Shown piece by piece: positions 1-64,000 of a stretch of DNA of 64,000 nucleotides. Source of the DNA: a virus; the IMG/VR virus record IMGVR_UViG_3300044801_000208, positions 1-64,000 of that record; one strand, written 5' to 3'. The notes under the pieces were generated by a model. That model was not told where the DNA came from, did not search any database, and worked only from the letters and a program-made list of their open reading frames with translations. The translations under genes were made by a program, and so were the position numbers. Numbering within the stretch: the stretch's first letter is position 1; the number at the start of each line of letters is the position of its first letter.

Positions 1-2
1 CA

Positions 3-158
3 ATCGTCGTGGCACAAAACCGGTCTTTCTACTCTACCGATCAGTCGTGGAAGGGCACGTTCTCCACTCTACCTGCGCTTATGGCAATGCTCCAAGGTGC
101 CTTCGACCAAGCTATTCTTAGCTCTGGTTATGTGACAGGTACAGAGGTGGCCGGTTAA
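3..158 (+). CDS. 3' end of an unknown (probably structural) protein
   Basis: Only the last 51 codons lie in the window; the frame is open from the left edge and stops with TAA at 156-158. I recognise no domain. The next genes on the same strand look like small virion decoration or fibre-associated proteins, so a structural role is likely but inferred. The stretch is visibly less GC-rich than the gene that follows. Confidence 0.6.
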   Translation: MVVAQNRSFYSTDQSWKGTFSTLPALMAMLQGAFDQAILSSGYVTGTEVAG

Positions 159-187
159 CGTCCCGTGAGCGGGAAATCCCTCCATTT

Positions 188-644
188 ATGGGCTACGCGG
201 CGGACTCGGTCGTCAACCAGCCGCCGTCAAACGCCAGCTCCAGCCCCAGCGTGGGGCCGAACGGCTCCCCGATCCCGGCCGACTCCACCCTGGTAGGCTC
301 GGAGGACGCGTCCGGCAACTTGCAGCCCGCCAGCGCGGCGAACCCGCTCCCCGTTGACCACCGTGACATCCGCGACGGGGAACAGCCCCGCCGTGGTCAG
401 CATCCTCCTCACGTCGACCTCGGTCCTGGCGGCCAACACGGCCAGGAAGGGCGTGAACCTCACCAACATATCGTTCGGCACGGTGTCACTCGCCTTCGGT
501 GCCGCAGCTGCCGTTCTCTTTAGGGGGGTCACTTTGGGGCCGGGGGGCACGTTCTGGATGGACGCCACCGACTTCACGACCGCCGCGATCTACGCCATAG
601 CGTCCCAGGCCAACACAGAGATAGCCGTGCAGGAGTTCCAGTAA
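188..644 (+). CDS. Small phage structural protein, apparently frameshifted
   Basis: An ATG at 188 opens a Ser/Pro/Asn-rich N-terminus that reads naturally to the motif NLQPASAANPLPV (about residue 56). The frame then degenerates. The natural continuation, beginning TTVTSATGNSPAVVSI, is one frame over and runs to the stop at 644. Dropping one C from the CCCC run at 349-352 joins both parts into one protein of about 151 aa. Without the shift, the second part could start at TTG 354. The style (short, Ala/Thr/Ser-rich, beta-like) resembles small phage particle proteins. Its TAA is followed at once by the ATG of the next gene, so the two are probably co-translated. Confidence 0.6.
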
Positions 645-645
645 A

Positions 646-1340
646 ATGCCCGTAAACAATCCGTTCGCCCTGACAGCGGGCATACAATACGTCGACGGGA
701 CAGCGTCAACAGCCACGAGCTTCTCGGGCACCGTGGCGATGTCGACGTCATTGGCGTTAACGCCTCTCTCTTCGTTGGCAAGACTGTTGCGGTCGCTTCG
801 GCTGCTGGCATTCTGAAAGTCGGCATCTCTGGTAACGCGGCGGCTACGCTTGATGCCGTCATCACCGCTGCCACAGCTCCAGCGAACGGTCTCGCTGTGC
901 TGGGTGTCAACAATACCACCACCGCCCCTTCTCTGACGACAGGTCAGTCTGTGGCGCTACAGGTTGACTACGAGGGAAGTCTCTTCGTCAGACCGGGTCG
1001 TCGTAGTCAGACTGTGTCTAAGGCAACAACCTGCACGACCGAAGCGGCAACAACCATTTTGGCGGCACAAGCGGCTGGTATCTTCGCTGATATCACTACG
1101 ATTGTCTTAACGGCCACGGGTGCGACTGCGGCGGCATTCACTGTGACCTTGGGCGACGGAACAGCTGGCTACATTTACGATATGACCACCGGCGCGGCAA
1201 CGAGTACGGGAACGCAAATCAACATCAATTTCCAACCACCCTTGCCAGCAACCTCAGCGGCAACAGCTTGGACGCTGGCTATGAGTTCGGCGACCACAGT
1301 TCACGCAACAGTCGTAGCGGTGCTCCAGAAGTCAAGCTAA
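646..1340 (+). CDS. Phage structural protein, frameshifted near 735
   Basis: The ATG at 646 overlaps the region of the previous stop and opens MPVNNPFALTAGIQYVDG. That frame stops at 811, but the protein-like reading continues one frame over from about 735 (DVDVIGVNASLFVGKT) to the stop at 1340. One inserted base near 735-738 restores a protein of about 231 aa. The distal part contains GQSVALQVDYEGSLFV, the kind of segment found in small virion or fibre-linked proteins. It is less GC-rich than the proximal part, so recombination between two gene variants is an alternative to a simple indel. Confidence 0.6.
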
Positions 1341-1356
1341 CCCCTTTCAGCAATCT

Positions 1357-1554
1357 TTGAATTTTAGAATTATCGGCGGGACGTCAGGCGTCGTCACGTT
1401 CACGTGGACGCCTATGGGCGGAGCCTCGGCCGTGGTCATGAACCTGGAGCCAGGCGGGATCATTTTCTTCTTCGGCCCGGGCGCGGGCATCAGCGCGTTG
1501 TCGGTGTCGTCCACCGTGAACAACACCCTCGTCGACTACGTGCTGGCTGGCTAG
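1357..1554 (+). CDS. Small hypothetical structural protein
   Basis: A 65-codon frame with a TTG start at 1357 and no clear ribosome binding site. It has Gly/Ser/Val-rich beta-type composition and ends SSTVNNTLVDYVLAG, similar in flavour to the C-termini of the two preceding small structural proteins. It is the last gene of the + strand group and converges on an HNH gene, overlapping its stop by 4 bp at 1551-1554. The start is uncertain. Confidence 0.55.
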   Translation: MNFRIIGGTSGVVTFTWTPMGGASAVVMNLEPGGIIFFFGPGAGISALSVSSTVNNTLVDYVLAG

Positions 1555-1850
1555 TTCCCCCGCTGCTTCCGCAGCTCGCCTGGGAACTTGAACTTCGGCC
1601 TGGGCACGAGCCCGAACCTCAGGGCTATCACGACCCTGAACTCCTCAAGCGTCAAACACCCCTTCAGGTTGTTGCAGTCCCGGCACGCGTCCACGATGTT
1701 GCTGCGGGCGTTGCTGCCGTTCCTGCTCCTCGGGGTGACGTGGTCTCTCGTCTTTTTCTGGCGGCTTAGAAGCCTGTCGCAGTACCAGCAGCGATACGTT
1801 TTTTGTTTCTTCCGCAAAATGTCTCCGTTTGCGTGTGGCAATTGGGGCAT
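1551..1850 (-). CDS. Small HNH endonuclease
   Basis: The reading starts at ATG 1850 and gives 99 aa. It contains CWYC, then RDHVTPRSRNG (the H of HNH), then DACRDCNNLKG: a compact HNH nuclease core with a zinc site made by two CxxC pairs. Homing HNH nucleases make site-specific nicks or breaks that promote their own spread. It overlaps the 3' end of the upstream HNH gene by 85 bp in another frame, so the two may be remnants of successive invasions. A start further downstream is possible. Confidence 0.7.
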   Translation of the reverse strand: MPQLPHANGDILRKKQKTYRCWYCDRLLSRQKKTRDHVTPRSRNGSNARSNIVDACRDCNNLKGCLTLEEFRVVIALRFGLVPRPKFKFPGELRKQRGN

Positions 1851-2287
1851 ATCTTCTGTAGGTTCTCCCAGCGGCAATCTCGGTTGTCGCCGTTCTTGTG
1901 GTCGATTTGGAATTTGAGCGGTTTCCCGTTCCAGACGGGGCCCTGCGGACAGAGCATGCACTGGTCGGGCGTGCGCTCGTAGAAGCGGTCCTTGGCCCGC
2001 CATGTGTGCGGTGAGTTAAGGCGGAAGATTTCCTCGTCGCTCAGGAGGAACTCTGGACGGGGCGTGTAGTGTATGAAATGGTTCGTGTCCAGGCCGAGTT
2101 TCTTCACCCAGCGTTTGACTGTTTGAACCCCGCCCCGCGTGATGCCCAACCTCTCGCAGAGGTCCGTCCATGAGCGGCTGGCTTCAACCTTGACGGGCAG
2201 GGCTTCTTGACTCCATTTCAAAGGTCGTCGGACTGGATTAGATGCGTCACTCGTAGTGCCATCTTCTGCCCTCACCAATGCTCTCAA
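1766..2287 (-). CDS. HNH endonuclease with N-terminal helix-turn-helix
   Basis: The frame is 173 aa. Residues about 30-70 (WTDLCERLGITRGGVQTVKR) look like a helix-turn-helix DNA-binding region. Residues about 110-160 hold CMLC, FQIDHKNGDNRDCRWENL and ICPNCH, the HNH core with its zinc CxxC pairs. The N-terminal start is uncertain: TTG at 2287 is the outermost option. It is likely a free-standing homing endonuclease sitting between the structural group and a divergent + strand nuclease gene. Confidence 0.8.
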   Translation of the reverse strand: MRALVRAEDGTTSDASNPVRRPLKWSQEALPVKVEASRSWTDLCERLGITRGGVQTVKRWVKKLGLDTNHFIHYTPRPEFLLSDEEIFRLNSPHTWRAKDRFYERTPDQCMLCPQGPVWNGKPLKFQIDHKNGDNRDCRWENLQKICPNCHTQTETFCGRNKKRIAAGTATGF

Positions 2288-2324
2288 AAATCAGTATTAT
2301 CCATGTATGAATAGAGGTTAGTAT

Positions 2325-2966
2325 ATGGATACTCGCGGGAAACGGCGCTACAAACGACTAAAAGCTACGGGAATGTGCGCGTCTTGCGCAAAAACCCCTG
2401 CCGCGACGGGAAAAACGTTGTGTGAAAAGTGCGTTGAGGCTCATAAAGAATTTTATAAGCAGTCCAAAAAATCCAAGGACTTTCGTCAAAAGCGAGCCGC
2501 GAACTTGAAGGAGTGGGTACGGGATAACCAAGACTATTCTCGGCAAAGAAACCGCTCGTATATCAAGCGTCGCAGGGACGAAGTCTTCACTCGCTATGGC
2601 GGTGAATGTGTGTGCTGCGGGGAGAACGAATTCGTGTTCTTGACGCTCGATCACGTCCACAACGACGGAAAAGAAGAACGAGAAAGGTGGGGCAGTGGAA
2701 CACAATTCTATCGGGCAGTGAAAAAGCGCGGGTACCCTAAGACACTTCAACTTCTATGCCACAACTGCAACCAAGCTATGAGAATAAACGGCTTCTGTCC
2801 GCACCGCCCAGAACAGCCGCGTCGCCATGTGTGGTTTGCCGGGGTATGCAGTAATTGCCGGGCAGCGAAAACAGAAGCGAATGGAGTGTGTGTCCCCCAG
2901 GAATTCACACCTAAACGCCATGACACTAGGTGCCTGTGCCTAGAGTGTGAATCGCAGAGAGATTAG
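2325..2966 (+). CDS. Zinc-rich HNH-family endonuclease
   Basis: This 213-aa protein has an N-terminal zinc knuckle (MCASCAK...LCEKC) and a basic linker. Its core reads CVCCGENE, LTLDHVHNDGK, LLCHNCNQA, then CPHRPE. The same core (CxxC, DHxxNDGK or DHINGDGK, CANCHxAK, CPH) occurs in the HNH gene at 48423-48932, so the two are related. A second CSNC and CLEC pair lies near the C-terminus. A sequence resembling a ribosome binding site (AGAGG) precedes ATG 2325, and CAGTATTAT at about 2290 may be its -10 region. Confidence 0.75.
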   Translation: MDTRGKRRYKRLKATGMCASCAKTPAATGKTLCEKCVEAHKEFYKQSKKSKDFRQKRAANLKEWVRDNQDYSRQRNRSYIKRRRDEVFTRYGGECVCCGENEFVFLTLDHVHNDGKEERERWGSGTQFYRAVKKRGYPKTLQLLCHNCNQAMRINGFCPHRPEQPRRHVWFAGVCSNCRAAKTEANGVCVPQEFTPKRHDTRCLCLECESQRD

Positions 2967-3163
2967 AGGCGGAATGTGACGTAGTCGTTGTACCCCTCGT
3001 GCGGGTCGAGCTCGTGCAGGGTAGGCCACTTCGAGCCGTTCTTCGCTAAGTGCTGCTTCACGCGAGCGTCGGAGTGCTGCACATGCGCGACATCCAGCGA
3101 GCACGCGTCTCCCGTGACCGGGTGGGTCTCGGCGCAGGGGACAAATCCCTGTTCAGTTGCCAT
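2963..3163 (-). CDS. Small hypothetical protein (66 aa)
   Basis: ATG 3163 is preceded by a good ribosome binding site (AAAGGAGACC). The protein has CAETHPVTGDACSLDVAH, spaced cysteines and histidines that could bind zinc, but I do not recognise a family. A candidate promoter (CAGTATTATAG, about 3189-3199 on the complementary strand) lies upstream. It converges on the HNH gene, overlapping by 4 bp. Confidence 0.65.
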   Translation of the reverse strand: MATEQGFVPCAETHPVTGDACSLDVAHVQHSDARVKQHLAKNGSKWPTLHELDPHEGYNDYVTFRL

Positions 3164-3245
3164 GTGAGGTCTCCTTTCGTAGATTCTGCTTCTATAATAC
3201 TGCGGGAATTGGGTTTGCCGCAAGGAGTTTGCGGAGGCGGTATCG

Positions 3246-3367
3246 TCAGAGCTCGTCCGCCAGGTCCATGGAGCAGGAGTCGTAGATGTAGGGTCCGGGC
3301 GCTTCCGCACGTCGGCCTTGAGCTCCTTGCACCGCTCGCAACGCTTGCGCCGCTTGGCCCTCTTCAT
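3246..3367 (-). CDS. Small zinc-finger-like protein, frameshifted
   Basis: ATG 3367 opens MKRAKRRKRCERCKELKADV. After codon 23 the natural reading switches one frame to PGPYIYDSCSMDLADEL and a stop at 3246. One extra C in the run at about 3297-3299 would join the halves into about 40 aa. It starts inside the end of the next upstream gene (overlap of 4 bp), as is usual for coupled genes here. The function is unknown; the CxxC near the N-terminus suggests metal binding. Confidence 0.5.
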
Positions 3368-3567
3368 ATCTTGATTTTGTTCGGGAGCTTCGTCACGAAG
3401 TCAGCGAAGATGCCGCGCACGGCCACCTCGTCCAGCTCGGGCACGCCCTGCGGGCGGTCGTTGTTCAGCTCCACGGCGATCTCCTTCTTGGCCTTGGCGA
3501 GGACGGCCCCGCAGTTGTCCTCCAGCTCGATCAGCATGACTATGGTCCTCGGCTTGCGATCCTTCAT
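3364..3567 (-). CDS. Small hypothetical protein (67 aa)
   Basis: A clean 67-codon frame from ATG 3567, mixed alpha/beta in composition (IVMLIELEDNCGAVLAKA, then a helical C-terminus). No family recognised. It is packed between two genes with 3-4 bp spacing or overlap, so it is probably part of one minus-strand transcript running from about 5904 down to 3163. Confidence 0.65.
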   Translation of the reverse strand: MKDRKPRTIVMLIELEDNCGAVLAKAKKEIAVELNNDRPQGVPELDEVAVRGIFADFVTKLPNKIKI

Positions 3568-3570
3568 CCT

Positions 3571-3825
3571 TCACCTCACGTAAGTGCTCATACCGCCGTT
3601 CACTGAAGCGTCTACCACGCACTGCCAGCGCCCGCCCGCCTCCACGTACTCGACGGTGGCGAGCTCGCTGTACCAGTTCCCTTTGGCGTCCTGCTTCAGC
3701 GCCTCCGGACCCCATTTGATGAACTTGATGGGGTACACCCACCCGGTCATCATGCGCCGCCAGTCGTACCCCTCGTAGCTCCTGCGCCAGTCCCCCTCCG
3801 GGTACTGGCTTGGCGGGTACTTCAT
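3571..3825 (-). CDS. Small hypothetical protein (84 aa)
   Basis: The start ATG 3825 overlaps the stop of the upstream gene (ATGA), which fixes the start. It is rich in Trp and Tyr (GDWRRSYEGYDWRRMMTGW) and ends with a beta-type segment. It looks like a small soluble protein; no domain recognised. Same transcription unit as its neighbours. Confidence 0.65.
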   Translation of the reverse strand: MKYPPSQYPEGDWRRSYEGYDWRRMMTGWVYPIKFIKWGPEALKQDAKGNWYSELATVEYVEAGGRWQCVVDASVNGGMSTYVR

Positions 3826-4094
3826 TGCCGCATCGGCTGCTGCAACGCGCTCGTGATTATCGGCGTCCTGTGCTCGAACACCGGGTCCTTCTCCTCGTCC
3901 GGCTTCACGCCGTTGTCCTGGTCGTCCCCCTGCGGCTGGGGCACGACCGTGACCGTCGGGGCAGGCACGGGGATGTAGAAGGTCTGCTCGATGGTGATCT
4001 CCGGGGCCTTGGCCTCGGCGACCGGGCACGGCGGCGGGGCGGCGGCGAAGGAGAACTCGTTGAGCGCGACGCTGAGCCTGACTCCGTCTCTCAT
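3822..4094 (-). CDS. Hypothetical protein (90 aa)
   Basis: The frame starts at ATG 4094 with an AGAGGG binding site 3-8 nt upstream. The N-terminus is hydrophobic with a PPPCP segment; the middle is beta-type and the C-terminus acidic then polar (EEKDPVFEHRTP). No family recognised. Its stop overlaps the next start (ATGA), consistent with translational coupling. Confidence 0.6.
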   Translation of the reverse strand: MRDGVRLSVALNEFSFAAAPPPCPVAEAKAPEITIEQTFYIPVPAPTVTVVPQPQGDDQDNGVKPDEEKDPVFEHRTPIITSALQQPMRQ

Positions 4095-4098
4095 CCCT

Positions 4099-4259
4099 CT
4101 ATCCTATCACGGCGCGGCTTGGTGCCTTGTCCTGAATTTTCACTTTCCAGCCGTTGTCCTGGCAGAAGCCCCTGACCGTGTCCTCGCTGACGTTGGTGAA
4201 GAGGCCCAGTGGTTCTCGTCACCCTCGAAAATCTCCCCGTCCTCCACGATTATCCACAT
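4099..4259 (-). CDS. Small hypothetical protein, frameshifted
   Basis: ATG 4259 opens MWIIVEDGEIFEGDENHW. After that the convincing continuation, GLFTNVSEDTVRGFCQDNGW and onward to a stop at 4099, is one frame over. A fourth G in the GGG run at about 4205-4208 (seen as CCC on the + strand) would restore a 53-aa protein. As written the first frame ends early in low-quality sequence. Function unknown. Confidence 0.5.
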
Positions 4260-4426
4260 GCTGGGTCCTTCGGCAGCCCGCAGTCCTTGCACCTGCCCGC
4301 GTCCCAGCGGTGGGAGCATTCTTTACTCCGGCGCTCCAGGAAGACGCTGTGCGGCACAAGCTCGGCGTCGATGTAGTACTTCATCCCGTCCGGGGATTTG
4401 TCGATGTAGAAATCCTTGTGCGCCAT
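4250..4426 (-). CDS. Small zinc-binding hypothetical protein (58 aa)
   Basis: ATG 4426 has an AGGAGG site about 12 nt upstream. The C-terminal half contains CSHRWDAGRCKDCG, a likely zinc site (C-x2-H and CxxC). The N-terminal half is beta-type. It overlaps the start of the frameshifted gene downstream by 10 bp. No named family recognised. Confidence 0.65.
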   Translation of the reverse strand: MAHKDFYIDKSPDGMKYYIDAELVPHSVFLERRSKECSHRWDAGRCKDCGLPKDPACG

Positions 4427-4451
4427 GCTTCGGCGGCTACCTCCTTGTATT

Positions 4452-4949
4452 TCATACTTTCCCAAAATTTGTAAGCGCAAATTCACCGAAATATAAACGA
4501 GCGGCGGCGTCGTATACTAAAGCAGCTTCACATTCAGTCCCAAACAGACCCAAATGCTTGCGTTTCCCGTTCATCCCGATCTGGGCTACCCATCTGCCCG
4601 AAGCCTTATGAAAACTCACCCCTTTGTATGAACTCGTTCCGCCTGAGCGCACACGCTGATTCCCTTGGTTCCCTTTCTTAACTGTGACTCTAAGGTTGTG
4701 TTTTTGACAGTTCAACCCGTTATGATCTTCGTGATCTACTTCTACAGCCGGATCAGTGACCCCCTTCACGAAGCGGTGCAAATTTATGCACACTGTTTTG
4801 TTGTCTTTTCGTTTTCCGACCCTGACGGTGCGACTTGCGTATACGGTATTTTTATCTATCCTAGCGATCCACCTGTACTGAGACACGGCGACGTAATCTT
4901 CATCGTCGATGAAAGCAACGTAGCCCTTTGTGAGAGGAATCTCTTTCAC
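4452..4949 (-). CDS. HNH homing endonuclease with AP2 domain
   Basis: GTG 4949 gives 165 aa and overlaps the stop of the upstream peptidase gene (GTGA), which is why this start is chosen over more distal ones. An N-terminal beta-rich region (PLTKGYVAFIDDEDY) leads into an HNH core (LHRFV, EVDHEDHNGLNCQKHNLR). The C-terminal half (SSYKGVSFHKASGRWVAQI, then KHLGLFGTECEAALVYDAAA) is an AP2-type DNA-binding domain. This layout is typical of phage group I intron or free-standing homing endonucleases. The gene is less GC-rich than its neighbours, in line with recent acquisition. Confidence 0.88.
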   Translation of the reverse strand: MKEIPLTKGYVAFIDDEDYVAVSQYRWIARIDKNTVYASRTVRVGKRKDNKTVCINLHRFVKGVTDPAVEVDHEDHNGLNCQKHNLRVTVKKGNQGNQRVRSGGTSSYKGVSFHKASGRWVAQIGMNGKRKHLGLFGTECEAALVYDAAARLYFGEFALTNFGKV

Positions 4950-5689
4950 GGTCTCTCTATAGACGGAAACTCGGGAATTGGCAAAACAATTTTCGGTGGG
5001 TAGGGATAATCCCCCGTCACAACTATATGAAAACATGAACCATTAAGAAGCTCCTCTTCCGCTATGACCATCCCGAGGTCCGACAGGTACTTCAGCTTCC
5101 TCTGGATGAACCTCACCTGCGCGAGCGTCAGGCCGCGCCTCTGGAGGTCCACCGCCACGCCCGCGAGGTGCGCGGACGCCGTCTCCCCGTGGACCGGGGC
5201 GGCGTTGTGGTTCCAGCGGCGGAGCCAGGTCTGCGTCCTCTCCGTGCGGACGGCGGAGTTCACCTGGATCGGCTCCCCGAACTCGGCGTAGTACTCGCCG
5301 CCGAGCTCCTCAAGGAACGCGTTCACGAACGGCCGCACGTAGCGCCGCTTCGCCTCCAGCCTGGGGCTGACGCGGACGCCCTCGCCGCCCGTGATGGGCA
5401 CCAGCTCTTCCTCGCGCACCAGGGACTTCAGGACCCTGTCGTCGCGGATGCGCGGCAGGCCCATCTCGTCGATCGCGGCGTTCTGGGCGAGCAGGTTCTC
5501 GTGGGACGGCACGAAGACGCGGCGCTCCCACCACTTGGGCTGCCTCGGACGCCTGTGCCTCCGCGACACCGTCTGGTACCTCGCGGTGACACAGTGGGCG
5601 GGCGGGGCGAGCAGCGCGATGCCGACGAGGATCGCGGCGATGCCGATGGCGGCGTTCGCCCTGCTGAGTCCTGGGGGCGTCTGGATCAT
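4946..5689 (-). CDS. DUF5715-type peptidase (M15-like), likely lysis or wall enzyme
   Basis: A 247-aa protein with an N-terminal hydrophobic segment (residues about 13-30) that could be a signal peptide or membrane anchor. The core has VNSAVRTERTQTWL and, near residue 165, GETASAHLAGVAVDLQRRG, then CFHIVVTG. The H...D and final H arrangement resembles M15/VanY-type D,D-carboxypeptidases and the DUF5715 family I associate with Acidobacteria. An endolysin or peptidoglycan-trimming role is inferred. A homing endonuclease is inserted exactly at its stop codon. Confidence 0.7.
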   Translation of the reverse strand: MIQTPPGLSRANAAIGIAAILVGIALLAPPAHCVTARYQTVSRRHRRPRQPKWWERRVFVPSHENLLAQNAAIDEMGLPRIRDDRVLKSLVREEELVPITGGEGVRVSPRLEAKRRYVRPFVNAFLEELGGEYYAEFGEPIQVNSAVRTERTQTWLRRWNHNAAPVHGETASAHLAGVAVDLQRRGLTLAQVRFIQRKLKYLSDLGMVIAEEELLNGSCFHIVVTGDYPYPPKIVLPIPEFPSIERP

Positions 5690-5904
5690 TTGAGCTTGTT
5701 CTTGAGGACGTACTCGGCGACTTCCTCGGGCGTCAGCCTGCTGTCCGCCGTGCCGTTGTTGACCCCCGTGCGGCTCCCGGCGGGGCGTCCCGTAACCTGG
5801 TCGATCCGCAGGAGGTGCCGCTTGCGGCTGGGGGTTATGATGCCGACGGTGTAGGTCCCGACGAGGTAGCGGTACTTCAGCGTGCCGATCTCTATGTGGT
5901 ACAT
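5686..5904 (-). CDS. Small hypothetical protein (72 aa)
   Basis: ATG 5904 with AAAGGA 10-15 nt upstream. The first half is beta-type (IEIGTLKYRYLVGTYTVGII); the C-terminal half is charged and helical (LTPEEVAEYVLKNK). It overlaps the peptidase start by 4 bp and is the first gene of the leftward unit that begins in the divergent promoter region. No family recognised. Confidence 0.65.
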   Translation of the reverse strand: MYHIEIGTLKYRYLVGTYTVGIITPSRKRHLLRIDQVTGRPAGSRTGVNNGTADSRLTPEEVAEYVLKNKLK

Positions 5905-6048
5905 TCGTCGCCTCTGTCCTTTAGATGCCGCCCCGAGGTGCAAAGGGGTCTTTTTCATTCTATCACACCTGGAATGCTACTGTTTTCAACGGGTTGCGCC
6001 CAGACGATTCCGCCAGAGGGGCCGTATACTACACAAGGAGGGAACGAC
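5905..6048 (+). promoter_or_regulatory. Divergent promoter region
   Basis: Between divergent genes. On the + strand GGCCGTATACTACAC (about 6019-6034) contains a TATACT-type -10 box, followed by an AAGGAGGG binding site before ATG 6049. On the minus strand TTGAAA (about 5989-5994) followed by TGATAGAAT could be a leftward promoter. Assignment is by inspection only. The stretch around 6007-6035 is nearly repeated at 9803-9831 (see findings). Confidence 0.4.
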
Positions 6049-6876
6049 ATGGCGCAGGGACGCATGACAGACCCGAAGGCGATACTGTCCTTCATGACCG
6101 CTGGCAAGGCGACGATCACCCTCGTCGGCAAGCAGGAGCGGTTCACCTACAAGGTCAGCGCCGCCCCGAAGCGCAAGCCGACCGACCCCGACACCTGGTT
6201 CGTGAGCCTCCTGAACGGCCCCGACAACTACCTGAACTACGCCTACATCGGCATCCTCCAGCGCGGCGAGGACGGCAGGCTGTTCTTCAAGTGGACCTCC
6301 AAGGCCCGCGTGGGCGAGACCGCCCTGTCCGTGCGCGGCTTCAAGTGGGCGATCGTCTACTTCGCGGACAACCGCTTCCCCAAGAACCTAGAAGTCTACC
6401 ACGAGGGCAGGTGCGGCCGCTGCGGTCGCAAGCTCACCGTGCCTGAGTCCATCACGAGCGGCTTCGGCCCCGAGTGCATCGGGCTGGTCGGCCCCGTGAT
6501 CGGCCTTGAGGAGGAGAAGGACAACGCAGAGGAGCGGGGCTTGCACTTCGACCCGCAGGTGTACCTCGGCGGCGAGGCGACACCCGTGCTTTTCAAACTC
6601 AACGACTTCGGCTTTCGCGGCGCTCACGACACCAAGGCGGTCAAGGCGATCGGCGGGTACGCCGCCGCACGCGCCCTGTACGCGCCAGCCAAGAAGATCA
6701 CGAACGTCACGGGCATGGACGCCGAGATTCGCCGCCGCGTCGCGGAGTACAAGGCGGAAGCGCCCGAGAACTACTGGCAGGACGGCGAGCTCCGCACCGA
6801 GCGCGAGGCGTTCAGCGTCGCCTACAACAAGTTCCGCGAGGAAGTCCAGGCGGAGATGAACGGGGGCCGACGATGA
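6049..6876 (+). CDS. DUF6011-domain protein
   Basis: ATG 6049, preceded by AAGGAGGG, gives 275 aa. The N-terminal half is beta-rich. Around residues 120-146 lies CGRCGRKLTVPESITSGFG-PEC, a treble-clef-like zinc site characteristic of DUF6011, common in phage and plasmid proteins of unknown function. The C-terminal 100 residues are helical and charged. It leads a + strand group (6049-7650) with tight spacing. A role in handling a nucleic acid is only a guess. Confidence 0.75.
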   Translation: MAQGRMTDPKAILSFMTAGKATITLVGKQERFTYKVSAAPKRKPTDPDTWFVSLLNGPDNYLNYAYIGILQRGEDGRLFFKWTSKARVGETALSVRGFKWAIVYFADNRFPKNLEVYHEGRCGRCGRKLTVPESITSGFGPECIGLVGPVIGLEEEKDNAEERGLHFDPQVYLGGEATPVLFKLNDFGFRGAHDTKAVKAIGGYAAARALYAPAKKITNVTGMDAEIRRRVAEYKAEAPENYWQDGELRTEREAFSVAYNKFREEVQAEMNGGRR

Positions 6877-6906
6877 GGGTCGGACTTCATCAACGAGGTC
6901 GCCCTG

Positions 6907-7125
6907 ATGTACGACGTAGAAGTGCTGGTCGACCTGGGCGGCGACGAACTGCGAATCACGGTCGCGCTCGGCGCGAGCGCCGAGGACGGGACGCGCACGG
7001 TGATGACCCCGTGGTTCCCCACGGAGGACGGGCTCGACGAGTTCTGCGAGCGGCACATTGGCCGCTTCCAGTTCAAGGTGGTCGCGGAAGGACTGCCGGA
7101 CGCTACGGAATGGGAGGCTGTATGA
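6907..7125 (+). CDS. Small hypothetical protein (72 aa or about 83 aa)
   Basis: From ATG 6907 the frame gives MYDVEVLVDLGGDELRITV, a beta-rich protein ending DATEWEAV. The codons just upstream (DFINEVAL) look like real coding too. If one G of the GGG run at 6877-6879 is dropped, translation would begin at ATG 6873, overlapping the stop of the DUF6011 gene (ATGA). Either start is plausible. No family recognised. Confidence 0.6.
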   Translation: MYDVEVLVDLGGDELRITVALGASAEDGTRTVMTPWFPTEDGLDEFCERHIGRFQFKVVAEGLPDATEWEAV

Positions 7126-7484
7126 GACTGATGATCGGACGTCTGCAAACTAACGCGCGGGAGTACCCCAGGTTCACGGCATTGGTCGCCTCAATCTACG
7201 GCGGCGCAGCGGTCCTAGCGGCTATCGCAGCCCTCGCCTGCTCGAACTCGCTCCGCAGTGTCCTGCAATGGGCTGGCGTCGCCATCCTAGCGGTGCTCGC
7301 GCTCGACATCTTGACCTACATCTGGGTCGTAGCGGACGCGGGACGCACTGACCGGTTCGTAGAGTTAGTCGACGACTTCGAAGGCAAGCGCAACGGTGAC
7401 GAGTGCCCCGACTGCGGCAGCGACGAGTGCCAATGTCCGCCAGAAGAGGAAGAGGAGTACAACGACGAGGACAGGAGCCTATAG
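7122..7484 (+). CDS. Two-TM membrane protein with cysteine-rich acidic tail
   Basis: ATG 7122 overlaps the previous stop (ATGA), giving 120 aa. Hydrophobic segments at about residues 20-40 and 45-70 should span the membrane. The cytoplasmic-looking tail contains CPDCGSDECQC and then a run of glutamates. It directly precedes the pilin-like gene, separated by 10 bp holding AGGAGG. The function is unknown; proximity suggests it is expressed with the pilin. Confidence 0.65.
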   Translation: MRLMIGRLQTNAREYPRFTALVASIYGGAAVLAAIAALACSNSLRSVLQWAGVAILAVLALDILTYIWVVADAGRTDRFVELVDDFEGKRNGDECPDCGSDECQCPPEEEEEYNDEDRSL

Positions 7485-7494
7485 GAGGACCCCC

Positions 7495-7650
7495 ATGCTC
7501 AAGCACCTGATACAGAACGAGGAGGGACAAGACGTCGCGGAGTACGCGGTGATGCTTGCCGTGATGCTGGTCATCGTGATCGGCGTCGTCCGCCTCATCG
7601 GCAGCAACGCGAGCAATGTGTTCAGCGAGATAGGGAGCAAGATTCAATGA
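7495..7650 (+). CDS. Flp/Fap-type IVb pilin-like protein
   Basis: ATG 7495 with ATAGGAGGA at good spacing; 51 aa. The N-terminus is MLKHLIQNEEG followed by QDVAEYAVMLAVMLVIVIG. This matches the Flp prepilin pattern: cleavage after Gly, Glu at +5, Tyr at +6, then a hydrophobic helix, with a short tail. Flp pilins are assembled by Tad machinery in the host envelope. In a phage genome this is unusual; it could be a captured host gene that interferes with, or imitates, host pili (inference). Confidence 0.85.
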   Translation: MLKHLIQNEEGQDVAEYAVMLAVMLVIVIGVVRLIGSNASNVFSEIGSKIQ

Positions 7651-7976
7651 ACCGCAACGGCGTGGAGTTTGCAAGCGCGAAGCGCGGCGAGAACAGGGAC
7701 TGAACATGGGCGGAGCTGGCCGTTGATCACGTCGGTCTCCACGACTTTCGCGGCCCTGACGGGCGCGGCGGACGGCGGGGGAGGCGGGGGCGGGGGAGGC
7801 GGGGGAGCGACCAGGTAGGTCATGAGCTGCGCCGCCGGGAGCGTGTCGGTGTAGTACAGCGGGATCAGCAGGGCGACGCCGAGGAGCGCCGCCTCGATGA
7901 GGAAGGCGACCCCAGTGTACCGACCGCGCTTGTCCTTGAGCCTGCCGCCAGACTCCAAAAGGCTGTCTTCGAACAT
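7644..7976 (-). CDS. Truncated TonB-type energy transducer (N-terminal part)
   Basis: ATG 7976 gives 110 aa. The N-terminus MFEDSLLESGGRLKDKRGR is, to my knowledge, the hallmark of acidobacterial TonB-family proteins. It is followed by one membrane helix (about residues 22-45) and a run of 13 prolines (about 59-71), then KVVETDVINGQLR. Beyond that point the family normally continues to the C-terminal TonB domain, but here the sequence changes to an unrelated 22-residue tail. The receptor-contacting domain is therefore absent. It is convergent with the Flp pilin, overlapping by 7 bp. It may act as a dominant-negative anchor (inference) or be a decaying capture. Confidence 0.8.
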   Translation of the reverse strand: MFEDSLLESGGRLKDKRGRYTGVAFLIEAALLGVALLIPLYYTDTLPAAQLMTYLVAPPPPPPPPPPPSAAPVRAAKVVETDVINGQLRPCSVPVLAALRACKLHAVAVH

Positions 7977-7992
7977 GGGCTTTACCCCTATC

Positions 7993-8367
7993 TTAGTGCC
8001 CCGTATTAGGTTCCTCGTCCTTCCAGAGCTCGGCCAACTCGGCCGTGATCTCGCGCCTGCCCTCGCGCCGCTCGAACTCCTTCTGCGCGTGCTCCGAGTG
8101 CGGGTGCTGGAACTCCCTGGCCTCCGGCGGCAGGACGGTGCAGAGGGTGCTGCGCTGCTTGTCGTACACGACATTAAGGGACCTGTCCTGGAAGTCCACC
8201 CGCCACAGCGAGCGGTTGTTGGACTGCTTGGCCACGAACTCCGCCTGGTTCGTCTGAATCTTCTGGACGATCTCGCGCCTCGCGTCCTTGTTCAGGGCGA
8301 GGTCGTACCGCTCGGCCGCCCTCTTCTTAGCGTGGGCGTTCAAAATTTTGCTAGTTTTCTTAGTCAT
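7993..8367 (-). CDS. Hypothetical basic protein (124 aa)
   Basis: From ATG 8367, an N-terminal helical region (HAKKRAAERYDLALNKDARR) leads into a beta-type segment (WRVDFQDRSLNVVYDKQRS, then LCTVLP). This layout is loosely like RelE/BrnT-type small RNases, but I see no diagnostic catalytic set, so I leave the function open. It is preceded by a homing-endonuclease remnant whose stop overlaps this start. Confidence 0.6.
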   Translation of the reverse strand: MTKKTSKILNAHAKKRAAERYDLALNKDARREIVQKIQTNQAEFVAKQSNNRSLWRVDFQDRSLNVVYDKQRSTLCTVLPPEAREFQHPHSEHAQKEFERREGRREITAELAELWKDEEPNTGH

Positions 8368-8485
8368 GGGCGGTACTCCTTCGCTGTGCCCAAAATAGTT
8401 TTCTAGCCTTGCTGATTCTGTCTCGTGCCTCCTTGGTATGCTTGTACCCGAGGCCCTTTTTGTTGCCCGTCTGCGCCTTGCTCAT
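8360..8485 (-). pseudogene. NUMOD3-type remnant of a homing endonuclease
   Basis: ATG 8485 opens MSKAQTGNKKGLGYKHTKEA followed by RDRISKARKL, the lysine-rich SxAxxGxxxS...E.R.KIS pattern of NUMOD3 DNA-binding repeats in GIY-YIG/HNH homing nucleases. Only 41 codons remain, in a different frame from, and overlapping, the gene at 8403-8687. No nuclease domain is present. Likely the tail of a deleted endonuclease gene. Confidence 0.5.
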
Positions 8486-8687
8486 CCTGCGACGTGTCTC
8501 TAGTGTTAACACCGAACATGTCGCCGTTTGCGTAAAGATGCTCGATCGCCGCGTCGATCGGGTCGGGCTTGGGGACGGGGTGCAGGTCTATGGGGGTGTC
8601 ATACAGGTCGATCGCGTTGATGGGCTTGTCCGCCGCGACCGCCGCGTCGTAGTCACGCCAGCCCCGCTGAATAGCCTCCCTGGACAT
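8403..8687 (-). CDS. Hypothetical protein (94 aa)
   Basis: ATG 8687 with AGGAA 5-9 nt upstream. The first 60 residues (SREAIQRGWRDYDAAVAADK, then DLYDTPIDLHPVPKPDPID) look like genuine coding. The last 35 residues (after MFGVNTRD) are low-complexity and overlap the NUMOD3 remnant read in another frame, so the true C-terminus may have been replaced. Function unknown. Confidence 0.55.
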   Translation of the reverse strand: MSREAIQRGWRDYDAAVAADKPINAIDLYDTPIDLHPVPKPDPIDAAIEHLYANGDMFGVNTRDTSQDEQGADGQQKGPRVQAYQGGTRQNQQG

Positions 8688-8697
8688 CGGTTCCTGG

Positions 8698-8946
8698 TCA
8701 GCCACGCTTGCCCACCGCCTTCCCCGCGAAAAACGCCCTCTTGGCCACGTCGTAGTTGTTGCGGCATGTGCCGCAGCGGTCGCTCCAGGAGAGCGGCCAG
8801 TCCGTCTCCGTCGGCTCCTCGCACCCACTGCCGAACATCATGTTCACGCCCCTGTGGAGGCCGCAGTAGGCAATCCCCTCAAGGAGCGCGTTGCGCTTCT
8901 CCATCAGCTTGATGATCCTCTTGGATGTCGCCTTCTTGGCCTTCAT
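8698..8946 (-). CDS. Small zinc-binding hypothetical protein (82 aa)
   Basis: ATG 8946 overlaps the upstream stop (ATGA). A basic helical N-terminus (KATSKRIIKLMEKRNALLEG) precedes several cysteines (YCGLHRG, GSGCEE, DRCGTCRNN), which could form a zinc site. No named family recognised. Part of the unit 10403 to 8403. Confidence 0.65.
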   Translation of the reverse strand: MKAKKATSKRIIKLMEKRNALLEGIAYCGLHRGVNMMFGSGCEEPTETDWPLSWSDRCGTCRNNYDVAKRAFFAGKAVGKRG

Positions 8947-9266
8947 TGGTCCTCGCCTGTGTCAGGGTTCGCGGGCTTCGGGGACTGGTTCTTGCGGCGG
9001 ACCTTCCCGCCCTCGAACTCGACCCCGGCAAACATGGTGGAGTTCTTCCGTGCTGGCTTGGTCTTCTTGACAGCTTTGCCGATGCTGGCCTCGCGGCCCT
9101 GCTTGAGGTTGCGGCGCTCATTGCGACGGCTGAGGAGCTTCCAGTCGGCCCTGCCGAGCTGGCCGTTCTTGCCCTCGCCGCCGCATCCCATGGCTGGGAC
9201 GGGGCGCTCGTTCTGGCGCTTGTTCTTGTCGTTGGGGTCGCGGTGGTGGTTGACTTGGTTGCTCAT
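8943..9266 (-). CDS. Basic low-complexity hypothetical protein (107 aa)
   Basis: ATG 9266; a TATAAT hexamer at about 9281-9286 on the complementary strand lies 14 nt upstream and may be its -10 box. The protein is strongly basic and polar (Lys, Arg, Asn, Gly rich) with little hydrophobic core, so it may be disordered and nucleic-acid binding. No family recognised. Confidence 0.55.
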   Translation of the reverse strand: MSNQVNHHRDPNDKNKRQNERPVPAMGCGGEGKNGQLGRADWKLLSRRNERRNLKQGREASIGKAVKKTKPARKNSTMFAGVEFEGGKVRRKNQSPKPANPDTGEDQ

Positions 9267-9290
9267 CGACTTATCAGCCGATTATAGCAC

Positions 9291-9914
9291 CTACTCCGCG
9301 TCCTTCAGGAGGGCCAGGGGCACGCCCTGCTCCTTCGCGTCCTGCGCGTCAAGGTAGCCGGACATGGCGTCGAGGCTCTCCTCCACGTTGGCGTCGACGT
9401 TGGGGTCCGCCGGGACTCCGTCGATGTCCCCGGTCATGGTGATCCCCGCCTCGGCCAGCTCCTCGTCCGTGAGCGGCTGGGCGATGTTGAGGTGGCCCGT
9501 GGGGTCAATGTGGGACGGGCGAGCCGGGCCCTGCGGCACGGCCATCCTGGTGTTCTTGGCCTCAAGGGGGTCGCGCGGCTCGCGGCGCTTGGGCATGTTG
9601 ACACCCATGGCCTGCACGCTGCCGCCCGCCTCTGCGGTGGCCACGAGGCCACCCGTGTCGCCCGGCTCTACCTGGCGGGACGAAATGAATTGAGTCTTGC
9701 CTGAATTTTGTGCTTCAGCCGCTAAGCACTCAATCATTGTTTCTTTCGCAAATTCTGCTATATCTGCGTTTGCGGCGTGTTTTTCACACGCGGCAAAGAC
9801 AGGTTCCCCCAGAGGGGCTGTATACCGCACATCGCCATATTCACGATGGATTCTACACGGACAGGTATCCTTCTCAAGCTCCAAACGAAACACACTGACC
9901 TTTTTCACCTTCAT
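9291..9914 (-). CDS. Hypothetical protein (207 aa) with duplicated N-terminus
   Basis: ATG 9914 is chosen because GGAGGA lies 8-13 nt upstream. Residues 1-60 (MKVKKVSVFRLELEKDTCPC, then CEKHAANADIAEF) form a small folded unit with paired cysteines. The rest is proline/alanine-rich and acidic, with GITMTGDIDGVPADPNVD, and may be disordered. Its N-terminus is similar to the short gene just upstream (9874-10041), which looks like a truncated copy. Function unknown. Confidence 0.6.
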   Translation of the reverse strand: MKVKKVSVFRLELEKDTCPCRIHREYGDVRYTAPLGEPVFAACEKHAANADIAEFAKETMIECLAAEAQNSGKTQFISSRQVEPGDTGGLVATAEAGGSVQAMGVNMPKRREPRDPLEAKNTRMAVPQGPARPSHIDPTGHLNIAQPLTDEELAEAGITMTGDIDGVPADPNVDANVEESLDAMSGYLDAQDAKEQGVPLALLKDAE

Positions 9915-10041
9915 AGATATCTCCTCCAATTCTTTTCTTTGCTTGGTTTGGCAACCGCTTCCGGCTGTACTCTCGGATTGCCTTGCAGCCGCACGCCTTC
10001 TCGACCGTCAGGCGGTGCACGCTGCTCTTGGTGACCTTCAT
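9874..10041 (-). CDS. Truncated paralogue of the downstream gene
   Basis: ATG 10041 overlaps the stop of the upstream gene (TAATG). It encodes 55 aa beginning MKVTKSSVHRLTVEKACGCK, clearly similar to the start of the protein at 9291-9914. Similarity ends after about 28 residues and the frame then runs on across the next gene's binding site and N-terminus. This looks like a gene-start duplication left by recombination. Confidence 0.55.
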   Translation of the reverse strand: MKVTKSSVHRLTVEKACGCKAIREYSRKRLPNQAKKRIGGDIYEGEKGQCVSFGA

Positions 10042-10403
10042 TAGGCCTTCTTCTTCGCTGCCTTCTTCTTCGCCACGGCGACGGGCTTGGCCTTGGCCTT
10101 GCCGTTGGCGGACGGGTCGGCTACGGTCGTTGTTGGCGTGGGCTGGGCGGCCGCCTGCGCGGGGACGACCTCTGCGGGCTGCGGGATGCTCAGGTTGACG
10201 TTGTAGTTGATGAACGGCCTGAAGCCCGCCTGGGTCTTCTGGTTGCCCTTCTCGTCCAGGTCCGGGGTGCCGTCCTCCTTGGTGAGGGGGACGAGGACCT
10301 CGTGGCCGAGGGCCGCGACGCCGGGCTGAATCTGGCGAATCTGGAGGGCCTCCGGCGCGATCTCCACGTACTCCTTGTTGTCCAGCAGAAACACTACCTT
10401 CAT
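10041..10403 (-). CDS. Hypothetical protein with Lys/Ala-rich tail (120 aa)
   Basis: From ATG 10403: a compact beta-type N-terminal half (MKVVFLLDNKEYVEIAPEAL, QIQPGVAALGHEVLVPL), then a Pro/Ala linker and a C-terminal tail AKPVAVAKKKAAKKKA. The tail resembles histone H1-like or nucleic-acid-binding tails. No domain recognised. Just upstream lies a non-coding IS605-like element that may have separated it from its promoter. Confidence 0.6.
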   Translation of the reverse strand: MKVVFLLDNKEYVEIAPEALQIRQIQPGVAALGHEVLVPLTKEDGTPDLDEKGNQKTQAGFRPFINYNVNLSIPQPAEVVPAQAAAQPTPTTTVADPSANGKAKAKPVAVAKKKAAKKKA

Positions 10404-10417
10404 GGTGTTTTTAGCGG

Positions 10418-10724
10418 CGGAAACCCAGCCTTTAGGCTGGGAGGAGCCGCGTCCTCCGACTCTAAATTTGGCGGTTTAACGTTCCGCCAAACGTCGGGAT
10501 CACTCCCAAACCCAAACCCTAAGGTTCGGCTATTGATCTCTTCGACAGTTGCCGACTTAGAGGCTGGAAACTAGAGAAGCATTCCCCGCATAAACCGTAC
10601 TACCACGTACAATCGGCTAACTTTGCGAACTGGAACTTAACCCAGTCTAGACTTGTCTAGTGCATAGGTTTGACCTGCTTCCGCCTGTTGGTCAGGCTTC
10701 CGCAAGCCCAGACTTTAGTCTGGG
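10418..10724 (+). mobile_element. Non-coding IS200/IS605-like element or structured RNA
   Basis: A stretch of about 300 bp without a plausible gene, bounded by hairpins CCCAGCCTTTAGGCTGGG (left) and CCCAGACTTTAGTCTGGG (right). These match the terminal hairpins of the TnpB elements at 15.6, 27.5 and 62.6 kb. Inside are further hairpins: GGAGGAGCCGCGTCCTCC, and TTTGGCGG/CCGCCAAA. This fits a non-autonomous derivative mobilised in trans and/or an omega-RNA-like transcript. The exact ends are uncertain. Confidence 0.55.
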
Positions 10725-10725
10725 T

Positions 10726-11517
10726 CTATGACAATGCGTGTCCGGCGTAAAGACCGGAAACGAAGCCAGTGATGAACCCAAACTTAAACCAGCGCCTCTT
10801 GGACTTGCGGGCCTCGTCCTTCACGACCTTGATCTGGTCCACGCACTGGGCCTGGTGGTCCTGGTCCAGCTTGACCGCGCCCGCGACCGAGGCGTTCAGC
10901 GTCGTCACCTGCCCGTTCAGGTCGAAGATGCTCTTGTTCTGGGACGCTATCAGCTGGTCGCCGTTCGCCTTGAGCGTGGTCTCGTTCGCGAGCTCCTGGG
11001 TCAGGACGGGCACTTTCTCGAGCTGCTGCACCGTGGCCAGGGCGTTCGACGGCGTGACCGTGACGTTGTTGCCCGAGCCTATGGCCCCGGAGAAGTTCGT
11101 GCCGGGGGCGAGCTGCGCCCAGCGGTCGACGAGCGCGGGGACTGGCAAGGAGGCGTCCGTCTTCTGCTGCTTCGTCAGGGCGTTCGCCAGGGCCACGTTC
11201 GCGGCCGTGAGCTGCGCGTTCTGGGCGGTGACCTTGTCGGTGAGGGCCTGGAGCTGAGCCTTGTCGGCGGCGACGATCTGTGCCTGCTGCTGGGCCTGGG
11301 CCGCCAGAACCGCGTTCTGCTGCGCCTGCTGGGCCGCCACGATCTGCGCCTGCTTGAGCGCCGCGTTGTCGTGGTCCAGCCTGATCTGCGCGTACTTGCC
11401 GTAGCCCCACCAGAGGACGACCGCCGCCACGATGACGATGATCAGCCGCTCGTGGTCCAGGAGGAACGTCCTGATCTTGCCTGGGGTGCTGCCCGTGATC
11501 GGTGCTGTGGATGCCAT
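10726..11517 (-). CDS. Membrane-anchored coiled-coil protein, spanin-like
   Basis: From ATG 11517, 263 aa. One membrane segment (about residues 26-42, LIIVIVAAVVLWWGYGKYA) is followed by a long Gln/Ala-rich coiled coil (about 45-115), a globular middle, and a C-terminal hydrophobic stretch (WFKFGFITGFVSGLYAGH). An inner-membrane spanin or another envelope-spanning phage protein fits the architecture, but no family match is certain. The right-hand hairpin of the non-coding element ends at its stop codon. Confidence 0.55.
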   Translation of the reverse strand: MASTAPITGSTPGKIRTFLLDHERLIIVIVAAVVLWWGYGKYAQIRLDHDNAALKQAQIVAAQQAQQNAVLAAQAQQQAQIVAADKAQLQALTDKVTAQNAQLTAANVALANALTKQQKTDASLPVPALVDRWAQLAPGTNFSGAIGSGNNVTVTPSNALATVQQLEKVPVLTQELANETTLKANGDQLIASQNKSIFDLNGQVTTLNASVAGAVKLDQDHQAQCVDQIKVVKDEARKSKRRWFKFGFITGFVSGLYAGHALS

Positions 11518-11526
11518 GGGGAAGTC

Positions 11527-11561
11527 TCCAAAACCCCTAAAACAGGGTCTAATAGGGGTTT
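11527..11561 (-). terminator. Probable intrinsic terminator after the HNH gene
   Basis: On the minus strand AACCCCT (with the HNH stop TAG in the loop) pairs with AGGGGTT about 15 nt later, and the stem runs into TTTT. It lies between the HNH stop and the start of the coiled-coil gene. The stem is short, so termination may be partial. Confidence 0.45.
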
Positions 11562-12091
11562 GAAATTGCTGTTTTTGCTCCTAGATTGAGATGGAAGTGC
11601 ACGCGCCTAAGCCAGGCCACAAACTCTTCGTAGGATAAGTCTGACTTGGCCTGATTGCAGATTCGGCAGCAGGGAACACAGTTGCCGCTCACGTATCCAA
11701 GCGCGTTGTCTTTGCGGTCCACGCCGTTGTACACGTACACAGTCGGGCAGGTCGGCTGCTTACGGACCTGCTTCGGCTCCACGCCGCAGTAGTGGCAGTT
11801 ACCAGATGCCAGTGTCCTGAACTCGTTGAAGGACAGGTCGAAGATGTACCCGCGCTTCGCCGCCTTCGCCCTGTAGGCGGCAAACAATGCGTTCGCGGCG
11901 GCGGCTCCGGGGGGCAAGGAATTTTTTCCCGTTAGGCATCCGCAGCTTTTGGTGGGTCGTTTGCGGCTGCGGAGCTTGTCCTGACTTATGGCCGCAGTCT
12001 CCCCACAGGCGCACTGACACTCCCACTTCCTGCCGGGCAAGCGGCGTAAAACCGTCAATAAACCTATCGGCTGATTCGTCAGATCAATCAC
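11549..12091 (-). CDS. HNH homing endonuclease
   Basis: GTG 12091 overlaps the stop of the NusG-like gene (GTGA) and gives 180 aa. Residues 1-60 carry the family start (IDLTNQPIGLLTVL) and a zinc ribbon (CQCACG...SCGC). The C-terminal half has CHYCGVEP, VYNGVDRKDNALGY and NCVPCCRICNQAK, the second metal site and HNH-like core shared with the genes at 17152, 29116 and the remnant at 21945. A typical free-standing homing nuclease. Confidence 0.85.
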   Translation of the reverse strand: MIDLTNQPIGLLTVLRRLPGRKWECQCACGETAAISQDKLRSRKRPTKSCGCLTGKNSLPPGAAAANALFAAYRAKAAKRGYIFDLSFNEFRTLASGNCHYCGVEPKQVRKQPTCPTVYVYNGVDRKDNALGYVSGNCVPCCRICNQAKSDLSYEEFVAWLRRVHFHLNLGAKTAISNPY

Positions 12092-14484
12092 TTTTTCTTC
12101 TCTTTGAACCGCACACACCAACAAGGTCCAGTAGCTTGTTTAGTACTCACCCACGGGTGGATGGCGTGGTTCGACACGTCGGTGCACCTCATCCACGCGC
12201 CCTTGGGCGACAGCTTGTGGGCCTTGCGCTCGTGCAGGCACTCCCCGCACTTGTCGGTCGGCAGCTTCTTGCGCTTCTTCGGCTCCTTCTTGGCCGCCGC
12301 GAGCCTCTTGACCTCCGCCGCCGGGAGGGTCTTCGCCCTGGACTTCTGGCGGGCCTCCCTGCTGCGCCCGTCCTTGCAGACCTCCTGGGTCAGCACGGGG
12401 ATGCCCAGGGCGGGGTCGATCTTGGCGATCTGGGCGGCGCTGAACTTGTACTCCTTGCCGTACTTCTTGATGATCTCCCGGTAGTTCGAGAGGCTCGGGT
12501 CGATCTTGGCGAAGTAGTCCTGGCGCAGCCTGTCCTTGACGATGCAATTATGCGCCACTACCCCATTTGCCACATAGGTTTCTGTGTTCGCCACCGAAAA
12601 GTTGTGGACGTTTCCGTCGAACTCCACCAACGCGACGGATTTTACAGGCATGCAATAGTAACCAGCGTGATAAAAGGTGTCATGACGCATCTCTTTTCCT
12701 GTGTCTGTCCACCAGATCATCCAGCTTTTAGCGCGGGAGCCGAAATTGGTTTGCTCCCCGTCATGGTAATGACTAATGCTCGGATAGCATTTTAGGGCGA
12801 CCAGTAGGTACCAAATTTGGTAAGCGAGTTGGTATGACGCTGTAGTCGCCCAGTGTCCTCCGTTGCCGTGTTCCGCATCGTGCCCGTCCCCCTCGGCGTA
12901 CCCGTCTATCAAGCCCCTTAAACACTCCTCATCCCATCCGTACAGAAACTCAGGGATGTGCTTCGTGTAGCGATCCTCCCCGAACCACTCACGGAACGTG
13001 GCCGCCAGCGACACGGAATTCACCCGCACCACACGGTAGTTTTCGTGTTCATCAACATCGGCGGTTACACCAAATTGCGCGAGCGCCGCCTGCACTTTTA
13101 CAACAGATGTTTTTTTGTCTAAGGTAAGAGAGAATGATGTTTCGCCTGTTTTGCCGCCATCCGCTATGTACAACCCGAACAACCAAGCCAATTCTTTGTT
13201 GGGCTTGATGCCTGTAATGATCTTCTTGGCGAGATGGTGTGATGACTCCTGAAAAATCGGAACACTACCAACTTTGGGCAATTTGACCGGGCACAGCAGA
13301 AAGTCGCTGTCCCGTACTTCTGACGCAGGAACCCATACCGGCGCGGGGTTCTTCACGCTCTTGGGGCTGGTTCCCCAATGCGGCCTCCACGTCTGCCCTT
13401 TGCTGTTCTTTTTTGACCGCAAGACAAGTAGCCCATGCTCTGGAGTGCTACGGAAAGGCAAGTTTCCGAGCAAACTGACTTCAACAAGTTTGCCTTTATA
13501 CGGTCTCGCCATGTAGTCGGTCAAAGCTTGAATATCCCCGTTTAAGTCTAACACATCATTGGAGATAAGTCCATCGCTCGCTCTGAATGGAAGAAGTCCC
13601 TGCATGACGGTCTCGCCGGGTAAGCAATAGACGATGAACAGGTTCTTGGGGGCCTTGATCTCTTTCCGCTTCAGGGAGGCGACGACGGCCTTGGCGATCT
13701 CCATCGGGTTGTGCTGCCCCTCGATGAGCACGAGCTTCTTGACCAGCGCGGTGACCGTGCGCTGCCGGGAGTGCTTCTTCGGCTCGTCCGTCGGGACCTC
13801 CGCCACCTGCTCCACGGGCGGGGCGGACTCGTCCAGGTGCAGGTCCTCCTCCACCATCGCGGCGGCGGCCGCCGGGAAGTCGCGGAACAGGTCGGCGACG
13901 AGCTGGCAGTAGTAGTAGACGCGCTGCTCCTTCGGGACGTGCGAGAGGTTCAGGAGGTTGCGGACGGGGGTCTCAAGGAGGATGGACTTGGTGCGGAGGG
14001 TGACGCGCACGACGGCGCGGCCGTCGCCGATGATCTCGACCGTGCCGCAGAAGTCGCGGGTCTCGCCGTTCAGGATGCGGACGAAGGAGCCGACCTCGAT
14101 GCCGATCGCGCGGCGCTGGTGCTCGTCGGCCGCCTGCTTGATGAGCGACTGGACGTAGGCGTCCTCAACGGGGATGGCCTTGGAGGGGCGGTTCGTGTCC
14201 CCCTCCGTCACGAGTCCACAAATTCCCGTAACAGATTTTAATCTAAGTAATGCTGAAAAATTAGTAGAGCGGACAAAAAGGTACGGACCCGTTGAAAGCT
14301 CGAAAATATCCAAGTCGCGCTTTACCACAGGGATAAAAATTTCAATGGGGGCGTCTCGGAATATCCCGCCGAGCGCCTTGCCCATACGCCGCAAAGTGGA
14401 TTCGGCTGTTTTCTCGCTTCTGATCTCACATAGAAACCAAGGCTGCCCCTGCACCTTTGATACGTCGCCATAGGTCAGAATCAA
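12088..14484 (-). CDS. NusG-like transcription factor with intein and C-terminal extension
   Basis: TTG 14484 overlaps the stop of the upstream HNH-like gene (TTGA), giving 798 aa. Residues about 10-95 (GQPWFLCEIRSEKTAEST; ending TGICGLV) resemble the NGN domain. Residues about 128-180 (EVGSFVRILNGETRDFCGTV) resemble a KOW domain, so the N-terminal third looks like NusG/RfaH, which binds RNA polymerase and modulates pausing and termination. A 360-aa intein interrupts the C-terminal extension. The spliced protein would be about 438 aa, ending in a Lys-rich region and cysteine pairs (CGEC, CWC). The C-terminal domain is unknown to me. Confidence 0.75.
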   Translation of the reverse strand: MILTYGDVSKVQGQPWFLCEIRSEKTAESTLRRMGKALGGIFRDAPIEIFIPVVKRDLDIFELSTGPYLFVRSTNFSALLRLKSVTGICGLVTEGDTNRPSKAIPVEDAYVQSLIKQAADEHQRRAIGIEVGSFVRILNGETRDFCGTVEIIGDGRAVVRVTLRTKSILLETPVRNLLNLSHVPKEQRVYYYCQLVADLFRDFPAAAAAMVEEDLHLDESAPPVEQVAEVPTDEPKKHSRQRTVTALVKKLVLIEGQHNPMEIAKAVVASLKRKEIKAPKNLFIVYCLPGETVMQGLLPFRASDGLISNDVLDLNGDIQALTDYMARPYKGKLVEVSLLGNLPFRSTPEHGLLVLRSKKNSKGQTWRPHWGTSPKSVKNPAPVWVPASEVRDSDFLLCPVKLPKVGSVPIFQESSHHLAKKIITGIKPNKELAWLFGLYIADGGKTGETSFSLTLDKKTSVVKVQAALAQFGVTADVDEHENYRVVRVNSVSLAATFREWFGEDRYTKHIPEFLYGWDEECLRGLIDGYAEGDGHDAEHGNGGHWATTASYQLAYQIWYLLVALKCYPSISHYHDGEQTNFGSRAKSWMIWWTDTGKEMRHDTFYHAGYYCMPVKSVALVEFDGNVHNFSVANTETYVANGVVAHNCIVKDRLRQDYFAKIDPSLSNYREIIKKYGKEYKFSAAQIAKIDPALGIPVLTQEVCKDGRSREARQKSRAKTLPAAEVKRLAAAKKEPKKRKKLPTDKCGECLHERKAHKLSPKGAWMRCTDVSNHAIHPWVSTKQATGPCWCVRFKEKKK
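12547..13626 (-). other. Intein in the NusG-like protein
   Basis: It starts with Cys (CLPGETVMQG) and ends VVAHN directly before the +1 residue Cys (CIVKDR), the canonical class 1 intein junctions. Two LAGLIDADG motifs (LAWLFGLYIADGG and LRGLIDGYAEGDG) show a DOD homing endonuclease domain that may be active. The length is 360 aa. Splicing would join FIVY to CIVKDRLRQD. Confidence 0.9.
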
Positions 14485-15299
14485 TGTGCACCCGCCGATA
14501 AAGAGCAAAGTTTACACGCGGGGTTTACGATATTTCGCTTGGAGTGCCAGCGAATGTGATTCCCAAACAAGCCGCCTTTGGCGCAGCTTTCTGGTGTAGG
14601 CATTCTGTAAATTTCTCCGCTTTCAACCTTCAGGCGACCGCTTGCGCGTCCGCCCCTAGCCCGGATTTCCTGCGTAATGATTCCAGCGAGTCGTCCGCTC
14701 TCAACGTTCTTTTTCCCCTGTGTCCTGCCCAATTCCTGTATATGCCCGCTTGCAACATGGTTTTGTCCGCTAGTGCGCCCACCCTTGGCTCTAACTTCTG
14801 CGGTCGCTATTCTTGCCAGATGACCGCTCTCAGCATTTTTCTTCCCCCAGACTCGCCCCAACTCCTGTATACGCCCACTATCGACGGCTTTACGCCCAGC
14901 AGCCTGCGCAGCGAGTCGCTGGTGCTCAGGCGTCCGAAATTTGGCGAACTCCGCTTGCCCGCGAGCGTAAAGCTCCGCATACTTGGGCAATTCGGCAATG
15001 TCAATGTGAGCGGCGCAATGGCGATTCGCCATCATGTAAAACGTGCGCTGGAACGAAACAGTTTGCGGGGCGCACAAAGTGAGGTGGTAATGAGCCCGGA
15101 AATGGTTCTCCACGGACAGCCGAACGAGGTTGCTGTGATCCTTGCGAAACTCGGAGAACTCCGTCTTGGGAAGAATGTGGTGTCGGTGCCCCCCAGTCGC
15201 CAGCGGCGGAAGCGACTCAATGAAAGCGAAATACGGCGTGAAGTCCGCGCCGGGAACGCGGGCGGACAGGACTTCGCGTAAAACGTTGGGAACCATCAT
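14481..15299 (-). CDS. HNH-like homing endonuclease with NUMOD-type repeats
   Basis: From ATG 15299 (ATG 15296 and GTG 15302 are alternatives) about 272 aa. The N-terminal third has HRHHILPKTEF and VRLSVENHFRAHYHLTLCAP, the His-rich core seen in phage HNH nucleases. The middle and C-terminal parts are four or five imperfect repeats of the type GRxxGKKNVESGRLAGI, resembling NUMOD DNA-binding repeats. GTATTAA lies 10 nt upstream of the start. Its stop overlaps the start of the NusG-like gene. Confidence 0.75.
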   Translation of the reverse strand: MMVPNVLREVLSARVPGADFTPYFAFIESLPPLATGGHRHHILPKTEFSEFRKDHSNLVRLSVENHFRAHYHLTLCAPQTVSFQRTFYMMANRHCAAHIDIAELPKYAELYARGQAEFAKFRTPEHQRLAAQAAGRKAVDSGRIQELGRVWGKKNAESGHLARIATAEVRAKGGRTSGQNHVASGHIQELGRTQGKKNVESGRLAGIITQEIRARGGRASGRLKVESGEIYRMPTPESCAKGGLFGNHIRWHSKRNIVNPACKLCSLSAGAH

Positions 15300-15320
15300 C
15301 ACCCTGCTTAATACTCAAAT

Positions 15321-15349
15321 TTTACAAATTGGCACGAATTGGGTATAAT
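15321..15349 (+). promoter_or_regulatory. Strong sigma70-type promoter
   Basis: TTTACA (15321-15326), a 17-nt spacer and TATAAT (15344-15349). The start codon of the next gene begins 7 nt after the -10 box, so the transcript would be leaderless or nearly so. Confidence 0.7.
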
Positions 15350-15356
15350 TGGTTCT

Positions 15357-15560
15357 ATGGGCGGCTGGACGGAGGCGCGGAGCGCGGCTGGCAAGAGGAA
15401 CAGCGGGGTGAAACCTCGGACATGCCCGGTCGGGCACGCCTACGCTGGTGGACCCGCCAAAAGGTGTCCGGAATGTGGAAAAGCCCCGCGCGAGGCAGGG
15501 CTCATATTTGACGGGAAACTGCGGCTAACGGAGATCGTGATGCGTTTCGAGCCGGTCTAA
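15357..15560 (+). CDS. Small zinc-ribbon protein (67 aa)
   Basis: ATG 15357 sits where the transcript of the upstream promoter should begin. The protein contains CPVGHAYAGGPAKRCPECGK, a zinc site made of C/H and CxxC, with a basic N-terminus and a beta-type C-terminus. It is isolated between leftward genes and an IS605-like element. Function unknown. Confidence 0.65.
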   Translation: MGGWTEARSAAGKRNSGVKPRTCPVGHAYAGGPAKRCPECGKAPREAGLIFDGKLRLTEIVMRFEPV

Positions 15561-15567
15561 TGAAACT

Positions 15568-15856
15568 TGATCCCCCCAGAGTGAAACTCTGGGATTCTTA
15601 GGCTACGCATACGTTTACAACCGTTACGTTAGCGCCTAAGGGCCCGATCCGGGCCCACTTGTTGCCCGCCCTTGCGGGCGTTTGCGGCGTTCGCCGAGGT
15701 TTCAAACAGGAACTAGTCCCGTTACAGTTTTGCCCGTTCCGTGCTTGGGCTTTCCAGTTCTCGCTAAGGCATAATACCGCATTTTTTTGGCAAAGGCACG
15801 ATTTCACCCGCTAACCCAGAGTGAAACTCTGGGCTTGCGCTCGTCAGAGCCGGTCA
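15568..15856 (-). mobile_element. Miniature IS605/TnpB element
   Basis: The hairpin CCCAGAGTGAAACTCTGGG is present at both ends (15575-15593 and 15815-15833). The flanking tracts match the complete elements: TTGATC-type right end, and TTGCGC...AGAGCCG left end as at 27543-28709. The interior keeps only the 3' tail of a tnpB gene. This looks like a non-autonomous deletion derivative. Confidence 0.75.
15598..15807 (-). pseudogene. tnpB remnant
   Basis: The C-terminal 25 residues (ARAGNKWARIGPLGANVTVV...CVA) are closely similar to the end of the TnpB protein at 62670-63797. The first about 40 residues do not match TnpB. No RuvC motifs remain, so it cannot be an active nuclease. Confidence 0.7.
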
Positions 15857-15857
15857 C

Positions 15858-16031
15858 ATGGACGAGGAGAGGCTGGGGCAGTTCATCGCGGAGACGAAGC
15901 TGAGGGCGCAAAGGCTGGCGGAGAGCCTGCCGCCCCCGCCGTGGTACAGGCGGGTGTGGTGCGGCGGGGGAAGCGCGGACCTGTGGGACTTCCTGGTGGT
16001 ACTGCTGATCCTGAGGCTGCTGTTCGGCTAG
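15858..16031 (+). CDS. Small tail-anchored membrane protein (57 aa)
   Basis: The frame from ATG 15858 gives MDEERLGQFIAETKLRAQRL, a proline segment (PPPPW), then a C-terminal membrane helix (WDFLVVLLILRLLF). It overlaps the end of dnaX by 4 bp on the opposite strand. No ribosome binding site is obvious because the IS605-like element ends just upstream and may have displaced it. Confidence 0.55.
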   Translation: MDEERLGQFIAETKLRAQRLAESLPPPPWYRRVWCGGGSADLWDFLVVLLILRLLFG

Positions 16032-17155
16032 ACCGCCTCGTCGTCCAGGAGGGCGGCGAGCGGCGAACGCTTGACGGGCGCGGGGGCGGCTGCGGCCAGG
16101 GACGGCTTGATCTGGCGGGGCGTGTGGACGCTCTGCTGCGTCTTGAGCAGCTCGTAGACGATGATCGTGATGACGTCGGCCGGGGCGGCCTGCACGGCTG
16201 CCCACTTCACCAGGACGTCCGCGACCCTGCCCACGTCGGGCAGCCCCATGTATATCTTGTTCAGCTCCTCGTCTTTCGTGTAGATCGACCTGCTGTAGAG
16301 GGAGAGCATGCGCTCGGCCGCCCTGCCGGGCATCTCCTTCCGCACCAGCTCGTCGGCCAGCGTCACCGCCCCCGCCTGGTCGCGGCGGGCTATCGTGAGG
16401 AGCAGGCGCTCGCACAGGTCCTCCATGGACGTGTCCACGACCGTCTTGACGATGTCCGGCGTCACGGTGACGCCGAGCGCCCCGCACGTGTCGAGGTACT
16501 GCACGGCGTCCCTGACGATCCCCTTGGACTGCCTGGCGATGAGCTTCAGCGCGTCCAGCTCGTAGGCGATCTGGTTGGCCGTGGCCACGGACGCGAGGTG
16601 CCCCACCATCGTGCCGTCCGGTATCCTCTCGAACGGGATGCGGATGCAGCGGGAGGCGATGTTCCTTTGGATTGAGCCGACCTGGTTGGTGACGAAGACG
16701 AACACGGAGTCCGTGTTCCCCGACTCAAGCGTCTTGAGGTACGCGCCCCACGCCTCGGGGCTGAGGAAGTGCGCCTCGTCCACCACGGTGACCCTGCGCC
16801 TGCCGATGACTGGGAGGGACAGCGTCGTGTCCACCATCTCCCTGGCCGCCTCGACCCCTGGCCTGACCGCGCCGTCCACCTCGATGAAGTCCGGGTGCTT
16901 GTCTATGCCCTCGTCCCGTATGAGGAGGCAGGAGGGGCACTGCCCGCACCCCAGCTCCTCCGGCTGCCCCGTGCACATGAGCGCCCTGGCGAGCAGGTAC
17001 GCGGTCGTAGTCTTCCCGACCCCGACGACGCCGTAGAGGATCAGGCCCCTGGACAGGAACTTGGTGTTGCGGAGCACGGCCTGGAGCACCTCGATGGGGC
17101 GCTGCTGCCCAATAATCGAACTCCATGCGCTCGGCCTCTGAGCTATTAAATTCAA
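16028..17155 (-). CDS. dnaX: DnaX-like clamp loader subunit
   Basis: TTG 17155 overlaps the stop of the HNH gene upstream (TTGA); 375 aa. It shows the AAA+ clamp-loader pattern: Walker A GVVGVGKTT (about 43-51), zinc site CGQCPSC (about 70-76), Walker B VTVVDEAHFL, sensor 1 VFVTNQ, and SRCIRIPF with the arginine-finger SRC motif. Helical lid and collar regions follow. This is the motor that loads the sliding clamp on DNA. The probable clamp gene is at 26502. The length suits a minimal phage DnaX. Confidence 0.9.
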   Translation of the reverse strand: MNLIAQRPSAWSSIIGQQRPIEVLQAVLRNTKFLSRGLILYGVVGVGKTTTAYLLARALMCTGQPEELGCGQCPSCLLIRDEGIDKHPDFIEVDGAVRPGVEAAREMVDTTLSLPVIGRRRVTVVDEAHFLSPEAWGAYLKTLESGNTDSVFVFVTNQVGSIQRNIASRCIRIPFERIPDGTMVGHLASVATANQIAYELDALKLIARQSKGIVRDAVQYLDTCGALGVTVTPDIVKTVVDTSMEDLCERLLLTIARRDQAGAVTLADELVRKEMPGRAAERMLSLYSRSIYTKDEELNKIYMGLPDVGRVADVLVKWAAVQAAPADVITIIVYELLKTQQSVHTPRQIKPSLAAAAPAPVKRSPLAALLDDEAV

Positions 17156-17442
17156 GCAGCTACTCCTTTCTTCGTTTGAAAACCGCCTGCTTTGATTAAG
17201 TAAGCGACAAATTCTTCATAAGGCATAGTTCGCTTCGCTTTATTGCAGACTACGCAGCACGAAACGACATTAGCTGAAAAATATCCAAGACGGTTGTTCT
17301 TGCGGTCAATTCCGTTATAAACACAGGCATTGCAGCAGCCCGGCGCGTCTGAGTAGTCCTCAAGGTTGCGGATGCGGGCGCTCACGTAGTTGCCGCACTC
17401 GCACGTCCAGGAGAACCCGTAGCTCCACTTGTTGACCCACAT
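17152..17442 (-). CDS. Truncated HNH homing endonuclease fused to a foreign N-terminus
   Basis: A 96-aa frame. The C-terminal 60 residues (CVYNGIDRKNNRLGYFSANV, CCVVCNKAKRTMPYEEFVAY) match the end of the HNH family at 11549 and 29116. The N-terminal 38 residues (MWVNKWSYGFSWTCECGNYV) do not contain the middle CxYCG part of that family, so an internal deletion or fusion with another short gene has occurred. Activity is doubtful. Its stop overlaps the dnaX start. Confidence 0.7.
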   Translation of the reverse strand: MWVNKWSYGFSWTCECGNYVSARIRNLEDYSDAPGCCNACVYNGIDRKNNRLGYFSANVVSCCVVCNKAKRTMPYEEFVAYLIKAGGFQTKKGVAA

Positions 17443-17488
17443 GTCAGACGACTCCGCTGGTAGGCGGCCTGAATCCCTGCTGCGCGGC

Positions 17489-17893
17489 CTACGCCTGGAG
17501 CACCTTGCTGAACTTGTAGAAGGCGTCCGCCGTGAGGTCGGACATGCCCTCCCTCTGGTAGTCCCCGAGGGTCCTGGGGTCGACGAAGCGCACCTCCGTC
17601 AGGCTCGCGCCCGGCGTCGGCTCGCCGCCCAGCCAGTCCGCGAAGCAGAAGACGGCCACGCGGTGGTCGCCAGGCTCCACGACCTCGGACAGGAACAATA
17701 CCTGCTTGGGCTGCACCTGGAGCCCGGTCTCCTCAAGCGTGACGCGCTCGGAGGTCTTGATGACCTGCTCGTTGTCGGCGATGTAGCCGCTCGGGATGAC
17801 CCACTTGCCCGCGTCGGGGCCGGACTTGGCCTTGCCTATCAGGACGTTGACGGCGTCCTTCATGATGATCGTCGCTACCTCGAGCTGCGGCAT
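17489..17893 (-). CDS. Nudix hydrolase
   Basis: ATG 17893; 134 aa. A Nudix-like box runs from GYIADNE to LEETGL, fitting GX5EX7-R-x-x-x-EExG, except that the usual Glu after Arg is Val. The fold pattern (beta-rich start, SEVVEPGDHRVAVFCFADW) is typical. Nudix enzymes hydrolyse nucleoside diphosphates linked to another group; in phages they clean up nucleotide pools or remove RNA caps. Its start overlaps the lipoprotein stop (TAATG). Confidence 0.85.
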   Translation of the reverse strand: MPQLEVATIIMKDAVNVLIGKAKSGPDAGKWVIPSGYIADNEQVIKTSERVTLEETGLQVQPKQVLFLSEVVEPGDHRVAVFCFADWLGGEPTPGASLTEVRFVDPRTLGDYQREGMSDLTADAFYKFSKVLQA

Positions 17894-18183
17894 TACTTTT
17901 TCTCCCCGTTGCTGCAAGTGTTGGGCATCAGGACCAGGCCGCCGGAGTACCCCTCTTTCGCGAGGAGGTATTGGCACTTCGTGTCCTTGTCAGTGATCGT
18001 CCACAGCTCGGGGGTGAAGGTATCCGTCTTCTTGCGGTTCGCGATCTCGAACCTGTCCGTCTGCGTGTACTGCACGTCCGGAGTCGGCTTCTTGGCGGAG
18101 TCGTCCCCGCAGTTGGTCATGGCGATTACGCCAAAACCGGCGACCAGAAGCAACACCCACCAAAACTTCTGTTCCCAACTCAT
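17893..18183 (-). CDS. Putative lipoprotein, DUF6440-like
   Basis: ATG 18183 with GGAGAT just upstream; 96 aa. A hydrophobic signal (WWVLLLVAGFGVIAMTNC) ends in a lipobox-like cysteine at residue 25. The mature part has DRFEIANRK and LWTITDKDTKCQYLLAKEGY, then SGGLVLMPN, the pattern I associate with DUF6440. Likely exported and lipid-anchored. A 17-bp direct repeat (17877-17893 and 18209-18225) brackets the gene. Confidence 0.65.
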   Translation of the reverse strand: MSWEQKFWWVLLLVAGFGVIAMTNCGDDSAKKPTPDVQYTQTDRFEIANRKKTDTFTPELWTITDKDTKCQYLLAKEGYSGGLVLMPNTCSNGEKK

Positions 18184-18204
18184 ATCTCCGTGACCTCCTG
18201 GACC

Positions 18205-18621
18205 TCGGACCTCGAGCTGCGGCATCAGTTCTCCTTAAGTACTCAATCAAGCCGAGTATGCGAGCTTCGTTTTCTTGGAGCATAGCCAGCCCCACGTTGC
18301 ATCCGTTGCACAATAGACCACGGAATCTTCCCGTAGCGTGATCATGCCTATGCGCCAGTTCTTTCTGCGGTTTCCGGGTGTAGTTGATCCGCAGCCGGGG
18401 TTTGCACACTTGCCACTTTGTACCTTGAGCTGTTCTTCAGCCTTCTCAGGGGTCAAGCCGTAGAGCTTCAGCTTTGAGCGCCTATTCTGTTCGGCTCTTC
18501 GCTCTTTGTGAGCAGCGCCCCATCGCGCCGCCTTTGCTAATCTCTTCTTCCGGTGCCTGGCGTAGGACTCCCGTGTCCTTCTATTCTGGCAGGCGCGGCA
18601 CTGCGCGTACCCCTTCTCCAT
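18205..18621 (-). pseudogene. Endonuclease VII-like gene with frameshift
   Basis: The first frame from ATG 18621 has CRAC, LYGLTPEKAEEQLKVQSGKC and NPGCG. The nuclease core ELAHRHDHATGRFRGLLCNG and CNVGLAM continues one frame over. One extra A in the AAA run near 18360 would restore a recombination endonuclease VII-type protein (DHDHxTGxxRGLLCxxCN). Coding-like sequence with CKYGHLVAGDNIK extends upstream of ATG 18621 without a start codon. The C-terminal end is unclear. Confidence 0.65.
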
Positions 18622-18698
18622 CTTGATGTTGTCACCCGCTACTAAATGCCCGTACTTGCATGTTTTAGGTGTAGGTAGTCTATTTTGTAATCCGCAAC

Positions 18699-19043
18699 CT
18701 ACGGAATTTCAGCGACCTCCGCTATCTGTGAAGTCACTATCGTTTTGCCGTCAACTACGAATTCAAGAAACATCCCGCGCCCCACGAAGTTCATCTTCAG
18801 CATGCTGCCGCCGAAGTTGGACCCAGAGATGATGCACTTGACGGGCGTGGGGCAGTACTTCGCGTTCCCCGATATGTAGAGCAGCTTGTCCTCGCGGCGC
18901 TCGATCGTGTACAGCGTGTTCTTGGTCTGGACCAGCAGCTTCCTCCCGACGGCGAGGTTGTCCAGGAACACGCCCCCGGCCAGCTCGCTCTCCGCGATGG
19001 CGGCATTGACCTCGTCGCTGAGGTTAGGATGCGGCTGGAACAT
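18699..19043 (-). CDS. Conserved phage-type hypothetical protein (114 aa)
   Basis: From ATG 19043, a beta-rich protein with VGRKLLVQTKNTLYTIERRE, LLYISGNAKYCPTPVKC, GSNFGGSMLKMNFVGRGM and LEFV. I recall similar hypothetical proteins in phages and bacteria but know no function. It starts 20 bp inside the end of the upstream gene. Confidence 0.65.
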   Translation of the reverse strand: MFQPHPNLSDEVNAAIAESELAGGVFLDNLAVGRKLLVQTKNTLYTIERREDKLLYISGNAKYCPTPVKCIISGSNFGGSMLKMNFVGRGMFLEFVVDGKTIVTSQIAEVAEIP

Positions 19044-19293
19044 GGAATACCTCCGCGTCCTCCGCGTCCTCCGGCGTCACGCAGGCCCGGTTGAGCTCGG
19101 AGGCCACGCGCTCCAGCAGGTTGGACTTCTCCGCGATGATGTTCATGATGATGTCGCTGGCGAAGTACTTGTTCTCGCCTGTGCGGTTGGTCTCGATTTC
19201 CGCCCAACGGTACAGGTCGCGGCGGTGCTCCTCAAGCTGCGCTTGCAGCGCCTTGACCTTCTGCTCAAGGTACTCAATGACGTGCCCGCGCAT
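19024..19293 (-). CDS. Helical hypothetical protein (89 aa)
   Basis: ATG 19293 overlaps the end of the upstream 400-aa gene by one base. An N-terminal coiled-coil segment (VIEYLEQKVKALQAQLEEHR) and a helical middle (SDIIMNIIAEKSNLLERVAS) suggest a small helical bundle. No family recognised. Confidence 0.65.
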   Translation of the reverse strand: MRGHVIEYLEQKVKALQAQLEEHRRDLYRWAEIETNRTGENKYFASDIIMNIIAEKSNLLERVASELNRACVTPEDAEDAEVFHVPAAS

Positions 19294-20495
19294 CAGAGGT
19301 TCTCCTCCCCGATCGCGTGCTCGTACGCGAGCATGCCGAACTTCTCCTTGTCCAGCTGGAGCGTCTCCGTCACGTTGTCGATGAAGAGGTACACGGCCCC
19401 CTTCATGGCGACGTGCCATTCGAACCAGTAGTCCCTGATGCTCAGGTCCCCACGGTCCTTGGCGTGCTTCTTCATGGCCTTCTTGAACTGCGGCAGGTCG
19501 AACCCGCGCAGCGCGGCCGCCCCCGCGTCGGAGATGTTGGCCTTGTCGTTGATGTCGATCGTGAACAGGTCGGTGCGGCGCTGCTTCTCCACGTCCTTCT
19601 TGGTGATCCAGGAGTCGAGCTCCTGGAAGACCACGGCTGCGGACGCCACGGTCGCGCCGTCCACCAGGTTCATCAGGGTGAACGCCGTGCTCACGCTGGC
19701 CTCGCTGGACGGCTCGGACGCGACGAACAGGCGCACCTTGGCGGGCGTCGTCAGCCCGGCCCACTTCCCGGTGTCCAGCTCGGACATGGCGAAGTAGCCG
19801 GAGACGATGCTCTCCAGCATCTTGTCCTCCAGCTTCTCTATCTCGTCGCCCCTGAAGCGGCGCAGGTCGTCGGCCCTGGACTGCATCTGGGCGTGGAACT
19901 TGTTCTTCCCGTTGACCTCGTTGAGGAACTTGGTCGGCCAGTCGTAGCCGCCGAACTGCCAGGAGAGGTTGTACACCTCGGCCCCGAGCGCCTGGAGCTT
20001 GGCCCTCAGCTCGCCGATGTGCTCCTCCTTGGTCGTGAGCGCGAAGACGCGCTCCGCGTTGAAGTCCACGAGCACGGGGAACTGCTTGCGGGAGGCGACG
20101 GCGGAGGCCTCCACGCGCTCGTCCACCAGCTTCTTCTCGTCCTTGGTCAGGAACTTGAACGGCTTCTCGGAGAGCTCGTACGCGAGGCTCTCCTGCTTGG
20201 ACTTGGGGTCCGTCACGTCCTCGTGGTCGTTGAGGCAGAACCACAGCCCGTAGACGCCCTCGCCGAGCCTGAAGTCCGCGCTGGTGACCTCCAGCCCGGC
20301 CGTGATGGCCGTGTCCTTCTCGTCCAGGCGCGGGTTGCCGAACGGGTTGATGCCCGAGGTCGGTACGCCGTCCTGGAGCGCCTGCGCCACCGCGCTCGCC
20401 TGGCTCACGCCGACGAAGCTGTCCAGCGCGGCGGACACCGACGACTCTGTGTCCTTCTTGATCCCGAACACCGCCCACGAGCCTCTTCCGAACAT
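19293..20495 (-). CDS. Hypothetical protein (400 aa), weakly RdgC-like
   Basis: ATG 20495. The order of elements recalls RdgC-type recombination-associated proteins: a beta-rich N-terminal part with WFCLNDHEDV, then SRKQFPVLVDFNAERVFALT, a helical segment with EHIGELRAKLQALGAEVYNL, and a long C-terminal alpha/beta part. The similarity is weak, so I do not assign it. A DNA-binding or recombination role would suit the replication neighbourhood. It overlaps its upstream neighbour by one base. Confidence 0.6.
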   Translation of the reverse strand: MFGRGSWAVFGIKKDTESSVSAALDSFVGVSQASAVAQALQDGVPTSGINPFGNPRLDEKDTAITAGLEVTSADFRLGEGVYGLWFCLNDHEDVTDPKSKQESLAYELSEKPFKFLTKDEKKLVDERVEASAVASRKQFPVLVDFNAERVFALTTKEEHIGELRAKLQALGAEVYNLSWQFGGYDWPTKFLNEVNGKNKFHAQMQSRADDLRRFRGDEIEKLEDKMLESIVSGYFAMSELDTGKWAGLTTPAKVRLFVASEPSSEASVSTAFTLMNLVDGATVASAAVVFQELDSWITKKDVEKQRRTDLFTIDINDKANISDAGAAALRGFDLPQFKKAMKKHAKDRGDLSIRDYWFEWHVAMKGAVYLFIDNVTETLQLDKEKFGMLAYEHAIGEENL

Positions 20496-20842
20496 TAGTT
20501 CTCCTCGTCCAGCACTTGCTTGGTGAGCGTCATGCCCGTAGTGGCGATCTCCTCGCCCTTCTTGGCCAGGGCCTCAAGGAGCCTGGTGCGCAGGAAGTAC
20601 GCCTCGCTGACCACGTCCTCCCCGACACCTACGACAGCGATGTGGGTCTTGACGGGGTTGCCCTGCTCCGAGACCTCGTTCAGGTCGATGAACCAGCCCG
20701 AGACCTTCATGATGTACTCGTCCATGAGCTGGTCAATCGTGGCTGTCGCCGCGAGCTCCTCGGTGAGCTCGGCGTCGCCCTCTAGCGTGGCGTCAGTAGT
20801 GTCGTGAAGCACTGGGGGTAGGTCTTCGTACGTGTCTGCCAT
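20495..20842 (-). CDS. Acidic hypothetical protein (115 aa)
   Basis: From ATG 20842. An acidic N-terminus (MADTYEDLPPVLHDTTDATL) is followed by an alpha/beta segment (DEYIMKVSGWFIDLNEV, THIAVVGVGEDV) and helices. Co-transcribed with the following 400-aa gene (1 bp overlap). No family recognised. Confidence 0.6.
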   Translation of the reverse strand: MADTYEDLPPVLHDTTDATLEGDAELTEELAATATIDQLMDEYIMKVSGWFIDLNEVSEQGNPVKTHIAVVGVGEDVVSEAYFLRTRLLEALAKKGEEIATTGMTLTKQVLDEEN

Positions 20843-20844
20843 GG

Positions 20845-21135
20845 TTAGCCTGCCTTCTTGATGAGTTCCTGCGGCGTCGCAGCCTTGTCGGCTGACGTCA
20901 CCTTGCCCTTGTGTGGCCCGGCGGGCTGCCGCTCCTCGCCCTCAAGGTGCCACGTCGCCTCCTCCGCCTGCTCGTCCTCGGGGCGGATGAGCGCCTCGAC
21001 CTTCTCAGCGCAGTCGCGGTAGTACTTAATGCCCGCCTGCTGGTCGGGGGTGAGTTGGCCCGCGATGTCGCCGCGTGCGGCGATGGCGTTGGCCTGCCTG
21101 TGGTACTTGGTCGCTACTTCTCTGAGTCCGTTCAT
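20845..21135 (-). CDS. Hypothetical helical protein (96 aa)
   Basis: ATG 21135 overlaps the stop of the small gene upstream (ATGA). The N-terminal half is helical (GLREVATKYHRQANAIAARG, GIKYYRDCAEKVEALI) and the C-terminal half is polar and probably disordered. No family recognised. Confidence 0.6.
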   Translation of the reverse strand: MNGLREVATKYHRQANAIAARGDIAGQLTPDQQAGIKYYRDCAEKVEALIRPEDEQAEEATWHLEGEERQPAGPHKGKVTSADKAATPQELIKKAG

Positions 21136-21262
21136 CCGAACACCTTCTTCATCAGGTTGTCTATGGCCTTCTGTCGCCTTCGGCGCTGCCACTTCCTCGG
21201 GGTCGCTCTCCCGGAGCTCGCGGTCCCTGGACTGCTTGAGTTGCGATGAGCACTGGAGGCAT
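21132..21262 (-). CDS. Small CxxC protein, frameshifted and without clear start
   Basis: A protein-like reading PCLQCSSQLKQSRDRELRES continues one frame over as RKWQRRRRQKAIDNLMKKVF to a TGA at 21132. One C less in the CCCC run at about 21202-21206 would join the parts. A ribosome binding site (AAGGAAAAAGG) precedes an ATG at 21262, but that ATG is not in frame with PCLQC, so a second indel is needed. Low certainty. Confidence 0.35.
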
Positions 21263-21280
21263 GGTTTTCCTTTTTCCTTT

Positions 21281-21769
21281 TTAAGCGAGTTTTTCCGAGA
21301 GAAAATCCCTCACGGTCTTGTCTATTCTGTCCCTGAGCTCGGTGCTGTGCAGGAGCAGGAAGGCCTTGGTCTGCTCGGTGCCGAAGTCCCCGCCCTTGGC
21401 TTTGGTGACCAGCCTACCGAGCAGGCGGAGCCTCTGGGTCGGGTACTCCACGCGGACGCCGTCGTACGGCAGCGCCTTCGGCGATCCGCCCTTGGGGAAG
21501 CCCGCCGCGTCGCGCACGGCCGTCCAGAGCTCGCCTGCGTCGTAGGGTATCTGCCTCATCCCGTCTTCGAACTCGTCCCCGAACTCAGTGCGGTGCAGGG
21601 GGCGGTCCGGCGTCCAGTGCGCGGCGTAGTACAGGTCGCGCACGGCGTCCCTCAGGTTCGTGAACTGCTGCTTTGCGGCCTCATAGGCTTCGTTGGGGAC
21701 GACCAGTTTCTTGTCGTGCTTGGCCATGTAGCCGCGCTGCGTCAGCTCGAACGATTCTTTTGCCTTCAT
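21281..21769 (-). CDS. Hypothetical protein (162 aa)
   Basis: ATG 21769, with GTATTAG ending 8 nt upstream (one of the recurring start-proximal motifs). Mostly helical (NEAYEAAKQQFTNLRDAVRD, TKAFLLLHSTELRDRIDKTV) with a central DGVRVEYPTQRLRLLGRLV. No family recognised. It follows a gene scar left by a homing endonuclease. Confidence 0.65.
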   Translation of the reverse strand: MKAKESFELTQRGYMAKHDKKLVVPNEAYEAAKQQFTNLRDAVRDLYYAAHWTPDRPLHRTEFGDEFEDGMRQIPYDAGELWTAVRDAAGFPKGGSPKALPYDGVRVEYPTQRLRLLGRLVTKAKGGDFGTEQTKAFLLLHSTELRDRIDKTVRDFLSEKLA

Positions 21770-21785
21770 ATTCCCTCTAATACTG

Positions 21786-21935
21786 TCATTTGCCCACCAG
21801 CTCCCCGTCTGGCTCGGGCTCGGGGGCGAGCGGGTCGTCGTCAAAACCCCAGTGCCGCCAGTCACCCGAGATATGGTCGTCCTTCGGGACGTGGGCGAAC
21901 CAGCAGCAGAAGGCCGCCGTCGTCCCCGCTTAGTA
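21786..21935 (-). pseudogene. 3' fragment of a lost gene
   Basis: A coding-like frame without any start: AAFCCWFAHVPKDDHISGDW...FDDDPLAPEPEPDGELVGK and a stop at 21786. Its 5' end abuts the HNH remnant at about 21940, so the original gene was probably cut by an endonuclease insertion followed by deletion. Confidence 0.5.
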
Positions 21936-21939
21936 AGAC

Positions 21940-22015
21940 CGACCCGTTGCAGCACGGTCAGTCTGCCAAATCTCTGCCCGGTCAGATTGAGTGCGTTATC
22001 TGCTTGATTTTTCAA
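21940..22015 (-). pseudogene. 5' remnant of an HNH homing endonuclease
   Basis: From TTG 22015 the frame reads NALNLTGQRFGRLTVLQRVG, the characteristic start of the HNH family present at 11549 and 29116. Similarity ends after about 27 residues at the junction with the gene fragment above. Confidence 0.65.
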
Positions 22016-22364
22016 GGTATTTATTGCTGACCAGTTTCAAAACCACCCTTCCCAGTTTCCAATGCTTTCGTTCTTTCAAAGGTTTTATGACAATACCTTC
22101 TCTTACATGGTTGGCCCCCTTGACGAGGGACTGCCCGTCAGCGAGGGCCTGGAGCTTCTCGAAATCGAACGGCATGACCCCTAGCGACGGGGCGCGGCGC
22201 TCCTCCGGCAGGGCCGCGACGAACTCCTCGGCGTCCATGTACTCTGGCCCCCTGAGGATGTCGAAGGCGCGGAAGAAGAGCTGCCCCTGCTTGGCCCCGT
22301 ACTTGAGGGGCTGGACCCAGCCGAACACCTCGCCGTACAGGACGTGCTCGGGGTTCGTGATCAT
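21996..22364 (-). CDS. RNA ligase, C-terminal half only
   Basis: ATG 22364 overlaps the upstream stop (ATGA); 122 aa. It has LYGEVFGWVQPLKYG (motif III-like), FDIL, then GANHVREGIVIKPL (motif IV) and KLVSNKYLEK (motif V) of the Rnl2-like RNA ligase / nucleotidyltransferase fold. The N-terminal part with the nucleotide-accepting lysine (motif I, KxxG) is missing, and the upstream frame encodes an unrelated protein. It may be a relic, or may work with another polypeptide. Confidence 0.75.
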   Translation of the reverse strand: MITNPEHVLYGEVFGWVQPLKYGAKQGQLFFRAFDILRGPEYMDAEEFVAALPEERRAPSLGVMPFDFEKLQALADGQSLVKGANHVREGIVIKPLKERKHWKLGRVVLKLVSNKYLEKSSR

Positions 22365-22729
22365 ACAGGTCGGTTGGTGTCGTCAGCGTGCAGCTTCCAT
22401 GCGATCGCGTCGAAGTCCATCAGGTAGAAGTCGTCCGGCCTCGGGCGCTTGTCGTCCACGTCCATGAGCCTGCGCCACCGCTTCCTCTCGTCCGTCAGGT
22501 GACAACGCTTGGGCTTCTCGCCGTTGACCTTGATGCCCGGCTGGAAGTTCCCGTCGCCGTCCGCGAAGAACGCGGTCCACCGCGACACCCCCGCGCTCCC
22601 GAGGTAGTTCCACAGCGCGAACAGGTCCTCCAGGGCCAAGGCCTGCGCCTCGGTCAGGGTCTCGAACTCCACCGTCAACTTCCTATACTCCGCCTGTGCC
22701 GTCCTGGTATCCGTCCTTTTCCTCGTCAC
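22361..22729 (-). CDS. Hypothetical protein (122 aa)
   Basis: The reading contains KLTVEFETLTEAQALALEDL, then NYLGSAGVSRWTAFFADGDG and NFQPGIKVNGEKP, a pattern I have seen in phage hypothetical proteins. The start is uncertain (GTG or ATG near 22729). It overlaps the upstream gene by 47 bp, which suggests a later start or an unusual junction. Confidence 0.55.
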   Translation of the reverse strand: MTRKRTDTRTAQAEYRKLTVEFETLTEAQALALEDLFALWNYLGSAGVSRWTAFFADGDGNFQPGIKVNGEKPKRCHLTDERKRWRRLMDVDDKRPRPDDFYLMDFDAIAWKLHADDTNRPV

Positions 22730-23030
22730 CCTCGCCTTCCAGCTCTTCCTGTATGTACCGCTGCTCCGCCGCGATCATCCTCTTGAGGTTCTGCCTCACC
22801 CGCAGCTGGTATTCGCGCACGAAGTTGTCGTAGACCTCTGGCTGCTGGAACCTGTGGCGGTACAGCGTGGTCCACTTGTCCATGTACGCCTCGACCGCGA
22901 AGTCCGCCTCGTGCATCACGATTTCGATAGCGATCGGGTCGGTGGGGTTGAACTTCTGGTCGAAGACGGGCTTCTCCTCGTCCGCCCGGCACAGCTTGGT
23001 CAGCTCGAGGATCAACTCTACGTCGCTCAC
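22683..23030 (-). CDS. Hypothetical helical protein (115 aa)
   Basis: GTG 23030. The inverted repeat CACGG/CCGTG around GTATTAC ends directly at the start codon and there is no ribosome binding site, suggesting a leaderless transcript. The protein is acidic and helical (IVMHEADFAVEAYMDKW, EYQLRVRQNLKRMIAAEQRY) with a polar tail. No family recognised. Confidence 0.6.
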   Translation of the reverse strand: MSDVELILELTKLCRADEEKPVFDQKFNPTDPIAIEIVMHEADFAVEAYMDKWTTLYRHRFQQPEVYDNFVREYQLRVRQNLKRMIAAEQRYIQEELEGEGDEEKDGYQDGTGGV

Positions 23031-23084
23031 ACGGAGTAATACCGTGGGCGTGGCGGAAAGGCTGATTTTGGAGGGAAATCAGGG

Positions 23085-23273
23085 CTACTTGTGCATCTGC
23101 TCGTACAGCTCTATGTGGCACGCGCCGAGGTCCTTCTGCGCTCCGCTCATGGTCTCGAGCTGCTTCACCAGCTCAGTCCGTTGTTTGCCGATCACGCTGT
23201 CCTGGTAGAACACAGTCATCGCCAGGATCGCCGCCGCCAGCCCCAGCAGCAACGACGCTTTTCGATCTGTCAC
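23085..23273 (-). CDS. Small membrane-anchored protein (62 aa), Rz1/spanin-like size
   Basis: GTG 23273 gives VTDRKASLLLGLAAAILAMT, one N-terminal membrane helix, then a charged helix (KQRTELVKQLETMSGAQKDL). A holin, spanin partner or other small envelope protein would fit; nothing is diagnostic. The start overlaps the preceding small frame. Confidence 0.5.
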   Translation of the reverse strand: MTDRKASLLLGLAAAILAMTVFYQDSVIGKQRTELVKQLETMSGAQKDLGACHIELYEQMHK

Positions 23274-23400
23274 GTTGCTCCACCTTCTCGACGATGTTCT
23301 CGTCGACGGTCTTCTTCTGCTTGTCGAACGCGGTCTGGTCTGAGAGGTTATCGCCACGATCTTGACTATTTCCTGACTTGCGCGGAACGACCCTCCTACG
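23216..23400 (-). CDS. Possible small gene without canonical start
   Basis: A coding-like stretch GDNLSDQTAFDKQKKTVDEN followed by IVEKVEQRDRSK runs to a TGA at 23216, overlapping the start of the membrane protein. An AGGAGGG site lies near 23388-23394 but is not followed by an ATG/GTG/TTG in this frame. It may use an unusual start or be another frameshifted gene. Confidence 0.3.
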
Positions 23401-23473
23401 TTTTCCCTATAAATCCTCAAGAATTTCTATAATGGTCATAAACCCATCTTGACGTCGAAACCCGACAAATGTC

Positions 23474-23890
23474 TTATTTTCCGTCTTTTTTTGCAACTTT
23501 ATGCTTCTCCACGCCAGCAACAACTTTTTCATCCGGTTGTTGCTCTTCAAAAGCCCCCAGCACCCAGAGGAAGACGGTCACGTCCCGGTACTCGCGCAGG
23601 AGCACCTCGGGGTTCCTCAGCTGGTCCGCAAACTGCTGGGCCAGTTCTTCCTTGGTGAACAGGGGCACGAAGCCGGGCTCCCGGGCGCACTGCTCTGGGT
23701 TGCGGCTGCCGCAGTTACCACATCCTACCACTTTGTGGCCAACCATGGAAGCCCCCTTGCAGTTTAGCGGGCATGGCCTCAGGTTCCGCTGGAGGAAGCG
23801 GCGGCGGTGCCTATGGATCGTCTCCCTGGCGGCCGCGATGATCTCCTCCAGGGCCTTGAGCCTGACCTTACTGAGGAGCGGGTCTTTCAT
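23474..23890 (-). CDS. Zinc-binding hypothetical protein (138 aa)
   Basis: ATG 23890 overlaps the HNH stop upstream (ATGA). A helical N-terminus (VRLKALEEIIAAARETIHRH) precedes a cysteine-rich middle (RPCPLNCKG, VVGCGNCGSRNPEQC), probably a zinc module, and an acidic C-terminus. No named family. Confidence 0.65.
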   Translation of the reverse strand: MKDPLLSKVRLKALEEIIAAARETIHRHRRRFLQRNLRPCPLNCKGASMVGHKVVGCGNCGSRNPEQCAREPGFVPLFTKEELAQQFADQLRNPEVLLREYRDVTVFLWVLGAFEEQQPDEKVVAGVEKHKVAKKDGK

Positions 23891-24432
23891 AGAAGACCCC
23901 GTTTTTGGCACTCGTCCAACAGCTCCTCAGGGGACCATTGGTCCAGTCTCAGCCGCCTTCGCTGATTAGAAGCCTGCTCTATTTTCGTTGCCCAGCGTAC
24001 GTTGCCGGACTCATAGTTTCCGTCATTGTTGGGAAAACGATCAACGGAATGCTGCGGAGACGGCCGCGGACCAAGTTCGGCGTACCACTGCTCAAAAGAA
24101 GCAAACAGGAGCTTGATGCCGCGTCCGCCGTAATTTTTGAACCCAGCGTCGTTGGGGTTTGTGCAACGCTGCTTGGCCGTCTGAAAAGCGTCGTACTCAG
24201 GAGTATGCCCGGTTCTGCGGGCCGCGCCGTGCCTAGTCACCCGTTTTAGGAGATAACAACCACAGCTCGTAGTGTGGCCGTTTCGCAGGTTACTACCATA
24301 GGTGACGGTCTTACTCCCGCAGGCGCACGTGCACTCCCACAGCGCATGACCGCCTTTAGCCTGCCCGTAAAATCGGGTTACGGTGAGAAGTCCGTAGGTG
24401 TTTCCGAGTTCCTGTTTGACGGGAGTTCCCAT
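23887..24432 (-). CDS. HNH-type homing endonuclease
   Basis: ATG 24432; 181 aa. It has LGNTYGLLTVTRFYG, CTCACGSKTVTYGSNLRNGH, TSCGC, RTGHTPEYDAFQTAKQRCTN, YGGRGI, SVDRFPNNDGNYESGNVRWA and EQASNQRR. This is the classic order of a widespread phage homing nuclease family with an N-terminal zinc ribbon and a DNA-binding/HNH-like tail. It overlaps the 3' end of the ATPase gene by 55 bp, so insertion has altered that gene's C-terminus. Confidence 0.85.
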   Translation of the reverse strand: MGTPVKQELGNTYGLLTVTRFYGQAKGGHALWECTCACGSKTVTYGSNLRNGHTTSCGCYLLKRVTRHGAARRTGHTPEYDAFQTAKQRCTNPNDAGFKNYGGRGIKLLFASFEQWYAELGPRPSPQHSVDRFPNNDGNYESGNVRWATKIEQASNQRRRLRLDQWSPEELLDECQKRGLL

Positions 24433-25088
24433 AAGGGGTCTCGTTTCACTAATTTTGGTCCGCCTTCTGACGGGACTACTTCGTACACTATGTCCGCGCT
24501 GTCCGTGATTAGCGGCTGGTGAGAAATAACGAAAATTGTAAACCCAAGATTCACAAGAACCTTGAGCATCTGGGAGATTTTATGCTGGTACTCGGGGGAC
24601 ACGTTAGAAAACTGCTCATCTAATACCAACACTTTTGCCAAATGAAACCTTTTTACGAGGATGACGCGGAGCAGGAACGCGGCCACGTTCTGGACGCCGC
24701 CGCCGAAGGAGTCCATGGGGTTGCCGACGGTCCTGCCCTTGCGGACCAGGATGCGGTAGCTGTTGCCGCGCTTGGTCTCGTTCTTCTCTACGACCAGGCC
24801 GTACCTGTCGTTGCCGAACACGCGGCGGAGGCCGTCCGAGACGAGGTCCTCGATCTTGCCAATTCCGTTGGAACTGACGATTTGAATACATCTGTCTAGT
24901 GTGCCTACAGCCTTTACAAGGGAGCCTTTCTCTTCTTCGAGCGCAGTAATTCTAGCCTTTAGACGCACGATTTGTCCACGTTCATAATCGACCTGACTAC
25001 AGATGCGGTCGACTGTAGAATGGACGGCGGAGATACGATTAGACAGAACGGCGTCCATCAACTGTAGCTCCTCTTCTAATTTAGGCAT
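24378..25088 (-). CDS. SMC/Rad50-like ATPase half without Walker A
   Basis: ATG 25088; 236 aa. An N-terminal coiled coil (about 1-65) leads into a nucleotide-binding C-lobe. That lobe has signature motif SFGGGVQ (about 128), Walker B VLVLDEQFSNV (about 152) and H-loop VISHQ. The N-terminal lobe with Walker A is absent, so by itself it cannot form a complete ABC-type head. It resembles the C-terminal half of SbcC/gp46-like recombination ATPases. A separate gene outside the window may supply the other half. Confidence 0.75.
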   Translation of the reverse strand: MPKLEEELQLMDAVLSNRISAVHSTVDRICSQVDYERGQIVRLKARITALEEEKGSLVKAVGTLDRCIQIVSSNGIGKIEDLVSDGLRRVFGNDRYGLVVEKNETKRGNSYRILVRKGRTVGNPMDSFGGGVQNVAAFLLRVILVKRFHLAKVLVLDEQFSNVSPEYQHKISQMLKVLVNLGFTIFVISHQPLITDSADIVYEVVPSEGGPKLVKRDPLWELPSNRNSETPTDFSP

Positions 25089-25320
25089 TAGTCTCTTTGA
25101 AAGAAACGACCTCGTAGCTGCCGCCGATCGCCAGGCTGATGTTCAGGTCGACCAGGACGCCGCCCTCCGCGTGGAGCTTGTCCAGGTATTGGGCGAGGTT
25201 GTTCTTGTTCACGTTCTCGACGGCGTGCTTGCGGACCTTCGCGGGGCGGCTGCGCGTGCCCTTCTGCTTCGTGGTGCTTGCCTCTAGCGGCTGGCCGCTC
25301 CCTGCTTCATCCATGCTCAT
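25081..25320 (-). CDS. Hypothetical protein (79 aa)
   Basis: ATG 25320; upstream CGGTATTATC (about 25338-25347) may be its -10 region, followed by CTGAGG. The N-terminus is polar and basic (TTKQKGTRSRPAKVRKHAV); the C-terminal half is alpha/beta (NNLAQYLDKLHAEGG, LVDLNISLAIGG). It overlaps the ATPase start by 8 bp. Confidence 0.6.
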   Translation of the reverse strand: MSMDEAGSGQPLEASTTKQKGTRSRPAKVRKHAVENVNKNNLAQYLDKLHAEGGVLVDLNISLAIGGSYEVVSFKETNA

Positions 25321-25426
25321 AGTGGAACCTCAGGGGATAATACCGCGCACAAGGAAAAACGCCCGCTTTTGAAATTGCAACCTAGTTTTAGGCCTTTGTT
25401 GGGACGACCTCAAAGTGCTTGAGGGG

Positions 25427-25457
25427 GTCCTCGCCTACCTCAAAGGTAGGCGAGGAC
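25427..25457 (-). terminator. Strong hairpin after a small gene
   Basis: A perfect 13-bp stem (GTCCTCGCCTACC and its complement) with a 5-nt loop lies 20 bp past the stop of the small gene at 25477. No run of T follows, so it may act as an RNA stabiliser or rho-independent pause rather than a classical terminator. The rest of 25321-25476 shows no gene. Confidence 0.5.
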
Positions 25458-25476
25458 GTAGGAAAGAGGCGGGGGT

Positions 25477-25578
25477 CTAGTTCTTGCGGTCGCCTGAGGC
25501 GGCCTTCTTGGCCTTGTACTCCTTGGCCATGTCCATGTCCGCCGTGACGGGGTCGGGGCAGCGGAACCAGTACTCCAT
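25477..25578 (-). CDS. Very small protein (33 aa)
   Basis: ATG 25578 comes one base after the thioredoxin stop. The peptide reads MEYWFRCPDPVTADMDMAKE then a Lys-rich tail; the start resembles other tiny phage proteins. Short but well placed in the unit, with a strong hairpin just downstream. Confidence 0.5.
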   Translation of the reverse strand: MEYWFRCPDPVTADMDMAKEYKAKKAASGDRKN

Positions 25579-25579
25579 G

Positions 25580-25927
25580 CTACTTTGATGCCGCCGGGGC
25601 GGACGCCGACAGGATTTCTTCGAGCGTCTCGCGGATGTCGGTCTCTACGGAGGAAGCCCACCCGGTGAACTGCTTGAACAGTTCGCCGTGCACGAAGATG
25701 CTGAAGTTCGGGATGCCGCGCACGCCGTAGGCCAGAGCGTTCTTGGACCCCGTGTCGACGTCGAGCTTGGCCACCTTGACCCTGGGGAAGAACTCCTGCG
25801 AAATCTTCTCTATGGAGGGTGCCGCCGCCCTGCACGGGCCGCACCAGTTGGCGTAGAAGTCCACCAGGACGGGGACGTCTGACTTCAGCACCTCTTGCTC
25901 GAACGTCTGGTCCGTTACCTCGGTCAT
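25580..25927 (-). CDS. trxA: Thioredoxin
   Basis: 115 aa with the active site WCGPC at about residues 28-32, the preceding VLVDFYANW and the cis-proline region RGIPNFSIF near residue 72. Thioredoxin reduces disulphides; in this phage it probably supplies electrons to the ribonucleotide reductase encoded at 57.2 kb. Its start is coupled to the GIY-YIG stop (overlap of 4 bp). Confidence 0.93.
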   Translation of the reverse strand: MTEVTDQTFEQEVLKSDVPVLVDFYANWCGPCRAAAPSIEKISQEFFPRVKVAKLDVDTGSKNALAYGVRGIPNFSIFVHGELFKQFTGWASSVETDIRETLEEILSASAPAASK

Positions 25928-26505
25928 CTCACAAACCTCCTCTTGCCGTCTACAATCACCAGTCTTGTCCCTAACCGTGATCGTCTGACTTTGTCTCCAA
26001 AACCTACAGGCTTAGCCTTGCCCTTTAACGCTTTAGAAATGTTTTTCCGACGTTTTTCTTCGTCAAAATCGCCCATGTTTGACGGACGTTTGCCTTTCAG
26101 AGATTCGCTTTTTCGTCTGCGGCTCTCCGCAGGCCATTTCTTTCCCTTAGCCGGGCTAGGCTTGCCTTTCCGCGCTGCTCTGAGTTTAGCACGGACGGCC
26201 TCAGTTGGCACGCATCCGTCGCCGCCGAACGTGAGGTTGCAGCCGTGTCCGGGCTCGTTGGCCCTGTAACGTCGGATAAAATACGCCTCCATCCTATCTA
26301 ACTCTTCGGGTGAAGAAGCGTACGAGACGACGCAGTGTTCGAAGTTCTTTTCACCGTGCTTCCGCAGGGCGTTGTGGAAGTAGTTCTTGTCCCTGTAACG
26401 GGCCATCGCGAGATGTTCGTTGTGCCTTTTCTTCAGGGAGAAAGCTGTCTTGCCGACGTATACTTTATTGTCGAGGCGGTTGCGGTAGATGTAGACCAGG
26501 CTCAA
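25924..26505 (-). CDS. GIY-YIG homing endonuclease with NUMOD3 repeats
   Basis: TTG 26505 overlaps the clamp gene stop (TTGA); 193 aa. The GIY-YIG module has VYIYRNRLDNKVYVGKT, KKRHNEHL and the catalytic-type Glu in DRMEAYFIRRY. After CNLTFGGDG come lysine-rich NUMOD3-like repeats (RAKLRAARKGKPSPAKGKKW, then SESLKGKRPSN). Lower GC than its neighbours. A free-standing homing nuclease inserted at the end of the clamp gene. Confidence 0.9.
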   Translation of the reverse strand: MSLVYIYRNRLDNKVYVGKTAFSLKKRHNEHLAMARYRDKNYFHNALRKHGEKNFEHCVVSYASSPEELDRMEAYFIRRYRANEPGHGCNLTFGGDGCVPTEAVRAKLRAARKGKPSPAKGKKWPAESRRRKSESLKGKRPSNMGDFDEEKRRKNISKALKGKAKPVGFGDKVRRSRLGTRLVIVDGKRRFVR

Positions 26506-27515
26506 AATGACCTAAATGATACCTCGAACGTCCCGCGCCGCAGCCTCATGAGCGAGGTCGGCCCGGTTCCGCTCGACATGTTCTCCAGTATAGCATAGTC
26601 GTCCGTGGCCTGGGAGAGGGCGTCCACGACGGCCTTGGCGGTCTTGGCCTGGAGCCCGAACCTGCCCCACTCGCCCGTCTCGCCGAGGGACGTGCGGTTG
26701 TCGCCGAAGCTGCCCTTGGCGATGACGCCGAGCTTCGGGTCCACGTCCACCCTGTCCGTGTCGTCCAGCAGGCCGACGGCGGAGGACAGGCCCGTGATCA
26801 GGCGCTCCGCCGGGAGCTGCGTGACCTCCACTCCCTGCGTGTTGTACGTGTCGAAGAGCTGCCTGCCGAGGGTGTGCCCCTTCGTGTAGGTGACCATGTC
26901 GCCGAACACCGCGCCCCAGTATCCGTTCGCCGTGAGGACGAGCTCGTCCACGTCCTGGGTGCAGACCATGCGGAGGAACGGCTCGCGCGGGCTGAGGTTC
27001 TTCGGCAGGGCGGCGAGGTGCTCGCCCCCCCACATGATGATGGCGCTCCTGTCCGTGACGAGCATGAGCTTGCCCGCCGCGACGACGGGAGGGCTGGCCA
27101 GCTTGAACGGCTTGATGTCGATCCCGGAGAAGGTCTGCGCGTTGGCCGTGACCTGCCTCGGCCCGATGTCGTGGTGCTTGACGCCCGCCTGGCCCTCGGC
27201 GACGGTGTGCACGTGCGCGGTCGTGTCGTACCCGACGCTGACGCCGTGCAGGCGCAGGATGCCGCGCTCGTTGAGGCTGAGCTCGATGCTCTCCTCGTGG
27301 ATGCTCTTGAGGACGTCGGTGAAGTGGCTGAGGGAGACGTAGGTGGTCGGGAAGAGGCCGTAGTCCTTGGACTGGACCACGCCGTCGTTGTTGGAGCGGT
27401 AGAAGAGGGGCTTCTGGCCCTCGACGAGCTGCACGCCGATGTAGGGCGCGCCCTTGGTGTCGAAGGCGGCCAGCTGTTTTAGCGGAAGCAGGAGATCGCG
27501 CTTGACTACAAGCAT
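26502..27515 (-). CDS. Probable sliding clamp (DnaN/PCNA-like)
   Basis: ATG 27515 with AGGGGGAA 6 nt upstream; 337 aa. The protein is built of repeated beta-alpha-beta segments (LLLPLKQLAAFDTKGAPYIG, TYVSLSHFTDVLKSIHE, SIELSLNERGILRLHG), compatible with the ring-forming clamp fold, ending TFEVSFRSF. The assignment is inferred from fold-like pattern, length and the clamp loader in the same region; there is no unique motif. A mobile endonuclease sits at its stop. Confidence 0.5.
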   Translation of the reverse strand: MLVVKRDLLLPLKQLAAFDTKGAPYIGVQLVEGQKPLFYRSNNDGVVQSKDYGLFPTTYVSLSHFTDVLKSIHEESIELSLNERGILRLHGVSVGYDTTAHVHTVAEGQAGVKHHDIGPRQVTANAQTFSGIDIKPFKLASPPVVAAGKLMLVTDRSAIIMWGGEHLAALPKNLSPREPFLRMVCTQDVDELVLTANGYWGAVFGDMVTYTKGHTLGRQLFDTYNTQGVEVTQLPAERLITGLSSAVGLLDDTDRVDVDPKLGVIAKGSFGDNRTSLGETGEWGRFGLQAKTAKAVVDALSQATDDYAILENMSSGTGPTSLMRLRRGTFEVSFRSF

Positions 27516-27542
27516 CGGTTCCCCCTGTAGAGCAAAGCCTTG

Positions 27543-28709
27543 TTGATCCTCCCAGAGTGGAACTCTGGGATTCCTGACTGAATTATGCGCAGGCATAACT
27601 CATCTCGTGGGCCAATCCAGCCCCGGCAAATAGCGTGTTACAGGCCGCATTGACATCGCGGTCGTGCTCCGCTCCACAGGCGGAACATCGCCATTGCCTT
27701 ACCGACAATCCTGCTAGTCCTGTAGGTCCGGTTGGCTCCCCACATACCCAGCAAGTCTTGGTGGAAAACTTACTCTCAGGTTCGACATACGTCCCACCGC
27801 TTTTGGGCATCTTGTAGGACAGCATTTGCCGCAACTGATAGTGTGCCGAAGAAGCCACACTCTTGCCAAATCTCTTTGCGATTCCCTTGATTTTGTCTTT
27901 ACTGAACGCAATAAACACATTCTCTGCCACTAACCGTCGCGACAGTTTATGATTCCTGTCCTTCTTGCGATTGGCGATGCGTTCCTGAATCCTCGCCGCC
28001 AATGTTTTGTCGTGCCCCCGTTGGGCTTGGGCGAGGCGTTCCGCACCTGCTTCCAACTCCCGTGGGTGCTCGATGATTTCCCCGTCAGATGTTGTGAGCA
28101 GATTCGAGAAGCCGGGGTCAATGCCGATCTCTCCGAAAGCCAATCGCTCAATTGGCTTAGGGTATGCATCTATAAACAAGCAGAGGTGCCAGCCTGACGC
28201 TCGTTTAACCAGCCGTCCACACTTTATCTTGCCCTCCGGCAACTCCTGCTTGTGGAAGCGAAGACTGCCAAGTCCGGGCAATGTGATGCGGGTTCCTTTC
28301 GGTGCCTTGATTGGGTCTGGAAATGGAATGCTGGTCAGCCTGTTCCGCATCCCCTTTAGCCGTGGTTTGCCAGCGATTTTCCTGAAGCAGCGCTTCCACG
28401 CATCATGGACGGTACAAAGAACGCCCTGTAGCGCGTGGCTAGGAATGCCCAGCTTCTCTCCGTGGTTCGCTAAGATGTTTTGGAACTCTTGCCTACAAAA
28501 ATAGATTTTGTCCTTGGCGTTTAGCTCAATCTTCCTCACGGCGAAATTGTAGACCGACGCCAGATGGTAGAGCCATTGGTCGCAGGTTTGTTCCTGCACC
28601 TTGCAGGGTCGAAGTTTGAGTTGAACTTGGATCATATATTCCTAATACCGCAAAGGCATTCGCTAACCCAGACTGGAAGTCTGGGATTGCGCCCATAAGA
28701 GCCGTTCAA
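27543..28709 (-). mobile_element. IS200/IS605-type element carrying tnpB only
   Basis: Right end TTGATCC plus hairpin CCCAGAGTGGAACTCTGGG (27551-27569); left end hairpin CCCAGACTGGAAGTCTGGG (28667-28685) followed by ATTGCGCCCATAAGAGCCG. There is no tnpA, so movement would need a transposase in trans. The right-end hairpin region, transcribed from tnpB, is where the omega/re-RNA would end, with the guide in the flanking clamp-gene leader. Confidence 0.75.
27583..28635 (-). CDS. tnpB: TnpB RNA-guided nuclease (IS605 OrfB)
   Basis: ATG 28635; 350 aa. RuvC-I aspartate in GEIGIDPGFSNLL (about 175), zinc ribbon CWVCG...CSACG (about 295-320) and RuvC-III aspartate in HDRDVNAACN. The usual RuvC-II glutamate is not at its normal place: the aligned segment reads VFIAFSKDKIKGI. 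I recall a TnpB subfamily with a relocated glutamate, so activity is not excluded. GTATTAG lies 6 nt before the start. Confidence 0.9.
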   Translation of the reverse strand: MIQVQLKLRPCKVQEQTCDQWLYHLASVYNFAVRKIELNAKDKIYFCRQEFQNILANHGEKLGIPSHALQGVLCTVHDAWKRCFRKIAGKPRLKGMRNRLTSIPFPDPIKAPKGTRITLPGLGSLRFHKQELPEGKIKCGRLVKRASGWHLCLFIDAYPKPIERLAFGEIGIDPGFSNLLTTSDGEIIEHPRELEAGAERLAQAQRGHDKTLAARIQERIANRKKDRNHKLSRRLVAENVFIAFSKDKIKGIAKRFGKSVASSAHYQLRQMLSYKMPKSGGTYVEPESKFSTKTCWVCGEPTGPTGLAGLSVRQWRCSACGAEHDRDVNAACNTLFAGAGLAHEMSYACA

Positions 28710-28772
28710 ACCCCCCGGATACTCTCAGGCAGAGTTCTAGTAACTGCTGATCTGCTAGCATGCGCGTGTCCC

Positions 28773-29111
28773 CTAAAGGCGGGACTGGCAGATCGCAACG
28801 CCCGTGGCCATGTTGCGCTTCTGGTGCGCGGGGCGGATGCAGGCGAGGCTGCCCTCCTCGTCGAAGCATTCCTGGCACTCGATCGGGCGGTTCTGCGGAT
28901 TGCGGGGGTCGACCGCCGGGGAGGACTGCCCTGCGGGCGTGCCCGCCTTGGCCGTCTCCTGGACGTGCTTGTCGTCGATGTGGGTCACCTTTTTGGCGCA
29001 GGCCTCCCAGAGGTTGGCCATGGCCACGCCTTCCTCGGGGTGGGCGTGGTACGTCAGGAGGACGTGGACGAGGTACTCATGCAGGACATCCGGTAATGTG
29101 ACAACCTTCAT
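28773..29111 (-). CDS. Hypothetical protein (112 aa)
   Basis: From ATG 29111. Helical N-terminal half (LPDVLHEYLVHVLLTYHAHP, ANLWEACAKKVTHI) and a C-terminal half with IECQECFDEEGSLACIRP, probably a zinc site. No family recognised. The TnpB element lies downstream, so its 3' flank (28710-28772) contains only a short hairpin and no gene. Confidence 0.6.
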   Translation of the reverse strand: MKVVTLPDVLHEYLVHVLLTYHAHPEEGVAMANLWEACAKKVTHIDDKHVQETAKAGTPAGQSSPAVDPRNPQNRPIECQECFDEEGSLACIRPAHQKRNMATGVAICQSRL

Positions 29112-29115
29112 TTTT

Positions 29116-29667
29116 TTACTCCAAGGGGTTGATACTGAGATGGGCGGAAATTTTCAAAACCCACGCGGCGAACTCTTGCTGACTGAGATGCCTTTTTGCG
29201 TAGTTGCACTGGGAACAGCACGGAACAACATTGCTACATGAATACCCTAGGTTGCTGTCCGCCCGATCAAGACCGTTGTAGACGTAGGAGCCGGACTTGA
29301 GTGCTTTTACGGCGGCTGGCGCACACCCGCAGTAGCGGCAGTTCTTTGACGTCAGAACAAAGAACTCTTCGTCCGTCAAGTTCCATCCGAGACCGCGCCT
29401 GGTAGCATTAAGTTTATACCGTAGGAGGACGTGGTTTTTGGCCGCTTCGCCAGGCGGGAGAATTTTTCTGCCCCTGCTGGCCTCCCGGCGTAAGCACCAG
29501 CAGCTTCGTGTCAGACCTCGGCGCAGGGCGTTGCTTGAAACTGGTTTCTCTACTCCGCAGTCGCAAAGGCACAGCCACACAGTGGCTCCCCAACGGTTGT
29601 TCTCCAGTCTATAGAGAGCCGTTAGCCGCCCGAATTTCTGCCCCGTAAGGTCAACTAGATTAGCCAC
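29116..29667 (-). CDS. HNH homing endonuclease
   Basis: GTG 29667; 183 aa, full-length copy of the family. It has DLTGQKFGRLTALYRL, CLCDCGVEKPVSSNALRRGL, CRYCGCAP, VYNGLDRADSNLGYSCSNVV and CCSQCNYAKRHLSQQEFAAW. The zinc-ribbon start plus the CxxC/NGxDR/CCxxCN core is shared with 11549-12091. No ribosome binding site is obvious. Confidence 0.88.
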   Translation of the reverse strand: MANLVDLTGQKFGRLTALYRLENNRWGATVWLCLCDCGVEKPVSSNALRRGLTRSCWCLRREASRGRKILPPGEAAKNHVLLRYKLNATRRGLGWNLTDEEFFVLTSKNCRYCGCAPAAVKALKSGSYVYNGLDRADSNLGYSCSNVVPCCSQCNYAKRHLSQQEFAAWVLKISAHLSINPLE

Positions 29668-29672
29668 GCGTA

Positions 29673-30188
29673 CTAATACTGAGTAGTTGAATAACTACTT
29701 AGTTCTGGGGCTCGAACTGACTGACTATCGAACGGGAAGCCCTGGCCGAGCAGGGCGGACAGGTCGACGTCCTGCGCGGCGTCCTGTTGCGGCGCGGGGG
29801 CGAAGTACTCCGCGAGGGTGGTGGCCGGACTGACACCTAGAGCCTTGGCGACGATCTTGCCCCAGCGGTAGTCCCCCGCGTAAATCTTGGAGACCTGGTT
29901 GATGGTCATGGACAGGCGGTAGTGTTTGGACTGGCCCGCCGCCAGCTTCGCGACTTGGGTTCGAAGAGCCGCCCAGCCCTCGGCGTCGTTGCGAAAGTGG
30001 ATGTAGTGGTCGACGCGCTTGAGGTCGCCTGGGTTGTGGTTGCGGGTGGGGAGCGCGTGTTTGACGCCGAAGCCCTCGGCTTGGGCGACGGCGGCGGCGA
30101 ACGAGTCAAGCTTCTGCTGGTCAACAGCTTGGGCGGCCGCGAACACGGGCAGCGCAAGCATGGCGGCTAGCATCAGTTTAGCTCTCAT
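29673..30188 (-). CDS. Exported lysozyme-superfamily-like protein (171 aa)
   Basis: ATG 30188 with GGAGGAAAC upstream and CAGTATAG as possible -10. A clear signal peptide (MRAKLMLAAMLALPVFAAAQ) is followed by FAAAVAQAEGFGVKHALPTR, NHNPGDLKRVDHYIHF and DAEGWAALRTQVAKLAAG. This pattern is seen in phage and bacterial proteins with a lysozyme-like fold (an E near the start, NNPGDL, GW.AL). A wall-degrading or structural role is inferred. Confidence 0.6.
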   Translation of the reverse strand: MRAKLMLAAMLALPVFAAAQAVDQQKLDSFAAAVAQAEGFGVKHALPTRNHNPGDLKRVDHYIHFRNDAEGWAALRTQVAKLAAGQSKHYRLSMTINQVSKIYAGDYRWGKIVAKALGVSPATTLAEYFAPAPQQDAAQDVDLSALLGQGFPFDSQSVRAPELSSYSTTQY

Positions 30189-30418
30189 GTGTTTCCTCCG
30201 TTCCTATACTGTACGGTTTTCCTGTCATCTTTGGCCAGCCGCAAGGTGCTGATTCGGCTGGACTTGCAATCTTGTTTTCCTCCAAAAAACACTTCGGGGA
30301 GCCTGAAGCTCCCCGCACACATAATACCCCGGAAGTTGAAGAAAACACAAGAAGAAAGTATAAGCCCTTTGCTTTCAAGCGTTTTGTGTGACTTTTCGCC
30401 CCTTCAATGAGGGGCTCC
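30189..30418 (-). promoter_or_regulatory. Divergent intergenic region with promoter and terminator
   Basis: On the minus strand TTGTGT (about 30357-30362) and GGTATTATG (about 30324-30332), 18 nt apart, form a promoter. Just downstream GGGGAGC/GCTCCCC plus TTTTTT (about 30283-30320) is an intrinsic terminator. A second -10-like CAGTATAG precedes the exported-protein gene. No gene is supported in this stretch. Confidence 0.5.
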
Positions 30419-31969
30419 ATGGCCGACGTCTACAGGATTCCGACAATCTCCGCGCCCGTGGCCCAGCCCCAGGCGGCGGGCAGCGCCCTGATCGGCGCGG
30501 TGGCGGTGTCGTCGGGCGTGGCGGACGCAGGCAAGGTGCTCCTGCTGGACTCCACGGGCCAGATAGACCCCTCGTTCATCTCGGGCGGCGGCTCGCAGCT
30601 CTACGTCAACACCGTCCCCGTCTCCAGCCCCAACTTCCAGAGCAGCGCCACGGTCGCGTTCGCCGTGCTGGGGAGCAACATCACGGCCACGGCGGCGAGC
30701 GGCTCCGCGTTCCAGGTCAACGGCTCCCCGGTCTCCTCGTCCGCGACGATCAACTTCGAGAACGGCACGGACATCACGGTCAGCAACCCGTCGGCCGGGA
30801 ACGTCCAGTTCGCCTTCAACGGGACGCTGCCGCAGAACACCCCGGCCGTCTTGCACGAGTTCGTCACGGCGTACAACTCCGCGACCGGGGTCTTCACCCA
30901 GGCGCAGCCAGCCTACGGCGACATCTCGGGCACGCCCAACCTGTCGGTCTACGCCCTCCTGTCCGGCGCTACGTTCACGGGGACGGTGTCAGCGCCGACC
31001 CTCGTGTCCACGACGAACCTCCACGTGGGGGGCACGCTTGAGGACGGCTCCAGCTCGGTGGGCACGATCGGCCAGGTGCTCACCTCCACGGTGACGGGCG
31101 TGCAGTGGGCGACGTTCAGTTCCACCCCGTCCTTCAGCGCGATCACGACGGGGACGAACATCACGGCGACCATGACGGTGGGGTCGGGTGCCTCGCTCGC
31201 GTTCAGCGGAACCGGGGTAGTGAACGCGAACGAGCTGTACGGGGTCACCATAAACAGCACAGCGCCCGGCACCGGGCAGGTGCTCACGGCGACGAGCTCC
31301 TCGGCGGCGGCGTGGCAGACGCCAGCCGGCTCTCTGTTCGCCTTCCAGCCCGCCATCGTCCCCCCGGCCCCCGTGACCTCGTGGACCAAATACGACGTCG
31401 GCTCCACGGGCACGTTCACGGACCTCGCGGAGGCCGTCATGGTCAGCACGTCGGCGGGCGACGCCTGGAAGTTCCTGTACACTGCGGTGCCCGGCCCGTC
31501 CGGGACCGCGTTCACCCTGACGGCCGCCTTCTTCGCCAACATATACCCGAACAACGCCGGGAACCTGAACGGCTACCCGCAGGCCTGCCTGTTCGTGCAG
31601 GGGGCGTCCGGCTTCAGGCCGTTCGGGGCGATCAGCGGGTCCAACCCGAGCTCCTCCGCCCTGAACGCCGCGCCCCTGGGAACCTGGGTCGGCGGGTGGA
31701 GCAGCTTCACGAGCCAGGCGCTCGACGCCGTGCCGCCGGTCGCCTACCCCGTGCCCCAGCCCATGTGGTGCCGCATCCGGTACGACGGCACTAACCTGTC
31801 CTTCTGGCTGGCGCAGAACGGGGTGGACTGGATTGAAGCGTACACGGAGGTCTCCAGCTCGGGTGTCCTGGCGGGAGCGCCGCAGCAGATAGGGTTCGGC
31901 GTCAACAACTACTCAAGCCCGAAGCCGGCGATAATCACGCTGGTGCACTGGAGCGTGACAACGCCATGA
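30419..31969 (+). CDS. Tail fibre / receptor-binding protein
   Basis: ATG 30419; 516 aa. The N-terminus (MADVYRIPTISAPVAQ; LLLDSTGQIDPSFISGGG) is typical of phage fibre attachment regions. The middle (about 80-300) is Thr/Ser/Gly repeat-like beta sequence. The last 200 residues (SWTKYDVGSTGTFTDLAEAV; PMWCRIRYDGTNLSFWLAQN; VDWIEAYTEV) resemble a concanavalin/laminin-G-like sugar-binding domain. It would bind the host surface. Confidence 0.75.
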   Translation: MADVYRIPTISAPVAQPQAAGSALIGAVAVSSGVADAGKVLLLDSTGQIDPSFISGGGSQLYVNTVPVSSPNFQSSATVAFAVLGSNITATAASGSAFQVNGSPVSSSATINFENGTDITVSNPSAGNVQFAFNGTLPQNTPAVLHEFVTAYNSATGVFTQAQPAYGDISGTPNLSVYALLSGATFTGTVSAPTLVSTTNLHVGGTLEDGSSSVGTIGQVLTSTVTGVQWATFSSTPSFSAITTGTNITATMTVGSGASLAFSGTGVVNANELYGVTINSTAPGTGQVLTATSSSAAAWQTPAGSLFAFQPAIVPPAPVTSWTKYDVGSTGTFTDLAEAVMVSTSAGDAWKFLYTAVPGPSGTAFTLTAAFFANIYPNNAGNLNGYPQACLFVQGASGFRPFGAISGSNPSSSALNAAPLGTWVGGWSSFTSQALDAVPPVAYPVPQPMWCRIRYDGTNLSFWLAQNGVDWIEAYTEVSSSGVLAGAPQQIGFGVNNYSSPKPAIITLVHWSVTTP

Positions 31970-32240
31970 CGATACTCACGCCCGGCGCACACGCCGCCGG
32001 AGGTGACGCGGACTTCGCCGCGAAGCCGGCGGGATTTATTTTCTCGCCAACTCGGGGCAGAGCCAGCCGACGTCAACCGCCGCGTACACGGGCTGGGGAT
32101 TTTTAGGGATGACCTGGATGAAGACCGTCTGGGCGATATGCGTGGGCTTCTGGCAGCCCAGCCAAAGCACTCCGTACTCCGGTCAGGTCTACCCGACGGG
32201 CGGAAACGGCGGCGGCGTGGGCCAGACTTACCCCTACTGA
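31966..32240 (+). CDS. Small protein after the fibre gene, frameshifted
   Basis: ATG 31966 overlaps the fibre stop (ATGA). The first frame reads MTILTPGAHAAGGDADFAAK; from codon 23 the natural continuation is one frame over: IYFLANSGQSQPTSTAAYTG, then WMKTVWAICVGFWQPSQS and a Gly-rich end at the stop 32240. One more G in the GGG run at about 32029-32031 restores about 91 aa. Possibly a fibre accessory protein. Confidence 0.55.
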
Positions 32241-35200
32241 TTACGGCGCGTACAGCGTCGGGATGTGCGGCTCGTAGAGCATCGTGTCCGCCGTCTGCGC
32301 CATCCCCACGTACACAATCCACCCGACCTGATTGATGAGCGTCACGTAGTCCTGCGTCAGTGCGCCCTGCGGCCCGGCGTAGATCGGATTCCCGACCGTG
32401 AAGGACGCGCCCCGTATCGTGTACTGCCCGCCGTAGGTGGTACCGACCGGGGCGTCCGCGCCCGCCACGCCCTGGACCGGCACTATGCCGTCTGGGTTCG
32501 GGGCCAGCAGAGCGCCCGTGGAGTCGACCGCGTAGAACGCGTTGCCCTGGGTCTCAGGCGTCGTGGCGTAGGCTCCGTACAGCGTAGGGTCGGCCGCCGT
32601 GAAGCCCGTGTAGGCCGGGCCGGGGCCGATCAGGGTCGCGACCGTGGTCACCACGCCGTTGAGGTACGTCGCCGCCCCCAGGTTCCTGAACACCACGAGG
32701 CTGCCGACGGAGAAGTGGTTCGCCGCCGTGATCGTCAGCACGCTCCCCGCCGACTCCGCCACGTTGGTGACAGGCGGCACGAACGGGTCGATCGGGGCCA
32801 CGGTGCCGTCGTCCTGCACGAACACGACCGTACCTGGCGGGAACGGGCTGGTCCACCACGTCGGCGGAGCCTCCACCACGAAGTCGATCGTGTCCCCGGC
32901 GGACGCGACCGGGATGACGGGGAGCGGCGTGATCGAGGTCAGGATCATGCTGAACAGGCTACCGGGGAGGACCTGCACGAGGGGCGCGGTGAGGTTGCTG
33001 GACGCCTCGACCATGACGATGTCCCCGGCGGTGAAGTTCCCGGTGAAGGAGAAGGGCACGGTCAGCATCCCAGGCGCGTCGAGCTCGTACGAGTTGGTGT
33101 AGATCGGCGTGCCGTTCTGGGTCACGGTCACCGTGAACAGCCCCTCGGCGGCCGTGGAGAAGATGAGCTGCCCGTTCCCGGAGTACGCGCCCGTGGCCCG
33201 CAGGGTAAACGTCGTCGGGCTGGTGACGTTGCCCGTGTAGTCGAACACGATCTGGTCGAACGCGACGGGGGTCTGCGCGGGGGCGGCGGCCACGGTCGTG
33301 GTGTCGGCCTCCGCGTCAACGTTGAACCCGACCTGCTGCGCGTTCGCTATCAGGGCGTTGGCGGTGGCGACCTGCGCCGCGACCGCGCCCTGGAACTGGT
33401 TCTTGAACGTCTGGAGCCCCGCGTAGCTCAGGTTCGTCCTCAGCATGGCCATCTGCACGGGGATGGGCTGCCCCTGTATGTCGGGGCGGTTGAGGAACGC
33501 CTCCGCGTCCAGCTCCGTGGGGATCGTCACCCAGCCGTTGGTCGCGGGCGTGGGCGTGGAGCTGTTGGTGAACGTGACGATCGGCGCGACCGGGATCGGG
33601 AGGAGCGGGGTGCCCGGCGTCCGGCTGCGGTTGCGGCTGGCCGTGTCGGCCTGCAACGCCTGGTACGCTGACGCGCTGCCCAGCGGGTCGACCGCACCGT
33701 CTAGCGTACCGAAGTACGTCACCGCGAACTGCACGAGGTACGGGTCCTGCGCCAGGAGCGTCGTCAGGCTGGTGGAGAAGTCGCGCCAGAACTGGCTGAA
33801 GCGGTCCACTGTCGAGGCGACCGCGAACGGGCTGTAGGTGTAGCGGTTGCCGAGCCTCGGCGACTGGTACGTGGTGTCGTTCAGGATGTTCACGGACGCC
33901 GCCTGGATGACCGCCGCCATGACCGCCGCGTAGGCGCTCGGGAAAGTGATTGGCACGGGGAACTCCGCCGTGCCCTCGCCGAGGGTCACCGTGGTCGTGC
34001 CGCTGCCCGCAGGGGTAGGGACGTAGTCGAGGTCGGAGCCCGTGGGGCCGGAGAGGTAGTTCGAGTCCTGGTAGCCGTCCCACGTCTTGTTGCGCGTGTA
34101 CCCGAGCAGGGACGCCTCGACGTAGGAGAGCTTCCACAGCAGCGTGAAGAGCTTCTGGCCGCTCAGAGAGTTGAGCAGGGTGTACAGCGGCAGCACCGGG
34201 GCGTTCTGGTAGACGACCCCCTGGGGGCTGACCGCCCACGTGGACGGGTTCGCGCCCGGCTCCAGGTTCGTGTTCCCGGAGTTGGCGATGTAGAGGTTCC
34301 CGCCGAAGGTCACCACGTCATTCTGCTGGTACTGGACCGTGGGGTCCCAGATGCTCATGTACTCCGGCCCGTCGCCGCTCGCGTCGTTGTACGGCACGGG
34401 GACGGTGTTCAGGTAGGTCACGGACGGCTGTATGTATGCCAGGAACGCCGCCTCGAAGTTCGGTATCCAGTTGCCGCCGCGCCCGGCCCTGGCGGCGGCT
34501 AGGTAGAGGAGCCACGCGGACATGATGAACGGGTCGTAGTTGTTCGCGACGATCTCTCCGAGGTTGATGTAGTGGACCAGGTCCTTGCGGAGCTGCGGCT
34601 GGCGCACGGCGAGGTTCGGGCTCGCGTAGTCCGGGTCGCTCGGCTCCACGGTGTCGCCGCGCAGGGACGGCACGATGGACACGATGTTCGCCGTGTACGT
34701 GGACGCGGGCAGGCTGTAGGCGTCGACGATGGTGTGCGGGTCGGGGACCGCGCCGTCCATAGAGGAGTTCGGGTTGAAGTCCGGGCCGAACACGGGGGAG
34801 CTCGTCGGGTCCACGGACGGGGAGCCGCCGAGCGGCGGGATGTACTGCGCGGTGCCGAGCGACAGCCCGCTGTTCGTCAGGACCATCTGCGGGATGCTCG
34901 GGCCGAGCACGCCGGAGCCGTTCAGGCCGGGGATCGTGAGCGAGCACTGGCTGAACGAGAAGTTGAAGTTGAAGACGGGCGGCTTCGTGAACGCCTTGGC
35001 GAAGTTCGCGAGCGGCGCGAAGTTGAACCCGTTCCAGTTCCACATGCCCTCGGGCAGGAGGTTCGGGATGGACGGGAGCGCGGGGAGCCCCCAGTTGCAG
35101 ATGTTGTTCAGCAGGTTGGCCAGGGCGTTCAGGCTCGACTGCACCATCTGGACCATGGACTGCTCTATCGCCAGGAGCGTGTTGAGGTTGGTCGTCACCG

Positions 35201-35552
35201 CCATCACCAGCCCCAGAATCTCCTGCTGGAACTTGTTCGCCGTCTGGATGATGCTGATGCCGTCCGCGATGTACTTGGGGACGCGGGCGTGGTGCCCGAG
35301 CTGGCCGTCGACCGCCAGCTGGTTCATGTGCGTGTACGTCTCGATCTGGTTGACGAGGAGCTGCTTCTTCTGGAGGATTATGTTGTTCGCGTCCGTGATG
35401 CTGGACTCAAGGACGCGGCCCTGCTCCATCGCCTGCTGGTAGTAGTGCGAGATGGTCGGGTCGTTGAGCGGGTTGACGCGGTTCACCGCGCCCTTGGCCT
35501 TGATGGGCCACAGCAGCGCGTTCTGCTCGGCTTGTGTTAGATTATCCGCCAT
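32241..35552 (-). CDS. Large tail protein with carbohydrate-binding segment (1103 aa)
   Basis: ATG 35552 overlaps the GIY-YIG stop (TAATG). The N-terminal 200 residues are helical (YQQAMEQGRVLESSITDANN; MVQSSLNALANLLNNICNWG). A segment near residue 400 (IWDPTVQYQQNDVVTFGGNL, YIANSGNTNLEPGANPSTW) fits a ChiC-type carbohydrate-binding module (CBM5/12). The C-terminal half is beta-sandwich-like. It belongs to the tail/baseplate block; a host-surface interaction role is inferred. It converges with the fibre accessory gene, one base apart. Confidence 0.7.
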   Translation of the reverse strand: MADNLTQAEQNALLWPIKAKGAVNRVNPLNDPTISHYYQQAMEQGRVLESSITDANNIILQKKQLLVNQIETYTHMNQLAVDGQLGHHARVPKYIADGISIIQTANKFQQEILGLVMAVTTNLNTLLAIEQSMVQMVQSSLNALANLLNNICNWGLPALPSIPNLLPEGMWNWNGFNFAPLANFAKAFTKPPVFNFNFSFSQCSLTIPGLNGSGVLGPSIPQMVLTNSGLSLGTAQYIPPLGGSPSVDPTSSPVFGPDFNPNSSMDGAVPDPHTIVDAYSLPASTYTANIVSIVPSLRGDTVEPSDPDYASPNLAVRQPQLRKDLVHYINLGEIVANNYDPFIMSAWLLYLAAARAGRGGNWIPNFEAAFLAYIQPSVTYLNTVPVPYNDASGDGPEYMSIWDPTVQYQQNDVVTFGGNLYIANSGNTNLEPGANPSTWAVSPQGVVYQNAPVLPLYTLLNSLSGQKLFTLLWKLSYVEASLLGYTRNKTWDGYQDSNYLSGPTGSDLDYVPTPAGSGTTTVTLGEGTAEFPVPITFPSAYAAVMAAVIQAASVNILNDTTYQSPRLGNRYTYSPFAVASTVDRFSQFWRDFSTSLTTLLAQDPYLVQFAVTYFGTLDGAVDPLGSASAYQALQADTASRNRSRTPGTPLLPIPVAPIVTFTNSSTPTPATNGWVTIPTELDAEAFLNRPDIQGQPIPVQMAMLRTNLSYAGLQTFKNQFQGAVAAQVATANALIANAQQVGFNVDAEADTTTVAAAPAQTPVAFDQIVFDYTGNVTSPTTFTLRATGAYSGNGQLIFSTAAEGLFTVTVTQNGTPIYTNSYELDAPGMLTVPFSFTGNFTAGDIVMVEASSNLTAPLVQVLPGSLFSMILTSITPLPVIPVASAGDTIDFVVEAPPTWWTSPFPPGTVVFVQDDGTVAPIDPFVPPVTNVAESAGSVLTITAANHFSVGSLVVFRNLGAATYLNGVVTTVATLIGPGPAYTGFTAADPTLYGAYATTPETQGNAFYAVDSTGALLAPNPDGIVPVQGVAGADAPVGTTYGGQYTIRGASFTVGNPIYAGPQGALTQDYVTLINQVGWIVYVGMAQTADTMLYEPHIPTLYAP

Positions 35553-36283
35553 TAGCTATACCTGCCGTTAGCGCCCCTTTTCCGATGTGCGGCTGTGTCA
35601 ATCCCTTTTTTACTTTGACTTATACGTTCTGCACGCAGCCGCCTTTTTTCGGCGTTCGCCGGGTCTGCATGCCAATGATGAGATCGTTTAGACTGCCCCT
35701 GTTTCCACTCTTCAGAGTGTTTCAAAGGATGTATTTTCTGCCATTGTCTTGTTGATTCAGCATGACGGTTTCTTGTTTCTTCGGTGTTGTGGGCTTGCTT
35801 GAAAGCCGCTTTTTTCACGGGGTCGGAGAAACGTGCTAACTGAGCTTCAGACACAGCTTTTTTGACCGTAGAACTGGTCATAGCCTGTTTCGTAATAGCG
35901 CTTTGTCGTTCTCTGTTTGCTGAATCGGTGTAAAACCGTGCTAAAGACTCCTTCTGTCGCCTTAAAATTTCAGGGTTCTTGTCATCAGATGGGGTCCATG
36001 CGCACGAGATGTTGAACTGAGAGGCTGCTGTGCGGGAAATCCAAGCCTGCTCGCGGGCTCGTAACCAAATCTTGTCCTCAACCTTTTCCAAAATCCCGCA
36101 CACGAACTCATTTTCCCCATACTTGTTCCAAGCTTTCTGGAGATAGGGATTATCGTGGGTACCTCTGCGCAAATTTCTTTGGTGGTATTGCAAGCGCTTT
36201 TCACACTGCACGGAGCTGCCGACGTACACCCGTCCATCCAGCAACAACGTTATCCCGTACACGCCTTGTGTGTTCGTTTTCAT
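35552..36283 (-). CDS. GIY-YIG homing endonuclease
   Basis: ATG 36283; 243 aa. GIY-YIG module: GVYGITLLLDGRVYVGSSV, EKRLQYHQRNLRRGTHDN, WNKYGENEFVCGILEKVED, REQAWI. The long C-terminal half is basic with repeated polar helices, a DNA-binding region. The gene is AT-richer than the tail genes around it and sits precisely between two of them, with its stop overlapping the next start. Confidence 0.9.
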   Translation of the reverse strand: MKTNTQGVYGITLLLDGRVYVGSSVQCEKRLQYHQRNLRRGTHDNPYLQKAWNKYGENEFVCGILEKVEDKIWLRAREQAWISRTAASQFNISCAWTPSDDKNPEILRRQKESLARFYTDSANRERQSAITKQAMTSSTVKKAVSEAQLARFSDPVKKAAFKQAHNTEETRNRHAESTRQWQKIHPLKHSEEWKQGQSKRSHHWHADPANAEKRRLRAERISQSKKGIDTAAHRKRGANGRYS

Positions 36284-36289
36284 TTGTTT

Positions 36290-38620
36290 TTACGAGTTTT
36301 CGTCACTTTGGTATAAGCCTTGTGAATTCACGATGTCGGGTGCCTCGGTCGTGTCCCTAGCAAGGGAGGCGCTTATCGCCTTTTGCTGAGTTTCGATGCG
36401 GTCGGTCTTCACGATGGAGCGCAGGGTCGTGGCCTCCGTGACCATGTCGCCCGTGCAGTGGTACTGGAGGTTGCCCTGGTGCGTGACATCCACGTCCCCT
36501 ATGATGTTGAGGCGCATGGCCTTGCCCTGCGCGTTCGGGAGGATCGTGATCTCGATGCCGCCGTCCAGCGCGGCGGTGACGGAGCGCCCCATCAGGTCCT
36601 TGCCGAGGGCCATGACGACGCCGCCCGCGAGGTCCAGCAGGAGGGACTGCCCCGTCGCCGGGTTGGAGCCGAGGCGGAGCAGGAAGTCCATGACCGCGTG
36701 CAGGTCCAGCGAGCGGCCGGAGGAGTCCATGCTCATGACGGGCGGCCCGCTCCAGCTGTAGGGCGGGTAGTCGTTGGCGGACGGGGGCGAGCCCGCCTGC
36801 GTGAGGTCGTGGAACTGGTAAATGCTGTCCCCCGCGCCGTAGGTCGGCCTGCCGGGGCTCTTGGAGTCCACGCGGGAGGAGTCGCCGACCGCGTAGGCCG
36901 TCTTGCCCGGCCCGTCCGCGTAGCCGTTGATGAGGTGCCTGCGGAGGGACTGCGCGTTCTTCGCGCCGAGGCGCAGCACGACGCCGCCGTCCGCCGCCGC
37001 CCTGACGGAGATGTTCTCCCCGCCCACCTTGTTCGTGAGGCTCACGGCGTCGCCGGGGATGAGCCTGGACTTCGCCCAGTACTGCACGGGCTTGCCGTCC
37101 GCGTAACGCTTGGCGGGCGTGTCGCCCTTGCTCCTGATCTGCGTGAGGACGGAGCGCCGCGAGTCCGGCAGAGACGTGTCGTCCGCGCCGAGGCGGAGGA
37201 CCGACTGCCCGAGGACCTGCGCGTCTAGCGCGTCCTCCTCGTCGCGGTTCTTGCCGACGACGAGCTTGGCGGAGCCTACGAGGTGCGCCTCAAGGGAGCG
37301 CCCGGCCCCGTGCGGGTGCTCGTAGCCGCCCTGGAGCGGGATGTTCTCCTTCGGCAGAGTGGAGCCGATCTCAAGGCTGGTGAAGCCCTCCTTAGTGACG
37401 TCGAGGCGCGTCGTGTTCTGCTCGTACGGGAACCTGACCGCCAGGCAGGAAGCGGCGAGCCTGGCCTCCTCGTGGTCCGGGGAGTCGACGACCGGGAGGT
37501 AGCCCGACTCCACGTCCGCGCCGAAGCGCCCGTTGTAGTTGTACGGGAACAGGACGGGCTTGAGCACGTAGCCGTAGGTGGACTTGTCGTAGATGTTGTA
37601 GCCGACGAGCGTGCCCTGCGCCCGCTCCAGGATGTAGGCGCGTCGCGCGGGGGTCGAGCCCTCGTTGAGCGTCGGCCCGACGGCGCTGACCCTGTCGTCG
37701 TACGGGTCGTCCCAGCCCTGGTTGACCGTGAAGGTCTCGTTGTCGTACGCGGGGACGTTCCCGGCCGCCGGGGTGACGGTGGTCCTGCCCCACGGGTCCG
37801 CCGTGGTGCCGAGGATCGTGTCGAGCAGGCTGGTCTGAAGCACCTCGTAGGGCACGGGGTAGTCCAGCGAGTACTCCTGGATCAGCTCCGTGTTCTCGGA
37901 GAACGGGATCACGTCCTGCTTGCCGCCGACGTAGCGATCGCTGGGCTGCGAGCCGGGCTGGAGGTAGACGATGTAGTCCGACGTGCCGTCCGGCAGGACG
38001 ACGGGGACGACCGTAGGGGCCGTCGTGTTCGGGCGGTTGACGGAACCGACGTACGAGACCCCGGCGTCGTCGTACCCGACCCTGCGCCCGGCGATCTGCG
38101 TCCACTGGCGCTTGTCTGAGTCCGCCTTGTCGCGGTCCATCGCCGCCGACTGCCTGTCCCAGGACGTGTCGACCTTCTCCGAGAAGCCGCCCGTGTAGGA
38201 GGACGTTTTCTGGCCTGGGGTCGCCTTCCGCCACGTGGCGCGGAGGCGGTCGGAGTAGCCCTGAATGCGGTCGCCGGAAATCTGCCTGCTAGCGATGGCG
38301 TCCACGCTGGGGTACTGCTGTGCGTTGACCCAGCCGAGGATCATCACCTGGCGGTAGCCGCGCTCGTAGGAATAGTTCGCGGCCAGGCCGATGGAGCCCT
38401 GCTCCGGCATGTTCGTGTCGCCGCCGGTGAGCCCGGAGTAGTTCGCCGGAAAAACGCTAATCTCCGAGTAGACAAGCCCGTCCTTGACATCCTCCACGGT
38501 CAGGACCTTCCGCTCGTAGTCCACCGTCAGCACCTCGACGATGAATATCTCGTAGGCGAGCCTGTCGTTGGTGCGGTTGAACGTCGGCCTGTAGTTGCTG
38601 TTTTCCCTTACTGGGGGCAT
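36290..38620 (-). CDS. Baseplate spike/hub-like protein (776 aa)
   Basis: From ATG 38620. The N-terminal part carries an OB-fold-like segment (VEVLTVDYERKVLTVEDVKD; MPEQGSIGLAANYSYERGYR). The C-terminal part has repeating beta motifs (GGVVMALGKDLMGRSVTAAL; NIIGDVDVTHQGNLQYHCTG), reminiscent of the gp5/VgrG-type beta-helix spike. These features plus neighbours suggest the membrane-piercing baseplate component. No exact family is certain. Confidence 0.6.
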   Translation of the reverse strand: MPPVRENSNYRPTFNRTNDRLAYEIFIVEVLTVDYERKVLTVEDVKDGLVYSEISVFPANYSGLTGGDTNMPEQGSIGLAANYSYERGYRQVMILGWVNAQQYPSVDAIASRQISGDRIQGYSDRLRATWRKATPGQKTSSYTGGFSEKVDTSWDRQSAAMDRDKADSDKRQWTQIAGRRVGYDDAGVSYVGSVNRPNTTAPTVVPVVLPDGTSDYIVYLQPGSQPSDRYVGGKQDVIPFSENTELIQEYSLDYPVPYEVLQTSLLDTILGTTADPWGRTTVTPAAGNVPAYDNETFTVNQGWDDPYDDRVSAVGPTLNEGSTPARRAYILERAQGTLVGYNIYDKSTYGYVLKPVLFPYNYNGRFGADVESGYLPVVDSPDHEEARLAASCLAVRFPYEQNTTRLDVTKEGFTSLEIGSTLPKENIPLQGGYEHPHGAGRSLEAHLVGSAKLVVGKNRDEEDALDAQVLGQSVLRLGADDTSLPDSRRSVLTQIRSKGDTPAKRYADGKPVQYWAKSRLIPGDAVSLTNKVGGENISVRAAADGGVVLRLGAKNAQSLRRHLINGYADGPGKTAYAVGDSSRVDSKSPGRPTYGAGDSIYQFHDLTQAGSPPSANDYPPYSWSGPPVMSMDSSGRSLDLHAVMDFLLRLGSNPATGQSLLLDLAGGVVMALGKDLMGRSVTAALDGGIEITILPNAQGKAMRLNIIGDVDVTHQGNLQYHCTGDMVTEATTLRSIVKTDRIETQQKAISASLARDTTEAPDIVNSQGLYQSDENS

Positions 38621-38627
38621 GTCTTCC

Positions 38628-41549
38628 TTATGACTGCTGCGCCTTGTTCGGCTGCGACATCTTGAACGCCGCTATCTCGGCCAGCGTGTTCAGCTTGGGC
38701 GCGATGCCCTGCGCGGACGTGCCGAACTTCGCGGACTGCGGGAGCGGAGTCAGCGGGTAGGACGGCGGCTTGTTCTGGCTCGCGATCAGGGTCTCCTGGA
38801 CGGCCGGGATCGGCGCGGCGTACCCAGAGACTAATACGTCGACGAGCTGCTGGTCGGCGTTTTGCGCCCCGGCGATGAGGGCAGCGGCGATGGTGTCCTC
38901 GGGCTGCGCGGTGTTGAGGAGGCTCTGGTCGGAGTACACGCCCGGCTGGTCGTACTTCAGCACGATGACCGTGGCGTCGGGCTGGAACGCGGGGTTCTGC
39001 TGCTGGCCGCCCTTCGGGTTGCTGGTGGACGGCGGGATCGCCGTGCTGCTGAGGCCGCCGACCGTGGACTGCAAGGAGGACATGGCGGTGAGGAGCTGGT
39101 TGGACGCGTCGCCGGAGGCGCTGGGCGTGCCGAGCCCGGCGAACAGCAGGGCGTCCGTGCTCTGGAGCACGACCACGTCGTTGAGCGTGAGCGGGGCGTT
39201 GGTGCCGACCCAGCCAGCCTCCGTGAACTCGTGGATCGCCGCGTTGAGGTTCTGCCACCTGCCCCACGGGAACGGCGCGACGAGCTCGTAGCCCTTGTCG
39301 TCCGTGTACGGGATGGTCGAGTGCGTGGTCAGGCTGCCGCTCTTGCTCCCTACCAGCTTCTCCATGTACTTGTAGTCCGCCGGGATGAACTGGCCCGCGT
39401 TGAAGTAGCCCTGGTTCGTGCCCGGCGCGATGGTGCCCTGGGCCTGGCTCCCGTCGTTCTTGACCACGTACACGGCCGTCGGCGAGGAGAACGCGTTCTC
39501 GTAGGTCTGCTTGACGACGTTGGATTTGTAGGAGTGAATCTTGACCTGGTCGTTCGACGGGGCGAGCTTCGTGCCGTCCGTGTTCGTGTCCGGGACGGGC
39601 AGGGTGGTCGACGAGCCGACGATGCTGCTGGGGCTCGATCCGCTCTGGCTCACTTGCTGCGGCCCGCCTGCGATGTTGTTGGCGTTGGCCGTGAACACCC
39701 CGACGCTGTTCCCCGGCGACTGGCCCGGGTCGATCGAGGTCGGCTGCTTCGGGTTGTCCGTCCACTGGAGCACGAGGTTCGGGGCGGAGGTGTATGCAGC
39801 GTACGACTTCTGGGTGGTGCCGCCCGTGGACACGGTCTGCCAGGTGTTGACTAGGACCCTGCGGCGCACTGAGTCGCACGTCACCGTCATGGTCGCGGTG
39901 CCGCCGACCTGGTACTGGATGTTGACGGACTTCACGTACGCGTACATGTCCTTGTGCGGGATGAACACTGGGAACCCGAGCTTGATCTCAGGGCGCAGCG
40001 GGATCGTGACCGTGTAGGTGCGGTAGCCACGGTTGGCCCTGGCCGTCTCCGCGCAGGCGTGGGCGAACAGGGAAATCTTGTCAAACGGCAGCCACGGCAC
40101 CATGTAGGCTGGCTCCTCGCGGAGGCCGAACTTCGCCATTTTAGCGACGTCGGTCCACTCCACGGTCGGCGAGATGTTCGCCGGGTAGTTGATGTTGAGG
40201 TCGCGGTCCTTGTTCCCCGTGAGCGTCGTGCGCGTCCTGCGGATGGCGCTCTGGTCCTCCGTCTCCTGCTCCGTCAGAATCTCCGACAGGTAGATGACGA
40301 ACGGGTTGTTGTTCTCGTAAATCTGCGTCAGCGGGTTCGTCAGGCTGTTCGAGCGGGTTCCGCTCGACGGGCTGCTCTGGATCGCGTCCGGCCCGAGGTT
40401 CCTGAGCGTGGACTGCTGGTTGGCCTGCGCCTGCTGGTCCGTGACCACGGGGTCGGAGGTCGTCTGCTGCGAACGCGACCCGAGGTCCGTCACGTCCAGG
40501 TTGTAGAGCGGCGGCTTGATGATGATCTTACCGTCGATGTCCTGGTACCCCTCGAAGTCGATCATGTTCACGACCTGGCGGATCATGTCCAGGCGGTTCA
40601 CGATGACGTTGTCTGTGAGGTTCTGCTGGGTGATGGTCTTGAACGGAGCGTACTTCTGGATGTTCTGGTAGTAGGTCTGGTTCGCGTTCTCCTTGACCGA
40701 CTCCTTCTGTGCCGTGTGCCTCTGGACGGACGCCGCCTTCGTGTCCTTGCCCGCCTCCTTGTACGCCTTGCTCCTCTGCATCAGCGTCGACTGGCCGAGG
40801 TTGTCCTTGTTCGGGCCGTAGATGTGGACGTCCTTCACCATCTGGAACAGGATCGCCTGCCACTTGGCCATGTAGCCGCGCTGCACGGCGTCAAAGAACG
40901 GGTTGCCTTTTACGAGAGCGTCCTGCTCAAGCGAGGAAAACTGAAAGCCGTCCGACTGGAAACCCTCCGTGAAAATGGCCGCGAGCGTCTCGAAGCAGTC
41001 GCAGTTCGCCAGGATAGACTGCCAGATCGTCAGGTTCGACCCGGTGTTCACGGCAGTGTTCACGGCCGGGTGGATGTTGATCATCATCTTCTCCAGCATG
41101 TACATCGCGCCGTGGCACTGGACGTCGATCTGGAGGGTCTTGCCGTTGTCGTTGTAGCTGATGTGCGAGGTGACGCCCTTGAACACGCGGCGGTAGATCG
41201 TGTCGCCCTGCGAGGACATGTAGTACGCCTTCGCGTAGACCTGTACCTGCGCCATAGTCTGTAGCAGGTTGTTGCCGCCCGGCGTCTGGTACAGGTACTT
41301 CTGGAAGTTCGGCACCTGGAGCCCGATGGAGCAGTTCGGAACGAGCATGTCAGTATCGTACCCTGCGCTGAAGGACGCCACGTGATCGTTGAAGTTGACG
41401 AGCGTGTACGCCTTCCCGGTGGTCTGGTCGTTCAGGAAGTAGTTAGTCAGGTACGGGAGCCCGTCAATGTAGACGACGACATCGGGTGCCGTCTTGATGA
41501 TTTCCCTCTCCTGGCAGGTTTGGGAAATGTTTCTAATCATGCTAGTCAT
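38628..41549 (-). CDS. Baseplate/tail hub protein (973 aa)
   Basis: ATG 41549; M4 is an alternative. Regions include VVVYIDGLPYLTNYFLND, VQVYAKAYYMSSQGDTIYRR and the later RPEIKLGFPVFIPHKDMYAY, VKSVNIQYQVGGTATMTVTC, resembling hub-type tail proteins. The Ser/Gly/Gln-rich C-terminal third may be disordered. Its first 11 residues are duplicated in a short frame just upstream (41546-41620). Confidence 0.6.
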   Translation of the reverse strand: MTSMIRNISQTCQEREIIKTAPDVVVYIDGLPYLTNYFLNDQTTGKAYTLVNFNDHVASFSAGYDTDMLVPNCSIGLQVPNFQKYLYQTPGGNNLLQTMAQVQVYAKAYYMSSQGDTIYRRVFKGVTSHISYNDNGKTLQIDVQCHGAMYMLEKMMINIHPAVNTAVNTGSNLTIWQSILANCDCFETLAAIFTEGFQSDGFQFSSLEQDALVKGNPFFDAVQRGYMAKWQAILFQMVKDVHIYGPNKDNLGQSTLMQRSKAYKEAGKDTKAASVQRHTAQKESVKENANQTYYQNIQKYAPFKTITQQNLTDNVIVNRLDMIRQVVNMIDFEGYQDIDGKIIIKPPLYNLDVTDLGSRSQQTTSDPVVTDQQAQANQQSTLRNLGPDAIQSSPSSGTRSNSLTNPLTQIYENNNPFVIYLSEILTEQETEDQSAIRRTRTTLTGNKDRDLNINYPANISPTVEWTDVAKMAKFGLREEPAYMVPWLPFDKISLFAHACAETARANRGYRTYTVTIPLRPEIKLGFPVFIPHKDMYAYVKSVNIQYQVGGTATMTVTCDSVRRRVLVNTWQTVSTGGTTQKSYAAYTSAPNLVLQWTDNPKQPTSIDPGQSPGNSVGVFTANANNIAGGPQQVSQSGSSPSSIVGSSTTLPVPDTNTDGTKLAPSNDQVKIHSYKSNVVKQTYENAFSSPTAVYVVKNDGSQAQGTIAPGTNQGYFNAGQFIPADYKYMEKLVGSKSGSLTTHSTIPYTDDKGYELVAPFPWGRWQNLNAAIHEFTEAGWVGTNAPLTLNDVVVLQSTDALLFAGLGTPSASGDASNQLLTAMSSLQSTVGGLSSTAIPPSTSNPKGGQQQNPAFQPDATVIVLKYDQPGVYSDQSLLNTAQPEDTIAAALIAGAQNADQQLVDVLVSGYAAPIPAVQETLIASQNKPPSYPLTPLPQSAKFGTSAQGIAPKLNTLAEIAAFKMSQPNKAQQS

Positions 41550-41620
41550 GAGTTGAGCTCTCCAACGCCGCAGTCATGGACTACAACAGTCTGCGAGATG
41601 TTGCGGATCATGCTCGTCAC
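41546..41620 (-). CDS. 24-codon duplicate of the hub gene start
   Basis: GTG 41620 overlaps the upstream stop (GTGA). The peptide VTSMIRNISQTVVVHDCGVG ends four codons later. Its first 11 residues match the hub protein start (MTSMIRNISQT), and the stop overlaps the hub ATG. It is either a translated leader that couples the two genes or a recombination scar. Confidence 0.5.
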   Translation of the reverse strand: MTSMIRNISQTVVVHDCGVGELNS

Positions 41621-42762
41621 GGCTTGCCTCCCAGCGTGTCAGTGAAGGGCCCGCCCGGCAGGGTCGGGTCGATCAGCCAGGGCGTGTAGGGCAGGAAATC
41701 CGAAGAGGTCGGGTCGTTCTCTGGGAACGTGTTGGACGCCGTCGACGAGTCCACGGACGGCGACTGGAGCGCGGGCTGCGACTGCGGCGCGACGGGCGGC
41801 GGCGGCCCGTAGGTGACATTGGTCGCGGAGGAGTTCTGCGTCGTGCCCTGCTGCGTCGTCAGGGCGGTCGGCTTCCACGCGCCGTAGGTGTGCCCGCGCT
41901 GGACGTTGTTCGGGATCAGGTTCGCGTACGGGGAGCTCCTGCGGAAACGCTCCTTCCAGGCGACGAAGGTGATGCTGAAGTTCATGAGGTACGGCGCGTT
42001 CGCGTCCTGGGACACGGTCAGGGAGTCGAACATCCCGTACCAAATGAAGTTCCCGACCCAAAGCTCCACGTCCTGGTGCATCTTGATGCGGCGGCGTGTG
42101 AAATCGGCGGCCAGCGGGCCCTCGTTGAGCTGCTCGCCCTCAAACCAGTAGCCGTTGTTCTCGAACACCACTAGGAGCTGCTCAAGGTTACGCCACGACT
42201 CCGTGTACGGCTGGAGCGCGTCCGTGAGGCCGAAAGAGAAGTACTGCCCCGCCGTCTTGCCGGACATGGTGATGCTGAGGGAGTCCTCGCCCCACACGCC
42301 GATCTGCCAGCCTGCGCGGGTCATGGCCTGTCCGTCAAGCGTGGTGCGGCTGACCTGCACCGTCGCGGGGTTGATCAGGAAGCGGAACACGGCGGGCGGG
42401 CCGTTCCCGGCCGGGGTCCCGGTGGAGGTCAAACCACGGCCGGGGATACGCACGATGACGTAGTCCACGAACGGCTCCATGGCGGCCGTGACGTAGAAGT
42501 CACTGCCGGAGGAGAGCACCGTCCTCCCGGTCGGCCCGTTCGGGGTCGGGGGCGCGTTCCCGGTCTTGAGGAAGGCGTCCGTGACCCCGTCGTTCAGGTC
42601 GATCGGACTGATCGGGCAGGGGATGATCCTCTTCTCGCCGCGTATCGGGAGCTGGGTCGGCGAGACGCCGGAGGCCTGGGCCCCGTCCGGCCGAACGTCG
42701 CTGAGGTCCGGGCTGTTCGCGTTCGTGTTCACCTGCGCGTTGTTGGCGTTGCTGCTGGGCAT
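41617..42762 (-). CDS. Tail/baseplate protein (381 aa)
   Basis: ATG 42762. A central beta-rich domain (VDYVIVRIPGRGLTSTG; FRFLINPATVQVSRTTLDGQ; WQIGVWGEDSLSITMSGKTA; YPTESW-like and YLMNFSITFVAWKERF segments) resembles phage tail-tube/baseplate wedge proteins. Both ends are Pro/Ser/Asn-rich. It lies between the hub and transglycosylase-like genes. Confidence 0.6.
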   Translation of the reverse strand: MPSSNANNAQVNTNANSPDLSDVRPDGAQASGVSPTQLPIRGEKRIIPCPISPIDLNDGVTDAFLKTGNAPPTPNGPTGRTVLSSGSDFYVTAAMEPFVDYVIVRIPGRGLTSTGTPAGNGPPAVFRFLINPATVQVSRTTLDGQAMTRAGWQIGVWGEDSLSITMSGKTAGQYFSFGLTDALQPYTESWRNLEQLLVVFENNGYWFEGEQLNEGPLAADFTRRRIKMHQDVELWVGNFIWYGMFDSLTVSQDANAPYLMNFSITFVAWKERFRRSSPYANLIPNNVQRGHTYGAWKPTALTTQQGTTQNSSATNVTYGPPPPVAPQSQPALQSPSVDSSTASNTFPENDPTSSDFLPYTPWLIDPTLPGGPFTDTLGGKP

Positions 42763-42837
42763 AATTTACTCGATCTGGTCCGGCACGGAGGACGTCGACG
42801 TCGGCACTGGGCCCGCGTTGGCCGCCTCGCTTAGCGC

Positions 42838-44274
42838 CTAGGCCAGCGTGGCGGCCGGGCTCGGTGTGAACAGAGACGTATAGGTCCTCTCTACTTGAAA
42901 GATAAAATTGAACTTCCATTGATACGGACTGTCCGCTGTCATTTCCCACGACAAACTTTTGAAGTACCCCAGATACACAGAATTCCTGTACTTCATGGCC
43001 ACGTAGCCGCGAGTCATCACGTCGTTGTTGCGGGCGGCCTGCTGGAAGGAACTAGCGCCCGTCGACGGCGACCACGCGTTCGGCGCGGCCTGGTCCTGGC
43101 CCGTGAACACGCCCTGGTAGTTCTGGCTGTAGAACCACACGTTGCCGTTCATCTGGAACAGCTTCATGAACTCCACGAACGCGTCCTGGGCGGCGACGCG
43201 GAACGCCTCGGGGTTGGCGGCGATCGCCATCTCCACGTCCGGGCTGTCCGGGTACGCCGCGCCGATCAGCCGGGCGATGGTGTCATTGATCGACGCCGTG
43301 CTGTAGTAGTCGGTCAGCCCCGCCTGGTTCATGAACACGCCCGTGGTGCCGCTGCCGCTGATGAGGTCGGGCTGCATGCCCCAGAGCGTGACGTGCATCC
43401 CCGTGCGGGACGGCTGGCGGTTGAAGACGTGCTTGCTGGTGAGCTCGAACGTCTGAATCGAGGTGTTGAGCTGCACCTGGATCGGCTCGTACGTCTGCGG
43501 GTTATACATCAGCCCGTTAGTGGCGTCGGGGACGTAGCCCCCGGAGCTGGTCCGGGTGAAATACACCAGGAAGGACACGGGCTGGACGGCGGCCCTGACG
43601 CGCCTGTTCCCGGTCGTGAGGTTCTCGTCGTCGTACCACGGCGTGGCGTCCAGCCCGGCGTCTATCTGGAGGTCCGGGTTCATGGAGGCCTGTAGCGCGG
43701 CCACCTGCTGGTTGGCCACGTCGGGGTCCGAGCCGCTGCCGTAGTTGAGGCCGGAGGTGCCCGGGTCTATGAGGTTCCCCACCTCGGTGGACGCCGTGCC
43801 CGTGTCGTCTAGCGCCTGGCTCTTGAGCATGAGCAGCCTGGACACGGAGCGGCTGCCCGCCTGGGCGGCGAGGCCGGACACGCTGTACACGAAGCTCTGC
43901 GCGAGGGGCAGCGCCGGGATTCCGTGCTGGACCTGGACCGCGTTGACGGAGGTGACGTAGGCGGCGAGGGCGAACGGGTAGCTGCCGACGAAGACCTGCA
44001 AGAGCGCGGCCATGTACTCGATCCCCGCCTGGATGTTCCCCGCTGTGTTGTAGACGTCCAGCCCGAGCTGCGCGACGGAGCTCGGGAGCACGCCCATCAC
44101 CCCGACGAACTGCCCGTTCTCGGTGACGTTCTGCTCCGCGTCGTATTGCTGGCCCCCGGACATGTACTGCGCGATCGCGGAGCAGACCAGCGGGTCCACG
44201 CCGTACTGCGAGGCGTAGCTGTTGATCTGGTCCTGCACGGCCTGCGGGAGCGAGATGAATAGGGGGGTCGACAT
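42838..44274 (-). CDS. Tail protein with SLT-like N-terminal domain (478 aa)
   Basis: ATG 44274. Residues about 10-115 (QINSYASQYGVDPLVCSAIA; GVMGVLPSSVAQLGLDVYNT; NIQAGIEYMAALLQVFVGSY) resemble a soluble lytic transglycosylase fold. The expected catalytic Glu after the first helix (AIxxxES) is replaced (AIAQYMSGG), so the domain may be non-enzymatic. The remainder is tail-like beta sequence. The TAG stop is followed in frame by 22 protein-like codons to TAA (see findings). Confidence 0.65.
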   Translation of the reverse strand: MSTPLFISLPQAVQDQINSYASQYGVDPLVCSAIAQYMSGGQQYDAEQNVTENGQFVGVMGVLPSSVAQLGLDVYNTAGNIQAGIEYMAALLQVFVGSYPFALAAYVTSVNAVQVQHGIPALPLAQSFVYSVSGLAAQAGSRSVSRLLMLKSQALDDTGTASTEVGNLIDPGTSGLNYGSGSDPDVANQQVAALQASMNPDLQIDAGLDATPWYDDENLTTGNRRVRAAVQPVSFLVYFTRTSSGGYVPDATNGLMYNPQTYEPIQVQLNTSIQTFELTSKHVFNRQPSRTGMHVTLWGMQPDLISGSGTTGVFMNQAGLTDYYSTASINDTIARLIGAAYPDSPDVEMAIAANPEAFRVAAQDAFVEFMKLFQMNGNVWFYSQNYQGVFTGQDQAAPNAWSPSTGASSFQQAARNNDVMTRGYVAMKYRNSVYLGYFKSLSWEMTADSPYQWKFNFIFQVERTYTSLFTPSPAATLA

Positions 44275-44281
44275 AGGTTAT

Positions 44282-47200
44282 TTATTTCTGCGCCGGGGAC
44301 GAGCCGTGCTCCGACGGCGCTGCGCCCGTGCTGCCCGGCGGCGGGACGATCGTGCTGGCGTCAGTGGTGAAAATGTTCCAGACGGTGGTGGCGGCAGACT
44401 TGGTCTCGGCCCCCGCTCTGCTGGCCAGGTTGCCCCAGTAGTCGGCCGCTATGTCGAGCTTCTTCTGCTCCCACTTCTGGAGGTCGTTCTGCGGCATGCC
44501 TCCGGCGGCCAGGCCCTTGCCCGTCGCCGCCTCGATCAGCTTCGACGTCGCCTCCTCCTGGTCGCTGCTCCTGTACATCCCCTGGCCCTTGGTGTCCGTA
44601 AGCTTGGCGAGGAGCTCGTGGTCGTTCTTCAGCCCCTCCTCCAGGGTCTTCCCCTGCTCCTGTAGCGCCTTCTTCTGCTCGTCGGAGCCCGGGGGGAGCT
44701 TCGCTATCTGGTTGGCGATGTCCTGGAGGTGGGCCCCCGACTCCTGTATGCGGTCCTTGACCGCCTTGACCGAGTCGTCGATCTGCCCCGACGTCTCCGC
44801 GAAATCCTTCTTGAGGTCCTCCGTGTCGCTGCCGCCCGAGAGCCACTGCACGGCGTCCACGATCTTGCCCACGCCGGTGAGGAGCTCGGTGAACCACGGC
44901 TTGAACACATTGGTGAGGATGTCACCTATCGTCTGGGTCTTCTCGGCGATGTCCGTCTTGGCCACGGAGAGAGTGGCGGCGAGCTGCTCGTCGCCGACCT
45001 TGCTGGAGTCGCCAGCGTGCTTCACCAGCGACAGACCCCAGTCGTTGGCGGCCTGGAGCTCCTTCACGTTCAGCTTGCTGAGGTCGCCCTCCTTGACGGT
45101 CGCGTCCAGGAGGTCGGACAGCTGGTCCTCCGACATCTTGTTGAGGTCCTCGAACGTCCCCTTGCCCTTCTGGGACAGGAACATCGGGATGCCGCCCTTG
45201 TCCTTGGACATGTAGAGCGCCTTGACCATCTCCTTGATGTTCTGCCGCCTGTCGGCCGTGCCGGGGGCCGCCTGCTCGATGTCCTGCATGCGGGTCGTCA
45301 TCGCCCTAGACGTAAGCTGGTTGAGGGCGTCCTGCGTCTCCTTCAGGGACTTGGTGCCGAGCATGGGCATGAGCTGGCCCATCATGATGTTCTGTGACAT
45401 CCCCACTTTGCCCGGCTTGGGGTAGAGGAGGTCGCCCATGCTCACGTGCGAGAGCTTGAGCACCTTGTCGATGTTCCTGATCGACTCCTCGGTGGCCTGT
45501 ATTGGGCTGGCCCCGAACCTGAGCTTAGCCGACTCCCTGAGCCCCGGCGTCGCCTCCATCTGTCCGGAGAGCTGCTGAATCTGCGCGATCAGCTTGTCGT
45601 ACTGGTCCATGAGCGGTGCCGCGACGGTCGCGTCCTTGCCCCTGAGCCCGGCGAGCCCGATCTTGCCCTTCTGCGCCGCCACGAGCGCGGCCGAGTAGTC
45701 ACCGGCCGCCATCGCCGCCTTAATCTCCGGGGCCGAACTGGGCACCTTCCCGGTGAGCTGCGACTTCGAGATGCTGTCGGCGATCTGGTCACTGGTGTCC
45801 AGCACCGTGTTCGCCATCGCCTTGCGCGTCGCCGCCAGGAGGTCCTTGTTCTCATCCGTGGCCGCGAATATCTTGGTCGCGATGTTGTCCGGCGACACCT
45901 TCTCCCCCTTCAGGAGGAACTCCATCATGTCCTTGAGAGACTCGGAGCTGATGGCCCCGTAGCGGCTGAGCTCTCGCATCATGTTGGTAGTCTGCTCCAG
46001 CGACTTGTTCATGCGGTCAAAGTGGCTGCTTACCTCGTCGATGACTTTGAGGTACTTCGTGGTCGAGATGCCCGCCGCCTGCGTGTCCTTGTTCAGCTTG
46101 TTGAAGAACTGCTCCGAGCTGGTCAGCGTCTCGCCGTACTGCTCCAGCAGCTTGATGAGCTGGTCCGCGCCCTCCGTGTCCGTCAGCCCGGCCACGCGGG
46201 CCGCGCCGAACACCGTCCTCTGCGCGAGGCCGAGGCCGCCGCCCATGAACTCGCCCTGCGCTCCCGGCATCATGTTGGCCGACATGGGCGCTCCTGGAGC
46301 CATGGCCCCGCTGATGCCGAAGCCGCCCTGCGCCATCGCGCCCGCGAGCTCGAGGTTGCGCTGGAAGGTCGCGCCGAGGGCGACGCCCCCGCCGCCGAGG
46401 AGCCCCTGGTTGAGCGCCTGCCGCGCCTGGTTGAACGGGTCCTGAAAGCCAGCCGTGAAGATGCCGCCCTTGCCGAGCTTGGCCTCCATGTCCTTGTTCT
46501 GCTTGACGTAGGAGTTGAAGATTTCGTAGAGCGCCCAGATCGCGCCCACCACGAGCTCGAGCGGCAGCATGATGCCCTCAAGCGCGGTGACCGCCGTGAG
46601 GACCCCGTCCTCAAGCGCACCCATCGCCGTCGCGATGGCCCCGCCGCCCGCCTCCATGACCCCGCCGTACGCCGCCCCGACCTCGCCGCCCGTGGCCATT
46701 GCCTCCTCGCCCGCCTCGCCCGCCTCGAACGCCTCGGCCCCGGGAAGCGCCTCCCCGGCCTTCGACCTGAAGCCCATCTTCCTAGAGAGGAGCTTCCTGG
46801 CGTCCTCCTTCTTCAGGTCGATCTTGGCCATTGCCTCCTCGCCCGCCTCGAACGCCTCGGCCCCGGGAAGCGCCTCCCCGGCCTTCGACCTGAAGCCCAT
46901 CTTCCTAGAGAGGAGCTTCCTGGCGTCCTCCTTCTTCAGGTCGATCTTGCCCGTCTCGGGGTCAAGGTGGGCTGCGTTGCCCAAGGACTCGATATCCTTG
47001 ATGGACCTCTCGCGCTTCTCCTCCATGTGCTTCTTGGTGGCCTTGGCCCGCATGTCCTTGGACGCGGCGACCGCCGCCTTGATCTCCTGCGCCTGCTCCA
47101 GGCGGCGCTCCATCCGCGTCGCGAACCCCTTCCCTATGCCTAGTGAGCTGAGGATGCCGGACGCGCCCTTGATGGCCGCGCCCGTCTTGGTGAGGTTGGC

Positions 47201-47743
47201 CATGGCGGTGACGAGGTACTTGACGTTCTTGGCGGCGTTCTCGAAGTGCTTCGACATCTCCTCCATTTCCTTGTTCGTCAGCTCGCCGTGCTTCGTCATC
47301 TTCGCCCAGAACTCCTCGGCGAGGTGCAGCCTCTTCCCGAGCTCCGCCGCCTCGGCGGAGGTGGTCTTGGCGGACGCCATGGCCGCCTTGTACATGTCGA
47401 CGAGGTCCTTCATCGTCTTGTTGGCTTTGTCGGCGTTCTTGAGCTTGGATACGTCCTTGTCGAGGAGTTTCTTGGCGAAGGAGTTGAGCTGCTCCTGGAG
47501 GTTGAGGAGATGCTTCATCTTCTTGCCCTCGTTCTCCCGGCTCTTGACGGTCGCGTCGAGGTCCTTCAGGCCCTCCCTCACCGCATCGTTGGTCTTCTCC
47601 GTCTTGTCCAGGACGTCGGAGGTAACGGACGAGACCTGGTTCAGGTTGTTCAGGTGGTCGTTGAGCGCGGCGGGGTCCATACCCTGGTTGGGGTTCTGGT
47701 TAGATGCGTTTGGGTCGTTCGGGGTGCCTGGTCCGTTTGCCAT
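44282..47743 (-). CDS. Tape measure protein (1153 aa)
   Basis: From ATG 47743. Long coiled-coil N-terminal region (about 20-300), a hydrophobic centre (MLPLELVVGAIWALYEIFNS; Gly-rich stretches) and helical C-terminal half give the typical tape-measure profile, and it is the gene next to the probable tail chaperone. Tape measure proteins set tail length and help DNA entry. Residues about 272-350 contain two identical copies of a 38-41-residue unit. Confidence 0.75.
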   Translation of the reverse strand: MANGPGTPNDPNASNQNPNQGMDPAALNDHLNNLNQVSSVTSDVLDKTEKTNDAVREGLKDLDATVKSRENEGKKMKHLLNLQEQLNSFAKKLLDKDVSKLKNADKANKTMKDLVDMYKAAMASAKTTSAEAAELGKRLHLAEEFWAKMTKHGELTNKEMEEMSKHFENAAKNVKYLVTAMANLTKTGAAIKGASGILSSLGIGKGFATRMERRLEQAQEIKAAVAASKDMRAKATKKHMEEKRERSIKDIESLGNAAHLDPETGKIDLKKEDARKLLSRKMGFRSKAGEALPGAEAFEAGEEAMAKIDLKKEDARKLLSRKMGFRSKAGEALPGAEAFEAGEAGEEAMATGGEVGAAYGGVMEAGGGAIATAMGALEDGVLTAVTALEGIMLPLELVVGAIWALYEIFNSYVKQNKDMEAKLGKGGIFTAGFQDPFNQARQALNQGLLGGGGVALGATFQRNLELAGAMAQGGFGISGAMAPGAPMSANMMPGAQGEFMGGGLGLAQRTVFGAARVAGLTDTEGADQLIKLLEQYGETLTSSEQFFNKLNKDTQAAGISTTKYLKVIDEVSSHFDRMNKSLEQTTNMMRELSRYGAISSESLKDMMEFLLKGEKVSPDNIATKIFAATDENKDLLAATRKAMANTVLDTSDQIADSISKSQLTGKVPSSAPEIKAAMAAGDYSAALVAAQKGKIGLAGLRGKDATVAAPLMDQYDKLIAQIQQLSGQMEATPGLRESAKLRFGASPIQATEESIRNIDKVLKLSHVSMGDLLYPKPGKVGMSQNIMMGQLMPMLGTKSLKETQDALNQLTSRAMTTRMQDIEQAAPGTADRRQNIKEMVKALYMSKDKGGIPMFLSQKGKGTFEDLNKMSEDQLSDLLDATVKEGDLSKLNVKELQAANDWGLSLVKHAGDSSKVGDEQLAATLSVAKTDIAEKTQTIGDILTNVFKPWFTELLTGVGKIVDAVQWLSGGSDTEDLKKDFAETSGQIDDSVKAVKDRIQESGAHLQDIANQIAKLPPGSDEQKKALQEQGKTLEEGLKNDHELLAKLTDTKGQGMYRSSDQEEATSKLIEAATGKGLAAGGMPQNDLQKWEQKKLDIAADYWGNLASRAGAETKSAATTVWNIFTTDASTIVPPPGSTGAAPSEHGSSPAQK
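46694..46949 (-). repeat. Tandem in-frame repeat inside the tape measure gene
   Basis: Two copies of about 123 bp, identical apart from a 9-bp extra (GCCCGCCTC) in the copy at lower coordinates. They encode KIDLKKEDARKLLSRKMGF...GAEAFEAGEEAMA twice. This is a recent duplication, or a collapse/expansion artefact of assembly. Confidence 0.85.
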
Positions 47744-47747
47744 CTAC

Positions 47748-48404
47748 TTAGCTCTTCTTGGCGTCCTCCGCGCCCACTGGCTCTGGCGTGGTGTCGTACA
47801 GCGCGGACACCTGCTGCTCCAGGATGGTTTGGGTCTGCTCCTCCATTTGCTTGCGGGCGCGGTCGAAGAGGCGCTGCTCGACCTCGGTGAACTTCGCGTC
47901 GTTCGGGAAGTCCTCCCTCAGCCTGTCCTCAATGTTCTGGGAGTGGTTCATCAGGACCTTCCACAGGACCTCGACGACCTCCTGGCCCCAGCCCATGATG
48001 ATGTTGCGCAGCGCCGCCTGTACGTCCTTCAGTGCGCCGCCGTCCGTCGGGTCTTGCACGAACCGCTTGTCGCCCGTGAGCTCGCGGAGGTTGATCCCGT
48101 CGATCCAGGAGATGGAGCGCGACAGCAGCTCCACTTTGACTCTCTTCATCCAGAGGTATCCCTTGAACTCGTCCGCCGCCTGGACGGAGAGCATCTCGTC
48201 GGTGGTCGGGACGTTTGCGATCTTGAGCCGCAAGGTCCTCCCCGCCTTGGTCCTGACTGTTAGCACCTCTTCGAATTCTTCAATTCCAAATCCGCGAAGC
48301 CCCGCGATCACTTCGTCGACAGACTTAGGTGCTTCTTTATCCGGGACCGCTGGGGCTATGATATTGAGCTCGTCTTGCACGTGCTTTAGGTCTTCAATGG
48401 GCAT
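47748..48404 (-). CDS. Putative tail assembly chaperone-like protein (218 aa)
   Basis: ATG 48404 is favoured because AGAGGGAG lies 5-12 nt upstream. The protein is alpha/beta then helical (VLTVRTKAGRTLRLKIANVP, DEFKGYLWMKRVKVELLSRS, RLFDRARKQMEEQTQTILEQ) and sits directly before the tape measure gene, where tail assembly chaperones usually are. No frameshift extension was found by eye. Assignment is positional. Confidence 0.55.
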   Translation of the reverse strand: MPIEDLKHVQDELNIIAPAVPDKEAPKSVDEVIAGLRGFGIEEFEEVLTVRTKAGRTLRLKIANVPTTDEMLSVQAADEFKGYLWMKRVKVELLSRSISWIDGINLRELTGDKRFVQDPTDGGALKDVQAALRNIIMGWGQEVVEVLWKVLMNHSQNIEDRLREDFPNDAKFTEVEQRLFDRARKQMEEQTQTILEQQVSALYDTTPEPVGAEDAKKS

Positions 48405-48422
48405 TTGCTCCCTCTTTCTCAA

Positions 48423-48932
48423 TCAAACTTTGTGCGGGCAGTTCACACCGGAACTTTTCGCTAGATGGCAATTGGCGCAGAGAATCTGGAACCCAGGCGG
48501 AAATCCATGACGTATGAGCCATCGGTGAAGGGCGCTTCCGGACCCTTGAGCCTGGCGATGTGTCTTGCCGTCTCCGTTGATGTGGTCCACAGTCAGCCAG
48601 ACAATTTCCGTCTCACGGCAACAGGCGCAGAACCCCCCATACTGATCAACTACGATTTTCTTATTCTTAATTCCGTTGTCGCGGGTCTTTTTCCGGGCTT
48701 TTTCAGCGTTGCGCTTATACCACAGCCTTGCTTTCTCTCTGTACGCCTCTGGGTTCTTCGCATAAAACGCCCTGTTCCTGGCGCGGACGCAGGCCTTGCA
48801 CCAGCCGAACGACCCTCCGGTTTTAGCCGTTCCCGATCTTCCTGGAAAGGGGGCTAGGGAGGCGTGGAAACCCCCCTCCGTGAATTCGCCTCCGCACTTC
48901 TTGCACTGTAAGACGGCTATAGGATCATCCAT
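48423..48932 (-). CDS. HNH-family endonuclease
   Basis: ATG 48932; 169 aa. N-terminal zinc pair (CKKCGGEF...WCKAC), basic helix, then CACCRETEIVWLTVDHING, DGKTHRQAQGSGSALHRW, LCANCHLAKSS and CPH. The same core order is found in the + strand gene 2325-2966. Likely a homing nuclease inserted upstream of the tail block. Confidence 0.85.
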   Translation of the reverse strand: MDDPIAVLQCKKCGGEFTEGGFHASLAPFPGRSGTAKTGGSFGWCKACVRARNRAFYAKNPEAYREKARLWYKRNAEKARKKTRDNGIKNKKIVVDQYGGFCACCRETEIVWLTVDHINGDGKTHRQAQGSGSALHRWLIRHGFPPGFQILCANCHLAKSSGVNCPHKV

Positions 48933-49058
48933 ACCTAAGAACGTATAGTCATTTGACAACGTATGAATATCAACCTCGTTTAATACCTGTGTTTTCAACG
49001 CCTTGCGGATGGACGAAATGGCGGAGTCCGGGGTATACTGTAGGCGGAGGGACACCAA

Positions 49059-49634
49059 ATGAAAATCTTGGGAGCGATGATAGGTTTAATCATGAGACTG
49101 TTGGCGATCCTGGGCCTTTTGCTTTTCGCCCCGGCGATCTTCCTCGTCGTCCCGATCGTCCTTGCCTGCGGGGCGAGAGTGAACGTGGGCGGGCTGGCCT
49201 TCGCGTACATGCTGCTCGGCCCCTTCGTCTGCGGCGTCTGGACCATGTCCTTGTGCCACGCCCGCAGGATTCTGCGCGTGACGGGCGGCAACCCGCGCCT
49301 GTACAAGAAGAGTTTCGCCCGCGACACGGCCATGTGCTTCGGCTGGCTGTTCTTCGGCTTCTTCGGCGCGGTCGCCTCCGAGGTTCTGTTCCGCCTCGCC
49401 TACGTGCGCCACGGCGCTGACATCTTCTGGTTCTCCGCCGCGCCGATCGTGATCTTCGCCCCGACGCTTCTCGCCCTGATCTTCGGGGAGATAGACGTGA
49501 TCGGAAGGCTCAAGTACCGCGATGAGATGGCGATACATGTGGCGATCCTCGGGCGCTTGCCCCCGGACTTCCCGACCTTCAAGGACTGGCGACGCCGCAT
49601 GGCCGCGATCTACCCAGGCGGCGGGGTGCCCTAG
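49059..49634 (+). CDS. Polytopic membrane protein (191 aa)
   Basis: ATG 49059 after GGAGGG; GGGGTATACTG at about 49031-49041 is a likely -10. Four hydrophobic segments (about 5-35, 45-65, 90-110, 125-145) indicate a membrane protein with a basic cytoplasmic tail (GDWRRRM-type end). A holin-like or envelope function is possible. The stop overlaps the convergent phosphoesterase stop (CTAG). The 126-bp gap before it (48933-49058) holds promoters only. Confidence 0.65.
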   Translation: MKILGAMIGLIMRLLAILGLLLFAPAIFLVVPIVLACGARVNVGGLAFAYMLLGPFVCGVWTMSLCHARRILRVTGGNPRLYKKSFARDTAMCFGWLFFGFFGAVASEVLFRLAYVRHGADIFWFSAAPIVIFAPTLLALIFGEIDVIGRLKYRDEMAIHVAILGRLPPDFPTFKDWRRRMAAIYPGGGVP

Positions 49635-50146
49635 CCGTTGGCGCGGAGCCACTTCAGGATGTGGGTGTCCAGCGGGATGACCTGCTGGTCGGGGCGGGTG
49701 TAGAGCGCGTACATTCGGGCGGTCTTCGCCCCCACGCTGTGGACGCCCTCAAGCTCCTCGATCGTGGCGGTCTTCGGGTCGACGGAGATGACCTCGCGGA
49801 ACGCCTTGCCGATCCGCTTGCCGTAGATGCGTAGCCCCATGACCTCGACGCCGCCGTCCTGGAGGTACATGAGCTTGCCGCCCCCGCCGATGACGCCCTG
49901 GTTCATCAGGCTCATGGCGAGCGTGCGGTTCTTCTCGAACATCCAGTCGTGGTTGCCCGCGATGACCACGACACCGGCGGGGAACTTCTCCCCTTGTTTG
50001 CGAAGCCACGCGCCGACCGCTGCGATCTCAGACATGCGCCCGAGCATGGTGAGGTCGCCAGCGTGGACCAGGATGTCGCCGTCGGGGACGGCGGGAATCC
50101 TGTCCTGCAAGTCGTGCGTGTCGGAGATGAGTACGATCCTGGGCAT
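49631..50146 (-). CDS. Metallophosphoesterase fused to HhH-GPD-like tail
   Basis: ATG 50146; 171 aa. The N-terminal part has calcineurin-type metal motifs: SDTHD (about 8), HAGDLT (about 28) and AGNHDWMF (about 63). The family's later His motifs (GHxH) are missing because after about residue 110 the protein changes to EELEGVHSVGAKTARMYALY and DTHILKWLRANG. This is the helix-hairpin-helix GVGxKTA and DTHxxKWL pattern of HhH-type DNA glycosylase-like proteins. Both modules are incomplete, so this is a fusion of two gene fragments. Confidence 0.7.
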   Translation of the reverse strand: MPRIVLISDTHDLQDRIPAVPDGDILVHAGDLTMLGRMSEIAAVGAWLRKQGEKFPAGVVVIAGNHDWMFEKNRTLAMSLMNQGVIGGGGKLMYLQDGGVEVMGLRIYGKRIGKAFREVISVDPKTATIEELEGVHSVGAKTARMYALYTRPDQQVIPLDTHILKWLRANG

Positions 50147-50147
50147 G

Positions 50148-50687
50148 TCAGTCCCGCGTCTTGTAGCCCTTCTTCAGCTTCTCGTTGAGGACCCTGTCGT
50201 AGAGCGCCTTCGCGTCCTCGTACTCCAGGCCCTCGCCCTTGAAGTCGCGCTTGAGCTTCCTACCTACCCTGCCGTAGTCGGCGAACACCAGCCAGACGGA
50301 GTTGTCCTTGTCGTTGGAGGTCAGGGACAGGTGGTACTCCTTGTCGGAGGTGCCCTCCTGGAAGTACAGGTCCGCTACTAGGGACTCGTTCTCGATCAGC
50401 GGCTCCTCGTCCTCCTTGGGCTCGTAGTCGAGGCCGAACGCCTCCGCGTAGAGCTTCGCCCCCAGGTCTCGGTACTTCTCGGGGAGCTGCTTGACCTCCG
50501 CGCCGAGGTGCGCGAGGATGCCGCTCATGTACTCGCCGCGCCAGTGGGCGTCGTTGCAGTCCCAGCCGTCTATGTAGACGAGCTCGCCGTCGGGGTCGAA
50601 CTTGAAGAAGGCGTCGCCCTCCCCGAGGTCGTCGCCGCAGATGAACTGGTGGTAGATGACGCGCTGTTGAGCCTTTGCCTTAGCCAT
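50148..50687 (-). CDS. WGR-domain protein (179 aa)
   Basis: ATG 50687, with CGGTATTGAG ending 4 nt upstream. The C-terminal part (YHLSLTSNDKDNSVWLVFAD, then YGRVGRKLKRDFKG, KLKKGY) fits a WGR domain, with YGR replacing WGR. WGR domains occur in PARP-family proteins and bacterial DNA-associated proteins and bind DNA ends or nucleic acid. The N-terminal 100 residues are unassigned. Confidence 0.7.
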   Translation of the reverse strand: MAKAKAQQRVIYHQFICGDDLGEGDAFFKFDPDGELVYIDGWDCNDAHWRGEYMSGILAHLGAEVKQLPEKYRDLGAKLYAEAFGLDYEPKEDEEPLIENESLVADLYFQEGTSDKEYHLSLTSNDKDNSVWLVFADYGRVGRKLKRDFKGEGLEYEDAKALYDRVLNEKLKKGYKTRD

Positions 50688-50712
50688 GACACTCAATACC
50701 GGAACCATCAGT

Positions 50713-50979
50713 ATGAGCAAAGATTTCCAGACGGCATTCCCAGAGGACTTCGAGCAGGAGCCGGACCCGAACGTCATCATGTGCAGATGGGGGTGCGGGC
50801 AGCCAGCGAAGTACGGGAACCTGAGGCCGGGCTTGCAGGGCGGCGACCCGCCGTGCTGCTCGGGCGACCCGAAGACCGGGCGCGTAAGCAAGGGGGAGTG
50901 CCCCGCAATCAAAGGGGCCGCCTTGAGGGCGGCCCGGAGGGCTGGGCGGCTAGGCCGAAGGTGGCAGAGCCGCTTCTGA
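50713..50979 (+). CDS. Small cysteine-containing hypothetical protein (88 aa)
   Basis: ATG 50713 gives MSKDFQTAFPEDFEQEPDPN, then MCRWGCGQPAKYGN and PPCCSG, likely a zinc site. The last 20 codons (KGAALRAARRAGRLGRRW) are GC-rich and coincide with a hairpin (GGGCCGCC/GGCGGCCC), so the true 3' end may differ. Divergent from the WGR gene. Confidence 0.55.
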   Translation: MSKDFQTAFPEDFEQEPDPNVIMCRWGCGQPAKYGNLRPGLQGGDPPCCSGDPKTGRVSKGECPAIKGAALRAARRAGRLGRRWQSRF

Positions 50980-50988
50980 TCTGAAATT

Positions 50989-51063
50989 TGGTAGCCCTGA
51001 GCGGTATCGATCCGCCTTCCGCGCCTTGAGAGGGTGCTGTCCTAGCCAGTAGACGACAGGGCC
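50989..51063 (-). tRNA. tRNA-Glu (CTC)
   Basis: Acceptor GGCCCTG pairs with CAGGGCT before ACCA; the anticodon loop CTCTCAA gives anticodon CTC. CCA is encoded. One A-C mismatch in the anticodon stem. First of the minus-strand RNA cluster by coordinate. Confidence 0.85.
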
Positions 51064-51186
51064 ACTTTCTGCTGGTACAGCTCGCGCCCGCCCAGGCGCG
51101 GTTGCTTGCGCCAGCGGAGCGGCGGGCGGGGAACCCACTCCGGCGCTGAAAGTCGCACTCTGGCCTCTGAGTTAACAGCGCGAACT

Positions 51187-51262
51187 TGGTAGGGTATAGG
51201 AGAATCGAACTCCTCATCATCTGATTGAAAGTCAGAGGTCCAAACCGATAGACGGATACCCC
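51187..51262 (-). tRNA. tRNA-Glu (TTC)
   Basis: Acceptor GGGGTAT/ATACCCT, anticodon stem TCTGA/TCAGA with loop CTTTCAA, canonical T loop TTCGATT, encoded CCA. A well-formed cloverleaf. Confidence 0.92.
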
Positions 51263-51295
51263 ATCTCTAAATTTACTCCCGCGTGCTCCTAAATT

Positions 51296-51371
51296 TGGTG
51301 GACCTAGTCGGGATCGAACCGACGACCTCTTCCATGCCATGGAAGCGCGCTCCCAGCTGCGCTATAGGCCC
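51296..51371 (-). tRNA. tRNA-Ala (GGC)
   Basis: Acceptor GGGCCTA/TAGGTCC, anticodon stem CTTCC/GGAAG with loop ATGGCAT, T loop TTCGATC, encoded ACCA. Confidence 0.9.
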
Positions 51372-51385
51372 AGCGAACGGCTTTC

Positions 51386-51453
51386 GGCAGGTACAGGATT
51401 CGAACCCGCGTCTCCGGCTGCCCGGAATCCTAAGCCACTAGACGAACCCCTAC
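51386..51453 (-). tRNA. Degenerate tRNA
   Basis: The T arm (GCGGG TTCGAAT CCTGT) and a Glu-like D arm (TCGTCTAGTGGCTTAGGA) are recognisable. However, the anticodon arm has only a 4-nt loop (TCCGG GCAG CCGGA) and the acceptor ends do not pair well; CCA is missing. Probably a decayed tRNA. Confidence 0.4.
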
Positions 51454-51487
51454 TCGCCGTTCTTTGCGTCGTGCACGGACGCAATCT

Positions 51488-51563
51488 TGGTAGCGCACGA
51501 GGGACTCGAACCCTCATTTCACACGCTGAGAACGTGGTTGCCTAGCCGTTAGCAGAGTGCGCC
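51488..51563 (-). tRNA. tRNA-Glu (CTC), second copy
   Basis: Acceptor GGCGCAC/GTGCGCT, anticodon stem CCACG/CGTGT with loop TTCTCAG, T arm GAGGG TTCGAGT CCCTC, encoded ACCA. Different in sequence from the copy at 50989. Confidence 0.85.
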
Positions 51564-51569
51564 GAAACT

Positions 51570-51645
51570 TGGTGGACCTAAGGGGGCTCGAACCCCTGAC
51601 CTCATCGTTGCGAACGATGCGCTCTCCCAACTGAGCTACAGGCCC
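51570..51645 (-). tRNA. tRNA-Ala (CGC)
   Basis: Acceptor GGGCCTG/TAGGTCC, anticodon stem CATCG/CGATG with loop TTCGCAA, T loop TTCGAGC, encoded ACCA. Confidence 0.9.
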
Positions 51646-51655
51646 AACTTCAAAC

Positions 51656-51732
51656 TGGAGCGGCTGGCGGGATTTGAACCCGCGATCTCTTCCATGGCAA
51701 GGAAGCATTCTACCAGGCTGAACTACAACCGC
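51656..51732 (-). tRNA. tRNA-Gly (GCC)
   Basis: Acceptor GCGGTTG/CAGCCGC, anticodon stem CTTCC/GGAAG with loop TTGCCAT, T arm GCGGG TTCAAAT CCCGC, encoded TCCA. Confidence 0.92.
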
Positions 51733-51746
51733 GTATTTCCAATCTT

Positions 51747-51815
51747 TGGAGCGAGAGACCGGACTCGAACCGGCAGTCTGAGCACACTGTCGTTGTAATC
51801 CATTCCACACCGCTC
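51747..51815 (-). tRNA. Degenerate tRNA
   Basis: The T arm (CCGG TTCGAGT CCGG) and 3' end CGCTCCA are intact, but the 5' half does not form a normal D or anticodon arm and the acceptor pairs only in part. Likely a decayed or rearranged tRNA. Confidence 0.35.
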
Positions 51816-51875
51816 ATAGTCAAAATTTTTGCTGCGTTTACGTCCCAGTCGGTCGATGGCTTTTACCCCATCGCG

Positions 51876-51990
51876 TCAGTCGGGGCATTCGCCGAGGCTG
51901 ACGGACATTCCGTGGTCGTCGAATCTCGTAGCCGAAGCTACGGCGTTTTTCTACCCACTTAAGGGAGTCCACGCGGATGCCACGCAGCAA
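51876..51990 (-). CDS. Possible small gene between tRNAs, frameshifted
   Basis: From TTG 51990 (TTAGAGG upstream) the frame reads LLRGIRVDSLKWVEK. The natural continuation one frame over is NAVASATRFDDHGMSVSLGE to a TGA at 51876. Removing one A from the AAAAA run at about 51949-51953 joins them. Function unknown. The rest of 51816-52001 shows no other gene. Confidence 0.35.
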
Positions 51991-52001
51991 ACCTCTAAAC
52001 T

Positions 52002-52076
52002 TGGAGCGGGTTACCGAAATCGAATCGGTCTCTGTGGCTTGGAGGGCCACGGCACCGCCAGTTATACCTAACCCGC
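52002..52076 (-). tRNA. tRNA-Gly (TCC)
   Basis: Acceptor GCGGGTT/AACCCGC, anticodon stem GTGGC/GCCAC with loop CCTCCAA, T arm CCGA TTCGATT TCGG, encoded TCCA. Position 33 is C instead of the near-universal T. The 3' end of the HNH gene runs 9 bp into it. Confidence 0.85.
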
Positions 52077-52562
52077 TAAACGATAAAACTTTCCACACTG
52101 ACTACTTTCTCGCGTTTGTTTATTGGTAGCGATCAGCCCCTTGTTCCTGTCCTCCGCTGTCTTTACTGCGTGACAGTTCGCACAACGTACGTCACATTTG
52201 GCTATTTCGTCCAAAACTCGCTGCCGACCTTTAGTCCAACCTTGGGCCAAATTGAACTTCTTTTCCTTTGGATCGCGATGGTCGAAGTGCAGGGCTGCTG
52301 CGTATTCCTTGTACCCACAATCCTTGCACCCCAGTTCCAGCTTTACAGAGTCAATCCATTTTCTGCGAGCGGCATACCGGTAATCTCTTGCACGACGGTT
52401 GCAGATAGTTTTTGTTTCTTTACGCTCTTCCGGCGTTTTTACCTGCGTTGAATCTTTGCAGACCCGTGTACAGAAAAATATTTTGTGCTTACACAGCTTG
52501 TACCGCGACGGGTATATGTCAAAGTCATTTTTGCAAACCCAACATTGAACCGTTATCATCAC
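52068..52562 (-). CDS. HNH endonuclease in the tRNA cluster
   Basis: Start ATG 52562 or 52559 after GGGGGAG; 164 aa. N-terminal zinc pair (CWVCKNDF...CTRVC), basic middle, then CKDCGYKEYAAALHFDHRDP and CDVRCANCHAVKT, an HNH core. It lies between tRNA-Gly and the RNase P RNA gene and is much richer in AT than the RNA genes. A mobile insertion in the cluster. Confidence 0.85.
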   Translation of the reverse strand: MMITVQCWVCKNDFDIYPSRYKLCKHKIFFCTRVCKDSTQVKTPEERKETKTICNRRARDYRYAARRKWIDSVKLELGCKDCGYKEYAAALHFDHRDPKEKKFNLAQGWTKGRQRVLDEIAKCDVRCANCHAVKTAEDRNKGLIATNKQTRESSQCGKFYRLAG

Positions 52563-52606
52563 TATTTGCTCCCCCTACTTTGAATACTGTAGAAGGAGCA
52601 AATAGT
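52563..52606. repeat. 12-bp inverted repeat between HNH and RNase P RNA genes
   Basis: ACTATTTGCTCC and its perfect complement GGAGCAAATAGT are 20 bp apart, with a smaller CTAC/GTAG nested inside. It can act as a bidirectional terminator (TTAATTT follows on the + strand) or as an insertion-site mark. The HNH ribosome binding site lies in one arm. Confidence 0.75.
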
Positions 52607-52608
52607 TA

Positions 52609-52970
52609 ATTTACGCGACCTATAAGCGGGGTTCTGTAAGCACCGAAGTGCCCGACAGCCATTCGTCTAATCCACCTATTACTAGGCGGCTCAAGCCCCT
52701 AACCCGCAGATTGATAACGAACCGAGCAAGCTCTCTCTGCCTATTTAGGGTTGCTTCACGCAAGGTTTGCCATGCAACGACTGTTACCAGCCGCCCGGTG
52801 GTCTCTTAAACCGCCTTTTCACCCTTACCGTCTTGCGACGGCGGTATATTCTCTGTGGCACTGTCTATCACGGTTACCCGTGTCCGGGTGTTACCCGGTG
52901 CGCTGCTCTATGTAGCCCCGACTTTCCTCCCCCGTAAAATCACAGCGGCGACTGTCCGGTCAACGTAAAA
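52609..52970 (-). ncRNA. rnpB: RNase P RNA (bacterial type A)
   Basis: All universal landmarks are present in order on the minus strand. P1 is TTTACG-TT-GACC pairing with GGTC-G-CGTAAA. GACAG of P2 pairs with CTGTC near 52655. CR-I GAGGAAAGTCGGGGCT lies at 52914-52929. TGCATGGCAAACC (J11/12) is followed by GTGAAGCAACCCTAAATAGG. A GCACTTCGGTGC hairpin precedes CR-V ACAGAACCCCGCTTATAGG (52619-52637). RNase P cleaves 5' leaders from pre-tRNAs. It sits inside the phage tRNA cluster; no rnpA was seen. Confidence 0.96.
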
Positions 52971-52972
52971 TT

Positions 52973-53049
52973 TGGAGGTCCGGGGGAGAATCGAACTCCC
53001 GCATTTTCACGTTTGCAGCGTGACGCCTTACCGTCTTGGCTACCGAACC
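52973..53049 (-). tRNA. tRNA-Cys (GCA)
   Basis: Acceptor GGTTCGG/CCGGACC, anticodon stem CACG/CGTG with loop CTGCAAA, T arm GGGAG TTCGATT CTCCC, encoded TCCA. Its 3' end is 3 nt from the 5' end of the RNase P RNA. Confidence 0.92.
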
Positions 53050-53056
53050 AAACTAA

Positions 53057-53162
53057 TTGGATCAAGTGCTCTACTACTGAGCTACACCCGCCATCTGTCG
53101 ATAGCCGAAGCGTGACAGTGGGCGGGAGGGCGGGTACGAGACCGCCGACCTCCTGATCCAAA
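53057..53162 (-). tRNA. tRNA with permuted halves (Trp-like)
   Basis: On the minus strand the 3' half comes first (GGATCAGGAGGTC, T arm around GGCGG...CCGCC, acceptor CTCCCGC-CCA; 53119-53162). A 26-nt hairpin CTGTC...GACAG (53093-53118) follows, then the 5' half (GCGGGTG-TA, D arm GCTC AGTAGTA GAGC, then CTTGATCCAA; 53057-53092). GCGGGTG pairs with CTCCCGC (one mismatch), and CTTGA with TCAGG as anticodon stem. CCA in the joined loop suggests Trp. Confidence 0.55.
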
Positions 53163-53164
53163 CT

Positions 53165-53238
53165 TGGCGGGGCGTACGGGAGTCGAACCCGTGTGTCTCG
53201 GTAGACAGCCGAGTAAATTGCCGTCATTCTCACGCCCC
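53165..53238 (-). tRNA. tRNA-Asp (GTC)
   Basis: Acceptor GGGGCGT/ACGCCCC, anticodon stem CTCGG/CCGAG with loop CTGTCTA, T arm ACGGG TTCGACT CCCGT, encoded GCCA. The D arm is atypical. Confidence 0.85.
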
Positions 53239-53311
53239 GGACGCCGAGACGGGAATCGAACCCGTGAATAAACGTTTTGCAGACGTTCGCCTTACCACTT
53301 GGCTACTCAGC
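53239..53311 (-). tRNA. tRNA-Cys (GCA), second copy, 3' end atypical
   Basis: Anticodon stem AACGT/ACGTT with loop CTGCAAA, T arm ACGGG TTCGATT CCCGT, acceptor GCTGAGT with TCTCGGC (partly wobble). The 3' end reads GTCC instead of NCCA and abuts tRNA-Asp without a spacer. Confidence 0.75.
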
Positions 53312-53322
53312 TTACACAAAAA

Positions 53323-53483
53323 TTATGCCGCGATGATTAAGGGGCTGATCCCCATCCCGGCGCTCCGAAGAGCCTTCCGGTATCTATCGCCGTCGCGGAC
53401 GACACACTCTGAGCGCTGTATCCACGTCTTAGGTGGGTGTTCTTCACAGACCGCTAAGTCTGGTACTGGACAGCGCTCAAACT
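53323..53483 (-). other. Coding-like frame lacking a start codon
   Basis: The frame reads FERCPVPDLAVCEEHPPKTW, IQRSECVVRDGDRYRKALRS, then GMGISPLIIAA to a TAA at 53323, with a plausible zinc site. It runs back into tRNA-Ala with no ATG, GTG or TTG. It may be a gene remnant cut off by cluster rearrangement, or use a rare start. Confidence 0.35.
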
Positions 53484-53558
53484 TGGTGGACACAGGGAGA
53501 TTCGAACTCCATAGTTCTCATTGCAAGTGAGACGCATTCCCAATTATGCTACTGGCCC
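53484..53558 (-). tRNA. tRNA-Ala (TGC)
   Basis: Anticodon stem TCTCA/TGAGA with loop CTTGCAA, T arm GGAG TTCGAAT CTCC, encoded ACCA. The acceptor (GGGCCAG with TGTGTCC) has mismatches, so function is less certain. Confidence 0.75.
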
Positions 53559-53570
53559 ACATTCAAAACT

Positions 53571-53646
53571 TGGTGCGCTGGAAGGGACTCGAACCCCCGA
53601 TGAGTGTCTTGTAAGGGCACCGCTTTAGCCGCTAAGCTACCCGCGC
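53571..53646 (-). tRNA. tRNA-Val (TAC)
   Basis: Acceptor GCGCGGG/CCAGCGC (one mismatch), anticodon stem GTGCC/GACAC with loop CTTACAA, T loop TTCGAGT, encoded ACCA. The 3' end of the endonuclease VII gene overlaps it by 15 bp. Confidence 0.82.
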
Positions 53647-54039
53647 AAATCTCTCTACGTACTCTGCCGCAAGCCTCAATAGGTTCGCTCGGTCGCGAAA
53701 ATGACCAAGCCCTAAATTACACCCGCGACACAAAAACCCACGAGCTATATCCGTCTCGTGATTATGATCTAAGTGGGCCTTCCTGAACCCACCCTCGATT
53801 ATTTCAGTACACACGGCGCAATGCCCTTGCTGTCCCGTCCACAAAGTTTGAAGCTCTTCTTCGCTCAAACCTAATCGAGTTCTCTTCCTCTGACTTCGAT
53901 TTGTGCGTTCACATCCCGCACAGAACGGGCGGCGTCCGCTCTTCCGGCTGACATCTGGATAAAATTCTCCCAGCTTCAACCATGCTTCACATCTTGGACA
54001 CCACTTCTCGTGTTCATTAAACTTTTTGTTTCGTCCCAT
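53632..54039 (-). CDS. Recombination endonuclease VII-like protein (135 aa)
   Basis: ATG 54039, with GAGTATTG ending 7 nt upstream, is preferred over the more distal ATG 54048. Zinc pairs CPRC...CAGC in the N-terminal half, then LSEEELQTLWTGQQGHCAVC, AHLDHNHETDIARGFLCRGC and NLGLGHFRD. This is the endonuclease VII motif set (T4 gp49-like, resolves branched DNA), also used by mobile HNH genes. Confidence 0.85.
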   Translation of the reverse strand: MGRNKKFNEHEKWCPRCEAWLKLGEFYPDVSRKSGRRPFCAGCERTNRSQRKRTRLGLSEEELQTLWTGQQGHCAVCTEIIEGGFRKAHLDHNHETDIARGFLCRGCNLGLGHFRDRANLLRLAAEYVERFARVA

Positions 54040-54055
54040 TCTGGACAATACTCGG

Positions 54056-54091
54056 AAAATAAAAAAGGACGCTCACTTTTCAGTGGCGTCC
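54056..54091 (-). terminator. Intrinsic terminator
   Basis: On the minus strand the stem GGACGCCACT/AGTGAGCGTCC with an AAA-type loop is followed by TTTTTTATTTT. It should end transcription coming from the small gene at 54116-54235 before the endonuclease VII gene. Confidence 0.8.
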
Positions 54092-54115
54092 TCGGAATCT
54101 CTGTTGGGTGGCTAT

Positions 54116-54235
54116 TTAGCCGACTCGACCCTCCGAGGACATGGTATCTCCCTCCGCCGCTTCGGCGGCGACCGTACCTGCACACACGACGACTGCGGCG
54201 GATACGACGGTCGAGTTGGAGTTGAAGGAGTTCAT
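54116..54235 (-). CDS. Very small hydrophobic protein (39 aa)
   Basis: ATG 54235 with AGGATAGAG upstream and a TTGACA element at about 54277-54282 as possible -35. Peptide MNSFNSNSTVVSAAVVVCAG, then Ala/Glu-rich. It has its own promoter-like sequence and a strong terminator downstream, which supports a real small gene. Function unknown. Confidence 0.5.
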   Translation of the reverse strand: MNSFNSNSTVVSAAVVVCAGTVAAEAAEGDTMSSEGRVG

Positions 54236-54297
54236 GTCTCTATCCTGATACTGCATATTCGCAAAATCTGCGGAAACTGTCAAGCGAAAAATCGCGA

Positions 54298-54419
54298 TGG
54301 CGCGGGAGGGGCCGGTTGCCAGTCCGACATCAGGCCCTGGTCGGGGATTCCCGGCCGTTGCTTTCGGCGGGTGCTCTTTGGGCTGCCGCCCTAGCGTTTG
54401 AGCTACACCTTCCCGCGCC
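54298..54419 (-). ncRNA. tRNA-like structured RNA (122 nt)
   Basis: The ends GGCGCGGGA and TCCCGCGCC-A form a perfect 9-bp stem closed by a CCA-like end, and TGTAGCTCAAACGCTAGGGC resembles a D arm. The interior has hairpins (GGGC GGCA GCCC; GGCCGGG...) but no normal anticodon or T arm. It carries the same AGTTT spacer as the tRNAs. Confidence 0.45.
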
Positions 54420-54425
54420 AAACTT

Positions 54426-54889
54426 GCCGGGTGCCCGCTGTGGCTCCCCGCGCTGCACCCTGACTCCGTGTTGCCAAAGTGTTTCCCCCAGCATCTCTTG
54501 GCCCGGTGAATACAGGGTCGGAGTCGGGGGCTGCGGCGCGGCTCAGTGGGCTATTCACGCCCTTTGTCCCTCTGGGCTGTTTATCCTCTGGGGACGAGCG
54601 GCGGTTTCCCGCAGGCTAAAATCAATCTCTCATGTATAGTACTGCAAAGTCAAGGTTTTTCTTCGCGAAGCGGACTTTTTGGGAACCTACCCCTTCGGTG
54701 GGCCCCCTACCACGGCTTGCGCCGGGGTACTTTTTGCGGGCCTTGGTACTTGCTGACGCTTTCCCTGCCCAGACCGTCTAAAGGTTTTGGGGCGGTGGAT
54801 GCCGCCCCGTTGAGAGTGGTTTCCTAGGCCGTAGAAGGCGCGGAACGACAGCGTGGCCACGCTGAGGCCGCCGGAGCGCCAAAACTTGC
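54426..54889 (-). ncRNA. Candidate large structured non-coding RNA
   Basis: About 460 bp without a credible gene on either strand. It is bounded on both sides by the CAAGTTT spacer used between tRNAs. It is GC-rich and full of hairpins, e.g. CGGCGCAAGCCG with a GNRA loop, GGGGCGGCATCCACCGCCCC, GCGTGGCCACGC and CTTCGCGAAG. Large ornate RNAs beside phage tRNAs (GOLLD, ROOL) are known; no family is assigned here. Confidence 0.45.
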
Positions 54890-54947
54890 TGGACGGATTG
54901 TGTACCGTCGCCAGGGAACCCGACCCCTGTCCGTTGCCTTCGCTCCC

Positions 54948-55634
54948 TCACAGTATACGCTGGGCGCGGCAGGATCGTCCGGAACCCTCCTGTATCTGCT
55001 GAATCAGTATCTTGCGACCCCTCAGGAGCCTGGACTTGAGCGCCGCCATGGGGATCAGGACGGGGGTGCCGTCCTTCTTGCGGTGGACGGGGCCGAGGAC
55101 GCGGCGGATGTCCTTGTTCCGCATGCCCTCCCAGAAGCGGAGGCGGAGTATCTCGCGGTACGCCGTCGGCACGCGGGTGATCGCACGCCTCAGAACCTCC
55201 CGGTCGGCCACGCCCTCCAGGCACAGGTCGCGGACGGAGAGCCTCACGGCTACCTTCCTGCCGTACGTCTCGCCGCTGAGCTCCTGGTCCAGGGAGACCT
55301 CGTTGCGGCACGCCTGCGTGTTCTCGTGCCTCAGGTGTTGCAGCCCCTCGTTGATTGCGATGCGGGTGACCCAGGTGGAGAACTTGGACTGCTCGTCGAA
55401 CGTCCCGAGCTTCTGCCAGACCTTCGTGAGCGCGACGTTCGCCAGCCACTCGGCCTGGTCCTCGTCGTGCACGATGCGGCTGATGACGATCCGCAGGCGG
55501 TTGTGGTGGTGGGCGTAGAGCGCGGTGAACGCCGCCTCTTCGCCGCCCTTGGCGCGGCGGACCAGCTCAAGCTCCTCCGGCGAGTCGTAGACCTTGCGCT
55601 TCAGCGCGGGTGCTGCGGCTGCTGATGCTCCCAT
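54948..55634 (-). CDS. ECF-type RNA polymerase sigma factor
   Basis: ATG 55634 with GAGAGAGGAA upstream and GGTATAAC as possible -10; 228 aa. Region 2: LVRRAKGGEEAAFTALYAHH through DQAEWLANVALTKVWQKLGT to FSTWVTRIAINEGLQHLRHE. Region 4: RVPTAYREILRLRFWEGMRN followed by an HTH with an insertion and a basic tail. It would direct polymerase to phage-specific promoters. Its presence makes the recurring GTATTR motif interesting. Confidence 0.88.
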   Translation of the reverse strand: MGASAAAAPALKRKVYDSPEELELVRRAKGGEEAAFTALYAHHHNRLRIVISRIVHDEDQAEWLANVALTKVWQKLGTFDEQSKFSTWVTRIAINEGLQHLRHENTQACRNEVSLDQELSGETYGRKVAVRLSVRDLCLEGVADREVLRRAITRVPTAYREILRLRFWEGMRNKDIRRVLGPVHRKKDGTPVLIPMAALKSRLLRGRKILIQQIQEGSGRSCRAQRIL

Positions 55635-55677
55635 TCTTGTCGTTCCTCTCTCGCAGTGTACGTTATACCTCGCGCAA

Positions 55678-55725
55678 ACGTCCGGCCCAGCCGTCCGGCC
55701 CAGCCGTCCGGCCCAGCCGTCCGGC
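55678..55725 (+). repeat. 13-bp tandem repeat (about 3.7 copies)
   Basis: Unit CCGTCCGGCCCAG repeated head to tail just upstream of the sigma factor promoter. On the minus strand it encodes repeated GRLGRTAGPDG-like residues. Such GC-rich repeats are prone to slippage. Confidence 0.85.
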
Positions 55726-55791
55726 GTCACGGCCGTCGAGGCGGGGCGGTACTCCGCCGTGTACTTGAACTCCGGCTTCTCCGTGAACGGC

Positions 55792-55843
55792 GTGGTGAAC
55801 CTCCAGCGGGGTCGGGCGTGGTGAACCTCCAGCGGGGTCGGGC
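55792..55843 (+). repeat. 26-bp tandem duplication
   Basis: GTGGTGAACCTCCAGCGGGG plus TCGGGC occurs twice in a row. Because 26 is not a multiple of 3, the duplication changes the reading frame of the gene it lies in. Confidence 0.9.
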
Positions 55844-56026
55844 GTGATGACGAACGTCTGGTTATTGATCTCGTCGTACCCGGCGGCGGGGTCGAAGCGG
55901 TCTTCCTGGACTTTGAGGGTGAGGCCCGAGGCGGAGAAGCCGACCACGGTGTACGGATAGCGGTCGCTGCCGACGTACAGGGTGCCGCCGATGCCCTTGA
56001 CGAGCTCGTGCTGTCCGTCGGGGTCT

Positions 56027-56104
56027 TCATTTGGCCGCCTTCCTGGCGAGCGCGGCCTGTAGCTCGTACCACGCCCTGACCTGCGCCTTCGTTGGCTTGT
56101 CCAT
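56027..56104 (-). CDS. Very small protein (25 aa)
   Basis: ATG 56104 begins 6 nt after a TATACT-type -10 (CCGTATACTG), so the message would be leaderless. Peptide MDKPTKAQVRAWYELQAALA then Arg/Lys. Its stop overlaps the next ATG. Helical and basic; function unknown. Confidence 0.5.
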   Translation of the reverse strand: MDKPTKAQVRAWYELQAALARKAAK

Positions 56105-56164
56105 GAGAACAGTATACGGGCGGGCGGGCGGAAACGGCTATGGCACCGAAGTGCCTGAGTTTTG

Positions 56165-56404
56165 CTAGGGTTGGGGCAGGTCCTCGGGCAGGTTCAGGCT
56201 CACGTCGCCCTCTTCGTCCTCGTAGGCGAGCCTGATCACGACGTAGTCCCTGGTGAGGTGGCGGCCGACGACGGGCGCGTCCTGGTACGCCTCGAAGTCT
56301 GCGCGGCTGATGACCACTTCCCCGCCGAGCCTGTCGAGCAGGCAGGCGAGAATCTGGAGGAGGGTCTCGATCTGGGCCTCGTGGGGGGTGACGATCTCGT
56401 CCAT
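56165..56404 (-). CDS. Hypothetical protein (79 aa)
   Basis: From ATG 56404 with GGAGGA about 8 nt upstream. Helical N-terminus (AQIETLLQILACLLDRLGGE), then an alpha/beta part (VVISRADFEAYQDAP, YVVIRLAYEDEEGDVSL). It resembles small phage proteins of unknown function. Confidence 0.6.
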   Translation of the reverse strand: MDEIVTPHEAQIETLLQILACLLDRLGGEVVISRADFEAYQDAPVVGRHLTRDYVVIRLAYEDEEGDVSLNLPEDLPQP

Positions 56405-56433
56405 GGGAGAAAATCCTCCTATTGAGGAGGCCC

Positions 56434-56715
56434 CTAGTCCGGTTCCTTCTCCTGCTCCTGGGTGTCGCCCTCGCCGAAGATGGCGCGGAGAAGTTTCTCC
56501 TCGGGCGAGAGGCCGATCGTCTTGTCCTCGGGGTAGAAGAAGGCCCTCATCATGCAGCACAACAGCGCGGGCTCGCCGTCGATCATGACTACCGCGAGCT
56601 CGTACTGCGAGAGCCCGTCCTCGTGGCAGATGTCGCAGCAGCGCACCCCGGTGTAGTCGAAGTCGCGGCACGATTTGTTGTACTCGAACTGGCGATCGCC
56701 GTTGTCGAAGATCAT
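56434..56715 (-). CDS. Cysteine-rich hypothetical protein (93 aa)
   Basis: ATG 56715 overlaps the upstream stop (ATGA). A likely zinc site: CRDFDYTGVRCCDICHEDG and later LCCMM; acidic C-terminus (EGDTQEQEKEPD). No named family recognised. Confidence 0.6.
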   Translation of the reverse strand: MIFDNGDRQFEYNKSCRDFDYTGVRCCDICHEDGLSQYELAVVMIDGEPALLCCMMRAFFYPEDKTIGLSPEEKLLRAIFGEGDTQEQEKEPD

Positions 56716-56885
56716 TTCTCGTCCCAGATGGCCGGTCGTCCGGCTCCATCTACTGGCGGAAAGTCGGGGAATGCGATCTTGGTTGGCGGGGGCGGGGTCT
56801 TGCGGTTGACGATCTGCGGGGCGTACGACGCGGCCATGAGGAGGCCGAGCAGGATGAGGAGGCCGATTTGGCTGTCTTTAGTCAA
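56712..56885 (-). CDS. Small membrane protein (57 aa)
   Basis: TTG 56885 overlaps the end of the preceding gene; MTKDSQIGLLILLGLLMAAS forms one membrane helix, followed by a Pro-rich exposed tail (RKTPPPPTKIAFPDFPP). A signal-anchored envelope peptide by appearance. Coupled on both sides by start/stop overlaps. Confidence 0.55.
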   Translation of the reverse strand: MTKDSQIGLLILLGLLMAASYAPQIVNRKTPPPPTKIAFPDFPPVDGAGRPAIWDEK

Positions 56886-57177
56886 GCGTGAGCTTTGGGA
56901 CCTCGTTCGCCCCGGCGAGGATTATGCTGGGCAGTTCGCATTCTACCATGGCGAGCTGGCTGGGGCAAAGGAGCATGTACTTGTTGGGGATCAGTCGGCC
57001 GTCGTCGTCGGTCGCCTGGCGGATCATGCCGACGGAGGCGTACTGGATGAACATCCGGTTCATCAGGGCCTTCATCTGCTCGTCGACGTGGTGGCGCGGG
57101 TCGGCCTGGGCCGTGATGTCCTGTATGGTCTGCTCGCCGGAGGTGAAGGTGATCCGGAACGACAGCTTGATGTCCAT
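56878..57177 (-). CDS. Hypothetical protein (99 aa)
   Basis: ATG 57177, 4 bp after the reductase stop. Beta-type N-terminus (KLSFRITFTSGEQTIQDITA), helical middle (DEQMKALMNRMFIQYASVGM) and beta-type C-terminus. Co-transcribed with nrdJ; no family recognised. Confidence 0.6.
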   Translation of the reverse strand: MDIKLSFRITFTSGEQTIQDITAQADPRHHVDEQMKALMNRMFIQYASVGMIRQATDDDGRLIPNKYMLLCPSQLAMVECELPSIILAGANEVPKLTLD

Positions 57178-57181
57178 CTGG

Positions 57182-60100
57182 CTACATTTCGCACGCGCCT
57201 GCGGAACAGGCAAGCTCCTTGGCGGCCGTGGTCATGTCCTCTTTTTCAAAGTCGGGGAGGCGGGCCCAGTCTATGGACGGCTCCCTCCCCCTGAGGCTTA
57301 AATACTCGGCCTGGGTGATTTCCGTGTAGGGTGCCTGGCGGTATATCCCGTTGTCGTGGGGCTGGAAGCTGATCCCGCCGATCAGGTCGAAGTGCTTGAA
57401 GCACCAGGCCAGCACGTCGGTCCACTCGGCCTCGCGGACGTAGATCGTGCAGTTGTGAGTCAAGATGTTTCCCTCTAGCACAAAATGCCCTTCCTCTGGT
57501 TCCTCGACGCAAAACACAGGCTCTATTTTGTCTGTCTTGCGTACCGCGACAATCTTCCAGAATTTGTCATGCTTAGCCGGTGAGAACCGGGACCGTTTGT
57601 CCTCCAGCACAAAGAAGTTTTCATCAAGCGTGCCTTTATGTATCCCGACGACATAGCCCGTGTGACCGCCAAAATTCTTGGACCAGCGCTCCCCGATCTG
57701 GGTAGATACAGCCAGCCCAGCTTTTGGGGCTGCTTCCTGGAGCCAAAGTAAGCTGTCACGAACACTGGACGCCAATGTACATTGCCCGTCCTGCGCTATG
57801 TGCCCGTCTGCGGCAAACCAGCCGCTGATAAACCCCCGCAGGTATTCTGGACTGCTTGTTGTGATGCCGGGCAGGGTCTTCCAGTTGTTTGGGAGCCCAT
57901 AAAATCTGACTTGCCCCACATCTTCCCTTGGGGTCGGCTTATATCCGGCTTGCTCAAACAGCACCGACAGCTTGCGGCTATCACAGCCGTTCGGGTCGTT
58001 GCAGAGATATATTTGGCAGGCTTTCGGCTGGCTGGTGCCGTCAGCGGAGGCCGCCACGCGGGCAGCCCCGTCCCCGTACGTGATCCCGTGGAGGACGGCT
58101 TGCTTGTCAAGGCTAACCCGGAAAGCGGGATTAACGGTGACAAACTGCCGCTTGCCGACAAAGCCGTGAATCTTGTCCGTAGGAACCAGCTTTTCCTTGT
58201 ACCCAGCCCAGCGCCCGAAAGCGTAAGTCAACGGCCAGAGATGCGAAGCTGTAGTTTCTATCGTATGTTTTGCCCCACATCTCTCCAACTCAACCTCCCA
58301 AATGGGCTGTTTACCGAAACGACGCACAGTGGCATCCTTCCATACGCCTCGTTTGCCGAGCACGCGCACCTTCTCCCCGTCTGAGAATTGGGAGAAGCTT
58401 GCCAGCCCCCGGTCTGTGATAAACCGCGTTTTTCCAGAAAAGCAACTCGGGTTGTGCTCCGTCCAGTGCATCTTGTACGTCTTGTATGTCTCCAGCTGCT
58501 CCATGGCCGTGCGGTCGTTGCGGCACACGCTCGTGTCCGGCGACTCCAGGGCGAAGAAGAACACGTCGGAGTCGTTCGGCTTGTTGAGCTCCGGCTCGGA
58601 CAGCCAGCCGATCGCCTTCATGAACTCGTTGACCGGGCTCTTGCGGTCCTCCTGCGTGCCGCGCATGATCCAGCGGGCGTAGCGGGCGTGGATGCCGGGC
58701 GAGCAGTTGACCAGCTGGGACACGGTGCCCGAGGGCTTGATGCAGGTGATGGCGGCGGGGACGGGGATGCCCAGCTTCCCGGCCCACTCCGTGGCGACCT
58801 CGATGGTGTACTCGCGCAGCTCGTCCAGGAACTTCGCCAGCTCGGGGCCGTTCGTGGACATCATGACGTTGTCCATGATGCCCGTGAGGGAGACGCCCAG
58901 CAGGCGCTCCTCCTCCGCGTTCTTCTGCCACTCCTTGCGGAGGTAGCGGAACTCGGTCAGCGTGGACTGGAGGCAGCCGATGATCGTCGCGATGCGGACC
59001 TTGCGCCTGATGGTCGCCTTGGTGTCGTGCGGCCTGATGACGCACTCGGAGAGGTTACAAAATCCTTGAGGACGGAGATTTATCTCACCGCAGTTATGAA
59101 CATACAACCCGTTGGCATCAAAGGCATTGATGCCGGGAATCGAGCAGTCGAATACTTCTTTATCGCCGATGTAGGTAACTGTTTCAACTTTAGAGAAAAA
59201 CCGCTCACGGTTGATTTCCCGTTGGTAGTTCGTCAACGCTGACATCAATTTCTCTTGCTTAGATTCATCCTCAAAGCCTACTACGCTAGCAAATTCTACG
59301 AGATTGTCATTAGCTATAATAAGTTCATGTTGTGCTTGACAAAAATATTCCTTCGAACCCCCACTGCCATCAGGCAACAAACGCAAACCCGCTTCTCGAC
59401 GGTCTCTATAAATTGCAGAAACTACCCCCAGCCTAGCCAGCATCCGTTGGGCGACTTGCAACCCCGGCAAATCAATTGAAGAAAGGCGAACACTCACTCC
59501 CTTAGCTTGCGTTCCCTGTACAGAACCATCAGCGTCAAACCAACCCCGTAAAAATCCTCGATGAAAGTCGCTGCTAGTGGCCTCGATGTTTGGGGTCAGT
59601 TGTTTTGCTTGCGTAAAGCCGTACTCAGACGCTAAGGTACCCAGTTTTACAGAACCTACTCTGGTTCGATTGCACTGTGGTTGATCATTCCCTTTAAGAT
59701 CAGAACGTGCCCCTACGGCTGCATAAACGCGAGCTATAGCGACCTCAACCAGCTCAGAGCGGCTGTCGCCCCAATAATCAAGGTTGGCTTTACCGCTAGA
59801 CTCTATATTGCCATCCCCTTTCAAATTACCTAGAAGCCAACCTTCGTCAAAGGTCCCAACCCCCTTGAACTGGTAATTACGGTGGTTATTCAAAACCACC
59901 CGATCCCCCACCTGTAGATCACTTACACGCTTCCATGAAGTACGCTGAGTCTTTTGGCTTAGGTAATCCATAACCAAAACAAGGTGGTCACCTGTTGCCT
60001 CCAACAAATAGCCGTGAGTAGTTACCAATTGGTACACGGGTTTTACGCCTGTGAAGAAAAATCCGTCCTCAGTGGATTCATGCTCTTCGCCGTCCACCAC

Positions 60101-62122
60101 GGCGGTAAACTTTTTACCTAATAAATTACCGACTTGATTCGGTCCGTTCGCAGTTGTAATCCACACAGTTTTAGTTAAGCACGGGTTGGTGCCGAACTCG
60201 ATGCCCTCCCACTTGCGCCTGCCCGTGCGCTTCGCGGAGTTGATGGCCGCGACGCGGTTGAAGATGCCGCGCTCGCCGGACTTGGACTCGATGAGGGTGA
60301 GGAACTCCTTGATGAAAATCTCCGGCTCGGGCTTCTCCGTGTAGGCCACGGAGTTGTTGGCCAGCCTGCGCCAGGGCGTGGCGCTCGGCTTGTACCACTC
60401 GCCCGTCTTCGCGCCGCGCATGCGGTCGTCGGACAGGTTGGACAGCGACAGCATCGCGCTGCGGCGCACGCCGCCCACGACGACCACGTCGCCGACCATG
60501 CACATGAGGTCGTGGCACTCCAGCGAGCTGAGCCTGCGCCCGGCCGCCTCCTTGAAGAGGCCGACGGTGAACTTGAAGAGGCGCTCCAAGGGCTCGGGGC
60601 CGGAGGCGCGGCCGCCCATGGTCTTGAGAACGGAGCCCGCTGGCCTGACGGCGCTGAGGTCCCAGGTCGGGACGGAGCCGCTGTAGAGGAGGCTGATCAG
60701 CTGGCGGAACGCGTTGGACCAGCCGATCTTGGAATCCCTTACTTTGATGCAGGTCTCGACGGGATAGAACTTCTCGGCGATCGTGGGGAGGAGGTTGGTG
60801 TACTGGCGCTCGACGGAGAAGCCCACGCCCGTGCCGCACATGCTGAGGTACATCGCCTCGTCGAACGCCCTCGGGTCGTTGACCGCGATGTAGGAGCAGT
60901 TTCCGGTGACTATCCCCCCGGCGAGCACAAATGTGCTGGTGTCGGGTACCTCAGCGCAAAAGACCTCCTTTTGGTCTCCCGTCTCCTCGACGGCGTCTAT
61001 CGTGAAATAAGACACCAATGGTTTGAAGTTTTCGCGTTTCCGGCTGCACAGGAAATCCTCCTCCACCATGGAGCTCCGGCTGAATCGCACCACGTATGAG
61101 TCTTTTTTGCGTTTTCCGTAGTTTGTTTCCGCCTTCTGCTTATGAAACCCCTGGACGACGCATCCGAGTCTTTCGGAGTTCAGCAGCAGCCACTCCAGCC
61201 CCTCGGCGGCGGTGCAAAGAGACACTGAGCCGCTCCCTCTGTTCACCGAACCGTCGGCGGCCATCCATCCGCGAATAAACCCCAGTAGGTACGACTCTGT
61301 TTCGGACATCGGGGGGAGTTCTTTCAGCGCGTGGGTTGCCGCAAAATCGTCGTACAGCATAACTACCGGATCGCCGCCGAACGACGGTGGGTAGCACACG
61401 GGGTACCCCTCGAAATGCACCAGCAGCTCCCGGCTATCCCCGCAGAGGCGGATGTGCCAGCCCTTTACGCGTTTGCACGATTTGGTCGCGGTGCCGTCTC
61501 CGTATATGAGCCCGTGCCTCACCCCGAGCGGGTAGTCGTCGTCAATTTCCGGTTTTAGGGCGCGCGTGAACGGCACCCTGTCTTTTCGCTGAAGGCCGCT
61601 TGTGGGGACGACTCTGCCGTCCGTCAGCAGCCAGCGGTGGTTGGCTGAGCATTCGACTGTTTTTTCCGTGTTTGAGTTGAGTTTCAGCTTGACGTTAAAC
61701 GTGGGCTGTTTTCCGTAACCGTGAATCGCGGCCTCCGCCCACGCCCCGTTGGAGTTAACCACGGTGACGGATTCGCCCGCGACGGCTTGTATCTCCACGT
61801 TCCCGTGCTCGCGGGTGACGATTCTCGTCTCCCCCACGACAGGGTTGTACCCGGCGGCGTTGTCCTTCTCCAGCGCGGGGCCCGCCGTCATCATCGCCCG
61901 CATGGAGGGCATGACCTCCATGTGGTAGATCGCCTTCTCAAGCTCGGAGGCCGTCGCCTCGCGGTCGGCCTTGGGGATGCGCGGCGAAAAGAAGGACACG
62001 TAACGGCTTACCGTCTCGTCCCAGTGCTCCCTCCTGCCCTTTTCTTCCACCCAGCGTGCGTATCTCGACTTGTGTATGAAGGCGGAGTAGGTAGACATCT
62101 CGAACGGAGATTTGGACACCAT
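57182..62122 (-). CDS. nrdJ: Adenosylcobalamin-dependent ribonucleotide reductase with three inteins
   Basis: ATG 62122 overlaps the GIY-YIG stop (TAATG); 1646 aa precursor, about 637 aa after splicing. Extein landmarks of class II RNR: MPSMRAMMTAGPALEKDN, CGTGVGFSVE, VVGGVRRSAM, NPCGEINLRPQGFCNLSEC, KPSGTVSQLVNCSPGIHAR and a C-terminal cysteine pair (CSAGACEM) for re-reduction. It makes deoxyribonucleotides using vitamin B12; thioredoxin at 25.6 kb is a plausible electron donor. The inteins sit at the conserved junctions YN/CSY, NP/CGE and PS/CTI. Confidence 0.95.
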   Translation of the reverse strand: MVSKSPFEMSTYSAFIHKSRYARWVEEKGRREHWDETVSRYVSFFSPRIPKADREATASELEKAIYHMEVMPSMRAMMTAGPALEKDNAAGYNPVVGETRIVTREHGNVEIQAVAGESVTVVNSNGAWAEAAIHGYGKQPTFNVKLKLNSNTEKTVECSANHRWLLTDGRVVPTSGLQRKDRVPFTRALKPEIDDDYPLGVRHGLIYGDGTATKSCKRVKGWHIRLCGDSRELLVHFEGYPVCYPPSFGGDPVVMLYDDFAATHALKELPPMSETESYLLGFIRGWMAADGSVNRGSGSVSLCTAAEGLEWLLLNSERLGCVVQGFHKQKAETNYGKRKKDSYVVRFSRSSMVEEDFLCSRKRENFKPLVSYFTIDAVEETGDQKEVFCAEVPDTSTFVLAGGIVTGNCSYIAVNDPRAFDEAMYLSMCGTGVGFSVERQYTNLLPTIAEKFYPVETCIKVRDSKIGWSNAFRQLISLLYSGSVPTWDLSAVRPAGSVLKTMGGRASGPEPLERLFKFTVGLFKEAAGRRLSSLECHDLMCMVGDVVVVGGVRRSAMLSLSNLSDDRMRGAKTGEWYKPSATPWRRLANNSVAYTEKPEPEIFIKEFLTLIESKSGERGIFNRVAAINSAKRTGRRKWEGIEFGTNPCLTKTVWITTANGPNQVGNLLGKKFTAVVDGEEHESTEDGFFFTGVKPVYQLVTTHGYLLEATGDHLVLVMDYLSQKTQRTSWKRVSDLQVGDRVVLNNHRNYQFKGVGTFDEGWLLGNLKGDGNIESSGKANLDYWGDSRSELVEVAIARVYAAVGARSDLKGNDQPQCNRTRVGSVKLGTLASEYGFTQAKQLTPNIEATSSDFHRGFLRGWFDADGSVQGTQAKGVSVRLSSIDLPGLQVAQRMLARLGVVSAIYRDRREAGLRLLPDGSGGSKEYFCQAQHELIIANDNLVEFASVVGFEDESKQEKLMSALTNYQREINRERFFSKVETVTYIGDKEVFDCSIPGINAFDANGLYVHNCGEINLRPQGFCNLSECVIRPHDTKATIRRKVRIATIIGCLQSTLTEFRYLRKEWQKNAEEERLLGVSLTGIMDNVMMSTNGPELAKFLDELREYTIEVATEWAGKLGIPVPAAITCIKPSGTVSQLVNCSPGIHARYARWIMRGTQEDRKSPVNEFMKAIGWLSEPELNKPNDSDVFFFALESPDTSVCRNDRTAMEQLETYKTYKMHWTEHNPSCFSGKTRFITDRGLASFSQFSDGEKVRVLGKRGVWKDATVRRFGKQPIWEVELERCGAKHTIETTASHLWPLTYAFGRWAGYKEKLVPTDKIHGFVGKRQFVTVNPAFRVSLDKQAVLHGITYGDGAARVAASADGTSQPKACQIYLCNDPNGCDSRKLSVLFEQAGYKPTPREDVGQVRFYGLPNNWKTLPGITTSSPEYLRGFISGWFAADGHIAQDGQCTLASSVRDSLLWLQEAAPKAGLAVSTQIGERWSKNFGGHTGYVVGIHKGTLDENFFVLEDKRSRFSPAKHDKFWKIVAVRKTDKIEPVFCVEEPEEGHFVLEGNILTHNCTIYVREAEWTDVLAWCFKHFDLIGGISFQPHDNGIYRQAPYTEITQAEYLSLRGREPSIDWARLPDFEKEDMTTAAKELACSAGACEM
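57452..58444 (-). other. Intein 3 of the reductase
   Basis: 331 aa from CFSGKTRFITDRG to NILTHN, followed by Cys +1. It has Cys1, but also the W (SHLWPLT), C (PVFCVEE) and T (ILTHN) positions of class 3 inteins. LAGLIDADG motifs: GITYGDGA and YLRGFISGWFAADGH. Confidence 0.9.
59093..60181 (-). other. Intein 2 of the reductase
   Basis: 363 aa, Cys1 (CLTKTVWITT) to VHN then Cys +1: class 1 junctions. Block B TGDH, LAGLIDADG motifs WLLGNLKGDGN and FLRGWFDADGS. The stretch is clearly AT-richer than the exteins and the other inteins, so it was probably gained most recently. Confidence 0.92.
60899..61843 (-). other. Intein 1 of the reductase (class 3-like, Pro at position 1)
   Basis: 315 aa from PVVGETRIV to GIVTGN, followed by Cys +1. 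The first residue is Pro, not Cys/Ser. Trp in the block B region (NHRWLL), Cys in block F (EVFCAEV) and Thr in block G (IVTGN) match the W-C-T triad of class 3 inteins. LAGLIDADG motifs: GLIYGDGT and LLGFIRGWMAADGS. Confidence 0.85.
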
Positions 62123-62607
62123 TAGGCGGCCTTCCCGTACGATTTCGTCTTGCCGTTCAGGGCCCGCCAGGTCGTCATCGTAGCCGTGTTCATCCGCTCC
62201 GCTATCGTCGAGTACGTAAGGCCTTGAGCACGCATGGCGAAGACCGAATCGATTTGTTGGGGGCTCAAAACTGTGTGCTGAGGGACGCCATAGCACTGAA
62301 TGTTGAAGAGCTTTGCGCCGCTGTTCTTGTTTTCTTCGGTCAGCTCAGCCTCAATTTTCCGCGCTGACCTGTTGTCAAGGCTTTGAGCGGCGATGACGAC
62401 GTAGTCAGCCGGGGTGTACCCGGCGTTGAGTAAGCCTTGAATCCAGGTCTGGTGTTCTTTCGTGCGGTTTCCTCGTCCGCTGGGGCTAGACGAGCTTCCG
62501 ATAGCCCAAGCGCGTCCGCCTGTGCCTTTGCCGACGTACACAACTTCTTTTGTTTCAGGGTGAATGTGAAGGTAGACGTAGAATCTATTGCCTGACCTGC
62601 TGACCAT
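62122..62607 (-). CDS. GIY-YIG endonuclease with C-terminal HTH
   Basis: ATG 62607; 161 aa. GIY-YIG module FYVYLHIHPETKEVVYVGKG then GRAW; catalytic-type Glu in ARKIEAELTEENKNSG. The C-terminal 45 residues (SPQQIDSVFAMRAQGLTYST, IAERMN, TWRALNG) form a helix-turn-helix of NUMOD1-like type. It is inserted directly before nrdJ with its stop overlapping the nrdJ start. Confidence 0.85.
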   Translation of the reverse strand: MVSRSGNRFYVYLHIHPETKEVVYVGKGTGGRAWAIGSSSSPSGRGNRTKEHQTWIQGLLNAGYTPADYVVIAAQSLDNRSARKIEAELTEENKNSGAKLFNIQCYGVPQHTVLSPQQIDSVFAMRAQGLTYSTIAERMNTATMTTWRALNGKTKSYGKAA

Positions 62608-62638
62608 GGGGGAATCTCTTTCCTATGAGGGGACAACG

Positions 62639-63840
62639 TTTGATGCTCCCAGAGCAAGCTCTGGGATTCTTAGGCTACGCATAGCACAGTTCTGCTTACG
62701 TTGACGCCCAAGGGCTCCATCCGAGCCCACTTTGTTTTAGCCCTCGCCAGTATGCGTTTGGAGGCGTTGGTATCGCTGTGATCTTCGTGGTTACAGAAGA
62801 TGCACTTGAACTTCTCACCCTTCCGATTATCTGGATGTGATCTCTCACATTTGTCGCATTCCTGGCTTGTGTACTGCGGTGGAACGATTCCTATAGTCCT
62901 GCCAGCGCTTTCAGCCTTGTAGGACGTGAACCATCTCCACATGCTCCAACCTGCGTCCAGAATCTGTTTCGGCAAATACCCGGCCATGTTTTGGACCCGC
63001 AAGTTTTCCATCGCTATGAACCCAAATTTTTTGACGATCTTCGTCGTCTCTTTATGCAAAAAGTCCAGGCGTTTGCTCCTGATCTTTTCGTGCAGTTTCC
63101 GAAGCAGGATTACAGCTTTGGCTCGACTATGAGACTTCTTGTTCTTGCGTCTCGCAAGCCTACGTTGAGCAATCCTTAACTCGGGTTGGGCGTTCTCGTA
63201 GATTCTTGGGTTCTCCACAAAAGTCCCGTCGCTCAGGGCGGCGAACTTCGTGATCCCAAGATCAATGCCGGCCTCAAAGTCAGACACTGGCAATGGCGTG
63301 GGCTCGTGCTCAAAAGTGAGGATGGCGAACAGTCCGTTGACCGTGTTCAGGATGGTGCATGTTTTTATCTCGGCATCCTTCGGAAGTTCCCTGCTCAACC
63401 TGAGTTTGACGTTCCCGATCTTGGACAAACTCAAGATATTGCCGTTGAGCGAAAATCCACTTTGGGGGTAGGTGAACGAGTTGTAGCGTCTCGCCGACTT
63501 GTATCTGGGGAATCCAAACCCCCGCCTGAAGAAGCCATTGAATGTCTTGTCCAACCTGTCCAAGACATTCTGTAGGACTTGGGAATACACATTCTTGAGG
63601 ACTGGAAAAGTTGCCTTGAGTCCTGGGAGTTCCTTGTCCTGGTCAAATCTACGGCACGTGTTTCCACTCCTGTGGTTGAGGTTCCGTTGGAACAACGAGT
63701 CGTTGTAGAGGTCTCGGCACACATCTAGGGTTCTGGCAATGGCGTATCTCTTCGCCTTGTTCGCCACAATTTTGTATTTGTGTGCTTTTAGCATCATTGT
63801 CTAATACTCCAAACGACGCCCCTGGGCTTTCGGGGCTAAA
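62639..63840 (-). mobile_element. IS200/IS605-type element carrying tnpB only
   Basis: Right end TTTGATGC plus hairpin CCCAGAGCAAGCTCTGGG (62648-62665); left end hairpin GCCCCTGGGCTTTCGGGGC (63818-63836). There is no tnpA. The right end resembles that of the miniature element at 15.6 kb, including the neighbouring GGGATTCTTAGGCTACGCAT. Confidence 0.8.
62670..63797 (-). CDS. tnpB: TnpB RNA-guided nuclease
   Basis: Tandem ATGs at 63797 and 63794, preceded by GAGTATTAG; 375 aa. A complete RuvC set: GIDLGITKFAALSDG (D, about 176), FGFIAMENLRVQNMAG (E, about 265) and HSDTNASKRI (D, about 350). The zinc ribbon is CDKCERSHPDN...CIFCNHEDH. The N-terminal wedge-like domain is intact. By motifs this copy should be catalytically competent, unlike the relocated-Glu copy at 27.6 kb. 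Confidence 0.93.
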   Translation of the reverse strand: MMLKAHKYKIVANKAKRYAIARTLDVCRDLYNDSLFQRNLNHRSGNTCRRFDQDKELPGLKATFPVLKNVYSQVLQNVLDRLDKTFNGFFRRGFGFPRYKSARRYNSFTYPQSGFSLNGNILSLSKIGNVKLRLSRELPKDAEIKTCTILNTVNGLFAILTFEHEPTPLPVSDFEAGIDLGITKFAALSDGTFVENPRIYENAQPELRIAQRRLARRKNKKSHSRAKAVILLRKLHEKIRSKRLDFLHKETTKIVKKFGFIAMENLRVQNMAGYLPKQILDAGWSMWRWFTSYKAESAGRTIGIVPPQYTSQECDKCERSHPDNRKGEKFKCIFCNHEDHSDTNASKRILARAKTKWARMEPLGVNVSRTVLCVA

Positions 63841-63876
63841 ATGGTAATACTGATTTGGGCGACATCTACGGGCTGG

Positions 63877-64000
63877 CTAGCGAGGAAAAATCTCGTTGGC
63901 GATCAGAACTTCGATGTGCGGGAAACCAGCGTGTTTACAGGCTTTTTCGCAGATTGGTCCGGGAGGGCTAAAACGAAATTGCAAGTGCTGGTGCGTTTTT
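63877..64000 (-). CDS. 3' end of an unknown protein
   Basis: Only the C-terminal 40 codons lie in the window: SPPGPICEKACKHAGFPHIE, then VLIANEIFPR and a TAG at 63877. The frame is open to the window edge. No family recognised. Confidence 0.5.
   Translation of the reverse strand, partial: KTHQHLQFRFSPPGPICEKACKHAGFPHIEVLIANEIFPR

Follow-up and report, generated by a model that had tools for sequence, protein, structure and literature searches.

Do a pilus subunit and a fragment of TonB that lie side by side in a viral genome act together on the host envelope, or are they unrelated neighbors? The window analyzed here is a stretch of 64,000 nucleotides (positions 1 to 64,000) of the linear, 97,808-base virus record IMGVR_UViG_3300044801_000208. 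The original prediction placed in it a complete Flp-type pilin and a TonB N-terminus, tail to tail, and read the two as one superinfection-exclusion module. Both open reading frames (ORFs) are present in this arrangement, with matches far beyond chance; they converge, and their stops overlap by 7 nt. The locus contains the following features:

4946..5689, minus strand: DUF5715 / M15-like endolysin with an apparent signal peptide; divergent neighbor, conserved in the clade
6046..6876, plus strand: DUF6011 phage protein, head of the pilin operon; clade marker
7122..7484, plus strand: 120-aa membrane protein, its gene directly upstream of that for the pilin; L010 and L109 have similar proteins
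7495..7650, plus strand: Flp/Tad-type prepilin, 51 aa, a conserved phage gene; leader MLKHLIQNEEG, mature QDVAEYAVML...
7644..7976, minus strand: 110-aa ORF made of TonB residues 1-89 (anchor and proline run, 7976-7710) and a 21-aa non-homologous tail (7709-7647)
7647..7703, plus strand: 18-codon remnant of a gene (GMEFASS.. in L003 and L112) that relatives carry after the pilin; the TonB junction, at about 7704-7710, cuts it off
7977..7996, minus strand: leader of the TonB piece (CTAAGATAG..GGGG), like the leader of full-length phage TonB genes
7993..8367, minus strand: conserved 124-aa phage protein, 16 nt upstream of the TonB piece and co-directional with it; clade marker

The plus-strand run comprises the DUF6011 protein, a 72-aa protein, the 120-aa protein and, as the last gene, the pilin. 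Expression of both ORFs is plausible from the co-directional genes upstream of each; a simple scan found neither a bidirectional terminator nor a sigma-70 promoter between them. Elsewhere, and all on the minus strand, the window carries two IS605-type TnpB/Cas12f1-like ORFs (27586-28635 and 62673-63797), two proteins that both have LAGLIDADG and intein matches, a ribonucleotide reductase (57185-62296) and one other (12091-14508), 12 clustered tRNA genes with several repeated anticodons (50989-53646) and a tail-fibre-like protein (32244-35552) whose match to a CBM5/12 carbohydrate-binding module falls just short of the cut-off.

The pilin in phages and hosts

The pilin gene runs from an ATG at 7495, preceded just upstream by an AGGAGG ribosome site, to a stop at 7648-7650, and its product is MLKHLIQNEEGQDVAEYAVMLAVMLVIVIGVVRLIGSNASNVFSEIGSKIQ. 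The Pfam model Flp_Fap (PF04964) matches this protein with E=0.0034 and 17.6 bits, below the curated cut-off of 32.2, which is one model's threshold for a 46-residue family rather than a biological feature; the same model matches seven of the ten phage pilins (best E 2.7e-5). Outweighing this score is a host relative (L065) that lies in a tad locus, directly upstream of RcpC/CpaB, a secretin and a T2SSE-type ATPase. The best bacterial matches share 65-77% identity with the pilin, and the prepilin peptidase site G/x4-E-Y is intact, with QDVAEY after Gly11, all of which bears out the predicted complete Flp-type pilin. Residues Q1, D2, E5 and Y6 are invariant in all 10 aligned phage pilins and all 80 host pilins, and Gly(-1) is found in 9 of these 10 and 80 of these 80, the one exception (L006) having Ala before the cut. 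A PDB profile search returned Caulobacter PilA (8u1k) and Flp pilin (8u2b) as weak (E 0.1-0.24) but ungapped matches. No T2SSE (Tad ATPase) match over the cut-off was present in the phage records G000, G007, G009 and G010, which may be partial, so that the pilin presumably feeds the host's Tad machine.

We scanned an alignment of the window pilin and nine viral loci against about 85,000 bacterial and archaeal genomes and obtained 416 relatives, whose best 80 all carry Acidobacteriota in their titles, most being Terriglobia from peat or soil. The close pilin subfamily (E below 1e-25) occurs in 4 of 121 sampled Terriglobia genomes, in 2-5 copies each, and TonB relatives occur in every Terriglobia genome sampled. 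In a 299-genome sample, the best matches to full-length phage TonB reach 65% identity and include G139, G001 and G006, three of the four genomes with the close pilin subfamily. The nearest isolated relative by the clade's terminase is Tunturi_5 (39.6% over 97%); the window's own 98-kb record has no match to this terminase, and the Tunturi_5 link therefore runs via relatives with the pilin locus. On these sequence matches the host is placed in Terriglobia (Acidobacteriota), in agreement with the acidobacterial host originally proposed from the TonB start.

The pilin is kept at the same locus in relatives on contigs of 455, 463, 332 and 51 kb and is in place in five non-redundant contigs, the window included. 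Clade pilins are 54-82% identical, mostly above the values for two neighboring genes (36-54% and 44-69%). Against its phage relatives the pilin has a dN of 0.08-0.18, whereas dS is saturated or >1.3, and this combination indicates that it evolves under purifying selection. Two relatives that have the locus (L109 and L112) lack the pilin, which is therefore dispensable; in L112 the EFAS gene directly follows the DUF6011 gene, and in L003 the pilin sits between them. The pilin also occurs, with different neighbors, in other phage lineages (L005, L006, L007/L008 and L009), and those tested (L005, L006 and L009) have no match to the clade terminase. Phage pilins form no single supported clade in a 47-column tree, which has too few columns to resolve the number of captures. 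By its distribution and divergence, the pilin is a long-kept gene (moron) of the huge-phage clade.

The assembly core of the phage pilin is nearly identical to that of host pilins. Clade pilins differ from the 80 host pilins, whose conservation is overstated because they were chosen by similarity, chiefly at mature positions 3, 20, 29, 35 and 38. At position 29 the phage clade has Ser or Gly for the host Asn, and at position 38 Lys for Ala/Ser. Position 29 corresponds to Caulobacter PilA N43 by the ungapped PDB match, a lead rather than a test. N43 is contacted by phage PhiCb5 and is changed in a non-adsorbing strain, and N43R/T51A was found in a resistant strain (PMC11067988).

The TonB piece and the TonB genes of sister phages

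The TonB piece begins with an ATG at 7976, and its TonB-like residues 1-89 end at 7710. Six Terriglobia genomes encode full-length TonBs that share 58-66% identity with these residues, with E values as low as 1e-35, and the alignment of the residues to host and phage TonB includes the N-terminal membrane anchor and the proline-rich spacer. The TonB C-terminal domain (PF03544) is found neither in the window ORF nor anywhere in the 97.8-kb record; the description of a TonB N-terminus that keeps anchor and spacer and lacks its receptor-contact domain was thus correct. The last 21 residues of the ORF are unrelated to TonB and are read antisense to the 18-codon remnant. Past the TonB break, the plus strand holds MNRNGVEFASAKRGENRD followed by a stop, which is the start of the gene found after the pilin in L003 and after the DUF6011 gene in L112. 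As read from this junction, the TonB piece has replaced the gene after the pilin, with 18 codons left. The leader at 7977..7996 tentatively marks the probable extent of the imported segment.

An apparent absence of the TonB piece from viral and genome contigs proved to be a false negative of strict 8-residue single-sequence patterns and was overturned by an alignment query and a whole-genome search. The alignment query brought up six viral contigs in which TonB is complete, at 246-247 aa; three of these genes are distinct. Four of the huge-phage contigs also encode proteins with little beyond the TonB_C domain:

L114:8001-8741, L115:8001-8741, L116:8001-8744: complete phage TonB genes, downstream of the terminase
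L171:1279-1689, L172:509-904 (minus strand), L173:1282-1695, L174:1279-1689: TonB_C-only proteins (131-137 aa, each apparently with a signal peptide) of huge phages G010, G007, G018 and G021

TonB_C (PF03544) is matched well over the cut-off in L114-L119. The complete genes share a position that lies downstream of both the terminase and a sigma-like gene, and form one clade (100/100) apart from 25 host TonBs. The window piece nests within this phage clade (100/99), which rules out a fresh capture from the host. Between the TonB-bearing contigs and the pilin-bearing contigs of 332-463 kb, terminase identity is 58-67%, which makes the two sets one phage clade. In these sister phages the full-length TonB lies at another locus and the same contig has no pilin, a statement valid, as for any lack of pilin or TonB in virus records that may be fragments, for the stretch seen. 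The intact sister genes together with the remnant at the junction argue that the window piece derives from a full-length TonB of the phage lineage. The predicted capture therefore stands for the pilin and fails for TonB, whose source is another phage gene rather than the host directly.

The TonB piece has a dN/dS of 0.10-0.12 against L115 and L116, and its third-position GC of 0.90 matches the window genes, against 0.56-0.67 in the other phage TonBs. These values indicate long residence under selection in a genome like that of the window phage, and they do not date the truncation. Relaxed selection is not evident in the stub, which counts against a mere remnant: either the truncation is very recent, in a gene that had long been resident, or a functional stub has been kept.

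In the 455-kb relative (L175, G007:377500-385600), the TonB spot holds phosphoesterase-like and glycosyltransferase-like genes, named by eye rather than by profile, which suggests that the interval from the sigma-like gene to a conserved 196-aa gene is a cargo slot. The TonB_C-only genes of L173 and L174 adjoin a NAPRTase/NAMPT-like gene. In E. coli, free periplasmic TonB C-domains inhibit TonB-dependent transport, which makes the TonB_C-only proteins better candidates for TonB interference than the window stub. A search for a phage-borne ExbD or TonB-dependent receptor plug as TonB partners found none. What sister phages carry, a whole TonB and secreted TonB_C-only proteins, is more surprising than the pair that drew attention to the locus.

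Possible roles of the pilin and the stub

Among the eight contigs with the locus, six have the pilin and one, the window, has the TonB piece. The search for the same pair in related phages found it in none of them, and this absence argues that the pair is not a conserved unit; the neighborhood is best read as chance, and the single exclusion module of the original prediction is not supported. Of the two things named there as jointly refuting it, one, that relatives lack the pair, holds. With tblastn, neither window protein had a match among phages and plasmids; because short peptide patterns were used to scan the viral collection, absence from it is weak evidence.

We consider it probable that the locus holds two separate things, a selected pilin that modifies host Tad pili and, beside it, a truncated remnant of a phage TonB. 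A host Tad (Flp) major pilin would have been taken up long ago by huge Terriglobia phages and retained by selection. The host prepilin peptidase would cut the phage prepilin after Gly11, and the product would mix with the host's own pilins in the inner membrane, where it would be built into host Tad pili or block them. The likely benefit would be control of the infected cell's pili, for example by making the pilus unusable for competing pilus-binding phages. The TonB piece is a shortened copy of the TonB gene native to the phage lineage; its recombination into the locus deleted the gene that had followed the pilin. It may have become a passive remnant, but an anchored stub, if produced, could occupy ExbB/ExbD. 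Homology, conservation, the host group and the phage origin and truncation of TonB are shown by the sequences, whereas prepilin processing, the effect on pili and the benefit are inferred. By analogy with known phage proteins, superinfection exclusion by the pilin is plausible, and exclusion via TonB interference is a reasonable guess.

Several other explanations compete with this one. That pilin and stub jointly exclude competing phages by poisoning the machinery of two receptors appears improbable: both are envelope components of host type, the stub retains anchor and spacer, purifying selection acts on both and each lies behind conserved co-directional genes, yet the pair is confined to the window among the contigs with the locus and the sister phages keep TonB at another locus, with no pilin on the same contig. 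The stub might instead work alone as a dominant-negative at ExbB/ExbD, lowering TonB-dependent uptake and phage entry, as could be expected from its intact 89-codon frame, low dN/dS, codon usage fitted to the window phage, kept leader and co-directional position behind conserved phage genes. We find this doubtful, given that the stub was found once, its 21-aa tail is the antisense of another gene, the simple scan gave no promoter and sister phages kept the complete gene. Hardly credible, in our view, is a lysis or other small membrane peptide that resembles a pilin; the endolysin-like gene nearby and the sub-threshold Pfam score speak for it, while against it stand the intact prepilin site and the 65-77% identity to pilins of bacteria, including one encoded in a tad locus.

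A further alternative turns interference into support. The phage pilin could aid piliation, so that infected cells attach or regain pili and progeny meet new hosts, and full-length phage TonB could boost nutrient uptake in an auxiliary metabolic role. Phage pilins keep the full assembly core and the processing site, sister phages have complete TonB with TonB_C intact, and a TonB-dependent receptor reported from a marine megaphage has been proposed to raise uptake (PMC9723777). However, the clade-specific changes at positions 29 and 38 would be unexpected if identity with host pili were the aim, and the hosts already have several pilin copies; we regard this reading as possible, if not the expected one. 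More speculative, and in our estimate rather unlikely, is an envelope kit of Terriglobia huge phages in which a Tad pilin that co-assembles with and re-faces the host pilus, complete TonB and the secreted 131-137-aa proteins would together retune the infected cell's pili and TonB transport, with the window stub as an N-terminal dominant-negative form.

Relation to known systems

Neither a phage-encoded Flp pilin nor a phage-encoded TonB is described in the part of the literature that we searched. Closest in kind to the window pilin are Flp/Tad (type IVb/IVc) major pilins such as Caulobacter PilA (PDB 8u1k, 8u2b), with the same short prepilin, G/xxxxEY site and single hydrophobic helix; the window pilin differs in being phage-encoded, with no Tad machine found there, and in scoring below the Pfam cut-off. 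Tunturi_5, the nearest isolate by terminase, is a 309-kb jumbo phage of Tunturiibacter, a host in Terriglobia (PMC11924767), and neither it nor any other record of the phage collection matches the pilin or the TonB stub.

Possible functional analogs of the pilin are Tip, Aqs1 and Zip of Pseudomonas phages D3112, DMS3 and JBD26, likewise small phage proteins that act on a host pilus system. These bind PilB or PilZ and limit further infection (PMC11656802), whereas the window protein belongs to the pilins, and its target would be Tad pili. The stub shares with Llp (T5) and Cor (T1, phi80) a possible phage interference at TonB-dependent receptors. Llp and Cor are superinfection proteins, lipoproteins that jam these receptors (PMC9586334), whereas the stub is a TonB anchor and sister phages have the whole TonB. 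Known phage inhibition of pili and TonB receptors thus uses unrelated small proteins; the phages described here, if our reading is true, would interfere with or support these systems by supplying replacements for host parts, namely the pilus subunit and, in sister phages, whole TonB. Our analysis further links soil phages of 300-460 kb, as a group, to Terriglobia; here the jumbo isolate Tunturi_5 offers an existing bench system.

Follow-up and report, generated by a model that had tools for sequence, protein, structure and literature searches.

Few ribozymes are nearly universal; RNase P RNA is one of them, and its gene is considered to belong to cells. The host gene, rnpB, is normally present once on the chromosome, and the enzyme acts in trans, with multiple turnover, on the 5′ leader of tRNAs. 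Why would a virus carry this RNA within an array of its own tRNA genes? The question is raised by a stretch of viral DNA of 64,000 nucleotides (hereafter the window; positions 1 to 64,000 of IMG/VR record IMGVR_UViG_3300044801_000208), in which a sequence-only reading had described a complete bacterial type A RNase P RNA inside a tRNA cluster. The parent record is linear, spans 97,808 bases and contains a single RNase P RNA.

A search of the whole window against Rfam with cmscan, the check that had been proposed for this reading, returned one RNase P RNA, which matched RF00010 along the entire model (positions 1-367 of 367) at 268.9 bits, the gathering cut-off being 100 bits (Table 1). The boundaries given originally, 52,609-52,970, lie within 3 nt of this match, and the description of the RNA as complete is borne out by the full model length and by an intact P4 helix. 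In P4, AAG-U-CGGGG pairs with CCCCG-CUU in eight of eight pairs, the bulged U is kept, and relative to the Rfam consensus there is one compensated exchange of C-G to G-C. When pairs were projected from the Rfam structure, 90 of the 97 nested pairs were standard. CR-I reads GAGGAAAGUCGGGGCUACAUAG and CR-V reads ACAGAACCCCGCUUA. The specificity domain (S-domain), with CR-II and CR-III, is present in full and contains the motifs ACAGA and GGUAAGGGUGAAA; a further motif, AGACGAAUG, was also found. The GGGU at 52702-52705 is presumably the site that pairs with the 3′ RCCA of pre-tRNA, as would be expected of a bacterial RNase P. Judged by its sequence, the window RNA is, as a molecule, a canonical representative of a ribozyme family already known.

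Table 1. Position of the RNase P RNA, its catalytic landmarks and its neighbours in the window.
Feature	Position	Strand	Support
Type A RNase P RNA (rnpB-like), complete catalytic and specificity domains	52608..52967	(-)	RF00010, 268.9 bits, E=1.2e-86
P4 5′ strand AAGUCGGGG, with bulged U, part of CR-I	52916..52924	(-)	8/8 P4 pairs
P4 3′ strand CCCCGCUU, part of CR-V	52624..52631	(-)	P4 pairing, window and 11-RNA alignment
GGGU in P15 loop	52702..52705	(-)	alignment to RF00010
tRNA array, 12 tRNAs: Val, Ala, Cys, Asp, Cys, (RNase P RNA), Gly, Gly, Ala, Glu, Ala, Glu, Glu	50989..53646	(-)	ARAGORN
tRNA-Cys(GCA), directly upstream of RNase P RNA	52973..53049	(-)	ARAGORN; Rfam 62.5 bits
5-nt spacer AATTT, tRNA-Cys CCA to RNase P RNA	52968..52972	(-)	
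164-aa ORF between RNase P RNA and tRNA-Gly(UCC)	52068..52562	(-)	CxxC...HFDH...CxNCH pattern
tRNA-Gly(UCC), conserved downstream neighbour of RNase P RNA	52002..52076	(-)	ARAGORN

All 12 tRNAs called by ARAGORN share the strand of the RNase P RNA, as had been claimed. The gap to tRNA-Cys had been put at 3 nt; measured to the CCA end it is 5 nt, and the spacer resembles the trailers (AGTTT/AATTT) that follow other tRNAs of the array. The 164-aa ORF on the downstream side is HNH-endonuclease-like by eye and gave no Pfam match. At the upstream edge of the array lies an ORF of the Endonuclease VII family (PF02945; 53632-54048 (-), E=9.5e-19). An unclassified conserved RNA of ~88 nt (53320-53407 (-)), situated between tRNA-Ala(UGC) and tRNA-Cys/Asp, was also found in the related records G001, G003 and G010 (G and L numbers are our own labels) and has no Rfam match at E<=5. 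A covarying helix in this RNA pairs the 5′ hairpin loop with the 3′ end; across four sequences it is 100% paired, and three of its five pairs have changed on both sides. A permuted tRNA-like element (53050-53164 (-)) runs from a T-arm through a hairpin-capped acceptor stem to a D-arm. An extended anticodon stem of 10 bp, which lacks the anticodon loop, closes the element, and the whole folds at -46.4 kcal/mol. A scan of the relatives with ARAGORN on rotated sequences returned no permuted tRNAs, and the same scan missed the window element.

The window record encodes tail-fibre, UvsX, clamp-loader, DnaB-like helicase, sigma-factor and ribonucleotide reductase (RNR) proteins. Relatives were sought independently of the RNA, through the SbcC/Rad50-like protein of the window phage. 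Fifteen records, the window counted, carry an SbcC-like protein, and RF00010 exceeded its cut-off in 12 of these (window, G001, G003, G009, G010, G012, G023, G234, G235, G236, G238 and G239), with G012 and G023 carrying identical RNase P RNAs. No RF00010 match was found in the remaining three of the 15, G002, G004 and G237, which are fragments of 29, 76 and 39 kb, respectively. Four of the positive records (G009, G010, G012 and G023) were first met in the RNA pattern scan described below and then recovered by the protein alone. G009 and G010 are contigs of 456 and 463 kb. The capsid, portal and tail genes by which a tailed huge phage (Caudoviricetes) is recognised are found in G010, which has a major head protein (phrog_2522, E=9.4e-43), a portal protein (phrog_16240, E=1.1e-22), a minor head protein and tail fibres; among these, the window record has tail-fibre matches only. 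Because its SbcC-linked relatives reach 456 and 463 kb, and because one of them has head and portal genes, the window record probably represents part of the genome of a huge tailed phage.

One ORF (L003:14618-16882 (+)) had a PHROG match to terminase. This assignment was rejected, as insert-free orthologues look like SbcC/Rad50-type ATPases; the terminase call arises because the match falls on an intein with Hint and homing-endonuclease domains. The intein of the SbcC-like ATPase occupies residues 34-387 and is missing from most relatives. Inteins with homing endonuclease domains were observed in the ribonucleotide reductase (window 57182-62122 (-)) and in the SbcC-like ATPase, where the insertion site is Walker A; a helicase ORF (L002:13532-17173 (+)) contains a stretch similar to the intein of the ATPase.

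Throughout the SbcC-linked phages the RNase P RNA sits amid tRNAs for GNN codons (Val, Ala, Asp, Glu and Gly) together with tRNA-Cys, and its position between tRNA-Cys/Asp and tRNA-Gly(UCC) is conserved. tRNA-Gly(UCC) starts a few nt past the RNase P RNA in every member examined but two: in the window and in G003 the pair is separated by an ORF, and other family members have no insert at this place. On the upstream side, the window, G001, G003, G010, G012/G023 and G013 have a tRNA-Cys whose CCA is encoded, followed by a short spacer rich in T. G010 has 68 tRNAs that cover all 20 amino acids, and G009 has 61, with no Trp called. Across four of these phages CCA is encoded in 168 of 172 tRNAs, and U is the commonest base at position -1. 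tRNAs with a CUA anticodon (called as Pyl by ARAGORN), which are possible amber suppressors, were observed three times in G010 (L235) and twice in G009 (L249). In L296, L297 and L298 a TCTTTGAAAATTT-like leader, resembling a boxA antitermination element by eye, lies just before the RNase P RNA; this leader occurs in family members without an adjacent tRNA-Cys. G003 has a long ORF-like insert between tRNA-Asp and tRNA-Cys (L009 1965-2884 (-)), the start of which, YTVYKTVNLVNGKFYIGVHKTD, is GIY-YIG-like by eye.

Eleven full-length phage RNAs, that of the window and ten from other viral contigs, were aligned with an Rfam-derived structure. Pairing was found in 85.9% of cells, compared with 69.3% after shuffling and 35-42% after sliding. 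Both sides had changed in 68 of the 105 pairs, and the covariation score was 0.451 versus 0.183. P4 was paired in 100% of cells, and one of its pairs is G-C in four of the 11 RNAs and C-G in the remaining seven. Within the family of the window the C-domain is well conserved, while the S-domain, full in the window, is reduced in other members; relatives with a reduced S-domain still exceed the RF00010 cut-off. P4 and CR-I are altered in several relatives. As read from the sequences, G235, G236 and G239, and G003 with a variant, lack a base in both strands of the outer P4, and in the same group U replaces the C of the others (GGAAGUUCGGG with UCCCGGCUA). Because the S-domain is reduced, and P4 and CR-I are changed in several members, activity may be non-uniform across the relatives.

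RnpA (PF00825) was absent from the window record and from 45 other viral records (46 in total, many of them partial); a control search recovered RnpA from 10 of 14 known genomes. In none of these 46 records is RnpA encoded alongside the RNA, as it would be for a holoenzyme specified by one genome. The earlier view that the protein subunit would have to come from the host agrees with this absence, which makes supply by the host the simplest reading. Because the viral records are incomplete, an RnpA gene may lie elsewhere in the phage; an unrecognised protein partner is also possible.

If the phages have no RnpA gene, any protein bound by their RNA would have to be that of the host, and the RNA could then be mainly a decoy that sequesters host RnpA (or pre-tRNAs) and blocks host tRNA maturation, for which catalysis would be unnecessary. 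The reduced specificity domain of the relatives is in keeping with such a role. However, a sponge would not need a covarying P4 core or, in P15, a GGU for pairing with the CCA of tRNAs, nor would it need to be placed in an array whose tRNAs themselves require 5′ cleavage. It would also harm the phage's own 60-odd tRNAs, and we consider sequestration unlikely.

A pattern scan of viral contigs for GAGGAAAGTCNGGGC returned at least 119 stretches, and among the matches listed at least five tRNAs lie within ~3 kb at 26 loci. All 35 records examined from the scan have an RF00010 match, one per record, and 29 of these are above the cut-off. A phage record of 146,658 bases (G024, L201) has an RNase P RNA. 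Some scan records without tRNA arrays may be host DNA, and host-like IMG/VR matches of this kind were excluded from the count of phage genes. In a collection of annotated phages, an Acinetobacter match proved to be host rnpB beside a prophage integrase and was set aside, and further matches were to unannotated fecal contigs; queries with two other phage RNase P RNA copies gave no better match.

In a catalytic-domain tree that was otherwise weakly resolved, a single phage-only clade was rejected (p-AU 0.004), and RNase P RNA thus seems, from these sequences, to have entered phages more than once. A clade that unites the window RNA with its family was not rejected in the same weakly resolved tree (p-AU 0.446). 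A donor was sought by a pattern scan of bacterial genomes and in a 189-genome phylum sample; since the best bacterial matches are partial, with about 71-76% identity over 100-185 nt, no donor is named. Capture that was probably repeated, as the lack of an exclusive phage clade indicates, is also what would be seen if host rnpB had been picked up together with tRNA genes and persisted as a recognisable passenger, with no function for the phage. Passengers decay, however, whereas the 11 diverse phage copies show pervasive compensatory change. In addition, the copies of the family hold their position in the array while being mostly 56-79% identical, and several relatives are missing bases from P4 in a matched manner, one on each side, as read from the sequences. 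Passive carriage is therefore very improbable. It is scarcely credible that the contig comes from a host, or that host rnpB was joined to it during assembly: such artefacts exist, some "phage" database matches being host rnpB next to a prophage, but this reading is contradicted by the same RNA-tRNA order in independent contigs from many samples, among them the 463-kb G010, which encodes head, portal and tail proteins. Genes for UvsX, a clamp loader, RNR and tail fibres are also present in the window record.

The original interpretation is supported in the main: this is a phage-encoded type A RNase P RNA in a tRNA cluster, to which conservation in related phages can be added. A role in the tRNA maturation of the phage is the best fit, and activity is proposed on comparative grounds. 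We consider it likely that the RNA is an active RNase P ribozyme that uses host RnpA to mature phage tRNAs. Several observations argue for this: the full-length RF00010 match, with covariation in 11 copies and an intact, covarying P4; the presence of the RNA in 12 of 15 SbcC-linked records at a conserved position, with 68 and 61 tRNAs in G010 and G009; tRNAs that nearly all encode CCA, most with U at -1; the head and portal proteins of G010; and the absence of RnpA from the 46 viral records, many of them partial. The RNase P RNA would be transcribed as an element of the tRNA polycistron, fold as a type A RNase P RNA and recruit host RnpA, and the resulting ribozyme would cut the 5′ leaders of the CCA-ending phage pre-tRNAs. 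From the position of the genes, processing of the neighbouring tRNAs would also define both ends of the ribozyme: its 3′ end when the tRNA that follows (tRNA-Gly(UCC) in the relatives) is cut at its 5′ terminus, and its 5′ end when the trailer of tRNA-Cys is trimmed. The phage might thereby keep a very large set of its own tRNAs maturing if host rnpB is limiting, degraded or ill-matched. A more ambitious version, which we put forward tentatively and think doubtful, is that some huge phages bring a near-complete tRNA supply of their own, with tRNAs for all 20 amino acids and an RNase P RNA that takes the place of host rnpB on RnpA. The RNase P of the infected cell would in this way be reprogrammed towards phage pre-tRNAs, and remodelling of the ribozyme by lineage (reduced S-domain, shortened P4) would suit it to phage substrates.

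What appears to be new here is that phages keep an RNase P RNA gene among their tRNAs, that its structure bears marks of selection, and that related phages have derived forms of it. The open-access literature searched, which included few subscription journals and no bioRxiv, contained no account of such a phage gene. The repeated occurrence of phage RNase P RNA, with synteny and compensatory evolution, would add a catalytic RNA enzyme to the viral gene repertoire. It also bears on the many tRNAs of huge phages, as it implies selection on the making of tRNAs, beyond codons alone. The reduced S-domain and shortened P4 of the derived relatives offer naturally occurring structural variants for the study of RNase P.

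Compared with known systems, the window RNA shares with bacterial type A RNase P RNA (RF00010) a full-length match, CR-I to CR-V, the bulged U of P4 and the GGU of the P15 loop. It differs in lying within the tRNA polycistron of a tailed phage, with no rnpA found in the record, and in having phage relatives with a reduced specificity domain, some with a shortened P4. Large tRNA arrays are shared with the huge phages described in the main text of Al-Shayeb et al. 2020 (PMC7162821), which have up to 67 tRNAs, tRNA synthetases and tRNA-modification enzymes; that main text makes no mention of RNase P, rnpB or ribozymes. The closest idea in the literature searched concerns theta (HDV-like) ribozymes, which adjoin gut-phage tRNAs and have been proposed to aid tRNA processing (PMC10879173). 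These are likewise phage-borne ribozymes tied to phage tRNAs, but they self-cleave in cis and were proposed to act on the 3′ trailer, whereas RNase P acts in trans on the 5′ leader. Polycistronic phage pre-tRNAs that require RNase P are also known from T4 (reviewed in PMC11143913); T4 uses the RNase P RNA of its host, whereas the window phage brings its own.

Follow-up and report, generated by a model that had tools for sequence, protein, structure and literature searches.

A permuted tRNA-like RNA element in the tRNA gene cluster of a soil phage

The element and its neighbours in the tRNA array

The DNA analysed here (the window) comprises 64,000 nucleotides, positions 1 to 64,000 of the IMG/VR virus record IMGVR_UViG_3300044801_000208 (G000), which has 97,808 bases, is classed as linear and is probably a fragment of a phage genome. 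The element comes from the tRNA gene cluster of a soil phage and occupies window positions 53057-53162 on the minus strand, as do all the window features given below, within an array in which ARAGORN recognised 12 tRNAs. Its upstream neighbour is tRNA-Asp (GTC; 53165-53238), the CCA of which is followed by an AGTTT spacer (53160-53164) whose last two T residues lie inside the outer helix of the element; downstream, a TTAGTTT spacer (53050-53056) stands ahead of tRNA-Cys (GCA; 52973-53049). A class A RNase P RNA of the same array (52608-52967; RF00010, 268.9 bits) lies 90 bases from the element on the same strand, with tRNA-Cys in between. Literature on phage-encoded RNase P RNA was not found in a search that reached few subscription journals. 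The array also contains a gene resembling that of recombination endonuclease VII (53632-54048; PF02945), and it starts with a strongly folded multi-arm RNA (54298-54420; 3' end TCCCGCGCCA; z -3.41, none of 200 shuffles as stable) that is tRNA-like, yet was not called by ARAGORN. The sequence CCAAGTTT, a tRNA CCA followed by the AGTTT spacer, is repeated at five tRNA 3' ends (51570-53573) and is possibly a processing signal.

Read from 5' to 3', the element begins with the outer-helix strand TTGGATCAGG (53152-53161), which corresponds to an extended 3' strand of an anticodon stem, and continues with a variable region AGGTC (53147-53151; AGGTC or AGGTT in all eight rows of alignment A6), a T-arm-like hairpin GGCGG-TCTCGTAC-CCGCC (53129-53146) and the 3' strand of an acceptor-like stem, CTCCCGCC (53121-53128). 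A cap or linker, CACTGTCACGCTTCGGCTATCGACAGAT (53093-53120), leads to the 5' strand of that stem, GGCGGGTG (53085-53092), which is followed by TA, a D-arm-like hairpin GCTC-AGTAGTA-GAGC (53068-53082), a single A and the second outer-helix strand, CTTGATCCAA (53057-53066). Both arms were identified from the fold and from the covariance model R1 described below. All ten pairs of the outer helix form without interruption, one of them G-U; the T-arm stem has five of five pairs, the D stem four of four, and the acceptor-like stem seven of eight, with one U-U mismatch. This permuted cloverleaf is the minimum-energy fold of the element (-46.7 kcal/mol, z -3.91), and none of 200 shuffled sequences was as stable; for a longer stretch around the element, z was -2.88 and two of 200 shuffles were as stable. 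A tight structural scan for permuted cloverleaves returned three sites in the window, and only in the element was the outer helix prolonged by at least three pairs, whereas the same scan of 100 dinucleotide-shuffled windows returned 57 sites, none of them so prolonged.

The initial annotation had described this stretch as a circularly permuted, Trp-like tRNA gene. Its central observation, that a 3' half stands ahead of a 5' half within the tRNA cluster, was confirmed on the minus strand from 53162 to 53057. The linker joining the acceptor strands does contain the CTGTC/GACAG hairpin, but we counted 28 nt rather than the 26 nt given. The outer ends pair as claimed, yet not around an anticodon, for they form one continuous helix that leaves no free anticodon loop. 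A D arm, a T arm and an acceptor stem are likewise present, but the loops are not canonical: the T loop has 8 nt (UCUCGUAC) and the D loop, AGUAGUA, is without GG. As for the CCA, a discriminator base fits between it and the acceptor strand only if one acceptor pair is sacrificed.

Similar elements in related phages

The nearest named phage, as judged by the tail protein (38% identity over 68%), is Tunturiibacter phage Tunturi_5 (308,711 bases), described as a jumbo phage of Acidobacteriota (PMC11924767). A search of viral_contigs with an alignment of the two tail proteins, from the window and Tunturi_5, gave 38 relatives, several of them contigs of 150-463 kb; searches of viral_contigs with the tail protein alone, with a sigma-factor-like protein and with a 27-mer gave no relative. 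RNase P and tRNA searches, which took in 27 of the 38 relatives plus Tunturi_5, found class A RNase P RNA in 15 and tRNAs in 22 of these 28 records, counts that are not independent because some records look like local near copies (equal RNase P scores pair G008 with G009, G010 with G025, G017 with G027 and G021 with G022). When 3,701 bases were compared with phages by blastn, 216 records were matched, and the 20 of these that were listed match stretches with ordinary tRNAs or the RNase P RNA.

A scan of tRNA clusters with the ordinary tRNAs masked (40 stretches, the Tunturi_5 stretch and G000) gave 19 matches, several plainly due to chance, and among them G007, G010, G016, G021 and Tunturi_5 contributed permuted elements whose T loops are canonical. 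Five of these elements (one each from G007, G010 and G021, two from G016), with the window element left out, were used to build R1. In G000 the window element was the top match (53062-53156; 48.4 bits, E 4.7e-12), followed at 42.3 bits by a junction of tandem tRNAs, and the best match beyond the tRNA cluster in the 97,808 bases reached 12.1 bits. Over 29 records R1 matched in 23 and returned 30 loci, mostly tandem tRNA junctions, the highest-scoring of which (G019) reached 57.3 bits. Since R1 also scores such junctions, its E-value carries meaning here only because no tRNA called by ARAGORN overlaps the window element; on the same ground we rejected a tandem tRNA artefact, although such pairs do fool scans. 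Nine loci were tRNA-free with a permuted fold, namely two each in G021 and G016 and one each in G010, G007, G017, Tunturi_5 and G000; a further element, in G027, was recognised through the YrlA model RF02553 and by eye, which brings the tally to ten elements in eight records. A tRNA-free match in G014 was not counted, its E-value being 0.0256.

Base pairs were counted on an alignment made with the model (A7), because the first MAFFT alignments misplaced either Tunturi_5 or the 8-nt loop. A7 holds eight distinct elements under an E-value limit chosen to exclude the known tandem junction of the window, and the G027 element was kept out of both R1 and A7. In A7, 95.8% of 165 cells were paired, and the covariation score was 0.685, compared with 0.208 for shuffled and at most 0.158 for slid controls; 13 of 21 pairs had changed on both sides, including all five pairs of the outer helix. 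The test leans towards the structure, because five of the eight rows had built R1. A T loop of 8 nt like that of the window element was found a second time, in one of the two G021 elements (L191).

In four records, G000, G016, G027 and G017, the element lies within 0.5 kb of an RNase P RNA on the same strand. The distance is approximately 440 bases in G016, where strand and order are as in G000, and about 10-40 bases in G027 and G017; in G007 and G010 the element and RNase P RNA are far apart. The Tunturi_5 element, which is unannotated (PP885688.1:253899-254012, plus strand, L004:48899-49012; R1 45.2 bits), lies not far from genes for RtcB and a tRNA nucleotidyltransferase (CCA-adding enzyme) beside tRNAs. 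One permuted element of G021 (G021:111300-111500, L111:7300-7500) is apparently nested inside a second tRNA-like gene, at its anticodon loop, in the order 5' half A, 3' half B, 5' half B, 3' half A. The idea that the elements of the relatives are insertions in protein genes was dropped after reading in three frames, which gave no long frame through them.

YrlA, Ro60 and stalked Y RNAs

The YrlA model RF02553 gave full-length matches in G010 (45.1 bits), G016 (44.6 and 30.6 bits), G021 (41.9 bits) and G007 (38.8 bits), and its gathering score of 69 bits was reached in none of 23 records. The window element aligned to the full model in a 181-base scan with 17.6 bits (E 0.21), a score that by itself decides nothing, because a tandem junction of ordinary tRNAs in the same cluster scored the same. 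At E-values up to 1 the model also matched in 12 of 14 control genomes, mostly, we think, at tandem tRNAs. The 5' and 3' ends of YrlA are described as forming a large basal stem that binds Ro60 (Rsr), its T and D loops as being modified in tRNA fashion by TruB and DusA, and its tRNA-like part as binding PNPase (PMC8394870). The loops of the window element that correspond to the modified ones are the non-canonical UCUCGUAC and AGUAGUA.

TROVE was found in three of 29 records (G007, G010 and G027), and all three of these Ro60-encoding records contain a permuted RNA. Each of the three Ro60 frames carries TROVE and vWA, the vWA_Ro60 model scoring above its cut-off in one of them, and one frame aligns almost end to end with TROVE proteins of known structure. 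The elements of these three records share a stalk, with TTACTTC or ATACTTC on the 5' side and TTTGTTCC on the 3' side, that by eye is not apparent in the elements of G000, G016, G021 and Tunturi_5; no TTACTTC motif was seen near the window element, and no Ro60 gene was found within the 97,808 bases of G000, a fragmentary record. The Ro60 gene of G010 (L131:844-2274) is directly followed by a small Y-RNA-like stem (about 2840-2920) with the same stalk motif. Some phages among the related records combine Ro60 and Y RNAs with an RNase P RNA of their own.

A broader pattern search of viral_contigs returned at least 80 loci; among the 92 matches listed, 13 were tRNA-free, and 12 of these 13 had six or seven of seven acceptor pairs. 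TROVE was sought at 50 of the 80 listed loci (all 12 tRNA-free, well-paired ones and 38 of the other 68) and was found at five of the 12 permuted loci versus three of the 38 others (one-sided Fisher p 0.014); on inspection, one of the latter three (L228) proved to hold a permuted element that had been called as a tRNA by mistake. Therefore, the permuted domain belongs to a Ro60 Y RNA in many phages. Five of the Ro60-associated permuted RNAs (L210, L226, L228, L256 and L273) have a hairpin with an anticodon-like loop (CTGCTAA, ATGCTAA or CTGTTAA) ahead of the T arm, a layout as if they were permuted between the D arm and the anticodon arm.

YrlA in phages (PMC7765460) and TROVE in jumbo phages (PMC7824862) have already been published. 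Given that the tRNA-like domain of YrlA has the permuted order and that phages are reported to carry it, the earlier statement that no such arrangement is known from phages was too strong. Our search, which covered few subscription journals, found no literature on permuted tRNA genes in phages or on a YrlA domain that lacks the stalk and lies in a tRNA array.

Permuted tRNA gene, remnant or tRNA mimic

When the two halves of the window element were joined in silico, ARAGORN recognised a tRNA in five of 720 joins, always as Gln (TTG), and in one of 224 joins of another set, so the assignment as Trp-like was not supported. Joined halves from seven relatives were recognised in 350, 410, 205, 665, 315, 545 and 0 of 720 joins. 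The junction has no bulge-helix-bulge (BHB), only the continuous 10-bp helix, and RtcB, found in one of 18 records (Tunturi_5), was not found in G000. A review of permuted tRNA genes gives U8, R15:Y48, G18G19, U33, U54U55C56 and a BHB as their features (PMC3978253); by inspection, the window element has only U8 and G15:C48, and its position 33, read in the register of the anticodon stem, is C. Thus, of the proposed circular permutation, the tRNA-like fold is borne out by folding, covariation and the relatives, whereas the tRNA gene is not, given the missing BHB, the failing joins and the missing RtcB; permutation with ligation was accordingly rejected as the best reading.

Several alternatives deserve to be weighed. 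A true circularly permuted tRNA gene would require cleavage and ligation of the ends within the anticodon loop, and RNase P together with a 3' nuclease would then open the circle at the acceptor stem, to give a tRNA for Trp (CCA) or another amino acid. The order of the halves, the complete stems and the RNase P RNA in the array would suit such a gene, as would the RtcB and CCA-adding enzyme encoded beside tRNAs in the distant relative Tunturi_5 and the fact that six of seven relatives yield readable tRNAs when their halves are joined; yet the closed helix without anticodon loop or BHB, the rare joins read as Gln, the absent G18G19 and U54U55C56, the C at position 33 and the confinement of RtcB to a record other than G000 make it a distinctly improbable explanation. 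The element might instead be a dying remnant, the drifting rest of two tRNAs that arose by tandem duplication and of which the first has lost its 5' half and the second its 3' half. Loops off consensus amid ordinary tRNAs speak for this reading, the loss of canonical bases from the T and D loops could mean decay, and similar tRNAs in tandem do look like permuted genes. We nonetheless consider a remnant unlikely, because only one of 27 stem pairs is broken although the loops have changed, the outer helix is longer than that of a tRNA, similar elements are kept in seven other records, those aligned covary, and the G021 element L191 has a like 8-nt T loop.

It is also conceivable that the element is a regular YrlA Y RNA with a divergent stalk, the Ro60 partner of which is encoded in the unsequenced part of the phage or in the host. 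The full-length RF02553 alignment in the narrow scan and the Ro60 genes and stalked Y RNAs of G007, G010 and G027 point in this direction; however, no stalk motif lies nearby, and a stalk would not fit because only a few spacer bases separate the element from the neighbouring tRNAs, so that this explanation seems very improbable.

The explanation that we favour, and regard as reasonably probable, is that the element is a small non-coding RNA with a defined structure, which mimics tRNA and has the build of YrlA without the Ro60-binding stalk. Its sequence, fold and covariation and the similar elements in related phages are the observations from which we infer how it may be transcribed, processed, kept stable and bound. 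As modelled, the layout would yield the elbow and acceptor arm of a tRNA, with the anticodon end closed, the acceptor end capped and no free CCA end. A mimic that stands alone is suggested because only the tRNA-like part is present, and processing of the tRNAs on either side would release it. The element would be transcribed together with the tRNA array and freed as its neighbours mature, through 3' processing of tRNA-Asp upstream and RNase P cleavage at the 5' end of tRNA-Cys downstream, for which the phage's own RNase P RNA would be available. The product would be a stable RNA of about 115 nt with short tails (53164-53050), and it might act by occupying a protein that recognises the body of tRNA. 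PNPase is a candidate partner, as for YrlA; alternatively, the element may be an uncleavable decoy for a host anticodon nuclease. YrlA of Salmonella is reported to be uncut by a tRNA-cutting anticodon nuclease and has been proposed as its competitive inhibitor (PMC7790460). One could envisage, as a speculation to which we give a rather low probability, that huge soil phages make closed, anticodon-less tRNA decoys that need no Ro60 and are freed by the processing of their neighbours with phage RNase P RNA, and that these decoys shield phage tRNAs from host anticodon nucleases or tRNA-degrading enzymes. What had been claimed as an impossible tRNA gene becomes, on the favoured explanation, a testable tRNA mimic, and a phage with such a domain minus the Ro60 stalk would separate the idea of tRNA mimicry from the biology of Ro60.

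Among known systems, permuted two-piece tmRNA has a tRNA-like domain in which a linker joins the acceptor strands, and the element resembles it in this respect; unlike tmRNA, it has no tag frame or pseudoknots that we could see. A tmRNA was rejected as a candidate: no tmRNA match covers the element, the match at 53176-53193 falls on the T arm of tRNA-Asp, and ARAGORN called no tmRNA. The circularly permuted tRNA genes known from algae and from one archaeon also place the 3' half first, with a linker between the acceptor strands that measures 7-74 nt in C. merolae (PMC3978253). In contrast to these genes, the element is without a BHB, an anticodon loop, U33, G18G19 and U54U55C56, and it is not recoverable as a tRNA. 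It differs from YrlA in having no Ro60-binding stalk, its 10-bp helix being followed at once by the flanking tRNAs, in an acceptor arm capped by 28 nt rather than a short loop, in its non-canonical T and D loops, and in its score (17.6 bits, where the gathering score is 69) and the lack of a Ro60 gene in the 97,808-base fragment. Because it is without the Y-RNA stalk and reaches only 17.6 bits with RF02553, we file it not as YrlA but as a stalk-less YrlA-like tRNA mimic: as in the Rfam consensus of YrlA, a T arm, a closed acceptor-like hairpin and a D arm are set within a helix that replaces the anticodon stem, and both RNAs have the build of a tRNA mimic without an anticodon.
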